Made by a program: the position numbers and the translations under genes. The notes beneath the pieces were generated by a model that searched no databases, was not told the origin of the DNA, and worked only from the letters and a program-made list of their open reading frames with translations. A stretch of 34,676 bases of DNA from a virus. The stretch's first letter is position 1; each line of letters begins with the position of its first letter. The stretch spans positions 1 through 34,676 of the IMG/VR virus record IMGVR_UViG_3300013138_000022. The stretch is one strand, 5' to 3'. Below are positions 1 through 34,676 of this stretch, piece by piece.

Positions 1-334
1 AATCGAGAACCTCCTGAGCTTCCGCCGAACGCTTCGCCCACCATCGCAGCGTGGCGAGCGGCGCGGCGGCGTTCACGCTGACGCGCGTCGTGACCGTGTG
101 GCCGTAGTCGCGCTCAATCGTTCCGCCCTCAAGTTCGACGTTTTGAATCAGCACGCGCAGGCCGGTTTCCGGGTCGCTGTTGCTGTCGGCTCCGTTCGGA
201 CCATATTTTTGTCGCGTGAGCTTCACGTAAGGAACGCCGCTGTCTTCGTTGGTCTGCCGGAACAGGATGAGGACCGAACGCGGGACCAGATCGTCGCGTG
301 AAATCAGCGAGACACTTTTCAAATTGCCATCCGA
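1..334. repeat. Terminal overlap, left copy
   Basis: This stretch matches 34343-34676 base for base with no gaps, apart from 8 substitutions at 84, 86, 89, 137, 140, 143, 149 and 216. It lies wholly inside the tail hub gene and keeps its frame. It is best read as the two ends of a circular or circularly permuted genome that overlap in the assembly and come from slightly different population variants, rather than a true duplication. Confidence 0.9.
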
Positions 335-1063
335 CATGGACAGGCTGGCGGCGGTCAGTTCGCTGCGGTACTTCACGTAGAACGTCGGCGGCGTTGTGCT
401 GTGGTCAAACCACGCTACCGCATCGGGCGCGCCGCGCAGGCAGATGATGATCGCCTCAGCGCAGGTGATTTCCTTCACCTGATAAACCGGCGCGGCAAAT
501 GTCGGGCTGATGGTCCCGATTGCGAACGGCGCGCTCATGCTCTGCGCCGAGTACTGATCAAGTAGGAATTGCAGGATGTTGGTAATCTGCCCTCCGGCGG
601 TGATTTTCTCCCACTTGTTGACCTTGCTCGCGTTGTATTGCGTGAACAAAAACCCTTCGCTAGCGTACTGCGTTTCCATCGCCGGCGGTGATGAACTGTG
701 CCGCCACGGCTGGAGATAGGCCGTGTTCTGCAAGTCCCACCACGGATCGCTGAAGGTGTAAACCAGACCCTCGCCAGACCCGTCGCCGGAATGTTGCAAC
801 CAGGTCCGCTTGCCTTGAAATTCAATCGTCCCGCCGGAAAATGAATCGTCGTTGCCGGTGGAACTTTCGCGGTCGCGTCGGATGATGACCGACCCGGCGA
901 ACGGAATCGCTGGATCATCTTCAACGTCCGCCGTGGCGCAGCGCAACATGAACGTGCTCGGGGCGAGCGTTTGAAAATCGCACCGCGCCGTGCTCAGATC
1001 AAACCCCCAGTTTGCGAGGGTTTTCTCCGTGCCGCCGTATTCGAGAGTAATGAAGGTAGCCAC
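1..1063 (-). CDS. Tail hub/baseplate protein, N-terminal part (runs off window start)
   Basis: Reading begins at GTG 1061-1063, directly abutting the TAA of the tape-measure gene, with N-terminus MATFITLEYGG. The frame stays open to base 1 and continues, through the terminal overlap, in the gene at 33666-34676. Joined across the circle it would be about 579 codons. Its position after the tape measure and the C-terminal motifs in the other part suggest the hub or distal tail protein at the tail tip. No ATG fits near the start and no clear ribosome binding site precedes the GTG, so translation is probably coupled to the upstream gene. The role is inferred from gene order and weak family resemblance. 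Confidence 0.75.
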   Translation of the reverse strand, partial: MATFITLEYGGTEKTLANWGFDLSTARCDFQTLAPSTFMLRCATADVEDDPAIPFAGSVIIRRDRESSTGNDDSFSGGTIEFQGKRTWLQHSGDGSGEGLVYTFSDPWWDLQNTAYLQPWRHSSSPPAMETQYASEGFLFTQYNASKVNKWEKITAGGQITNILQFLLDQYSAQSMSAPFAIGTISPTFAAPVYQVKEITCAEAIIICLRGAPDAVAWFDHSTTPPTFYVKYRSELTAASLSMSDGNLKSVSLISRDDLVPRSVLILFRQTNEDSGVPYVKLTRQKYGPNGADSNSDPETGLRVLIQNVELEGGTIERDYGHTVTTRVSVNAAAPLATLRWWAKRSAEAQEVLD

Positions 1064-2260
1064 TTAATTGTGCTTCGTTGTTTCAACGGCCTTGACGCGC
1101 ATAGTTAGTCTATCTAAAGCAACCTTGTTATTTTCCAGCGCTTTTAATAGCCGGTCCATGAAGTCCATTTTGACCATTTGATTGTTGCGCACAACTTCAA
1201 ACATCCTGTCCGCGGTCGCTTGATCTACAGGCTCCCCGGTGATGAGTCCGGCAACCTGCGCGTCCAGCCTTTCGCCAGAAAGTGCTTGATGCGCAATCCG
1301 CCTTGCTTTCCTATCCCTGATTCTTTGCAGTTCAACCGATTGTCGCTTCGCAGATTGACCAAACTCGCCCGCACGCGCAAAAGCCGCCTGTGCGCCCAAA
1401 AACTGTTCCTGATCCAAAAGAGAACGCGCGCGAACATCTTTCAACCGATCTATTGTCTTTTGAGCGGAAGCAATGGCCGCTTCTTTTTCCGCGGTGGTCG
1501 GTTCAAAGTATCGCAACCATGGAGCCAGCCAGTTCGCCCATTTCCTGAACTCTCCCGGTTGGTTTTCCGCAATCTTCGCTTTCTGCTCGGCGATCTGTCT
1601 TTCAGAGTCACTAATAACAGTTCGGGTGTCGGCCAGTTTCGCTTTGATGTCCGCTTCGGTTCGCCCACCGCCGAGTATTTTCGCCTCCTCCTCGGCTCTG
1701 GTCTTTTCATCCATCAGTCGCTGAAATTCTTCTTCGCGCGCACTGGTTTCCTTCTTCTCGATGAATTCCACCCTTTTTTCTTCATCAATGCCCAACCGCT
1801 CCAGCGCCGCAGCCAGGTTATTGATCAATTCAATCCGGCGTTCCATCGCCTCTTCGGCCTCGCTAATTGCTTCCTTGTTCGGTTTGTCTTCAAGGATGCT
1901 CTCCAGCATCACCTTGCGCTTTTCCTCCGCGATGTTCCCGATTTTTCCAGCGAAGGATTTCGCCCATTCATCCAGCCGCGCCGACTCTTCGCGGACTTTT
2001 TTCGTGAGCAAGATGATCCCGGCCAGCGCCGCAGTCCACGGGTTGAAGATGAGGCGCGTGAATTTACCGAGCACCGGGAATTCAAATGACAACGCTCGCA
2101 TCGCCTGTCGAAGTTGCATCTTCTGACCCGACAGCCAGCCGACTTGTTTCCCAGCGTCCGCAACCGTGGTGTTGAGTTTCGTCAACTCGCTCTGGATTTT
2201 CTCAACGCCATGCGTGTCAGCCAGCGTGCGTATGACTATCTCAAGGTCTTGGTCTGCCAT
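1064..2260 (-). CDS. Tape-measure-like tail protein (short)
   Basis: This 398-residue protein starts at ATG 2258-2260, which shares one base with the TAA of the preceding gene (TAATG). The N-terminus (DLEIVIRTLADTHGVEKIQ, residues 5-23) has the style of phage tape measures. A hydrophobic stretch follows at about 62-86. Long charged heptad-like helices rich in E, K, A and R fill about 90-230 and continue towards the C-terminus. It sits just before the tail hub gene, the usual place for a tape measure. It is short for the family, so either the tail is short or this is a truncated or alternative form. Alternative: another coiled-coil tail protein. Confidence 0.65.
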   Translation of the reverse strand: MADQDLEIVIRTLADTHGVEKIQSELTKLNTTVADAGKQVGWLSGQKMQLRQAMRALSFEFPVLGKFTRLIFNPWTAALAGIILLTKKVREESARLDEWAKSFAGKIGNIAEEKRKVMLESILEDKPNKEAISEAEEAMERRIELINNLAAALERLGIDEEKRVEFIEKKETSAREEEFQRLMDEKTRAEEEAKILGGGRTEADIKAKLADTRTVISDSERQIAEQKAKIAENQPGEFRKWANWLAPWLRYFEPTTAEKEAAIASAQKTIDRLKDVRARSLLDQEQFLGAQAAFARAGEFGQSAKRQSVELQRIRDRKARRIAHQALSGERLDAQVAGLITGEPVDQATADRMFEVVRNNQMVKMDFMDRLLKALENNKVALDRLTMRVKAVETTKHN

Positions 2261-2754
2261 TAGGTCAATCCTTTCCCGTCGCTCCACCACATCACCAGCT
2301 TTGGACTGCAAAGGAACAGCGAAGGTGACACGCGGTCGGCATCCCAGTGCGGAGCGAACACCGGATAATTCGCGGACCGATAGAACCGCGTGGTGAACTC
2401 GGAGCAGAACATTCGGTCCCGCGCGCCCTTCTTCACCGCGTGCGTGAAGACCAGCAGTCCGAGGTAATCGTACTTCTGGCCCAGCGCCTCGCTGTAAAAC
2501 CAGCGCAGCCCGGCTTCAAGGTCAACCGGCTGCAAGCTGGGTCGCAAAACAAAACCGAGTTGCCCGGTTCGCAACGGATATTTTCTCACGCCCAGCCGTT
2601 CACGGCTGCCCACGGATTCACCGCCGCCGATGTAAACTTCCACGTGCGAAATATCAGTCCACGTTTTCACCGCGATGACATGACCGAACAGACTGTTGGG
2701 CCGATACAGCAGACAGTCACCGGGTAGAAGTTCTGGAATCGTCGTCACGGTCAT
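2260..2754 (-). CDS. Permuted NlpC/P60 (YiiX-like) peptidase, possible lysin or tail peptidase
   Basis: The 164-residue product starts at ATG 2754, in a 4-base overlap with the gene before; a longer frame opens upstream but overlaps that gene heavily. PGDCLLYRP (11-19) and SHVEVYIGGGE (36-46) match the first part of the papain-like fold with His37. FCSEF (116-120) gives a candidate Cys117 nucleophile. The His-before-Cys order is the permuted arrangement of the YiiX-like NlpC/P60 branch. Such enzymes cut peptide or acyl bonds in the cell wall. It follows holin-like and lipoprotein genes, so it could be the endolysin. It also directly precedes the tape measure, where NlpC/P60 tail peptidases occur. 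Confidence 0.65.
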   Translation of the reverse strand: MTVTTIPELLPGDCLLYRPNSLFGHVIAVKTWTDISHVEVYIGGGESVGSRERLGVRKYPLRTGQLGFVLRPSLQPVDLEAGLRWFYSEALGQKYDYLGLLVFTHAVKKGARDRMFCSEFTTRFYRSANYPVFAPHWDADRVSPSLFLCSPKLVMWWSDGKGLT

Positions 2755-2996
2755 TTTAGCTGGTAAGGTCGCCAGGCCCAGAGCGGGCAGGCAAAGGCCG
2801 TGCACCTTCGGATTTCATCCCGCTCGAACCCGACGCACTCCGCGCAGAAAATCTTAATAGCTGCGCGAGGCGAGCATTTTTTAGCCCATGCGCGCGTCAG
2901 AAGCGCCCGGAATGAGTCGGGACACGTCCTGAGTCTGTCGGCCCGTGTTTTCTCGATTTTTTCACCGACCGGAGCGTTTTTTGGGTTTCCGTTCAT
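2751..2996 (-). CDS. Small Cys-rich conserved phage protein
   Basis: This 81-residue protein is 4-base coupled to both neighbours. Cys51 and Cys54 (CAECVGF) with Cys65 and Cys70 (RRCTAFACPLWAWRPY) form a likely zinc site. The CAEC...CPLW.xRPY pattern is familiar from small uncharacterised phage proteins. The N-terminal half is basic. No function can be assigned; its place in the lysis-like run may reflect co-expression only. Confidence 0.65.
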   Translation of the reverse strand: MNGNPKNAPVGEKIEKTRADRLRTCPDSFRALLTRAWAKKCSPRAAIKIFCAECVGFERDEIRRCTAFACPLWAWRPYQLK

Positions 2997-3241
2997 TTGG
3001 GTGCTGTTACCAGCCCGCGCGCAACACCTTCAGCAACCGCCGCAATCGCTTCGCTCTGCGCGCTAGATTGTTGAAGCTTAACGGTTAAGCTCAGGTTGCT
3101 CGATACGACCGAACCTTCAACCCCGGCGGATGACCAGAGCCAGCGCGTGTTGTGAACTCTGAGGTTCCCGTATTGGACTGTCGAGGTTGAACACCCTGCC
3201 AGCGCCAGCAGCGCGGCGGCCAGTGCGATTTTCGTTTTCAT
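2993..3241 (-). CDS. Small lipoprotein (spanin-like candidate)
   Basis: The 82-residue product begins with a lipoprotein signal, MKTKIALAAALLALAGCSTS, with lipobox LAGC and acylated Cys17. The mature part is about 65 residues, has no further membrane segment, and ends in an Ala-rich helix. It is 4-base coupled to the holin-like gene upstream. A lipoprotein next to holin-like genes in a Gram-negative phage suggests an outer-membrane spanin subunit, although no paired inner-membrane spanin is evident. It could also be one more exported protein of the kind seen elsewhere in this genome. Confidence 0.7.
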   Translation of the reverse strand: MKTKIALAAALLALAGCSTSTVQYGNLRVHNTRWLWSSAGVEGSVVSSNLSLTVKLQQSSAQSEAIAAVAEGVARGLVTAPK

Positions 3242-3528
3242 GGTTTGTTGATGATCTCTGTGTGTCCGTTCTGTTTTTGCTTCTGTTCCGATTCGATCCG
3301 GCTCAGCGTGCGATCGAAGAATCCGATCAAGTAGGTCGCCATCGCTCCACTGATGCAGAGCAGCGTGTTGATTCGCTCATCCCACGTCATCTCGCTCCAA
3401 GTATAGCTGCCCGCGCTCCATACGGCAAGCCCGGCCAGGTAGGTGCCGAGGCAAACCTTCAGCAGCGCGACCTTGTAGACGCTGAATCCCTCGGCGGTTT
3501 TGCGGCGTTGTTCAGGAGTGAAAATCAT
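3238..3528 (-). CDS. Holin-like two-helix membrane protein
   Basis: The 96-residue product starts at ATG 3528 (MIFTPEQRRKTAEG), in a 4-base overlap with the gene before. An upstream extension exists but would overlap that gene. Two hydrophobic segments lie at about 21-43 and 57-76, separated by a short polar loop containing WDERINTLL. A charged KQKQK tail follows the second. Size and topology fit class II holins, which form pores in the inner membrane at lysis. The assignment rests on topology and neighbours. Confidence 0.6.
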   Translation of the reverse strand: MIFTPEQRRKTAEGFSVYKVALLKVCLGTYLAGLAVWSAGSYTWSEMTWDERINTLLCISGAMATYLIGFFDRTLSRIESEQKQKQNGHTEIINKP

Positions 3529-3761
3529 TGATGATGGTTTTGAATTAGAATCATGGCGACCGCAACCAACAACTGAAGCAGGCCGAGCACAATCCCTAGC
3601 CCCCACATGCCGGTTGCGAGTTGTGTCCGCAGCCCCTCGATCTGCGCGGGAAGGCTGGGCCTTCCGTTGCCGTGAACCGTATGTTCTAGCGCGTCCATTC
3701 GCCGCTCCAAGTCGCCGTGTCTTTGATCGCAGACGGCTTTGCTGTAGTGATCTTCAGCCAT
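3525..3761 (-). CDS. Small membrane protein, N-terminal coiled coil and one C-terminal helix
   Basis: The 78-residue product has a charged helical N-terminus (ERRMDALEHTVHGNG, about 19-33) and one strong membrane segment at about 50-73 (WGLGIVLGLLQLLVAVAMIL), ending NHHQ. A good Shine-Dalgarno GGAG lies about 8 bases before the ATG, one of the few clear ones here. The layout resembles XhlA-like proteins and other small accessory lysis proteins found next to holins. It is coupled by 4 bases to the holin-like gene below. Confidence 0.6.
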   Translation of the reverse strand: MAEDHYSKAVCDQRHGDLERRMDALEHTVHGNGRPSLPAQIEGLRTQLATGMWGLGIVLGLLQLLVAVAMILIQNHHQ

Positions 3762-3777
3762 GTTTTTTCTCCGTTGT

Positions 3778-4482
3778 TCATTGCAAGTAAATCATCCCGA
3801 CCGAGAGCGTGAAACCCACCGTGAGGAGGAGCAACGAAAAAGCGGATAAAAAGAAGAATCTCGCCACTTTGTAAACTTCCACCAGGTAATCAGTGCGGTT
3901 GTCCAGTTCCGTTTGGCACTGAAGATGGGAGTTAATGAGCTTCTTCTTCAGGTCCTTTTCTGGGAGGGTCGCCTCTTTTTGGTCGATATGGACCGTCATG
4001 ATGACCCTCACGCCAAAAAACACGACCAGAAGCATTATTACGTTCAGGAAGGCCAATGCAGACAGGAAAAAAGGAAGCGCTACCCATGTCGAATTAGACA
4101 GGGATTTTGGGAGCAAAAACCCGGTTAGGGCCAGGAACACAGAGCTTAGCGTAAGGAGCGTTTTGCATTTGTCGGTTATGCCGCTCCGACGAGTTTCCGC
4201 GGCCGCGAGGCCGGCCCTTGCTTCGTATAGAAGGATATCGAGGTTTTCCTCCGTCGACAGGGTAAGCTCCTTGTATTCGCGGGCATCCTTGAACGTCTCG
4301 TTAAACACCTCATCCCAAGTGACCTCGGTTGCATAGAACCGAAACGACAAATAGGTGATCGTAGTAACAATCTTTTTGCGTAGGCCGTGAAACCCGTCGA
4401 GGCCTTTTTGCGCGTACTCCTTCGCGAGGTCTTTGACGGACTTTTTCATGGAAGGAAGCAAAAGCAGCGCGGCGATTTTCAT
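3778..4482 (-). CDS. Three-helix membrane protein of unknown function
   Basis: The 234-residue product is taken from ATG 4482, which overlaps the previous stop by 4 bases; ATG 4449 (MKKSVKDLAKEY) is an alternative. About 100 charged residues, including a helical stretch ENLDILLYEARAGLAAAE, precede membrane segments at about 108-125, 132-158 and 207-231. A polar region of about 48 residues separates the last two. The arrangement loosely recalls SLATT-type membrane proteins and exclusion proteins, but no motif proves it. It sits between exported proteins and the holin-like genes and may act in membrane disruption or superinfection exclusion. Confidence 0.6.
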   Translation of the reverse strand: MKIAALLLLPSMKKSVKDLAKEYAQKGLDGFHGLRKKIVTTITYLSFRFYATEVTWDEVFNETFKDAREYKELTLSTEENLDILLYEARAGLAAAETRRSGITDKCKTLLTLSSVFLALTGFLLPKSLSNSTWVALPFFLSALAFLNVIMLLVVFFGVRVIMTVHIDQKEATLPEKDLKKKLINSHLQCQTELDNRTDYLVEVYKVARFFFLSAFSLLLLTVGFTLSVGMIYLQ

Positions 4483-4718
4483 TTGAACGACAGGATGCCA
4501 ATGCCCCACGGCCCGGAGTAATCGTTGGTTGAATAAGCGGTCTGCGTGCCTGCGCTCGTTGCGAGCCGGTCGCCCACGTCGAAAAACGCATCCCCAGCGC
4601 GATTCGTATAAAGATCGCTTAGCACGTTGGCCCCGCGCCCATCAGGACACAGCCAGCACAGCAACGCCAGCGCGATGACGAGCCACACGGCAAAAAAGAG
4701 TTTCGTGTTGCGGGTCAT
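4479..4718 (-). CDS. Small exported or membrane-anchored protein
   Basis: The 79-residue product starts MTRNTKLF and has a strongly hydrophobic segment at about 8-24 (FFAVWLVIALALLCWLC), followed by a polar domain of about 55 residues (DGRGANVLSDLYTNRAGDAF). The segment could be a signal anchor or, with its cysteines, a non-canonical lipoprotein signal. It is 4-base coupled at both ends, between the long fibre-like gene and a membrane protein. Function unknown; it belongs to the exported set. Confidence 0.6.
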   Translation of the reverse strand: MTRNTKLFFAVWLVIALALLCWLCPDGRGANVLSDLYTNRAGDAFFDVGDRLATSAGTQTAYSTNDYSGPWGIGILSFK

Positions 4719-6613
4719 AGATCAGGTGTGATGGCCGAGGCTTTGAACGCGCCCCCGCGAATGGACAGGAGCCAGTAATAGCCGTTCGTCAAATAGTAGT
4801 TCTTCGCCTTCCAGCCTGTTGCGTTCAAAGCCAGAATCTTCGTGTCGGTCGAGCTGTTCGTCACCGCAATGGTAGTCGAGCCAACCAGCCCCGTCACGTC
4901 CCCGGTCACTGCCGTAATCGTCGAGTGGTCGCTCAGCGTCAGCGTGTAGTTCGTTTGCAACCCCACGCTCAGGTTGGTTGCGTAGGTGAGCGTTTGCTCG
5001 CCTTCATAGACGCCATTCGTCACGGTGATGGAGCCGCTCCACGTTGAATTTGACCCGCGCAACGACGCGAGCACCGAGATGTTTGTGCCAACCTGAATTT
5101 GAAGCGTCGGGTTGTTCGTCTCACCATTGAAATAGATTGCCGGGTTGTTGGACTGCGCCGTAGCCTGACCACCGTTCGCGCCGCTGTTGCGACCAAAGAT
5201 GATGCCGCCGCGCTGGTCGCTCCAAGAGTTCCCACCCCACTGCAAATATCCGTCGTGTAAAGCGTGGAGGTTGCCAAAACTTGAGAGGAAGTATCCCGAA
5301 CCAGCACTCCCGGAAGCCCCAACTGCGTTGCAGGAAATGTATGAAGTTACCCTTGCCGCGCCTTCCACATTCAGCTTGTACGTGCTGTACGGCATCCCAC
5401 CGATGCCAACTAGCTTGTTAGAGACAACTAGGATCGGCGTGGCCGTGGCGTCGGAAATGAGCAAGACACTATTGCTCCCAGCGCCTGCGACATTGGTGAT
5501 GACCAGTGAGCCGATGCCGATGACTGTGTTGCTTACGCCGGTTTCAGCGGCGTTGGTTACGGTGATGGTCTTGTTCGCGTTCAGGAGGACAACATTCGTG
5601 CTCAACCTCGCATCCGGCACCGTGCCGCTGGTGATGTCACTGCCGGCGTGGACGTGATTGGTGCGCGCGGCCGAAATCCAGAGGGCATTCGACCAGGCGA
5701 GGTAAATCAGGTTCGATGTGTAAAAATAGTTGGTCGTGGCCTGCCAGAGCGTGTTGGTCGCGTTGATGGGGTCCACCGATTTGGCGAAGGTGCTGGCGTT
5801 CGAGTAAATGGCGGAGCCGGCGTTGGTGATGGCGCTGCCCTTGATGGAGGTCAGGAAATGGCCGTTCCCCTTGAACTCGGTGGCAGCCACCTGGCCCGTG
5901 ACCATGAGGTCGTATCCATCGAGGGTGGCAATGAAATCCTCGCCAGAGTAAAATCTGAGTCCGGCCCCGACATTGGTAATCGTCCAGGCCGCGATCCCGA
6001 CGGAGCCGAGGTTGCTCAAATTATACCCATCGGCGTTCACGTCCTCCGTGAAACTGTCCGCCTTCATCAGGCCGTTGGTCGTGTGCCACAGCGCCGAATT
6101 GTTTGTCGCGCCTTGAACTTGCGCCGCTACGTAAGCCCAAACAGATGCGGCCAGCGTGTTGCTCTGGATGATGGCCGACCGCGTGTCATTCGTTCTAACG
6201 AACGGATACGCAACGAGCGCGTCCACCTGCGCCCGCGTGTAGAATCCGGTGACGGGGCTGGGCTGGTTCGTTGTTCCGAGCAGATACGCCGCCGACGTGA
6301 CACCGCTGACGTTCGTATCCACCGTGAGCCTGAATGAAGTTGAAGGTGTGCCGGCGATGTCGCAACGGTAAATTCCCCAGATGACATTCGAGAAAATCGT
6401 GATGCCGTTTGTGCCCGTCACCTGCGTCTTCGGCTCCTGCGAAATCAGCGCCGTGCCGCTCGCGCGCGGCAGCGGACTGGTCAGCGTCAACGTCACGCGG
6501 CGGTTGGTTATGTTGCCGCTCATAAAATCCTGCGCGTTGACTTCGACGTGCGCCGCGCCGAAAGCGGGCAGCGTCAACACCAGCAGGAACAAGGTTGCAA
6601 TAAATATTTTCAT
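4715..6613 (-). CDS. Secreted fibre-like protein (tail fibre/receptor-binding candidate)
   Basis: This 632-residue protein has a textbook Sec signal, MKIFIATLFLLVLTLPAFGA, cleavable near residue 20. A beta-sandwich-like domain follows (about 21-110: GTNGITIFSNVIWGIYRCDI) that resembles the N-terminus of the gene before it. Next come long N/T/S-rich stretches with many xxTN motifs, a fibre-type motif HAGSDITSGTVPDARL near 320, and a GIGGMPYSTYKLNVEG segment typical of phage fibres. No catalytic motif is visible. The composition is that of elongated trimeric fibres, but a signal peptide is unexpected on a virion part. Alternatives are a surface-displayed adhesin or decoy. Confidence 0.7.
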   Translation of the reverse strand: MKIFIATLFLLVLTLPAFGAAHVEVNAQDFMSGNITNRRVTLTLTSPLPRASGTALISQEPKTQVTGTNGITIFSNVIWGIYRCDIAGTPSTSFRLTVDTNVSGVTSAAYLLGTTNQPSPVTGFYTRAQVDALVAYPFVRTNDTRSAIIQSNTLAASVWAYVAAQVQGATNNSALWHTTNGLMKADSFTEDVNADGYNLSNLGSVGIAAWTITNVGAGLRFYSGEDFIATLDGYDLMVTGQVAATEFKGNGHFLTSIKGSAITNAGSAIYSNASTFAKSVDPINATNTLWQATTNYFYTSNLIYLAWSNALWISAARTNHVHAGSDITSGTVPDARLSTNVVLLNANKTITVTNAAETGVSNTVIGIGSLVITNVAGAGSNSVLLISDATATPILVVSNKLVGIGGMPYSTYKLNVEGAARVTSYISCNAVGASGSAGSGYFLSSFGNLHALHDGYLQWGGNSWSDQRGGIIFGRNSGANGGQATAQSNNPAIYFNGETNNPTLQIQVGTNISVLASLRGSNSTWSGSITVTNGVYEGEQTLTYATNLSVGLQTNYTLTLSDHSTITAVTGDVTGLVGSTTIAVTNSSTDTKILALNATGWKAKNYYLTNGYYWLLSIRGGAFKASAITPDL

Positions 6614-7575
6614 TTTAACACCCAGGCACTATTAGACCGAACGTAAAACGCGCCGTTCGTTCCGGTCAGGATTGAACCATCGGGCGCGGTCGCGTTCGGG
6701 GTGACACCGCTCGCCAGATTCGTGACGATCCACAGCAGCCCGTAATTCGTCGCGTAGCCGGTCGTGTTATGACTGAGCGGAGTATAACCGAGCGCGCTTG
6801 TGATTCCCGCCGCGCTGTTCGTTGCGGGCACGTAGCCAATCGCATTCGTCACGGCCAGAGCGGTGTTGGTTAGCGGAGTATAACCGAGCGCCGCAACGAT
6901 GCCAGCGGTTGAATTTGTCGCGGGCACGTACCCGATCGCGTTCGTTACAGCGAGCGCAGTGTTCGTCAGCGGAGTGTAACCGAGCGCAGTTGTAATCCCG
7001 GCAGTGCTGTTTGTCGCCGGGACATAACCGATTGCGTTTGTAACCGCCAGAGCCGTGTTGGTCAGCGGCGTATAAAGCAGCGCGCCGACGATGCCCGCGT
7101 TGCTGTTCGTTGCGGGTGTGTACTGCAGCGCAGCCTTGATCCCCGTCGGTGAGTTGCTGGCGAACACGCTGTGGTTCGAGTAGGCCGCGCTGCCCGCGTC
7201 TGTGAACTGCGCAATCGTGAAGTTCATGAACGTGACGACGGGCACACCCGACACCTGCGCGAGGTTTTGCGTTGTGTTTGTGTCCACAATTCCAAACGTC
7301 ATTCCGTAGCTCAGCCCCGCCGCCGTCAGCTTGTAGTTGCCAGCCATCAAGCTGCCGCTCACGTAGCCATTGGTGTCAGGGGTGAAGTTTTGTGATTGAT
7401 AGAGCACCATGTTGGTGCCGACGGCGATGATGTAATTCGTCGCAGGCCAGGGCGCAATGGTGATGGTGTTCGTAACCGGCGTTCCATCTTGATACACGCC
7501 GCGAAATTCAAATGGTGTTGCCGCGCCCGCCAGCCACGGCACAATCGCCAGCGCAATTGACAGTAATTTTTTCAT
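6610..7575 (-). CDS. Secreted fibre-like protein with ALGYTP repeats
   Basis: The 321-residue product opens with signal peptide MKKLLSIALAIVPWLAGAAT (cleavage near 19). A domain at about 20-105 follows (GVYQDGTPVTNTITIAP, then TPDTNGYVSGSLMAGNYKL), related to that of the next gene. Three 32-residue repeats (YTPLTNTALAVTNAIGYVPA followed by TNSTAGI) lie at about 165-265, and a C-terminal cap contains GTNGAFYVRSNSAWVLK. GYTP repeats are a common feature of phage tail fibre shafts. It is 4-base coupled to a tail gene upstream and to the longer fibre-like gene downstream, which suggests the two act together. Fibre plus signal peptide is unusual. Confidence 0.7.
   Translation of the reverse strand: MKKLLSIALAIVPWLAGAATPFEFRGVYQDGTPVTNTITIAPWPATNYIIAVGTNMVLYQSQNFTPDTNGYVSGSLMAGNYKLTAAGLSYGMTFGIVDTNTTQNLAQVSGVPVVTFMNFTIAQFTDAGSAAYSNHSVFASNSPTGIKAALQYTPATNSNAGIVGALLYTPLTNTALAVTNAIGYVPATNSTAGITTALGYTPLTNTALAVTNAIGYVPATNSTAGIVAALGYTPLTNTALAVTNAIGYVPATNSAAGITSALGYTPLSHNTTGYATNYGLLWIVTNLASGVTPNATAPDGSILTGTNGAFYVRSNSAWVLK
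6776..7090 (-). repeat. Tandem 96-bp coding repeats
   Basis: The block beginning with agcgg recurs at 6776, 6872, 6968 and 7064, exactly 96 bases apart, with scattered substitutions mostly at third codon positions. Each unit encodes 32 residues of the fibre shaft. Copies differ more in DNA than in protein, which shows that the protein repeat is selected. Confidence 0.9.
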
Positions 7576-7982
7576 ACGTATTCAGTAGCCTTCCCGCCCG
7601 TGATGGTCACACGCGAGATCGTCGTCACTCCTATCGGTTCATCGGTTTCAATTTGCACCAGCGCGCCCGCAACTTTGTAGGTCGTCTCTACGCCGGAATA
7701 ATCCTTGTGCGTCAGGAGCACGTCGTAAATTCCTGCGTAGGTTTCGACGCAGGTTTCGTAGAAATCCACGGCGGCCTTGTTCGTCGAATGTTCCTTGACG
7801 ATGGTAAGCTGACGCACGGTTTCCCAGTTGCCGCGCGTGGTTCGGAATCGCGCGTCGCTGCCAAGCAGGGTTTCATTTTGAAACACCGGGCCGCCGGTCA
7901 CGGGCGCGCGTTGAACCGAGTCCGAGTAGTTCGCAAGCTCGTTCGGTCCGACTTGAATTTTCCATGTGCCGAAGAAAGCCAT
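7572..7982 (-). CDS. Conserved tail-region protein, unknown
   Basis: The 136-residue product starts MAFFGTWKIQVGP just after the tail tube gene (5-base gap) and is 4-base coupled to the fibre-like gene. It looks like a compact beta-rich fold, with RTTRGNWETVRQLTIVKEHS and VTTISRVTITGGKATEYV as strands. Gene order suggests a tail component or assembly factor. It lacks the slippery-site frameshift pair typical of tail chaperones. No membrane or signal segment. Confidence 0.6.
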   Translation of the reverse strand: MAFFGTWKIQVGPNELANYSDSVQRAPVTGGPVFQNETLLGSDARFRTTRGNWETVRQLTIVKEHSTNKAAVDFYETCVETYAGIYDVLLTHKDYSGVETTYKVAGALVQIETDEPIGVTTISRVTITGGKATEYV

Positions 7983-7986
7983 GGGA

Positions 7987-8964
7987 TTATGTTAACGTGT
8001 AGGCAATTTGAGCCGCCTCGGCACTATCAGCAAAGGTGCGGTGCGAGGTAATGTTCACCGCCCGCAACCGGTGTTCCCCGGCGCGATAGACCCGGCTGTC
8101 GCCGGAGAATCCAGCGCGGTACAGTGTGAACGTGAACGCAGGGTTGCGCTGCGTTGTGCTGATGACTAAGTTTTCCGGCGTGCCGCCTGTGCCGCGACTC
8201 AACAACTGGCCGGGGAGAATCGCCGTTGAATCTTGAACGGCAATCAGCGTGTCCGCCTGATCCTCGGTCAGGTTGGATGGAATGAACGACCCGGCGACGT
8301 TTAACCCGGTCAGGATGGTATCCACAACCCCGATGTCGCCGGCGACAATTTGCTGTGTCTGGAACGGGAACGAAAATTCAAATCCATCAATCGCGCCGAT
8401 GGCGTCGTAAGGCGAACCCCTCGACCCAATCGTCGCCTTGTAGTTGTCAATGATGATTTCAGTTTCCTCGAATGATGTGTCAATGCTGGACAACGTGCCC
8501 GCGTTGGTTTTGTAAGCCGCCGCAGCCGTCGGTTGTGTTGCGGCGTCAATCATCGCCGTCCATTCCATCGTTCCGAACGCGGTCCCGCTCGGTTTCAACA
8601 TGAGCGGCGGCGGCTGGCTCATGCCAGCGCGGTGGAACGTGTACGTCTTCATGTTGGCGATATCGTTCACCAACAGATCGTCATTCGCCCCCGGCACAAT
8701 GCTTTTTCCAACATAAGAACCCGGGGCGAGAAACGCCGCGTAAAAGTAGTTCATCAGCGTTGAATTGATCTGCCCGACGGGCACACACGAAATCCGGTAG
8801 TGTCGTGACCGGAAGCGCGGACCGAGCGGGCCAAGCGCGCTGTCAGGTGAAAACGTTTCAACGTTGTGTTCAACGGTCACGTCGCCCTGTGTCCACACAG
8901 CAACGCCGCCGTGCGTAATGTAAGCCGGACCTTGAATGATGGTTGGGAGAACTACGTTTGCCAT
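7987..8964 (-). CDS. Probable major tail tube protein
   Basis: The 325-residue soluble protein starts MANVVLPTIIQGPAYITHGG. It has alternating polar and hydrophobic strands, a near-N-terminal VTVEHNVETFSPDSALG loop, and a C-terminal FTFTLYRAGFSGDSRVYRAG segment. It follows the connector, gp10-like and terminator genes, the standard position of the tail tube subunit. No sheath gene follows, in line with a non-contractile tail. The assignment is by position and fold style rather than a diagnostic motif. Confidence 0.6.
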   Translation of the reverse strand: MANVVLPTIIQGPAYITHGGVAVWTQGDVTVEHNVETFSPDSALGPLGPRFRSRHYRISCVPVGQINSTLMNYFYAAFLAPGSYVGKSIVPGANDDLLVNDIANMKTYTFHRAGMSQPPPLMLKPSGTAFGTMEWTAMIDAATQPTAAAAYKTNAGTLSSIDTSFEETEIIIDNYKATIGSRGSPYDAIGAIDGFEFSFPFQTQQIVAGDIGVVDTILTGLNVAGSFIPSNLTEDQADTLIAVQDSTAILPGQLLSRGTGGTPENLVISTTQRNPAFTFTLYRAGFSGDSRVYRAGEHRLRAVNITSHRTFADSAEAAQIAYTLT

Positions 8965-8971
8965 AACTTTT

Positions 8972-9694
8972 TCAGATGGTTAGTTGGTTAATGGATGAAA
9001 TGCTCAAATCGGTTTTGACCGCTGCGGCTCGCGCGGTCTCGCCGCTGTTCGGTGTGAACGCGCCGCTGTAAATGATCGCCTTGGGGTTGGACGGAGCCGG
9101 GAACGTCCCGTCGGTCGTGTAATAAATGTCCGCGCCGCTGGTGGACGTGGCCAGCGTGATGGTGCCCTCGGTATTCGTGATGCTCGGCGTTGCGCAACGC
9201 GAGGTCTGCCCACGGTTGCATGTCATGCGAAGCCGGACGCGGTAGGCCGTCAGCGGCTCGAATCGCGGGTCGGAAACAATCGCCGTCCTGTCACCGCGAA
9301 AAATTCCCTGTCCTTGAATGCTCCACAGGTGCAGCACGTCCAGAATTTTCTGCGCAACCTGATCCGCGGCTCTGAGCGTTCCGAACTGCGCGTCCTCGTT
9401 TTGCAGCCGGTCTTCAATCACCGTGCAGGTGAGGATTAAATCAGCCTGCGGTCCCGGAACGTTTTCGTGTAGAAGTGAAAATTCGGGTTTCTCGACAATG
9501 ACACCGCAACCGCTGCGACCGTTGCGGGACGTGGTGTAAACGAGCGTCTCAGCCGCGTACGTCTGATCAGCCATGCGCGTCTGTTCGAGCAGCAGCGTGT
9601 CGCGCGTGACGACGTTGACCGACTCAAACCAGTTGTCACACAGCAGCGCGTGCGCAACATCGTTCTGCAACTGGATGAAGTTGGTAAAGCTCAT
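8972..9694 (-). CDS. Tail terminator-like protein with chitobiase-type C-terminal domain
   Basis: The 240-residue product has an N-terminal domain (1 to about 165: DVAHALLCDNWFESVNVVTR, then QVAQKILDVLHLW and YRVRLRMTC) that fits tail terminator or completion proteins by order and size. Residues about 168-240 form a separate small domain (SITNTEGTITLATSTSGADI, then YYTTDGTFPAPSNPKAIIYS) matching the CHB_HEX_C_1/FN3-like pattern, IYYTTDG.P.....Y, found at the ends of chitobiases and many surface proteins. It overlaps the gp10-like gene by 4 bases. The extra domain may bind glycans or decorate the neck. Confidence 0.65.
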   Translation of the reverse strand: MSFTNFIQLQNDVAHALLCDNWFESVNVVTRDTLLLEQTRMADQTYAAETLVYTTSRNGRSGCGVIVEKPEFSLLHENVPGPQADLILTCTVIEDRLQNEDAQFGTLRAADQVAQKILDVLHLWSIQGQGIFRGDRTAIVSDPRFEPLTAYRVRLRMTCNRGQTSRCATPSITNTEGTITLATSTSGADIYYTTDGTFPAPSNPKAIIYSGAFTPNSGETARAAAVKTDLSISSINQLTI

Positions 9695-10236
9695 CTGGGT
9701 TCCAACGTCCTGTGAATCGCGGATTCAATTCGCCTGGTGTATTTCGGAAGGCACGCCGCAATGCCGCGTCGAACGGGCGCGCGTTCGGGAATGATTGCAC
9801 CCGGATGTTTCACCTTTTTTGCAAAAACCGTCCGGCCTCCGACCATGAATTTCAAAACTTTTTTTTCTCTTGGCCGAATTTCTCGCGGCGGTGTCATTCC
9901 TCCAAACTCATGGACCAGCGCGTAGTTCACCCCGCCCTTGGCCCGCACGTTGTTCCCGATGACGGAAGAAACTTCCTCGTTGTTTACAACAGCCGGTGTT
10001 GCGAACAGAGCGCGCCGCAAGCTATTGCTGATGACGCGCAATCCTTCCGTCGTAGTGGGCCGGTCTTTCGGGAACGACAGGAACTCGCGCTGGATGAAGC
10101 TGATCGTGTCCGCGTTTTGCAAATCCATCTCTTCAGCGATTGCGTTCAGACAACGCGCGCGCGCCTGACCGTCCCAGACGCTTTCCATAAGCTTCCGGCT
10201 TTTGTCGCTCAACGAAATGGAGATGTCGGGTATCAC
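9691..10236 (-). CDS. HK97 gp10-like/virion morphogenesis protein
   Basis: The 181-residue product carries the landmarks of gp10-like head-tail joining proteins: YALVHEFGG (about 105-113), the basic RPREKKVLKFMVGGRTVFAKK segment split over about 121-141, and the PERAPVRRGI turn near 149. Helices fill the N-terminal half. It is coupled by 4 bases to both the connector gene before it and the terminator gene after it, the order expected for neck proteins. Confidence 0.75.
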   Translation of the reverse strand: MIPDISISLSDKSRKLMESVWDGQARARCLNAIAEEMDLQNADTISFIQREFLSFPKDRPTTTEGLRVISNSLRRALFATPAVVNNEEVSSVIGNNVRAKGGVNYALVHEFGGMTPPREIRPREKKVLKFMVGGRTVFAKKVKHPGAIIPERAPVRRGIAACLPKYTRRIESAIHRTLEPR

Positions 10237-10850
10237 GAGATTTGAAAGCGCACGTAAGGTGCGAGCAGACGTTTCACCGTCGGAGCAAGATCAAGCTTCG
10301 CGATGCTGATCTTGGTTTGTTCCTGCGAGACGATGCCCACTCCCAGCCGGTCCTTCTGGTTCCACGTTTCTGCGCACTGCAACAGCCACGCGAGTTTTAT
10401 GCCACCTGGCAATTCGGTCGCGCTATCCGTGTTTGAACCGCTGTCGTCTTCGCTGGTGTCGAACCAGTAACCGCCCGTATAAGTGACGCGAACCAAGGTT
10501 GAGCGCGTGCCATAGACTCCGCCGAACCAGATGCGCCCGCTGCTTTCCTCGATTTGAATCGGCTGGCCGCTATCCGTCACCCAGCCGGTCGTCTCGTCAT
10601 CCTTGGTTTCAACGGATGAAACCGAAGCCACGGGCGCGCGTGGCAGATAAAAATGATCGCGCGCCGCGTCGAAAGTTATCGTGTCATCCGCGGTGTATTG
10701 CAGCTTGCGATTGCAGTAGCCCTCGATCTGCCCGGCCACGCCCAGGCCGATCGCGGTCAACTGCGTGTCATAGCGCGTTTCGAGAACCAGCGCAGACGCC
10801 AGCACGTGACGCTTCAGCGTCGTAAGACTTCCAAGTCCGACGTTTGCCAT
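10233..10850 (-). CDS. Head-tail connector (gp6-like adaptor)
   Basis: The 205-residue product starts MANVGLGSLTTLKRHV. It has an N-terminal helical part ending in IEGYCNRKLQY (about 42-52), then the strand-turn motif FYLPRAPVASVSSVE (about 67-81) and VRVTYTGGYWFD (about 120-131), as in gp6-like adaptor proteins that dock on the portal. Its ATG lies inside the end of the small gene upstream (37-base overlap). Confidence 0.8.
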   Translation of the reverse strand: MANVGLGSLTTLKRHVLASALVLETRYDTQLTAIGLGVAGQIEGYCNRKLQYTADDTITFDAARDHFYLPRAPVASVSSVETKDDETTGWVTDSGQPIQIEESSGRIWFGGVYGTRSTLVRVTYTGGYWFDTSEDDSGSNTDSATELPGGIKLAWLLQCAETWNQKDRLGVGIVSQEQTKISIAKLDLAPTVKRLLAPYVRFQIS

Positions 10851-10993
10851 AAGTCAAAATTGTAAAATGAAACGCCCAGCCTAATTTTCACCTGCTCAGC
10901 CGCGAGCATCCGGTTGCGCGGCGGCCAGATGATGGCCACGGGTTTTAGTTCCCTGAACCTGACCCCGCGCAGCTTTCGGTTTTTGTTGTTCAT
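10814..10993 (-). CDS. Small basic protein, unknown
   Basis: The 59-residue product from ATG 10993 (MNNKNRKLRGVRFRELKP) is basic at its N-terminus with WPPRNRMLAAEQVKIRLG in the middle. It sits right after a strong hairpin and overlaps the connector gene by 37 bases. The frame extends a little upstream, but the hairpin loop makes the later ATG more likely. Many HK97-like phages have a small unassigned gene here. Confidence 0.5.
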   Translation of the reverse strand: MNNKNRKLRGVRFRELKPVAIIWPPRNRMLAAEQVKIRLGVSFYNFDLWQTSDLEVLRR

Positions 10994-11003
10994 TTGTGAC
11001 AGT

Positions 11004-11039
11004 GGGCGGGGCGAGACACACCCAAAACTCACCCCGCCC
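11004..11039 (-). other. Strong intergenic hairpin after secreted-protein gene
   Basis: In the minus-strand transcript GGGCGGGGTGAG and CTCGCCCCGCCC can form a 12-pair stem with one G-U pair around a 12-base loop. It starts 7 bases after the TAG of the secreted protein at 11047-11517. No U-run follows, so it is not a standard terminator; it may protect the 3' end or attenuate transcription. Confidence 0.7.
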
Positions 11040-11046
11040 GTTCAGC

Positions 11047-11517
11047 CTAACCGTTTCGTTTCGGTTTCGTCGCCACCTTGACCGTGATGTTCGTTATCGC
11101 TTCGCCGTCAACGTGCACGGCATTGATGCTGTGCAGCATGAAGTAACCCGCATTACCCACGGTCACGTTGGTTGTGCACTGAACGTAATCCGTGACCGTC
11201 GGCGATGAGACCGGGATGGTCATCGCGAACTGTTCCGTTGCCGCCATCGTCGTCGCGTTCGGTCCCCAGGCGAAGTTGAACGTGACGTTGCTCGCCGCCC
11301 CAGTCGTCACGTCATTGGCTCGGAACCGGACCGTAACAGCGAGGTCCTCGTATTTCGCGCAGTTGAACTTGAACTCACCCGCCGAGTAGTTGCTGACTCC
11401 ACCCGCCGCAACCACGTTCGTAGCGTAACCGCCCATGATGGTCGTGACCGCGTACTGGTCCGCTGCACTTGCAGCCAGGGCCGTCAGCAGCGGAATGATG
11501 CAGAGAAGTTTTTTCAT
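11047..11517 (-). CDS. Secreted beta-rich protein behind the capsid gene (paralogue 1)
   Basis: The 156-residue product has signal peptide MKKLLCIIPLLTALAASAAD, with likely cleavage after ASA at about 19. An ideal AAGGAG lies 9 bases before the ATG, the best ribosome binding site seen in the window, implying high expression. The mature part is all-beta in style (LAVTVRFRANDVTTG, NVTFNFAWGP, NVTVGNAGYFMLHSI) and ends VKVATKPKRNG. It is clearly related to the neighbouring gene, which ends YTLKPKRYGN. The location, between capsid and connector genes, is where head decoration proteins occur, yet the signal peptide implies export. Confidence 0.75.
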   Translation of the reverse strand: MKKLLCIIPLLTALAASAADQYAVTTIMGGYATNVVAAGGVSNYSAGEFKFNCAKYEDLAVTVRFRANDVTTGAASNVTFNFAWGPNATTMAATEQFAMTIPVSSPTVTDYVQCTTNVTVGNAGYFMLHSINAVHVDGEAITNITVKVATKPKRNG

Positions 11518-11531
11518 GGTTCACATCTCCT

Positions 11532-11978
11532 TCAGTTGCCGTACCGTTTCGGCTTCAGCGTGTAGCTGATGTTGTTCGTTGAGTACTGTCCCGCCTGTCC
11601 GTTCGCCACGCTGACCAGACGCAAATATCCGGCGGAAGACGCCGTGTAATTCGTGGTCAACTGGACGTAAGTCCCGGCCGTGCCGCCGGGGGCGAGCGTG
11701 AACACGAAGGAATTCACGGTGTCCCAGTTCGACCCGTCCGGTGACTTCTGCCAGGTGTAGGTCTGTGCTCCCGTGCCGGTGTTGTCCAGCGTCGTCCGAA
11801 CCGTGATCGCCACATTTTCCCATTTGGTCAGGACGATCTTTGGAGCGGAGGTTGACATCGTAACGGTCGCAGACCCGGCCACCTTCAACCCGTTGGTCAG
11901 TGTCGTGGTTGCGTACTGCTGCGCTTGAGCCGCGAAGCCCAGGACCAGCGACGCAATGATTGCAAGAATCATTTTCAT
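11532..11978 (-). CDS. Secreted beta-rich protein behind the capsid gene (paralogue 2)
   Basis: The 148-residue product is taken from ATG 11978, preceded by AAAGG at a proper distance; the frame extends 17 codons upstream into a hairpin and is probably not used. Signal peptide MKMILAIIASLVLGFAAQAQ has a likely AQA cleavage site. The mature domain (ENVAITVRTTLDNTG, YTWQKSPDGSNWD, GYLRLVSVANGQAGQY) has an Ig/jelly-roll-like pattern and shares its layout and KPKR C-terminus with paralogue 1. WQKSPDGSNW-type strands occur in phage proteins measuring or decorating surfaces, but I cannot name the family. Confidence 0.75.
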   Translation of the reverse strand: MKMILAIIASLVLGFAAQAQQYATTTLTNGLKVAGSATVTMSTSAPKIVLTKWENVAITVRTTLDNTGTGAQTYTWQKSPDGSNWDTVNSFVFTLAPGGTAGTYVQLTTNYTASSAGYLRLVSVANGQAGQYSTNNISYTLKPKRYGN

Positions 11979-11996
11979 TCGTTTGCCTTTCAGTTT

Positions 11997-12023
11997 GGCC
12001 CGGAAGCGCGAAACTTCCGGGCC
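11997..12023 (-). other. Perfect 10-bp hairpin after capsid gene
   Basis: GGCCCGGAAG and CTTCCGGGCC pair perfectly around a 7-base loop, about 15 bases after the capsid stop and about 19 before the secreted gene's ATG. There is no U-tract in the minus-strand transcript. It may separate capsid mRNA from downstream genes by processing or partial termination. Confidence 0.75.
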
Positions 12024-12038
12024 GTTCAATGTTTCGGT

Positions 12039-13250
12039 TTACGCAGCCGCCAGCGTGAGTTTCGCGAACCCGGTCGCCAGCTTGATGACGAAGCCACCGC
12101 GCACAATCACCCGGAACGCCGAACGATTGTAGTCGAATTGGAATTCGTCACTGCGGGCGAACTCGAAGTCCTTGCGCAACCCGACCGCGCCGGCCTGCGG
12201 ATCGCCGAAGCAGGCAACCACATTGCCCGCGCTGTCGGTGCTGGGCATCGCCGCCGTCAGCACCACCGGATATCCCAGGATGGACCCAATCGCGCCCGGA
12301 GCCGGAGCTTCAAGCGCGTTCTGGAAGATGGGCCGCCCGTTGTCATCCCGCACAAGACAAATCTTGGCGAGAATCTGCGGATGAATCCACCACTTGGCCG
12401 GACGCTGCAACGTGCCAGCCGCGACCGTGGTCAGACAGCGAACGAAGTCCGCAAGCTCAAGAGCCGAGACGGTCGTGTTGCCATCCGCCGCCGTTGCCGC
12501 CGTGCCGCCAGAGGCAATGCCCGTAAATGCGCCGTCGGTCGTGTCATCAGTTCCATCCGCCGCGAAACACGCCCAGTCCATGCGATACGCAACCGACTGG
12601 CCGAGTTGTTCCATCACGAAGCCAGCCAGGTCCGCCTCGCTGTCCTCGATGTTCGCCCGCGCCACAGGAATCCAAGCCGCCGCTTCCTTGATGGTCAGCG
12701 TCACGCTAGTCCCAGTGAAAGCGCCTTCTGTGATTTGCGCGCCCTGCGCAACCCAGTACGCCGTGGGGCGAACCGAAATGAGCGGAACGATCTGCGTCCG
12801 GCTGCCAATCGGCATCACGCCGAGCGTGTTCCACTGACCATACTGAAGGAGCAGGTCGTAGATAGCCGCCGCCGTCTCTTGCGGAATGACCGCCCCACCG
12901 ATACCGCTGTCCACGCCCGTCACCGCCGTCCTCTGTTGCAGGTACGCGTTGCGTGCGCACGTGGCGATGTAACCGGCATTGAGCGGGTCACTGGTGAATC
13001 GCTTGATCGGATCGCCAAAAGCCGCAATCGCCTCGCGCCGGACCATCCGCTCGACGGTCGCCAGTTTCGTGGCGAACGTGTTCGCATTGTCCTGCACCTT
13101 GCCGAGGTCGGCCAGGGCTTTCTTGGTGTCCGCATCAATGCGGGTTACGTCAGACAGAATCTTCTGCTGACCCGTCTTGAACTCGTCCTGCGACGCGGCA
13201 ATCTTGCCCACGCTTTCCAGGACGGAATCCTCAAATTTCTTTTCGCTCAT
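12039..13250 (-). CDS. Major capsid protein, HK97 family
   Basis: The 403-residue product has an N-terminal charged coiled coil (about 1-75, a delta/scaffold-like region) normally removed by the prohead protease. The HK97-fold body has typical landmarks: GGAVIPQETAAAIYDLLLQY (about 118-137), RTQIVPLISV, ARANIEDSEADLAGFV, a long spine-helix region, and the C-terminal GYPVVLTAAMP and FVIKLATGFAKLTL. It is 4-base coupled to the protease gene, as usual. No separate scaffold gene is present, consistent with the fused delta region. Confidence 0.92.
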   Translation of the reverse strand: MSEKKFEDSVLESVGKIAASQDEFKTGQQKILSDVTRIDADTKKALADLGKVQDNANTFATKLATVERMVRREAIAAFGDPIKRFTSDPLNAGYIATCARNAYLQQRTAVTGVDSGIGGAVIPQETAAAIYDLLLQYGQWNTLGVMPIGSRTQIVPLISVRPTAYWVAQGAQITEGAFTGTSVTLTIKEAAAWIPVARANIEDSEADLAGFVMEQLGQSVAYRMDWACFAADGTDDTTDGAFTGIASGGTAATAADGNTTVSALELADFVRCLTTVAAGTLQRPAKWWIHPQILAKICLVRDDNGRPIFQNALEAPAPGAIGSILGYPVVLTAAMPSTDSAGNVVACFGDPQAGAVGLRKDFEFARSDEFQFDYNRSAFRVIVRGGFVIKLATGFAKLTLAAA

Positions 13251-13951
13251 AAGTTCATTGCGATCAGTTTTATTTTCAACGCGAAATCGAGTTGCATCCG
13301 GCGACGGGCTTCTTCGTCAGCGCCGGAACTAACAGACGAAGAAGCGTGTTGTTCTCTCCCGGTCGAAAGTGTCTTGGAGCTTAACCGCTCCGAAATCAGT
13401 TGCAGGTCGGCGTCATCGAGCACGCCGCCCTTGTACGCGCGCGCGAAGCTGGCCAGCGCGTTCGGGTTCGCCCCGATGATGCACGCGGACAATTCAATCT
13501 GCTGTTGCCCGGTGTAAATGACTCGCGGTGGATTGTCCTTCAAGCCCAGCCGTTCAACTTCGCCAGCGTAGGCTTTGTCTTCAGGTTGCAATGTCTCCGT
13601 CGGGATGAAGCCCACAGAGACAGCCTTGAGATGTCCGCTCGTGGTCATCTTCCAGCCGAGTTGGGCGAGCCGGTTTTCCTTCACATCAATCGCCCATTGC
13701 ACCGTTTCCATCAGCGCGCCCTCGCGCACTTCTGCGGCGCGAACCGAGCCGAGCAGATTTTCGATGCTGTCGTAGTTGTGCGAGTTGACGAAGGGAGCGT
13801 TCTTTTGGAATCGGTCAAACCGCCAGCCGGACGCGAGAACGACTTCGCGATAGCTGTCCAGCGTCTCATCGCTCGCGCGATACTCAACCAGCCCTTCCTT
13901 TTCACCGACGATTTTCACGGTGAACGGCATTTCTCTACGGATTACGTTCAT
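13247..13951 (-). CDS. Prohead protease, HK97 U35/S78-type
   Basis: The 234-residue product has the catalytic pattern of the family: FVNSHNYDSIENLLG with His58, and LKAVSVGF with Ser112. ELSACIIGANPNAL follows towards the end of the protease fold. The last about 45 residues (SSSVSSGADEEARRRMQ) are a polar tail. It trims the capsid protein and portal during head maturation. It is coupled by 4 bases to portal-MuF above and capsid below. Confidence 0.9.
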   Translation of the reverse strand: MNVIRREMPFTVKIVGEKEGLVEYRASDETLDSYREVVLASGWRFDRFQKNAPFVNSHNYDSIENLLGSVRAAEVREGALMETVQWAIDVKENRLAQLGWKMTTSGHLKAVSVGFIPTETLQPEDKAYAGEVERLGLKDNPPRVIYTGQQQIELSACIIGANPNALASFARAYKGGVLDDADLQLISERLSSKTLSTGREQHASSSVSSGADEEARRRMQLDFALKIKLIAMNL

Positions 13952-16284
13952 GTTTCTTCCTCCGGTTCATCCACGACCGCCAGCTGGATGCACTGACAGT
14001 TGATGACGTTGCCCGCGCTCCCATTCGGATCGCCGGGATACATCAGTTCCTCGAAGTCACCTTCACTGTTCATCACAAGAAACGGTTCATTCACGTGGAT
14101 CGGGTTTGACATCGTGTAGGTCAACTCGGCCTGCCGATGGCCGGGCCGGACGTTCGGTCCGTGCGACGACAGCCACGCTTTCCTCTGCACGCCCGCGTCT
14201 TTCATGGCCTGCTGCCGGGCGAAGCCGAACGCCGCGTTCGTTTCGGTCATCGCAATCCGCCGCGCCTCGTACTTCTGAAGGTCGTTGAACCTGGCCTTGA
14301 GATTTTCCGTGATTGCATCCACGTTCAAGCCTTCGCTCACGCCCGCGTCCAACACCGTGCGCAACTGGTCGTAAACCGTCTGACTCGAATTTCGCAACAG
14401 CGGATTCCGTTTTGCGATGAACTCGTTGACAGTCTTGGGCGTCATGCTCCAAGGATCAGTAAAGCCGATTTCCTGCATGAGCGCCGCGCCCGCGTTTTGC
14501 GTGACGGTCTTCGCGACCGGCTCCAAGGATGTCACCAGCTTCATCGCAAACTCGGAAGCATCGAAAATCAAATCCGTGATGCCCTTCGCGTGCGCGTATG
14601 GCCAGTGCGTCTGCAACGCTTGCAGCGCCTTGCCGCGAAATTCATTCAACACCTTGCTGACTTTTTTCTCGTAAAGCCGGACCGACTTTTGACGGTTGCG
14701 CACGTGTTGCTCCCAGAGTCGCTTGTTGACCATGGATTCAACCGCGCGCTTGACCATTCGATTGCCGTCGCCGTCACCGTTGCCGTTGTTGCCGTCGTCA
14801 GCTTCGTCATCATCCGGTTCTTCTGTGTCCTCCGGTCCTTCCGTGTCCTCAGGCTTCGCGACCGGGTTTGGTTCTTCGGCGTAATCATCCGCGGTGAACG
14901 CCGATGAATCCATGCCGACCTGTTCCGCCGGCGTGACGCTGAACGGAAGGAACCCGTCCTCCCAGCCCGGATACTCCGGCAGGTCAAGGCCGAGATAGTC
15001 GCTCACTTCACGCATCGGCATTCCCTTTGCCCAAAGCGCGTCCGCGCTGGTGAGCCGTTCGCGGCGGACCTCCTGCATCGTCGGATGGTCATCCCAGTCA
15101 AACGCAACTTCAACGCCGAACCCCAGCAGCTTGCCCAGCAGCAGCCCCAGACCGTCGGCGATCTTCTCGCTCGTCGGGATGCAGGTGTCTTGAATGAGTT
15201 GGTAGTAATCGCTGGCTGAACCGATGCTGTAACTCGCCTTCACGTCAAACATGCTGGGCGGCACTCCAAACGCGACGGCGATTTCGTGGCGGTTCTCCAA
15301 CCGTGACGCGATGTAGTTCGCATCCGGCGCGCGCACCTTGGGGTCCTGGACTTCAATATCCGCCGGCAGGAACATCGGCCTGAAGATGCCGCGTTGTTGC
15401 ATCTCGCGCTTCTGCCGCAACTGGTCAACGATCTGCTTTTGCTGCTCGTCGCTCAGCATGATGTCACCGCTGTAAGAAACGAACACTCCCTGATCACCGT
15501 TGTTCTGCATCAGGTTACGGTTGTAGGTTCCCGCAGCGTAATCAGCCTCGCTCGCAACGGTCGCCGCGTCATATTCGCTCAGCCCGCGATATTCACTGTA
15601 CGGATTCCAGTAACGCAACTGAATGACCTGCTCTGGAATCAATCGCTCGATGCCGCCGTTCTGTTTCGTGAACTGCCAGCCCACCAGGCCATCGCGACCG
15701 ACTACCTCGCGCATCCGGTCAGGACGGGCCACGACGATTGGTTTCAGTCCACCGCGCCGTTCCGGGAAGGGCATGATTGCATCGTCACCGAGGAGCCAGA
15801 AATTTTCCCCAGCGAGTTTCAACCAGCCAACACACGCTTCGATGAAGTCAGCCCAGGAAATTCCCACGGCGGGCGATGCAAGCCAGGTTGCCAGAGCTGG
15901 ATTTTCAATTTCGGCCAGTTCTTCACCGGCCTGACGCATAACACGTCGCAGTGTGCTGGGTCTCCGGAGTTGACGTAACGCCGCCTGCCGTGAAAGTTTT
16001 TCCGCGCCGCGCCAGCCTTTGCGCAACAACGTTGCCCGCGTTTCAGCCAGTTGGTCTGCGCGATAAATTGAAACCGGAACTGCGGAGCAGGGTCCGGCGA
16101 TCTTCTTGATTGCGCGCATCACCCAGACCGAATTGCGGTAGGGTTGCGTGAACGAAACGCCGGAATGAAAATCAATCGCCCGGTCAAACCACTGGGCGGG
16201 GATGCCGCCGACTCCCTTGAGGACAGCCCATGCCGATCCCGCCAGCGCGCGTCGCGCGAAACCGGGAAGAAAGTTTTTCAGCAT
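13948..16284 (-). CDS. Portal protein fused to MuF-like minor head protein
   Basis: The 778-residue product is taken from ATG 16284 (MLKNFLPGFARR). The frame also opens from TTG 16326, but that TTG is part of a TTGACA box and is likely not a start. Residues 1 to about 455 are an HK97-type portal (AIKKIAGPCSAVPVSIYR, YWNPYSEYRGLSEYDA, HEIAVAFGVPPSMF). An acidic linker (about 468-510) leads to a MuF domain (about 515-770) with ARRIAMTETNAAFGFARQQ and the C-terminal NVINCQC. MuF proteins normally come from a separate downstream gene; here one chain supplies both at the portal vertex. Confidence 0.9.
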   Translation of the reverse strand: MLKNFLPGFARRALAGSAWAVLKGVGGIPAQWFDRAIDFHSGVSFTQPYRNSVWVMRAIKKIAGPCSAVPVSIYRADQLAETRATLLRKGWRGAEKLSRQAALRQLRRPSTLRRVMRQAGEELAEIENPALATWLASPAVGISWADFIEACVGWLKLAGENFWLLGDDAIMPFPERRGGLKPIVVARPDRMREVVGRDGLVGWQFTKQNGGIERLIPEQVIQLRYWNPYSEYRGLSEYDAATVASEADYAAGTYNRNLMQNNGDQGVFVSYSGDIMLSDEQQKQIVDQLRQKREMQQRGIFRPMFLPADIEVQDPKVRAPDANYIASRLENRHEIAVAFGVPPSMFDVKASYSIGSASDYYQLIQDTCIPTSEKIADGLGLLLGKLLGFGVEVAFDWDDHPTMQEVRRERLTSADALWAKGMPMREVSDYLGLDLPEYPGWEDGFLPFSVTPAEQVGMDSSAFTADDYAEEPNPVAKPEDTEGPEDTEEPDDDEADDGNNGNGDGDGNRMVKRAVESMVNKRLWEQHVRNRQKSVRLYEKKVSKVLNEFRGKALQALQTHWPYAHAKGITDLIFDASEFAMKLVTSLEPVAKTVTQNAGAALMQEIGFTDPWSMTPKTVNEFIAKRNPLLRNSSQTVYDQLRTVLDAGVSEGLNVDAITENLKARFNDLQKYEARRIAMTETNAAFGFARQQAMKDAGVQRKAWLSSHGPNVRPGHRQAELTYTMSNPIHVNEPFLVMNSEGDFEELMYPGDPNGSAGNVINCQCIQLAVVDEPEEET

Positions 16285-16298
16285 AGTGTCTGAAAGTC

Positions 16299-16326
16299 CC
16301 AATAGCACAAAGCCGGAACTTGTCAA
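16299..16326 (-). promoter_or_regulatory. Possible sigma70-like promoter before head genes
   Basis: A perfect -35 box TTGACA (16321-16326) is followed after 16 bases by TATTGG (16299-16304). It lies in the 90-base gap between the methyltransferase stop and the portal ATG, one of the larger gaps in the structural block. The -10 matches only moderately. It would give the head genes a promoter of their own. Confidence 0.4.
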
Positions 16327-16360
16327 GACACTAGCAAAGAATGTTTAGCAGGTTTTGTCA

Positions 16361-16380
16361 GGCATCAGAGGGCATCAGAG
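16361..16380. repeat. Tandem 10-bp repeat over methyltransferase stop
   Basis: GGCATCAGAG occurs twice in a row. The right copy covers the last codon and stop of the methyltransferase; the left copy lies just beyond it. It may reflect a small slippage event; no function is evident. Confidence 0.7.
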
Positions 16381-17037
16381 CAACGCGCCATCCAGTTCGC
16401 GGGCGATTCGGTCGCAGGCGAGTTTGTAGTAGCGGGTATCAATTTCAATCCCGATAAAGTTGCGGCCCGTTCGCAGGCAGGCGATCCCGATCGTACCGCT
16501 GCCCATGTACGGGTCGAGCACGGTCGCGCCGATTGGCACTCTGCATTTTTCCATTGCCCACGCCATCAATACCACAGGCTTCTGCATCGGATGCACGCGC
16601 TGTTCATCGTATTCGGAGTCTTTTAGCATTCCAATCCATAGATGCCGCTTCAGACGGGCGGGCGAGCGCAGATTTGTCCACGCGAGTTCGCAGTCCGCTT
16701 GGTCGTTGCTGCATACGCCGTCGCGCTTGTCCCATACCAGCCACGCGGGAGAGTCAGGCAGGCGGCTCGCGTAGTGGTTCGCGCCCCACAGCACCACGAC
16801 CGGATAGCCGAGCCACGGGCGCGGATCGAACGGTTTGTCATCGCCGATGATTGCCTCGCCGTCAGTGCCGAGTTTAACGCCGCCCTTGCGCGCTCCGTGG
16901 CAGTAGGAGATTCCATACGGCGGGTCAGCTATCACGGCGTCGGCTTCGATTCTATCCATCGTTTCAGAGTCGCCATTTATCAGGAGCGCCCATGAATTGC
17001 GCCCGGCGAATTTCTGTTGCTCGATTGGAGTGCTCAT
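16375..17037 (-). CDS. DNA methyltransferase, beta class (N6-adenine or N4-cytosine)
   Basis: The 220-residue product has catalytic motif IV DPPYGI (38-43) before the cofactor-binding motif I DPYMGSGTIGIACLRTG (175-191), the beta-class order. Motif HPMQKP (149-154) and EID at 198-200 (acidic residue for the cofactor ribose) complete the core. DPPY leans towards adenine-N6. Recognition residues probably lie in about 45-145. It is 4-base coupled to the large terminase and sits inside the packaging block, an odd place, suggesting that packaged DNA is modified or protected from host restriction. Confidence 0.85.
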   Translation of the reverse strand: MSTPIEQQKFAGRNSWALLINGDSETMDRIEADAVIADPPYGISYCHGARKGGVKLGTDGEAIIGDDKPFDPRPWLGYPVVVLWGANHYASRLPDSPAWLVWDKRDGVCSNDQADCELAWTNLRSPARLKRHLWIGMLKDSEYDEQRVHPMQKPVVLMAWAMEKCRVPIGATVLDPYMGSGTIGIACLRTGRNFIGIEIDTRYYKLACDRIARELDGALL

Positions 17038-18239
17038 ATCAGAACCGCGACGATGTTTGAACTGGCGAGCGAGTCCAGCGCAGCTGATACGCAGTCAACG
17101 CGGTCGTCATGTTTGCCGTCCGGGAACGCGCACAACTCATCCATGAACCCCGGCACATTCCAATTCCCTCGCACAACGGCCAGCTTGCCTTGCTCCGCTC
17201 GAGCGGCCAGCGGCAACGCGCGCGTGATCTTGTCCTTCGTGACGGTCTGGCCGTTCATCGCAATGTTGGACAGCATCGGTTCTCGCTGAAGTTGCTGAAG
17301 AAATCCGACCTGCGCGCCGACAACTTCAATTCGCTGTGAAACGCTTTGCCCGTCGGTTCGGGCGGTTGAAGACACGACGCGCACGGCTTCGGGCCACTCC
17401 CAGCGCCCGTGAACGATGTGCGAGACGACGATGGTTCCGTCTGACATCAAGCCAACCTTTGCGCCCGCGGTGAAGTCGCTGGTTGTCTTTTGTGTGAACG
17501 CGAGGTCCCAGCAGCGCACCCAGCGCGAGCACTGCGGTTCTCCATCCAGCACGCGCACCCATTCGCGGCGGAACATAGCCCCGGCGAGTTGCACAAACTC
17601 AGCGCCGATTTCCTGACGGCGGACCAGCGACGGCATGTCGGCGGCGATGGATTCAAGTTCAGTCGCTCTCAGGTGCGGGTTGTCTGATGACGCGAATTGA
17701 AACGTCGCCCACTCGTTGCTGTGCGAACCTTTCTGCCAGAGTTCGTTGAAGTAGTTGAACCCGCGAGGTGTCGAGATGAACCACGCGCTCCCGCGACGAT
17801 CCAGCAGCGTCGGGCGCAGACACAGTTCCCAGATTTCTTGAAGCTTCGGAATGTGAGCGGCTTCGTCAACGACCGCGAAGTTAAGCGCCTCACCGCGCAG
17901 CGCGTCGGGTTCCTCAGCGGTCTTGAACTGCAACCAGCCGCCGGACGGGAACAGCAACGCGCGCCGTTGCAGGTTGACTGCAGCGTTCGGGAAGTGTGTC
18001 CGGTAAAATTCAACCATCCTCCACCCGGCCTGATAGGCGGCGGACGCAAACGATGGAGCGATCCACCAGCAGGCTTTGCCAGCGTCGGCGGCGAGTCGGA
18101 TGCACTCACCGATGCCAAGCACGCCCTTGCCCCAGCGGCGACCTGCGGCGATGACCTTAAATCTTGCCGGACTGGTCTGGACTTTGCGCTGTGTCGGGTG
18201 CAGCGGCGGGAGAAGTATCAACGGTGATTGCTGGTTCAT
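17034..18239 (-). CDS. terL: Terminase large subunit
   Basis: The 401-residue product has an ATPase with Walker A GRRWGKG (33-39), Walker B FAVVDEAAH (121-129) and coupling motif FISTPRG (154-160). A nuclease domain follows with WDLAFT (Asp245) and HDDRVD (377-382). It cuts and drives DNA into the prohead through the portal. Its start overlaps the small-terminase fusion gene by 83 bases. Genome ends that overlap in different variants suit a headful (pac) packager, but that is not proved. Confidence 0.92.
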   Translation of the reverse strand: MNQQSPLILLPPLHPTQRKVQTSPARFKVIAAGRRWGKGVLGIGECIRLAADAGKACWWIAPSFASAAYQAGWRMVEFYRTHFPNAAVNLQRRALLFPSGGWLQFKTAEEPDALRGEALNFAVVDEAAHIPKLQEIWELCLRPTLLDRRGSAWFISTPRGFNYFNELWQKGSHSNEWATFQFASSDNPHLRATELESIAADMPSLVRRQEIGAEFVQLAGAMFRREWVRVLDGEPQCSRWVRCWDLAFTQKTTSDFTAGAKVGLMSDGTIVVSHIVHGRWEWPEAVRVVSSTARTDGQSVSQRIEVVGAQVGFLQQLQREPMLSNIAMNGQTVTKDKITRALPLAARAEQGKLAVVRGNWNVPGFMDELCAFPDGKHDDRVDCVSAALDSLASSNIVAVLI

Positions 18240-19257
18240 GTTTGTCTTCTAGTTCACCAACCTGATGCGGCCACATGATGCGATGGACAAGGCTGAAAGG
18301 TTCGCCGTCGGTCCCGGCGATATTGATGTTTCGCTTGTCGGCCCAGCGACCAGGAGCGCGGTTGTACAAAATGACCTGACACGCGACGACATTCCCATTT
18401 CGAGCAGCTTCGATCAAAGCTTCTTCCGCGTCTGATGTCATTATCACGTCTCGCTCAGTTTCAGCTTCGCGAAGTTTCATGTCGAATTCAGGATGCTCAC
18501 GCGCATAAATGTAAACGGTCTGCCGACAGACTCCGATGAGTCCGCACGCGCTGGTAAGACTTTTCCCGGATGCAATTAGCGTCAACAATTCGGCCCGCTT
18601 TCGCCCGTTGAATTTCACACGTCTGCCGTCTACAACCTGACTGACGTCAAGTTTTTCAGTTGCATCAGGGTGTTCGATTACTATTCCCCAGTAGAGCATC
18701 TCATTTCTAAGATAATGAGAATGCCGAACAATCGTCCAGGGAATAACTTTCTTTTGCAAAAATGGCAGAACGAATCTGAGCCACCAGAAATTGTATTGCT
18801 CCCTCCAGCCATCTCCGTGTTGCCGCGTTCCGGCTTCGAGGTCAATGACATTCTTTCCGCGTTTGATGTCCTGCCGTTGACCGCAAGTTCCAAAGATAAC
18901 GCAGCGGGTGGCGATTGTGGTTGAAGAAACGAACGCGGAGAATGCAGGATAAGGATTTGCGTATGCGTCGAAATCAGCGACAGCGAATTTTTCGTTGCAG
19001 TCTGGGAATGGCCACTGGTCGCAATCCGCGACTTTGGAGCATTTTGGATTCAGTCGTGCGACTGCCGTTGCAATTCTGGATGGGTCAATATCTGCGATCC
19101 ACAACTCGCGGTCCTTGTAAAGCTGGTCAGCGAGATCGCCATCTCCAACGAACGGGACGTAAGCCGGACCAGGTTTAGCGAAGCGCAAAAGCTGTCTGCG
19201 AAGTAAAATCTTCCGGTAGATTTGAACGTGCTGTTTTTTTTGGATTAGGGAACTCAT
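18157..19257 (-). CDS. Methyltransferase-like domain fused to terminase small subunit
   Basis: The 366-residue product from ATG 19257 overlaps the Gp37/68 gene by 83 bases. Residues about 30-200 look like a Rossmann methyltransferase: motif I PAYVPFVGDGDLADQLY (31-47), IADID (54-58) and a Trm1-like motif IV DFDAYANPY (95-103). Residues about 216-310 are a terminase small subunit: a helix-turn-helix (GRKRAELLTLIASGKSLTSA onward) then EHPEFDMKLREAE and the NRAPGRWADKRN region. A disordered tail ends the protein. The C-terminal half and the neighbouring terL make the packaging role fairly firm; the enzymatic role is inferred. The two could bind and mark the pac site together. Confidence 0.7.
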   Translation of the reverse strand: MSSLIQKKQHVQIYRKILLRRQLLRFAKPGPAYVPFVGDGDLADQLYKDRELWIADIDPSRIATAVARLNPKCSKVADCDQWPFPDCNEKFAVADFDAYANPYPAFSAFVSSTTIATRCVIFGTCGQRQDIKRGKNVIDLEAGTRQHGDGWREQYNFWWLRFVLPFLQKKVIPWTIVRHSHYLRNEMLYWGIVIEHPDATEKLDVSQVVDGRRVKFNGRKRAELLTLIASGKSLTSACGLIGVCRQTVYIYAREHPEFDMKLREAETERDVIMTSDAEEALIEAARNGNVVACQVILYNRAPGRWADKRNINIAGTDGEPFSLVHRIMWPHQVGELEDKHEPAITVDTSPAAAPDTAQSPDQSGKI

Positions 19258-19966
19258 GGAATTTTTTACCGTCGAGCAAGTCGCCGGAACCTGTAGTGAA
19301 GGCTGGTGATTGTTTGAAGAAGAAAGCGACGTTGGATCGGGCACATTTGCTTTGCATGGTTCTGGCCCAGTCCAGCCAGCCTTGCGGCGAGCGGAATCCA
19401 GGACCGCTTTCGCCGCCGAAAATCACCCAGTTGAGTTCTGACAGGTCAAGGTCGGCCAGGTTTCCAAGCGCGGGTTCATAGCTGATGAATTTCACCAGAG
19501 CCGGGATGGGTCTGAGGAAGTCGGCTCTATGGATAAATTCGCTCGATTCGATTGTGACACCGAGCCACAAGTTTTCCGTCGGTTGAAATGGCAGGAATCT
19601 GGCGATGTTTTCCGGGCGTTTTGTGAGGAGTTGCCAGTCAAGGCACGGAGTATTTGCGATCAGGTCGAAGAGTTTTTTTCGCGGTCGTATGAGGTCATCG
19701 CGGTCTTCAGCCCAGTCCATCATGGAGCCGCAGAATACTTTTGCGCGCGTATGTTTTTTTTCGGCTTCAGCGTTCCATCGTTTGGGTTCGTCAAAGTGAT
19801 TATCATCGAAGAGCCGGCGGGTTCCGGCACCCCAGATTTCACGGTGGCCGAACCGTTTTGCGAGTCGCTCGGCGTAACAGTTTTTGCATCCGGGCGAGAT
19901 TTTTGAACAGCCCCACCAAGCATTGAATGTTTTATCAGTCCACGCGATTGAAGTTATGTTTCCCAT
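19175..19966 (-). CDS. Phage Gp37/Gp68 family protein (DUF5131)
   Basis: The 263-residue product from ATG 19966 begins one base after the previous stop. The family signature is plain: WTDKTFNAWWGCSKISPGC and then KNCYAE with Cys20, Cys27 and Cys30, followed by FCGSMMDWAED, DWQLLTKRPENI, FISYEPALG, WVIFGGESGPGFR and VAFFFKQ. The family is widespread in phages, is thought to resemble radical-SAM enzymes because of the Cys cluster, and has no settled function. Its neighbours suggest a link with DNA modification or packaging. Confidence 0.85.
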   Translation of the reverse strand: MGNITSIAWTDKTFNAWWGCSKISPGCKNCYAERLAKRFGHREIWGAGTRRLFDDNHFDEPKRWNAEAEKKHTRAKVFCGSMMDWAEDRDDLIRPRKKLFDLIANTPCLDWQLLTKRPENIARFLPFQPTENLWLGVTIESSEFIHRADFLRPIPALVKFISYEPALGNLADLDLSELNWVIFGGESGPGFRSPQGWLDWARTMQSKCARSNVAFFFKQSPAFTTGSGDLLDGKKFHEFPNPKKTARSNLPEDFTSQTAFALR

Positions 19967-19967
19967 G

Positions 19968-20450
19968 TCATTCAGTCTTGGTTGAGTTGAGTCTTCGCAC
20001 TGACTGCTCGTAGGAGCAGAGGACGTTTCGCGATTCTTCCGGGTTGGAGATGAGCATGTCCACGAGATTGAAATTTTTCGGGAAGACGGTGAAGCCGCAG
20101 AGTCTGAGGTAACGATCAAACCAGATTGCGCCGTCGTTGATGGTGTTGGCCGCGCCTGCGGACGGGTCAGCGGGTTGTGTTGCGGTTGAGAGTCCATCCT
20201 TTTTGTCTTCCTCGAACTGTTTGAACTTGTGACCGAAGTCAGCGTAAGCTCTGATGGACCTGAAGATGAGCGCGAGGGCGGTTGACTTTGTTTCAAATTT
20301 CTTCGCGCAGAGTTCACAGGAACACCAGTGGGAGATTTGCGTTGCCCACTCCTGCGGACAATTTTTCGCTGGGACCAGCACAATCGGTTCGCCGCACTTC
20401 GGGCACGGTTTTTCAATTTTCCGTGATTCATCCAGCTCGATTTTTTTCAT
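19968..20450 (-). CDS. Zinc-ribbon protein, unknown
   Basis: The 160-residue product has an N-terminal zinc site (Cys16, Cys19, then Cys43/Cys45 and Cys48: PCPKCGEP and CSCELC). A polar linker and a helical C-terminal part follow (DGAIWFDRYLRLCGFTVFP, EESRNVLCSYEQSVRRL). There is no Walker motif, so it is not a DnaC-type loader, although its place right after the replication gene is where such a loader often sits. It is 4-base coupled to that gene. Confidence 0.65.
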   Translation of the reverse strand: MKKIELDESRKIEKPCPKCGEPIVLVPAKNCPQEWATQISHWCSCELCAKKFETKSTALALIFRSIRAYADFGHKFKQFEEDKKDGLSTATQPADPSAGAANTINDGAIWFDRYLRLCGFTVFPKNFNLVDMLISNPEESRNVLCSYEQSVRRLNSTKTE

Positions 20451-21331
20451 GGCTGCGGTTGGGGTTCAACTGTTGCGGTTGTCTGCTGCGCAAGTTGGGC
20501 GTGAGCTTTTGCGTTTTCCTTCATACGTTTCACCATGCCGATGAGGAGTCCGTGAACGTGTTTGCCGTCTGGCGAGTTCCTCCACGCTTCATCTTCCGAT
20601 GGTGCTCCGGCTGCTGAGCGGGCTTGATCCAGCGCGGAAGTCCAGTCACGCAGCAGGCCGGCAATGTCGCGGCCTTTCAGGAATCGTTGCTCTTCCTTTG
20701 GGACGGAAGCGCGGTGTTTGCGGATGGCTTCGAGTTCAGCGAGGCAATCGTCACGACGCGCGACTTCAGCCAGGGTTGACTCCTCCTCGTAGGACCAGCG
20801 GCAGGAGTCTGGTCGTCTGAACATGCTGGAAAGCGACGAACGAAGTTTTTCCACGCGCGCGCGCGGTGTACTTGGTTCTGATTCTGATTCTGATTCTGTA
20901 CTCTGATTATGATTCTGATTCTGATTCTGTGGTATGTTACGTTGATATGTTACGTCCGACGTTACGTTGGACGTTACGTTGCATGTAACATGCTTATTCT
21001 TTAGGCCGCGGGATTTCAGAGCGGCTTCGGTTTGATGCAAGCGCCTTTCGTACTGTTGTTTGCGCCACTCGATTTCTTCATCGGCTTTCCGGTTGTGGAA
21101 CTTGTCACCGATTAGCGTGAACTTTGTCCCGACAACTCCCCAGATCCGAGCCCAGTTGACCGGGTTCACACACGCGATCTGGCACAGCAGGTCGGTGTTG
21201 TTCGGGAGCGGTCCGTTGATGTAGTAGTCGCAGAGCAGTCTCATGTAAGCACCGATTTCGTCGTTCAACATTCGACAGGTGCCCGCTTTGAAATCGGCGG
21301 TGAAGAACCGGAACCAGGCGTCGTTGTTCAT
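20447..21331 (-). CDS. DUF1376-like replication protein
   Basis: The 294-residue product is read from ATG 21331, 4-base coupled to the small gene before; ATG 21340 is an alternative. The N-terminal domain (about 1-95) has the DUF1376/YdaU pattern: WFRFFTADFKAGTCRMLNDE, GAYMRLLCDYYINGPLP, NRKADEEIEWRKQQYERR. A low-complexity linker (about 115-155: NVT repeats, QNQNQN, SESESE) is encoded by two short tandem repeat arrays. A helical C-terminal domain follows. Such proteins often act as phage or plasmid replication initiators. The repeats in its gene look like an origin, as with lambda O. Confidence 0.7.
   Translation of the reverse strand: MNNDAWFRFFTADFKAGTCRMLNDEIGAYMRLLCDYYINGPLPNNTDLLCQIACVNPVNWARIWGVVGTKFTLIGDKFHNRKADEEIEWRKQQYERRLHQTEAALKSRGLKNKHVTCNVTSNVTSDVTYQRNIPQNQNQNHNQSTESESESEPSTPRARVEKLRSSLSSMFRRPDSCRWSYEEESTLAEVARRDDCLAELEAIRKHRASVPKEEQRFLKGRDIAGLLRDWTSALDQARSAAGAPSEDEAWRNSPDGKHVHGLLIGMVKRMKENAKAHAQLAQQTTATVEPQPQP
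20874..20931. repeat. Hexanucleotide (TTCTGA)n tandem array
   Basis: TTCTGATTCTGA-type hexamers repeat in two runs separated by a variant unit (tactctgattatga), encoding the QNQN and SESE linker. The array is AT-richer than its surroundings and adjoins the GTTACGT iterons, so it could serve as a melting region, or it may be simple slippage in a linker. Confidence 0.85.
20936..20993. repeat. GTTACGT iteron-like array with palindrome (candidate replication origin)
   Basis: GTTACGT occurs at 20936, 20949, 20961 and 20973, spaced 13, 12 and 12 bases, roughly one helical turn plus. A perfect palindrome, GCATGT-A-ACATGC, follows at 20981-20993. The array lies inside the linker region of a replication-initiator-like gene and next to a hexamer array, the design of lambdoid origins inside gene O. 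The repeats also encode NVTxNVT residues, so coding repetition is the alternative. Confidence 0.5.
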
Positions 21332-21459
21332 GTTTTCCATAAGCGGTGGGGTGAGTTTTCAAGACCGCCGACGGGCGGCAATATGACGATTGCGAAGTGC
21401 TCTGCGAGGAACACGCGCCCGCCAGCGGTCGTGAAAATTCTGAGATTCGCAATCGTCAT
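21328..21459 (-). CDS. Microprotein, 43 residues
   Basis: The product starts MTIANLRIFTTAGGRVFLAE and ends HRLWKT, with a hydrophobic middle (HFAIVILPPVGG). Its TGA overlaps the ATG of the replication gene by 4 bases, matching the coupling style of this genome. Its start codon lies in one arm of a 14-bp inverted repeat. Unknown function; it could be a translated leader of the replication gene. Confidence 0.45.
   Translation of the reverse strand: MTIANLRIFTTAGGRVFLAEHFAIVILPPVGGLENSPHRLWKT
21384..21459. promoter_or_regulatory. 14-bp perfect inverted repeat upstream of replication gene
   Basis: ATGACGATTGCGAA at 21384-21397 is the exact inverse of TTCGCAATCGTCAT at 21446-21459, with 48 bases between. 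In the transcript the stem would hide the start codon of the microprotein at 21459. It may be an operator pair or a translational switch. Confidence 0.5.
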
Positions 21460-21463
21460 GCTG

Positions 21464-21559
21464 TCACGTTAGTTTGAACTGTCCGCTCGTCAAGTCTGTT
21501 GAGGCTTTCCGCCGTTTTGCTTGCCCACCCTCGCGTTTTTGCTTTCGCCCGGCGCGCAT
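21464..21559 (-). CDS. Basic microprotein, 31 residues (tentative)
   Basis: The product MRAGRKQKREGGQAKRRKAS then TDLTSGQFKLT is highly basic. It fills an otherwise empty stretch between a zinc-ribbon gene and the next microprotein. A GTG directly before the ATG could also start it. Support is only the open frame, spacing and composition; it could be noncoding. Confidence 0.35.
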   Translation of the reverse strand: MRAGRKQKREGGQAKRRKASTDLTSGQFKLT

Positions 21560-21589
21560 CACTGTTGCAATCGGATGTCTCGGTGGGCG

Positions 21590-21805
21590 TCATCGCTCAG
21601 CTTGGTTGTTGCTAGACGACTTCACCAGTTTCGACACATGCACCCATCCGCGATCTTTGCCCATCCAGTGAAAGGCATCATCGTCTGGCCAAAAGTAGTC
21701 TCCGCGATAGAGCAGCACTTGGCCGCACACTTGGCATTTCTTTTTCTTCCGGTTTATCCGGAGCGCGTGGCACTTCGGACATTCGATGATTTTTGATATT
21801 TTCAT
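21590..21805 (-). CDS. Small zinc-ribbon protein
   Basis: The 71-residue product has two CxxC knuckles, CPKC (9-12) and CQVC (24-27), spaced as in a rubredoxin-like ribbon, then an aromatic stretch YRGDYFWPDDDAFHWMGKDR. It is 4-base coupled to the microprotein before it. Likely nucleic-acid or protein binding; family not recognised. Confidence 0.65.
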   Translation of the reverse strand: MKISKIIECPKCHALRINRKKKKCQVCGQVLLYRGDYFWPDDDAFHWMGKDRGWVHVSKLVKSSSNNQAER

Positions 21806-21930
21806 TTCTTCAATTCGGGTTTGAGGTCAATCGTGTGGTGGACGTTCACGACCAGCGTCTGGCCGCGCAACAGGAACAGCGCGGCGAGAATGGTCGCGCA
21901 GATGATGATGACGTTGTAATTTTTTTTCAT
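21802..21930 (-). CDS. Single-pass membrane microprotein, 42 residues
   Basis: MKKNYNVIIICATILAALFL opens the protein, and the rest is VNVHHTIDLKPELKK. One membrane helix at about 7-22 is followed by a polar tail. It overlaps both neighbours by 4 bases (21802/21805 and 21927/21930), which supports real translation. Unknown function. Confidence 0.6.
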   Translation of the reverse strand: MKKNYNVIIICATILAALFLLRGQTLVVNVHHTIDLKPELKK

Positions 21931-22175
21931 GGGTTCTTCGCGCTCCCGTCGCTCATCTCGGTGTTCGGCGAACTCAGCAGGCGCTCTGCGACTTCGAGCC
22001 AGGTTGTATTCAGCGTGCGGATTTCCACATCCACGATGTTGCCGAGTTCTCCTTCCTCTCGCGCCCACGTCGCCGCCCGTTTGTCGAAGGTTTCCCACGT
22101 TTGCCGAACAAGACGATGGAGCGCAACTCGGCCCTCGCTTTCGGGTTGTCGAGAGTTGTGGGCTTCGGGAGTCAT
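21927..22175 (-). CDS. Small acidic helical protein, unknown
   Basis: The 82-residue soluble product (MTPEAHNSRQPESEGRVALH at the start) has a helix-rich centre, RLVRQTWETFDKRAATWARE, and TTWLEVAERLL near the end. It is 4-base coupled on both sides. No motif recognised. Confidence 0.6.
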   Translation of the reverse strand: MTPEAHNSRQPESEGRVALHRLVRQTWETFDKRAATWAREEGELGNIVDVEIRTLNTTWLEVAERLLSSPNTEMSDGSAKNP

Positions 22176-22465
22176 GGGTTGCTCGCGTGCCGGTCGCTTA
22201 GCTTGTCGTTCGGTGCGAACTGGGCGAGCCAGAAGCGGTGCACGCGCGCGCCGAACTGGGTGGTAAACTCATGGCGGCAGACGTGGTTGATGCCGTTGGC
22301 CGCGAGTTCCGAAAGATCGGATGACGCCCGCGTCGTGACGGCGTTGTGGGTGATGTCAAGCGTTGTCGCTCCGGCCCTGCCGCACGCAGCAAGGTAGCGC
22401 AGCACGCGCTTGAGCCTCGGTGATTTTTTTACTCTCGCATAGTGGAATGTTCGTTGTGTTTTCAT
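22172..22465 (-). CDS. Winged-helix DNA-binding protein (candidate regulator)
   Basis: The 97-residue product reads as one wHTH domain: helix RLKRVLRYLAACGRAGATTL, recognition region DITHNAVTTRASSDLSELAA, then the wing strand RHEFTTQFGARVHRFWLA. Similar small wHTH proteins are common in phages between early and replication genes. It may bind the nearby inverted repeat or the iteron array. It is 4-base coupled on both sides. Confidence 0.6.
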   Translation of the reverse strand: MKTQRTFHYARVKKSPRLKRVLRYLAACGRAGATTLDITHNAVTTRASSDLSELAANGINHVCRHEFTTQFGARVHRFWLAQFAPNDKLSDRHASNP

Positions 22466-23046
22466 GGTTTTGAATAAACGTGACTGATGGTTGCGAGTTC
22501 CTGTATCGTCATGGGTTTCAAGGTGCCTGCGTAGTGTCGAATCTCCCTGCCGGTTCGCAATCCGCGGTTGTAGCCGCGTTTGTAAATCACGCGGCTGTTC
22601 ACTTGAAGCAGCGCAAGCGAGTGCTCCAACGCCGCAATGCGGTGCTCAAGATGATCGAGCGCGGATTGATACACGATGACGGTGCGCCCGCGTTTCCCGT
22701 CCTTGTACCTTTTCTGGTAACTGCGACAGGCTGGACAACTCTTTTTCGCGTTGTCCGGGTTTGGTTTGCCGCAGCGCGAACAGTTGCCGGGGATTTTCCG
22801 CTGGCCGGATTTCTTGAACCAGAACGCGACCGCCTTCGGAAGCCGTAGCGGCTTGATGTTGTAAGATTTCCCCGCCCGCTCTGTTGTTTGGAACCGGGAC
22901 GTGTTTAGGTCGCTCCCATCGTTCCCAGACACAGTGCCCTCGCGGACAGCCACTCCAAGCTGAAACGCATCGCGTTTTGTTGTTGTTACTGTTTTTTCCA
23001 CGGCGGGCGGGGTGAAATTCATGTTCTGCAGCTTCACAGTAGCCAT
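22462..23046 (-). CDS. Zinc-ribbon protein with helical C-terminus, unknown
   Basis: The 194-residue product starts at ATG 23046, with GGAGG directly against the codon; Met9 (23022) is an alternative start. Cys pairs CSRC (about 90-93) and CPAC (about 105-108) flank KPNPDNAKKS and form a zinc ribbon. A basic segment and a coiled coil (ALDHLEHRIAALEHSLALLQ) follow. It overlaps the Dam-type gene by 13 bases. It may bind DNA. Confidence 0.65.
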   Translation of the reverse strand: MATVKLQNMNFTPPAVEKTVTTTKRDAFQLGVAVREGTVSGNDGSDLNTSRFQTTERAGKSYNIKPLRLPKAVAFWFKKSGQRKIPGNCSRCGKPNPDNAKKSCPACRSYQKRYKDGKRGRTVIVYQSALDHLEHRIAALEHSLALLQVNSRVIYKRGYNRGLRTGREIRHYAGTLKPMTIQELATISHVYSKP

Positions 23047-23918
23047 CCTCCGAGCGATTCGGTTGTTCGAGCGTTCACCCAGAGGGATTCAATTCGGCTG
23101 CCCCCACTGTTAGTACTTACTCGTTTGTCGTACCGCCGCCATCCGCGGTTTTCGTAGATTTCAGAGTAGAGCGGACATGCATATCCGCTCACTACGACCA
23201 TTGCGCCGGATGCTTCCAGCAGGTCAGCGGCTTTTCTGTGGTCATCATCTGTCCACTCGAACGCATAACGTTTTTTGTGCGACCGCGTATCACTGACATA
23301 CGGCGGATCGAAGTAGCACAGAGTTCCTTCCACGACGTAGCGTTCTATCACTTCGAGCGCCGGACGATTTTCGATTTGGACATCTCGCAGGCGTGCCGCC
23401 ACCCGCCGCAGGTTGATAATTATTTCATCTCGGCTTTTCATTTGCGACAGCTTTTCGCCACGCACCGCGAAGCGCATCCCGGGATCCACCATTCCATTTC
23501 CGGCGTTGATGCTCATGTTGAGACAACACCACATCCGTCGGGCTGCTTCCACATCGTCCACATCGGCAGGCTTCAGAGCGGCTTCATATTCCTCCCGACT
23601 CCACGGAGTCATTTCGATTGCCTCACACAGCGCATCTGGTTTTGATCGCAGCACCCTGAAGAAGTTCACCACGTTTCCATCTAGGTCGTTGTAGGTTTCC
23701 AGACGGCTCGGCTGCTTTTGGAGCAGCACACTGGCCGCGCCGCCACACGGCTCGACGTAGTTTTCATGCCGCGGAAAGTGGCTAATTATCCACGGAGCGA
23801 GTTTCCATTTTCCGCCGTAGTAGCGGGTTGCTGGATGTTCGACGCTGCCCAACCCCTCCCCGCTTCTCAATTCGGGATTCGCGGGCTTCTTCGGAGCGTT
23901 GAGTTGTGAGGTGTCCAT
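23034..23918 (-). CDS. Dam-type adenine-N6 DNA methylase (D12 class)
   Basis: The 294-residue product matches the D12 class motif by motif: RYYGGKWKL (32-40), cofactor motif YVEPCGGAASVLL (54-66), YNDLDGNVVNFFRVL (76-90) and catalytic DPPY (204-207). A helical target-recognition region lies at about 100-190. The first about 28 residues are an unaligned extension. It transfers methyl groups from SAM to adenine and, in phages, protects DNA from host restriction. It is the second DNA methylase of the genome. The tRNA-like element lies upstream. Confidence 0.9.
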   Translation of the reverse strand: MDTSQLNAPKKPANPELRSGEGLGSVEHPATRYYGGKWKLAPWIISHFPRHENYVEPCGGAASVLLQKQPSRLETYNDLDGNVVNFFRVLRSKPDALCEAIEMTPWSREEYEAALKPADVDDVEAARRMWCCLNMSINAGNGMVDPGMRFAVRGEKLSQMKSRDEIIINLRRVAARLRDVQIENRPALEVIERYVVEGTLCYFDPPYVSDTRSHKKRYAFEWTDDDHRKAADLLEASGAMVVVSGYACPLYSEIYENRGWRRYDKRVSTNSGGSRIESLWVNARTTESLGGWLL

Positions 23919-23974
23919 TGGCGTTATTGCGAGCGGGGAGTCTGTGCCTGAGCTTGGTCGTTAGCCGACTGGTC

Positions 23975-24058
23975 GCGGGCCGGGTGCGCTTCGGGCGGAG
24001 TCGAACCGCCGTCACCGGAGTTTAAAGTCCGGGGCTTGTGCCACTCAGCTACGCCCGC
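23975..24058 (-). tRNA. tRNA-like element, degenerate or unusual
   Basis: Reading the minus strand from 24058: GCGGGCG, then TA, a D-arm GCTGAGTGGCACAAGC, an anticodon arm CCGGA-CTTTAAAC-TCCGG, a 4-base variable loop and a textbook T-arm GGCGGTTCGACTCCGCC (ending at 23994). The anticodon loop has 8 bases, so the anticodon is UAA (Leu) or UUA (would read ochre UAA). The expected acceptor strand is not next to the T-arm; a pairing GCCCGC lies 12 bases further on (23975-23981). So it is a pseudo-tRNA, an insertion-bearing tRNA, or a tRNA mimic. Confidence 0.5.
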
Positions 24059-24077
24059 TGCCCGGTTGTTCCCGCGA

Positions 24078-24329
24078 TTATCCACTGAAAGCCTCACTTC
24101 CACTTTCGAGCACGGGATATTCCATCGCCGCTTCTACGCTTTTGAGCCGCCTGAATGTCATGTGTGCTGGATATTTTCGGTTGCTTGCCGGTTTCCCAAT
24201 CATTGACGCGCTCACCGGCTTCCAGAGCGGCGGGTCTTTCATGGAGTCTCGACTTACCTCGCACTCATCGCCAGGCCAGACGATTTCTCCTTCATCCAGG
24301 TATCGGTATTTGTCGGCGGTGAAATTCAT
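24078..24329 (-). CDS. Conserved phage protein with YRYLDEGE motif
   Basis: The 83-residue product contains DKYRYLDEGEIVWPGDECEV (about 6-25), then PLWKPVSASMIGKPAS and YPAHMTFRRL. The pattern YRxLxxGExIxxGDE...W...IG.....YRR is shared by many small phage proteins of unknown role. It starts 6 bases after the preceding microgene. The 159-base gap after it holds the tRNA-like element. Confidence 0.7.
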   Translation of the reverse strand: MNFTADKYRYLDEGEIVWPGDECEVSRDSMKDPPLWKPVSASMIGKPASNRKYPAHMTFRRLKSVEAAMEYPVLESGSEAFSG

Positions 24330-24335
24330 ATTCGC

Positions 24336-24428
24336 TCAATGCGCTTTGGCGGTTTGCCCTGTCCAGTGCTCGCGCGTGGTTTCCCAGCGCCGCCCGTCGA
24401 GGTCATAAATGATGCGAAAGGTTTTCAT
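24336..24428 (-). CDS. Microprotein, 30 residues
   Basis: MKTFRIIYDLDGRRWETTRE continues to HWTGQTAKAH. Its ATG directly abuts the TGA of the nuclease-like gene, and it ends 6 bases before the next gene, so the frame fits tightly in the operon. It looks like a short beta hairpin. Unknown function. Confidence 0.5.
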   Translation of the reverse strand: MKTFRIIYDLDGRRWETTREHWTGQTAKAH

Positions 24429-24812
24429 TCAGTCAATCTTGTGCGGTTCACTGGTTTGACGCAGCACAGGGGCAATGATTCTGCCGGGAAACATTTCGAG
24501 CGCGCGGACCTGCCAGGTTTTTTTCTTCCCACGCGCGCCAAGCTTGCGCCAGCCGTGCAACTGGATTTTTCCGCCAGAGGCAAGCCAGATTCCGACGCGC
24601 GCCTCGTGTCTGAGCTTTTCCACGCGGGCGGAAAGGTTTGATCCGGTCGTGGTCTGCACGGCCAAGAACCCGGAGCTGGGCCGCATAGCCAGCAGGTCGG
24701 CGAAGCCGAACAAGTCCTGTCGCACGCGCGCGAAGGCGTTCCAGCGTTCAACGACGGCGACCGTCCAACCGTCTTTTTCCAACATGACCTTGCTTCGTTG
24801 TGTCGGAGTCAT
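24429..24812 (-). CDS. PD-(D/E)XK-like nuclease or resolvase-like protein
   Basis: The 127-residue product is taken from ATG 24812; the frame extends upstream into the exonuclease gene. RQDLFGFADLLAM (31-43) then GFLAVQTTTGSNLSARVEKL (48-67) matches a phage family with a PD-(D/E)XK-like core in which the usual E-x-K is Q-T-T. That change may alter catalysis. It follows a recombination exonuclease by 8 bases, so a Holliday junction resolvase or similar role in recombination is plausible. Confidence 0.6.
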   Translation of the reverse strand: MTPTQRSKVMLEKDGWTVAVVERWNAFARVRQDLFGFADLLAMRPSSGFLAVQTTTGSNLSARVEKLRHEARVGIWLASGGKIQLHGWRKLGARGKKKTWQVRALEMFPGRIIAPVLRQTSEPHKID

Positions 24813-24820
24813 TTGTTCAT

Positions 24821-25567
24821 TCAAAAGATGTTCACCCACTTCCAGTACTGAACCAGCGGCTTGAACCCGCGTTCGTATGTTTCGTGCCAGCCAACAGAGT
24901 GGTCGCACACAACAAATCTGCCGCGCTCACGCGTGGAAATGTAAACGTTGCCCGTGAAGATGTTTTTCTTGTAGTGCTTCTCAAACGCCTTCGCATAAGC
25001 CGCGAGTTGCAACCGGTGTTCCAACCACGCGCCCCGGTTCGGATCGGGCAGCGTCTTCGCCGTCTTCCAGTCCAACAGCCATATATAATTTTCATTTTCA
25101 ATTGCCAGGTCGCACTTGCCCGCGTAGCCGTCGCCGACAAGAATTTTCTCCGTCCACAAGACTTTACCCAATGAAAAAACATGGTTCAGCGCAGTTGAAA
25201 AGTAATCCGCGAGTGACGGGTCAAACGGTTTGTCTTGCAGCCTGTTTTCAATCGCCGCGTGGATTTGAGAACCGAGATCACGCGCGCGCTTTGATTCTTC
25301 ATCGTGTTCACCCGCAGCGAGCACGCGCGCAATCTTCGCGTCTATGCCTTCGCCCGGAATATCCGGCGCGGAACAGACCGCGATGATCCCCTGCTGAATC
25401 TTCCATTGGTTCAGCGCGGGCTTGTCGAGAATTTTGAGGATTTCAGTAACGCTCGGAAGCCATCCGTTCCTTCGCGCGTCGTCAATGGTCGTTGGCCTCT
25501 GGCCCTCTCTGGCTTTTTTCTCAACAAAGAATTTCGGCTCGCCGTTCGTTGTGTAGAAGTGTCCCAT
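24821..25567 (-). CDS. PD-(D/E)XK exonuclease (RecB/Cas4-like), partner of Rad52-type protein
   Basis: The 248-residue product contains the RecB-type nuclease residues in order: QIHAAIE with His103, Glu140, GKCDL with Asp153, LLDWKTAK with Asp166 and Lys168, and HRLQLAAYAKAF with Gln187. No iron-sulfur cysteines of Cas4 are present. It should resect DNA ends 5' to 3' to expose single strands for the annealing protein encoded 5 bases upstream. Confidence 0.85.
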   Translation of the reverse strand: MGHFYTTNGEPKFFVEKKAREGQRPTTIDDARRNGWLPSVTEILKILDKPALNQWKIQQGIIAVCSAPDIPGEGIDAKIARVLAAGEHDEESKRARDLGSQIHAAIENRLQDKPFDPSLADYFSTALNHVFSLGKVLWTEKILVGDGYAGKCDLAIENENYIWLLDWKTAKTLPDPNRGAWLEHRLQLAAYAKAFEKHYKKNIFTGNVYISTRERGRFVVCDHSVGWHETYERGFKPLVQYWKWVNIF

Positions 25568-25572
25568 AGGTT

Positions 25573-26769
25573 TTAATTCTTTTTGAACTGGTAGTGCATG
25601 CCCGCGTCGTCAAGCATTTCGCGGAACTTCTTGTCCTTGGTGATGGTTTCCGGTCGCTTTGGTTTTCCATTGTATTCCGTCTCGACGACGTAGTTGGCCC
25701 ACAGGCCGAACAGGTAATTCTTTTCCAGTTCGGCGAGCGGCGTTCCAGAGTTTTTGCCGAACGGCATCAGAAACGACCGCCATTCCGCGTCGTCTCTGTC
25801 CTCTTTCACTTCTTCGGAAGAAGCCGCCGGCGTTTCGCTGACATCGTGCGGCGGGTATGGCAGCCGGGCTTGATCGCCGGCTTGAAACTCGCCGATGGCT
25901 CTGCCGAGCGCGTTCATCTGTCCAACGGTCGCCGGGCAGAACCGGAGCGGAACGTCTTCGAGTTCCTCCGTCGGGAGCAGCGCGTCGCACTTCTGGAAAA
26001 ACTCGGTCACGATGTCGCGGTTCGGTTCGCCCAGCCCGGCCTTCATCGCCGCAATCATTTTGCTCCGGCTTTCATTGGTCGGGAAAGCCTGCTTGTTCGA
26101 GCCTTTGTGCGGCGCTTCGGCTTTTGTTGCCGGCGGCGGGACCGTCGCAACGTGTGGTTTTGCCGGGCGATTCCGCCGTTGCCACCAGCCGGCGCACCAT
26201 TCTTTTTTCCACGCCTGCAACCCGATGCCCAGTTCCTTGCAGCAGCGGCGCAAGGCAGCCGTCTTCGCGCCCTCCACCGCGTCGCCGTAGTTCTGCGCGG
26301 CGTTGTTGGGAAAGTACTCCATCGCCCCGACGGCTTCGGCCACAAACGCCCCGCGCACGATGAGCATGGCTTCAACGTAAACCCGCTCACCAGGCTGACC
26401 CTTGGACGTGGTGAAGCTTTCATTCCAACGGTTTCGCGGGATGATGGCCCACTGACCGGGACCGAACACAGCGTTGAGCCGGTCGCGCAAGTGCGCGTGT
26501 TCGATGTAGATAAGGTTTTCTTTCCCAGCCGCGCCCGGCTGGAAAGCGTCATCAGGAAAATCCGCTTGCAGGGCTTTGATTTCCTCGTCACTCAGCTTTA
26601 GCGTTGCTGCTTTTTGATATGCGGCCATTGTCAGCGTCGCTACCGCCTCAATCTTCGCTTGTTGCGGCGTGATTGGGTGCGCAGCCTGCGGTTGCGTGAC
26701 GGCTGGTGTTGGCGGAGCCGGCAACGGGATGACCGCCTGCGGTTCAAGAATTTCAGTTTCGGTTGTCAT
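25573..26769 (-). CDS. Rad52-type single-strand annealing protein with ExoX-like C-terminal domain
   Basis: The 398-residue product has a Rad52-like core at about 85-190: YIEHAHLRDRLNAVFGPGQW, YVEAMLIVRGAFVAEAVG, and NYGDAVEGAKTAALRRCCKE followed by LGIGL. A disordered, Pro/Ala-rich N-terminus and a linker (about 195-320) flank it. Residues about 334-366 (MPFGKNSGTPLAELEKNYLF) match the small ExoX-like C-terminal domain seen in exonuclease X and several phage proteins. It pairs with the downstream exonuclease for recombination-dependent replication and repair. Confidence 0.85.
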   Translation of the reverse strand: MTTETEILEPQAVIPLPAPPTPAVTQPQAAHPITPQQAKIEAVATLTMAAYQKAATLKLSDEEIKALQADFPDDAFQPGAAGKENLIYIEHAHLRDRLNAVFGPGQWAIIPRNRWNESFTTSKGQPGERVYVEAMLIVRGAFVAEAVGAMEYFPNNAAQNYGDAVEGAKTAALRRCCKELGIGLQAWKKEWCAGWWQRRNRPAKPHVATVPPPATKAEAPHKGSNKQAFPTNESRSKMIAAMKAGLGEPNRDIVTEFFQKCDALLPTEELEDVPLRFCPATVGQMNALGRAIGEFQAGDQARLPYPPHDVSETPAASSEEVKEDRDDAEWRSFLMPFGKNSGTPLAELEKNYLFGLWANYVVETEYNGKPKRPETITKDKKFREMLDDAGMHYQFKKN

Positions 26770-26787
26770 GGTGTGTTTTGTTTTGGT

Positions 26788-26856
26788 CCCCCGCTGATGC
26801 GGCCCGGCGGCTCACGAATCGTTCGCGCCTGTTTCCGCGACAGGCATCGGCGGGGG
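26788..26856 (-). other. Structured leader before Rad52-type gene
   Basis: CCCCCGC-T-GATGC at 26788-26800 pairs with 26844-26856 (13 positions, one mismatch). Inside it, CGAA/TTCG (26815-26825) and CTGT/ACAG (26829-26843) can form two small hairpins, giving a three-way junction in the 95-base gap. A 10-codon frame (MPVAETGAND, then S, stop) lies within. Could be a regulatory RNA leader; not recognised as a known riboswitch. Confidence 0.4.
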
Positions 26857-26864
26857 AAAGTTTT

Positions 26865-27083
26865 TCAGTCTCTTGACTTGAACAGCTTCGCTTCCGTTCC
26901 GCAGAAGCTTTCCAGTCCTCTGCACGTCGTGCAGTACTTGAAGCCGGCTGGTTCTGGACCCTTGCGCGTCACCATCCACTTCACCCTTTCGGCGGAGTGA
27001 TCGTTTTGAAACTTCGCGCAGAATCCGTACTCATCACCAACGTCTGACGGAATGAAATTGCGGCAGTCTTTGCAGAATTTCAC
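26865..27083 (-). CDS. Small Cys-rich protein, GTG start
   Basis: The 72-residue product starts at GTG 27083, in a 4-base GTGA overlap with the membrane microprotein; a longer frame upstream is out of keeping with its neighbours. Cysteines in FCKDCRNF, GFCAKF, YCTTCRG and FCG give a two-knuckle zinc site. The ERVKWMVTRKGPEPAGFKYC segment is conserved in style among small phage zinc proteins. Unknown function. Confidence 0.65.
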   Translation of the reverse strand: MKFCKDCRNFIPSDVGDEYGFCAKFQNDHSAERVKWMVTRKGPEPAGFKYCTTCRGLESFCGTEAKLFKSRD

Positions 27084-27190
27084 GTTAATCCTTTCAGTAG
27101 TATGCACAGGATCAGCCCTGCGACGGCCAGGGAGGCGGCGATGAAACCGCGCTCGATTGGGCCGAGCCTGTGATGGGTTGGGGTGTTCAT
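27080..27190 (-). CDS. Single-pass membrane microprotein, 36 residues
   Basis: MNTPTHHRLGPIERGFIAAS is followed by LAVAGLILCILLKGLT. One membrane helix covers about 16-33. Its ATG overlaps the previous TGA by 4 bases, and its TGA overlaps the next GTG by 4 bases, strong support for translation despite the size. Unknown function. Confidence 0.55.
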   Translation of the reverse strand: MNTPTHHRLGPIERGFIAASLAVAGLILCILLKGLT

Positions 27191-27459
27191 GGCCGCGCAA
27201 ATTCTTGGTCAAAGTAATCCGGGACGCTCTGACCTCGGCTGGTAGCGCGAACTTTCAGATTCGCGTGGCTGACCGGCTTGCAGAAAATCCGGTGTTCCTT
27301 CCGCCCGGTTCGCGGGCGTCCGGTTTGGTTCGGCCTGCGTCCGCCCCAGCCGATGCGCGCGTTGTGCTTCGCGCGCTCCACCTCGATTAGAGCTTGCGTG
27401 CGGCGAAGCTCCGCCCGGTGTTTTTTCGCTTCCGCTTTCAGTCGTTCAATCGTGTGCAT
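27187..27459 (-). CDS. Basic helical protein, unknown
   Basis: The 90-residue product is read from ATG 27459 (MHTIERLKAEAKKHRAELRR); a longer frame upstream overlaps its neighbour fully. A basic coiled coil covers about 1-35, then GRPRTGRKEHRIFC and a C-terminal SRGQSVPDYFDQEF. The basic character suggests nucleic-acid contact. It overlaps the preceding gene by 14 bases. Confidence 0.6.
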   Translation of the reverse strand: MHTIERLKAEAKKHRAELRRTQALIEVERAKHNARIGWGGRRPNQTGRPRTGRKEHRIFCKPVSHANLKVRATSRGQSVPDYFDQEFARP

Positions 27460-27733
27460 GGTCAATCTTACAGTTGGTCGAAACCTCGTAGCCGACACGT
27501 TCGACCGGAGGATGTAGTTCCATTCCAGCCAGATCGTTAGCTGCTTCGAGTTCTGCGTGTAAATCATACGCAAGCCCGTCATACATCGCAGCCATGAGTT
27601 CTGCCACGCTGTCTCCGCGCCCAAGAGCGCGGAGGTCTCTGGCGCGCCGTCTGAATCGGATTTCCAACGCAGCTAACAAGCCAGATGCAGCCAACGTCTG
27701 GCCCGCGTTGCAGTTTTGTTCGTCACATTTCAT
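27446..27733 (-). CDS. Small acidic protein, unknown
   Basis: The 95-residue product starts MKCDEQNCNAGQTLAASGLL and has a helical centre (AELMAAMYDGLAYDLHAELE). It ends STNCKIDHAHD. A 34-base gap separates it from the zinc protein before it. No family recognised. Confidence 0.55.
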   Translation of the reverse strand: MKCDEQNCNAGQTLAASGLLAALEIRFRRRARDLRALGRGDSVAELMAAMYDGLAYDLHAELEAANDLAGMELHPPVERVGYEVSTNCKIDHAHD

Positions 27734-27767
27734 ATCTTGCTTTAGCCTGTGTTGAAATTCTTTTTCG

Positions 27768-28052
27768 TCAAGTCACAATTTTTTCCGCTTCGATTCGCGC
27801 GAGCTTTTCCTCAAGGGTGCGAAGGCTTCCCCAGCCTATCGGCTCATCTTTCAAGAACCCCTTCAGTTCACCGTCGTGGACGAGTTCAGCGCGGTGGGCG
27901 AGGTCAAGCCGCAGCTTTACGATCGCGCGGTGCTCCGGCTTTTGGGAATCGCGTTTGTAGCAAACCGAGCAGACAGCATCCTGTCCGATCCAGCAGGTGC
28001 CAGTTCGCGGGATCGCCCGCCCGCAGTCGCAAAGTGGCCGCCAGCGTTTCAT
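27768..28052 (-). CDS. Small zinc-binding protein
   Basis: The 94-residue product has an N-terminal Cys cluster, CDCGR (8-12), CW and CSVCYKRD (28-35), then a helical part KLRLDLAHRAELVHDG and EEKLARIEAEKI. It is coupled by 4 bases to the membrane microprotein before it. Possibly a nucleic-acid binding early protein. Confidence 0.6.
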   Translation of the reverse strand: MKRWRPLCDCGRAIPRTGTCWIGQDAVCSVCYKRDSQKPEHRAIVKLRLDLAHRAELVHDGELKGFLKDEPIGWGSLRTLEEKLARIEAEKIVT

Positions 28053-28180
28053 GGTTCACAGTCCTCCCCAGGATGCCAGCGGCGACACTTCGGGCAGCGT
28101 TCGTTCTCGATGATGACGAGCAGCCAGAAGAATAGGACGGCGGAGATCAGCGCGAAAGTGGTCAGGATAATTGTCTGCAT
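28049..28180 (-). CDS. Membrane microprotein with Cys pair, 43 residues
   Basis: MQTIILTTFALISAVLFFWL is followed by LVIIENERCPKCRRWHPGED and CEP. One membrane helix at about 4-24 precedes a small metal-site-like CPKC...H...C tail that would face the cytoplasm or periplasm. It overlaps the previous gene by 19 bases and the next by 4 (ATGA). The tight fit supports it. Confidence 0.6.
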   Translation of the reverse strand: MQTIILTTFALISAVLFFWLLVIIENERCPKCRRWHPGEDCEP

Positions 28181-28350
28181 GGGTCGTATTTCTTGTCGAG
28201 TTCCTCGTAAGTTCGGTCCCGCAAATCCGCGAGTTGCTCAAGGCTCAGCCCGTCGAGCCAGTCCCGCAACGCGCGCGGGTTCCGGCAGACCAGAAGCCTC
28301 ATTAGTTCCTCGCGAAGGTGTTCAGTGTCTCGTATGAAAAGCGGATTCAT
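28162..28350 (-). CDS. Small helical protein, unknown
   Basis: The 62-residue product (MNPLFIRDTEHLREELMRLL) is charged and helical throughout, ending DKKYDPCRQLS. The 76-base gap before it holds a short hairpin (CCACCG-CGA-CGGTGG, 28382-28396) and no frame I trust. Confidence 0.55.
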   Translation of the reverse strand: MNPLFIRDTEHLREELMRLLVCRNPRALRDWLDGLSLEQLADLRDRTYEELDKKYDPCRQLS

Positions 28351-28426
28351 TTTCGGAATCCCCGCGCGCCGCCCGTGAGAACCACCGCGACGGTGGGAAG
28401 ACTGCGGACGGCGGCGGGGAAGTTCG

Positions 28427-28663
28427 TCAGTTGATGGTCATCTTTGGTTGCGTGCCAGTAGCCGCGCAGTCTTTGCAGTTGCACGGTCTGACCGTTCGGA
28501 ACGAGTTCCACAGTGATTTCAATGACCACTCGTGGACTGCGTGCGTTTGGGGTTCGGGCCAGCAGTATCCGTCCGCGAGGATTATCCACCAGCCGTCTTC
28601 GCCCTCGTTCCATACTTCTTTTGCTCGCGGGTCGGCTTTGATTCTTTCGATGATTGTCTTCAT
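28427..28663 (-). CDS. Small early protein, unknown
   Basis: The 78-residue product starts MKTIIERIKADPRAKEVWNE, has an aromatic strand region (DGWWIILADGYCWPEPQTH), and ends with CNCKDC, a possible metal site. It is 4-base coupled to the gene before. A longer frame at 28347-28724 covers the same DNA in another phase and is judged a shadow. Confidence 0.6.
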   Translation of the reverse strand: MKTIIERIKADPRAKEVWNEGEDGWWIILADGYCWPEPQTHAVHEWSLKSLWNSFRTVRPCNCKDCAATGTQPKMTIN

Positions 28664-28884
28664 TCAAAATTTCGGCGGCGATGTCCATCGCGCCGGTTGG
28701 TTGTCCGCAGGCCGTGACTCCCAAGGAGCCGGCCGATCATCTTTTTCAATCTGACTTCAACGAAATAAAAAGGTGCGCTCGGATTGCAGTCGCACCAGTG
28801 CCTCTTTCCTGAGTCGAGCTTCTTTCTCTTTCCGCACACCTCGCAGAGGAACAAAACCTTGTCTCGTTTGAGTTCAGTTTTCAT
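28660..28884 (-). CDS. Small zinc-ribbon protein
   Basis: The 74-residue product is taken from ATG 28884 (MKTELKRDKVLFLCEVCGKR), 4-base coupled to both neighbours; a longer frame upstream is less likely. CEVC and CDC form the knuckle around RKKLDSGKRHW. The C-terminus is basic. Function unknown. Confidence 0.6.
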   Translation of the reverse strand: MKTELKRDKVLFLCEVCGKRKKLDSGKRHWCDCNPSAPFYFVEVRLKKMIGRLLGSHGLRTTNRRDGHRRRNFE

Positions 28885-29090
28885 CTCTCCGCGTTCATCG
28901 CCTGTTCGCTGTCGAAGCCTTGAGGCCATACACACCGGCTATCAAGACACCATCCTTCGTGGTCGCCATCGTGGCCTTTGGGCTTATGGCAGGGCGTAAC
29001 TGTTTCGCCGTTGGCAAGCTCGAATGTCGCATAACAAGCCGGATGCAGCGAACCGGGCTGCCGCTTCTCAGTTTCAGGGTTGGTTTGCAT
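28881..29090 (-). CDS. Small Cys/His protein with GHxGxH motif
   Basis: The 69-residue product includes CYATFELANGETVTPC then HKPKGHDGDHEGWCLDSRC, the C...P.GH.G.H..W pattern seen in many small phage and actinobacterial proteins, probably metal binding. ATG 29090 is the first start in this frame. The 73 bases before it are open in another frame (MGKGILNEIALQNMDLPQFT), which may be a small overlapping gene or chance. Confidence 0.55.
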   Translation of the reverse strand: MQTNPETEKRQPGSLHPACYATFELANGETVTPCHKPKGHDGDHEGWCLDSRCVWPQGFDSEQAMNAER

Positions 29091-29163
29091 CGAAACGGCA
29101 CGGAGGCCGCAACAACATCGAGGGTGAACTGCGGCAAGTCCATGTTTTGCAGCGCGATCTCAT

Positions 29164-29898
29164 TCAGAATACCTTTCCCCATGCTTGTTCAAAGCGGCGG
29201 TTGGCCGCGAGTTCCACGGCGCGCTTCCGCAATTCTTCATCCGACATCAGCGGCTTGGCCAGCCGGCACTTGGACAGCGGCACGCGCACCAAGGTTTCCA
29301 CGTGTCCCTTGACCGTGCCGACAATGGAACTGTTCTCCCGTCCCGGCCGGTTGTAACCGTTCCTGTAGAACGTGCCGTAGGCTTGGCAACTGTTGACCCG
29401 GATCTCGGTGCCCACGGGCAAGACCTGTTTGGTTTTCCGGCTGTTGTGCTCTTCGGTCAGGGATACCCAGTTGCCGTGGGCCACGATCTTGGGTTCCAAG
29501 ATGTCCCGGTGTTCGGCGGCGCGAATCAGGTTGTAGATCAGGGCGGCCAACAATTCCTGGGCGCGTTGCAATACCCGTTCGGGGACATTCTCCTTTGGCA
29601 CATACCGTGCCACTGGAAGCGCGACTTGGATTCCGTTGGGCGGCAGAACTCTCCCGGTGCCCATTTCAACCGGGTGGTTCTGGTATCCATGCAGGTTGTT
29701 TTGCTTGGCGTACTCGAAGGTCACGACTGCAAAGTAACCGCAGCCGTAGCGCGTGCTCCAAGTCTCGACCTTGCGCAAGGTATCCGTGTTCGGGTCGTAC
29801 ATGGTTCGGTAGAAATCCGAATCTTGCGGACCGTTGTGTTCCCACTCATCGCTGACAGCGTAGAGCGGGGCTTTCAGAAGTTTCATATTTCGATTCAC
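29164..29898 (-). CDS. Early protein of 244 residues, unknown
   Basis: The soluble product starts MNRNMKLLKAPLYAVSDEWE and is coupled by 4 bases to the gene before. Distinctive stretches are YRTMYDPNTDTLRKVETWST, GCGYFAVVTFEYAKQNNLHG, VAHGNWVSLTEEHNSRKTKQ and NSSIVGTVKGHVETLVRVPL; the middle two-thirds look beta-rich with a helical end (EELRKRAVELAANRRFEQAW). It is the largest early gene without a recognised family. No enzyme motif seen. Confidence 0.65.
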   Translation of the reverse strand: MNRNMKLLKAPLYAVSDEWEHNGPQDSDFYRTMYDPNTDTLRKVETWSTRYGCGYFAVVTFEYAKQNNLHGYQNHPVEMGTGRVLPPNGIQVALPVARYVPKENVPERVLQRAQELLAALIYNLIRAAEHRDILEPKIVAHGNWVSLTEEHNSRKTKQVLPVGTEIRVNSCQAYGTFYRNGYNRPGRENSSIVGTVKGHVETLVRVPLSKCRLAKPLMSDEELRKRAVELAANRRFEQAWGKVF

Positions 29899-30164
29899 AG
29901 TTTGGGTTGTCGGCCCGGTCGCTGATCCGGGTCGTTCGGGCGCTTAGGAAGCGGGCGCACCACCCGCGACATCACCGACCACGGAATTCTGAACTCCGCT
30001 TCCGCGCCAACCAGCGCGAGCGCCAGAGTGCCGACAGGCTCACCGGCTATCTTGCACGCCTGCCGGATGTGTTCGGCCAGTTCATTGCACGCCTCGGCCT
30101 GTGCCGCTGGCAGTTCTGTGATTGCTCCTTTGATTAGCAGGATTGTCTGTTGTTCTTGTGTCAT
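29895..30164 (-). CDS. Small early protein, unknown
   Basis: The 89-residue product starts MTQEQQTILLIKGAITELPA. A helix (QAEACNELAEHIRQACKIAG) is followed by strands (VGTLALALVGAEAEFRIPW) and a basic Pro-rich tail. 4-base coupled to the 244-residue gene. No family recognised. Confidence 0.6.
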   Translation of the reverse strand: MTQEQQTILLIKGAITELPAAQAEACNELAEHIRQACKIAGEPVGTLALALVGAEAEFRIPWSVMSRVVRPLPKRPNDPDQRPGRQPKL

Positions 30165-30221
30165 ATCGTTCTTTCACCGCGTCGGTTTTCCTCAACGCCG
30201 AGTCACTTCGCGCTCGATAGA

Positions 30222-30611
30222 CTATCTGCCTTCGGGATGCCGGCTCAGGCGTACCCGCGATGGAGTGCCCACGATTTCCTCACCCTCTTTGTTTTCCGTG
30301 ATCTCATAATATGGATAGATGCTTTCGCTCGCCGAATATGCGCCCGATTTCTCGACATCCATTTTGAAGGTCACGTCCTTGTTGCTGTGCTGATTGAAGC
30401 TCTTGACCGTCTCATCAATCTGCTTATCGAACTGTTCACGGGTGATTCGCTTTGCAGCATAGTCCCCAACCGTCTTATCGAGACGGTCCATGTGTTTGTC
30501 CGCGATTGCTTTTGCCTCATTTGGAGTTGGTAGCCCTTCGCCACCACAACCGCTCGTCCATTGTCCGCCATCCGATGATCCGGCTGGCACTCTTGGTTGT
30601 TCTTCGTTCAT
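30222..30611 (-). CDS. Early protein with RVPAGSSDGGQW motif
   Basis: The 129-residue product starts MNEEQPRVPAGSSDGGQWTS. The RVPAGxxxGGxW motif is known from N-termini or linkers of MuF-associated and other phage or toxin-like proteins, and here it is at the very start. A helical part (AIADKHMDRLDKTVGDYAAK) and a beta-rich C-terminus (YPYYEITENKEGEEIVGTPS) follow. Toxin relatedness cannot be claimed. Confidence 0.55.
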   Translation of the reverse strand: MNEEQPRVPAGSSDGGQWTSGCGGEGLPTPNEAKAIADKHMDRLDKTVGDYAAKRITREQFDKQIDETVKSFNQHSNKDVTFKMDVEKSGAYSASESIYPYYEITENKEGEEIVGTPSRVRLSRHPEGR

Positions 30612-30682
30612 TGTAGTGCGGCGGCGGCGGGATTATTCATGACGCGAGAATTTGCTCGATCATCGGATGCAGCGCGTCGTTT

Positions 30683-30943
30683 TCATTCACTCGCCACCTC
30701 GCGGATTGCCACACTCGGGTTGTCACCGTTGTATCCGCGCTCGGTGTCGCCGATGATTGTGCCGTCGCACCAGGTCTGCCAGTAGAGCCGCTTGGCTGGG
30801 AGATATGTGCCGCTGGTCATCATGTTGCTTGATCCGCCGACGTGACGGATACACATGCGGCGAGCGATTCGCTTGGCCTCGGCGAGCGAGCTTGCGGTGT
30901 CTTTTTGTCCGGACTGTCCATTGATTGAGTATTTATTTTTCAT
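30683..30943 (-). CDS. Small early protein, unknown
   Basis: The 86-residue product starts MKNKYSINGQSGQKDTASSL. A helix SLAEAKRIARRMCIRH is followed by strands YLPAKRLYWQTWCDGTIIGD. No clear Shine-Dalgarno precedes the ATG. Unknown function. Confidence 0.55.
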   Translation of the reverse strand: MKNKYSINGQSGQKDTASSLAEAKRIARRMCIRHVGGSSNMMTSGTYLPAKRLYWQTWCDGTIIGDTERGYNGDNPSVAIREVASE

Positions 30944-30985
30944 AGAAAAGGGGTAAAAAAAGATTGGGGTTTTGCGGCTGGGTTT

Positions 30986-31273
30986 TTACTCATCGAGTGC
31001 GACGACCTTTTCGGGCTGCGAGTAGTAGTTGCGGACGATGACTACCGACACGTTTCCGAACAACCCTGGTGAAACGAGCTTTCCTTCGGCACCAAATTCA
31101 GCAAACGATTTTCCAGCCACGAAGTCCGGCTCGTCGGTCATTTTCACACCCTCTGGTAATTGACCAGCCCCGGCGGTTTGGTTGTCGCTGTTGTTCCAGC
31201 GGTCATATCCGCAGTTCACTTTGCTGAAGAGGACCGAGGTTGCTGTTCTATTTTTCGCTATTCTATTTTTCAT
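30986..31273 (-). CDS. First gene after the early promoter, unknown
   Basis: The 95-residue product starts MKNRIAKNRTATSVLFSKVN; the leader from the promoter is about 45 bases and contains GAGAAAG before the ATG. It includes VKMTDEPDFVAGKSFAEFGA and FGNVSVVIVRNYYSQPE. As the first gene of the early transcript it may act on the host, but no motif shows how. Confidence 0.6.
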   Translation of the reverse strand: MKNRIAKNRTATSVLFSKVNCGYDRWNNSDNQTAGAGQLPEGVKMTDEPDFVAGKSFAEFGAEGKLVSPGLFGNVSVVIVRNYYSQPEKVVALDE

Positions 31274-31320
31274 TTAGTCTTTCTCTGATTGTCAGCCTCT
31301 TCGGCCTTCAATCTGCAATC

Positions 31321-31377
31321 AATATAATCTACGGCAAAAGCAAGTCAACGCTTTTTTTCAACTTTTTTCAGTTTTTT
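31321..31377 (-). promoter_or_regulatory. Early promoter with phased A-tract upstream element
   Basis: Minus-strand -35 TTGACT (31343-31348), 16-base spacer and -10 TATATT (31321-31326) form a strong sigma70-like promoter. Upstream lie A-tracts of 7, 6 and 6 at 31352-31358, 31363-31368 and 31372-31377, about one helical turn apart, a likely UP element or DNA bend. They overlap the last codons of the late gene at 31358, whose stop is only 9 bases from the -35. Confidence 0.75.
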
Positions 31378-31693
31378 GTAAGTGGTTGTTCCACAAGACT
31401 TTACCCTCTGTTGTATAGGGGAATTTCGCGTTGAGTCGGACCTGACCTTCGGCGCAACCGCAGTCGCAGCGCATTATGATCCGCCACCAGCGTTTGAAGG
31501 CTTCGCCGCCCACGGGGCCGATGACGCGCGCAGCGGTGTCGCCGAGACCGCGCTCGCCGTCCAGCCGGTGCAGCCGGAGTTTCTTCGCCCAGCCCGGCCA
31601 GTCTTCAGGCCTCATCGCAACAGTTGCCCGCCTCATGGTTCGCGAGTGGGCGATCGCCCGGGCGGCAGCGGCCATGACCGCAAGAGAAATCAC
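31358..31693 (-). CDS. Small conserved late protein
   Basis: The 111-residue product starts MISLAVMAAAARAIAHSRTM, a mildly hydrophobic N-terminus. GLGDTAARVIGPVGGEAFKR (about 50-69) and CDCGCAEGQVRLNAKFPY (about 75-92) match a small family of phage proteins (GLGD...CGC..R...LN..FPY) found near tail genes. It is 4-base coupled to the Cys-rich tail protein and is the last gene before the early promoter. Confidence 0.65.
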   Translation of the reverse strand: MISLAVMAAAARAIAHSRTMRRATVAMRPEDWPGWAKKLRLHRLDGERGLGDTAARVIGPVGGEAFKRWWRIIMRCDCGCAEGQVRLNAKFPYTTEGKVLWNNHLQKTEKS

Positions 31694-33339
31694 ACCTCAT
31701 CAAGATTCGGAGCGCGGCCGTACGGGTAGTGGTCATACAGCGTTTCCATGTCTTCATTCAACCCGGTCACAACCGCGCCGATCTGCCCGCCGACCTCGTA
31801 ACCGGAAAGCGTCGGCCAGACCGCGTAGAAAAGAGACAGCCCGTTGCTTTCTTGATCTGGTAAAACTGTTGAAGCCGGATTCGTGTCGCCCGTTTCCGGC
31901 GCGGCCACGCCGGCTCCGCTGCACTCGATGTCACCGCGGTGAGAATAGCGGTCATACTTTTTCCATGTGCCGGTCGCGTTCACCCAGAGGTCATTAGCGT
32001 AGAGGAGGACCGGTCCACCGTAGGATGAAGCCTTCTCACGCTGGAAATCTATCGTAGCAACGAGGCCGTGGTAACGAACACCATCAGGAGCGGTTCGGAT
32101 GTCTTCGTGCTCGTAAAGCGGGACTTGAGCCAGAGGGATCGGTCGGCGGCAATACACATCATCCACATTGGTTGAACAGCACTGACAGAAGCGGGTGATG
32201 TCAGTTCGCTCGATTGGACTGCAATTCGGGCAGCGGCAGACGTAGTATCCGGGCCGGTCCTTATAGTACCAGCCGCGCCACTGGGTAAGCAGGTTCGTTT
32301 CGGTCACGCTTTCGGTTTCCGATTCATCAAAAGCGTCCGGCGTTTCGCGGTTGCTGGAAAAACTCGCGACCGGCGCAATGCTCGACGGGCTTCCCCAAGT
32401 CGTGATTGCGGAAAAAATTGACATCCACGACCACTTGGTCCACCCCGCAACAGTCCATTCACTGTGCGAGTACGGGCGATACGTGTAATGCAAGTACGGA
32501 TACACATCGAGCGACTTCGGCGTGATGAGGTAAAACGCGCCCTCTTCGTCTCCGAAAATAATTTCGTGATCCGTTTCGGTCGCGGTATCCAGAACCGACC
32601 GGGCATCATCCGCGTTGAACGTGTTCAGCGATGTCATCGTGACTTCGCACGTCTCGGTTACTTCAATCGGAGTGCCCGGCGCGTCACCCATTCCACCGGA
32701 AGCCAGGTAGAGAATCGGGAAGCCAATGGGCGACTTCAATCCGAGCCAGTATCCGAGTTCTAGCGTCAAACTGGTTGAACCCCAGGTCGCCGAACAGGAT
32801 TTCAACGTGCTTTTGTACTGGCTCGTTTCATTTATCGGGTCATCAATCACCGGTGGGTCGTTCTCGTACCCCGCCCGCGTCTTTGCCAGAATTCCCCACG
32901 AAGGACAATCCCACGGCGCGCTCCATTCCTCGTCGAGCACCCAGTCATAAGGAATCCCTTCGGGCGGGTCAACGTACCAGCGGTACTTCTTTACGTTCAA
33001 CACGCGCTCGATGGTCCCGATAGCGGAGCACGACACCATTCCGGTCGTAGCGTTGATTGAAACCGTAGCCGAAACGCTCCCTTCATCCGACGTGACAACG
33101 TAACGAATCCCGTCACGCGGAGGTTCTTCACTCAACGCAATCGCAACCCAGTTCGTGTTGATTTCGGCCCACGAGATTTCAACTTCCTTTTTCAGGTAGC
33201 GCGTGGCGGACAGTTGGCCCGTGTCGTAGTGCGTCCCCGAACATTCCAGCGTTTCAAAGCGCGGGAATCCGTGGTGCTCCCAGACGAGGGAAACCTTGCG
33301 CAACCCGCCGCATCCGCAACAGTTATCCATTCCGGCCAT
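31690..33339 (-). CDS. Large Cys-rich tail protein
   Basis: The 549-residue product starts MAGMDNCCGCGGLRKVSLVW. Most of it is beta-rich (TGQLSATRYLKKEVEISWAE, LTLELGYWLGLKSPIGFPIL, GAFYLITPKSLDVYPYLHYT). Near 372-392 a metal-site-like cluster appears, CRCPNCSPIERTDITRFCQC then CSTN, with the CCGC start giving further cysteines. It follows the tail hub by one small gene and precedes the end of the late run, so it is probably a tail-tip or receptor-contact protein. Family not recognised. Confidence 0.65.
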   Translation of the reverse strand: MAGMDNCCGCGGLRKVSLVWEHHGFPRFETLECSGTHYDTGQLSATRYLKKEVEISWAEINTNWVAIALSEEPPRDGIRYVVTSDEGSVSATVSINATTGMVSCSAIGTIERVLNVKKYRWYVDPPEGIPYDWVLDEEWSAPWDCPSWGILAKTRAGYENDPPVIDDPINETSQYKSTLKSCSATWGSTSLTLELGYWLGLKSPIGFPILYLASGGMGDAPGTPIEVTETCEVTMTSLNTFNADDARSVLDTATETDHEIIFGDEEGAFYLITPKSLDVYPYLHYTYRPYSHSEWTVAGWTKWSWMSIFSAITTWGSPSSIAPVASFSSNRETPDAFDESETESVTETNLLTQWRGWYYKDRPGYYVCRCPNCSPIERTDITRFCQCCSTNVDDVYCRRPIPLAQVPLYEHEDIRTAPDGVRYHGLVATIDFQREKASSYGGPVLLYANDLWVNATGTWKKYDRYSHRGDIECSGAGVAAPETGDTNPASTVLPDQESNGLSLFYAVWPTLSGYEVGGQIGAVVTGLNEDMETLYDHYPYGRAPNLDEV

Positions 33340-33345
33340 ACCAAT

Positions 33346-33669
33346 TCACTCGACCGCCTTCGGTTCGCTCATCAGAACATATGCGGACATTTCTTCACAC
33401 GTGTCCTTGTCCTTCCACGTAAACTCGCGCAGCTTGATTTCCAACGGTGTGATTTCCGGGTCAGGCAGGTCGCCAACGTCAATGGAGATAATGTGCGAGG
33501 CCGCGTCCGGTTCGCCGGTCTCATTGTTGATGTATTCAATCTTGATGCGCTCATTCTCCGAATCAAACGTGATCCGTTTCGTGTAGTACGTCCCCCTGTC
33601 CGAAAGTGAAAGCATTTTCCGCAATCCGATCTGCGTCCCGCTGCGTGCTAAAGGTAGTATTGTCTTCAT
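33346..33669 (-). CDS. Small tail-region protein, unknown
   Basis: The 107-residue product is read from ATG 33669 (MKTILPLARSGTQIGLRKML), 4-base coupled to the tail hub; a longer upstream frame overlaps the hub gene. Strands dominate (YYTKRITFDSENERIKIEYI, HIISIDVGDLPDPEITPLEI). Unknown tail component. Confidence 0.6.
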   Translation of the reverse strand: MKTILPLARSGTQIGLRKMLSLSDRGTYYTKRITFDSENERIKIEYINNETGEPDAASHIISIDVGDLPDPEITPLEIKLREFTWKDKDTCEEMSAYVLMSEPKAVE

Positions 33670-34676
33670 CGGATTCCGAGATTCTGCACGGCTGGCGAAA
33701 ACCACGTGCGCCGCCAGCGGTTGAAGTTGAACAGGCTGGTGAACTCCTGCGCGCTCAGATAAGACGGCGGGCCGATGTCAATCGTTGTCTCGCCCATTCC
33801 GTAACTTTTCGAGACGCCCGTCACCACCGCGTTCATGGTAGTCCATTCCGTTTTACCGCCGGTGATATTCAGCGTGTTTTCGATTCCAACCGTTGCCGGG
33901 CAGCTTTCCCCGATCAATGTCACGTTGCCTTCGTATTGCAACGTCGCCAGCGACTCGTAAAGCCGTTGCGCGAGTCCTGCCGGTTCGGATTCGCCTTCAA
34001 TCATTGATAGCACGGTCTTCCATTCCTTTTCACCCGCCGGAGCATTGCACACGACGCACTTCGTTTCCCACACGGCGTCAACCCATTTTTGGGTATAGTA
34101 CCACCCGGAAGCGCCTTCAAATTCAACCGCGGTTGAAAAGTCCTGAACCACCTGCCGGATGATAACCTTCTTGGACGTGACACCCATCCAGTCCTTTATT
34201 CCGCTGCCGTCAACCAGTTCGTTTGGGTAGCTGGTCAGCGATACCGTGCCGCCTTCGGTTTCCTCGCCGGTCTCTTCGTCAACGATGATTTCATTCACGG
34301 TCGCGGTCAGAAACGTCGGAAGCTCGCCGAGGATGTCGTAAGAATCGAGAACCTCCTGAGCTTCCGCCGAACGCTTCGCCCACCATCGCAGCGTGGCGAG
34401 CGGCGCGGCGGCGTTCACGCTGACGGGTGTTGTGACCGTGTGGCCGTAGTCGCGCTCAATCGTTCCGCCCTCAAGTTCAACATTCTGAATTAGCACGCGC
34501 AGGCCGGTTTCCGGGTCGCTGTTGCTGTCGGCTCCGTTCGGACCATATTTTTGTCGCCTGAGCTTCACGTAAGGAACGCCGCTGTCTTCGTTGGTCTGCC
34601 GGAACAGGATGAGGACCGAACGCGGGACCAGATCGTCGCGTGAAATCAGCGAGACACTTTTCAAATTGCCATCCGA
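33666..34676 (-). CDS. Tail hub/baseplate protein, C-terminal part (runs off window end)
   Basis: The frame enters from the window end (residues SDGNLKSVSLISRDD...) and stops at 33666; an internal TTG is not the true start. Its C-terminal motifs, GNVTLIGESCPATVGIENTL, NITGGKTEWTTMNAVVTGVS, GMGETTIDIGPPSYLSAQEF and FNRWRRTW, resemble phage tail hub (gp27/gpD-like) ends. With the piece at 1-1063 it forms one protein of about 579 residues. The last 334 bases repeat the window start with 8 changes, two altering residues (Arg/Pro and Thr/Arg). Confidence 0.75.
   Translation of the reverse strand, partial: SDGNLKSVSLISRDDLVPRSVLILFRQTNEDSGVPYVKLRRQKYGPNGADSNSDPETGLRVLIQNVELEGGTIERDYGHTVTTPVSVNAAAPLATLRWWAKRSAEAQEVLDSYDILGELPTFLTATVNEIIVDEETGEETEGGTVSLTSYPNELVDGSGIKDWMGVTSKKVIIRQVVQDFSTAVEFEGASGWYYTQKWVDAVWETKCVVCNAPAGEKEWKTVLSMIEGESEPAGLAQRLYESLATLQYEGNVTLIGESCPATVGIENTLNITGGKTEWTTMNAVVTGVSKSYGMGETTIDIGPPSYLSAQEFTSLFNFNRWRRTWFSPAVQNLGIR
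34343..34676. repeat. Terminal overlap, right copy
   Basis: This is the partner of 1-334 at an offset of 34342 bases. Six of the eight differences are synonymous in the tail hub frame, typical of natural variants under purifying selection rather than of sequencing error. Confidence 0.9.

Follow-up and report, generated by a model that had tools for sequence, protein, structure and literature searches.

On the textbook view, tailed phages assemble in the cytoplasm and use export mainly for lysis, exclusion or moron proteins. Decoration proteins such as lambda gpD, phage L Dec and T4 Hoc/Soc, which are small and beta-rich and are encoded beside the capsid gene, are cytoplasmic products without signal peptides. 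The virus contig analysed here by computation (34.7 kb, referred to as the window) encodes, directly behind the gene for an HK97-type major capsid protein, two small beta proteins that both carry a Sec signal, and the locus thereby raises the question why a phage would export products of its head block, and where these would act. Export of the two proteins is well supported by what the genes encode, and it is their role that we infer: with slightly less than even confidence, we tentatively favour the reading that they are virion surface proteins which leave the cytoplasm via Sec and become attached to the particle only afterwards, at lysis or later.

The two ends of the window (1-334 and 34343-34676) repeat each other over 334 bp at 97.6% identity, in two slightly different copies, which makes it probable that the map is near-complete and either circular or terminally redundant. 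On the minus strand, the late region runs in the order terminase, portal-MuF fusion, protease, capsid, the two exported-protein genes, a 59-aa ORF and a head-tail adaptor (Table 1). The 59-aa ORF, for which a family search gave no match, is tentatively the equivalent of a small head-neighbour protein found in relatives. The lipoprotein is possibly an outer-membrane spanin, a function suggested by its position. Lysis-type genes (the lipoprotein and small hydrophobic proteins, 2260-4718) separate the fibre-like genes from the likely tape-measure gene (1064-2311), which is an unusual order, and a 549-aa protein with cysteine clusters (CRCPNCS...CQCC; 31690-33339), without a Pfam match, lies near the tail genes once the map is closed into a circle.

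Table 1. Features of the 34.7-kb virus contig (the window); a slash marks the predicted cleavage site.
Feature	Position	Strand	Basis or remark
Terminase	17034-18239	-	
Portal protein fused to MuF-like domain, single 792-aa ORF	13948-16326	-	
Probable prohead protease / head-module protease part	13247-13951	-	Aligns to N-terminal part of phrog_617 and phrog_4523 (major head and protease protein)
HK97-type major capsid protein, without hydrophobic leader	12039-13250	-	PF05065 E 3.9e-38, phrog_10 E 2.1e-45
Exported beta protein 1, 148 aa	11532-11978	-	ORF, signal, family profile E 7e-51, AlphaFold2 pLDDT 87.8
Signal peptide of protein 1	11922-11978	-	MKMILAIIASLVLGFAAQA/QQYA
Predicted mature domain of protein 1	11535-11921	-	
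Exported beta protein 2, 156 aa, paralog	11047-11517	-	ORF, paralogy, family profile E 4e-50, Shine-Dalgarno dG -8.8
Signal peptide of protein 2	11464-11517	-	MKKLLCIIPLLTALAASA/ADQY
59-aa ORF where the relatives' small head-neighbour domain (fused to the exported domain) would sit	10814-10993	-	Position and weak alignment
Head-tail adaptor	10233-10850	-	phrog_442 E 2.7e-14
Fibre-like protein, 321 aa	6610-7575	-	Sec signal MKKLLSIALAIVPWLAGA/ATPF; six GYTP-type shaft repeats
Fibre-like protein, 632 aa	4715-6613	-	Sec signal MKIFIATLFLLVLTLPAFG/AAHV
Small lipoprotein, lysis-type neighbourhood	2993-3241	-	Sequence (lipobox LAGC)

The two genes of interest are spaced by 14 nt and start 60 nt past the capsid stop, i.e. 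in the decoration position that a preliminary description of this DNA had assigned to them, and where export is, as it had remarked, unusual. Protein 1 is counted from an ATG; a longer, TTG-started frame extends to 12029. The proposed paralogy of the pair is borne out by a local alignment score of 167, versus 35.5 +/- 6.2 in shuffled sequences (0 of 2000 shuffles scored as high), and without the signals the score is 142 versus 35.2 +/- 6.4. The similar C-termini are likewise as described (KPKRYGN in protein 1, KPKRNG in protein 2), and KPxR is retained by most members of the family to which both belong. One of the two genes had also been credited with the best Shine-Dalgarno in the genome: that of protein 2 (GAAGGAG, dG -8.8) is indeed strong, but ranks third of the 36 starts tested, after those of a 94-aa gene (-11.2) and the protease gene (-9.5); protein 1 has a weak one (dG -3.2).

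Both signals combine a basic start, an uncharged hydrophobic core and a small-x-small site, and are thus of the Sec/signal-peptidase-I type; neither a twin-arginine motif nor a lipobox was found in them. Both were flagged by a rule-based predictor written for the purpose, which looks for these three parts and was partly supplemented by eye. In calibration on 92 E. coli genes the rule recovered all eight labelled signals with one false positive; on lambda it flags only lom, rexB and Rz, leaving gpD unflagged, and on HK97 only Rz. Most standalone members of the exported-domain family are flagged as well; L009 (loci are given by their L numbers) is missed, so that the family tally is partly a judgement by eye. 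The suspicion that the signals are an artefact, i.e. that a wrong start or a chance hydrophobic start disguises ordinary cytoplasmic decoration proteins, can draw on the home-made nature of the rule and on members that were judged by eye, such as L009 with its G-W-G before the cut, but we consider it very improbable, given that the rule separated the E. coli and phage controls and that the same features recur at the same junction in 17 divergent members.

These members were recovered by way of the capsid protein, searches with which yielded some 40 loci with convincing homologs among viral contigs. Five standalone members served to build a profile of the mature domain, which matched L005, L009, L011, L014/15, L016, L019, L022, L023, L024, L025, L026/27, L028-31 and L032, and a further member (L093, in a Verrucomicrobia MAG) was found later. 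Collapsing near-identical loci leaves 17 proteins, with mutual identities of ~14-46% apart from the L019/L024 pair (70%). The export signal is conserved throughout: when the sequences are read, a hydrophobic segment that ends in A-x-A or a similar small-residue site is found immediately before the domain in 17 of 17 members, and the residue that follows the predicted cleavage site is Q in 13. In the window and most relatives the gene lies directly 3' of the capsid gene, and L011 has two tandem copies, as the window has. The relatives L017, L020, L033, L034 and L038 lack a member, which makes the protein accessory; since most relatives are fragments, such absences are weak evidence. The exported domain has no match in annotated phages, Pfam or PHROGs, and a PDB sequence search with it gave no meaningful match; a hit of the full protein to phrog_3807 (E 0.001) was set aside, as it spans the signal peptide and is lost with the mature domain alone.

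In eight members (L015, L016, L022, L023, L025, L026, L028 and L093) the signal segment is internal, behind a small soluble domain, and a similar small domain is encoded as a separate gene near the capsid gene in L010 and L011. That the signal occupies the same junction in standalone and fused forms is hard to explain unless crossing of the membrane matters. Internal translation starts, from which the fused relatives might make a secreted version on its own, find no support, the frames being truly fused and neither a start nor a Shine-Dalgarno being consistent among them; nor do disulfides account for the export, as cysteine numbers vary from 0 to 4 across the family. The hydrophobic segments, internal in these eight relatives, could also be read as uncut signal anchors, which would hold the beta domain outside the inner membrane while, in the fused relatives, the cytosolic head-neighbour domain docks capsids, and the capsid ORFs of several relatives, which also start with one or two hydrophobic segments, would fit such an arrangement. 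The capsid protein of the window, however, has no hydrophobic leader, and the small-x-small site stands directly before the folded domain in all architectures, so that its retention even where the signal is internal makes an uncleaved anchor less likely for the window pair. Taken as a whole we regard anchoring as improbable, although the segment may stay uncleaved in the fused relatives.

The hydrophobic capsid leaders open the capsid ORF with a basic stretch and one or two transmembrane-like segments (L007, L014, L022, L027, L033, L040, L042, L048, L092 and L093), and a glycine-rich linker often connects them to the usual start; those of L014 and L027 are alike at the protein level. Such leaders could give rise to membrane-tethered procapsids. 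Other arrangements were also seen around these genes. A different protein of ~498 aa with a Sec signal (MKNLLLSLALLVAVSVSA/QPG) lies directly behind the capsid gene in L021 (5875-7371) and L024 (10382-11875), and in L024 the window-type family member is located elsewhere, at 3190-3765. In the connector region of distant phages there is a family of ~155-aa proteins with Sec signals and an SPDGxxW-like motif (L063 11593-12060, L064 8595-9053, L077, L084 10151-10621), which was treated as separate from the window family, as hhalign gave a probability of only 16% over 45 columns. In L091, from a Verrucomicrobiota MAG, the capsid gene and its neighbours (7814-11161) lie beside genes that, by eye, read like dnaN, rnpA, yidD and yidC; going by these names, the cluster may be a phage remnant or a domesticated cluster near the replication origin region.

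The description of the pair as beta-rich agrees with structure prediction: AlphaFold2 (monomer, 15-member alignment) models the mature domain of 129 aa as an all-beta sandwich of nine strands (pLDDT 87.8, pTM 0.82). According to Foldseek and VIA-align, XepA (6i56_B) is the best solved-fold match with Z 9.4, in a range where many unrelated sandwiches reach 8-9; IBDV VP2 (9.1), the lambda tail tip (8.5) and YomS (8.2) follow, Eph ligand-binding domains and CBMs are among the other matches, and many phage proteins of unknown function in BFVD resemble the domain. C2-like sandwich domains and a pentameric assembly characterise XepA and YomS. Scores of Z 9.4 and below are generic, and the predicted fold does not settle the function. 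We count it in favour of a place on the virion insofar as many phage surface proteins are beta sandwiches.

The same comparison supplies the strongest counter-argument, by analogy, namely that XepA (PBSX), a cytotoxic protein exported in the course of phage development, is reportedly missing from the mature particles (PMC6834076). The window pair might, in the same manner, be periplasmic or cell-surface proteins made late that never enter the virion, and that, for instance, coat the host or its debris against re-adsorption, exclude other phages or help to disrupt the envelope. Export alone requires no later encounter with a capsid, and lom of lambda is a known case of an exported protein whose gene sits among those for the tail (PMC12309495). 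We deem this plausible, if on balance doubtful. XepA and YomS (SPbeta, 6i5o) are described as products of lytic-cassette genes, which is a different context from the head module of the window; a recognisable Sec signal is, as judged here, present only in the window family; and phmmer and profile searches of the PDB sequences gave no XepA or YomS match at E up to 10. With no sequence link and another gene context, the window proteins are not demonstrable relatives of XepA. Lambda Lom and similar morons resemble the pair in being Sec-exported and encoded inside the virion gene block, but Lom is described as an outer-membrane beta-barrel, whereas the window family has a beta-sandwich fold, is encoded beside the capsid gene, is retained across a lineage and, in relatives, is fused to a head-neighbour domain. 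The conserved position in the head block, the fusion to a head-neighbour domain and the export signals on fibre-type proteins, which are expected on the virion, also speak against a role away from the particle.

Compared with gpD, Dec and Hoc/Soc, the pair shares the adjacency to the capsid gene and the small, mostly-beta fold; it differs in its conserved Sec signal and has no sequence family match. The export signal thus sets the window proteins apart from standard decoration proteins, and they may work like either a decoration protein or XepA.

What argues most strongly for a destination on the virion is found elsewhere in the window. Both fibre-like genes carry Sec signals as well (flagged by the rule), a point absent from the preliminary description, and the exported pair thereby fits into a broader pattern. 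The 632-aa window protein, L024 and L033 were taken as seeds for a profile of the N-terminal domain; three iterations gave nine proteins, among them the products of both window genes, and each of the nine has a Sec-type signal (six rule-flagged, three by eye). The N-terminal domains of the 632-aa protein, the L024 protein (a spike with a pectate-lyase-like domain) and the L033 fibre match one another with z 24-29, as against at most z 5.3 for their C-terminal parts. Tail fibres and spikes are built in this way, with a shared N-terminal domain and an exchangeable C-terminal part, and it is on this architecture and on position that the putative identity of the proteins rests; searches of Pfam and PHROG gave no fibre family profile match for either window protein, and a structure model of the N-terminal domain was too poor (pLDDT 45) to be used. 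Since fibres that bind receptors are to be expected on the particle, they make the strongest argument for a virion destination. Among the genes of at least 200 aa in distant HK97-type phages, taken as controls, 4 of 141 bear a signal and all four look like fibre genes (L068 8860, L069 13224, L071 13844 and 15415; L071 shows collagen repeats, L069 weak ones), so that signal-bearing fibres may occur in more than one phage group.

The reading we favour, i.e. that the two proteins are exported and then become part of the virion surface, can be put as a sequence of steps. Paralogy, signal, conserved cleavage site, fold, position and fibre signals are what the sequences support; export, cleavage, folding outside the cytoplasm and subsequent virion binding are steps that we infer. 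The two proteins would be made together with the head genes and moved over the inner membrane by Sec; signal peptidase I would trim them after the small-x-small site, before QQY and ADQY, respectively; and the beta sandwiches would fold outside the cytoplasm. The mature proteins would be accessory parts of the virion surface, either as capsid decoration or as head/neck appendages, and it is at lysis, once the envelope is breached, that the DNA-filled particle would gain them along with the likewise exported fibres. The difficulty of this scheme is that capsids in the cytoplasm would have no access to their exported partners until lysis has taken place. In vitro, attachment to particles is possible for P22 tailspikes and for T4 fibres.

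The hosts of this group can be narrowed down by its capsid relatives. A scan of bacterial genomes with the first capsid alignment gave no match, and a broader capsid alignment pointed to Verrucomicrobiota: all four strong relatives in bacterial genomes belong to this phylum (a prophage of Luteolibacter marinus NBU1238, which is an isolate, and three MAGs, one of which is from the Akkermansiaceae), with a fifth, weak match in Alistipes. Among 388 Verrucomicrobiota genomes, one more capsid relative was found besides that of Luteolibacter, and the group is thus rare in sequenced hosts. The L. marinus prophage, on contig NZ_JACZFQ010000123.1, may be a remnant; it encodes a capsid protein with the hydrophobic leader and has a signal-bearing 470-aa gene at the position of the window fibres, but the two-paralog family is absent from it. 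The trait is not common to all phages of the phylum, as follows from the cultured siphovirus P8625, a Verrucomicrobia phage from another lineage in which its authors' SignalP run predicted a signal peptide in no protein (PMC4642752): its annotated tail fibre has no signal, our rule flags one 82-aa protein only, with a score well below the usual cut-off, and none of its proteins matched the profiles for capsid, exported domain or fibre.

In the literature searched (limited in scope, preprints excluded) we found no report of Sec signals on tailed-phage virion proteins, and the combination that the sequences suggest here, namely accessory proteins of the head neighbourhood whose Sec export is conserved, together with fibre-type proteins of the same lineage that carry Sec signals too, appears unreported within that scope. 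A more general proposal would be that one lineage of tailed phages infecting Verrucomicrobiota makes part of the virion outside the cytoplasm, with Sec-exported and processed capsid-neighbour proteins and fibres attaching at or after lysis and, in some relatives, a capsid protein tethered to the inner membrane; we offer it as a speculation that is rather unlikely to hold in full. If true, the inner membrane would separate the assembly of the surface from the filling of the head. A culturable host exists in L. marinus, by virtue of its related prophage with the signal-bearing gene at the fibre position. In practice, annotation pipelines could mistake such phage genes for secreted proteins of the host. 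For the lineage itself, the conservation of Sec signals in one host-linked group would mean either that the virion surface is assembled outside the cytoplasm or that exported copies act on the host envelope.
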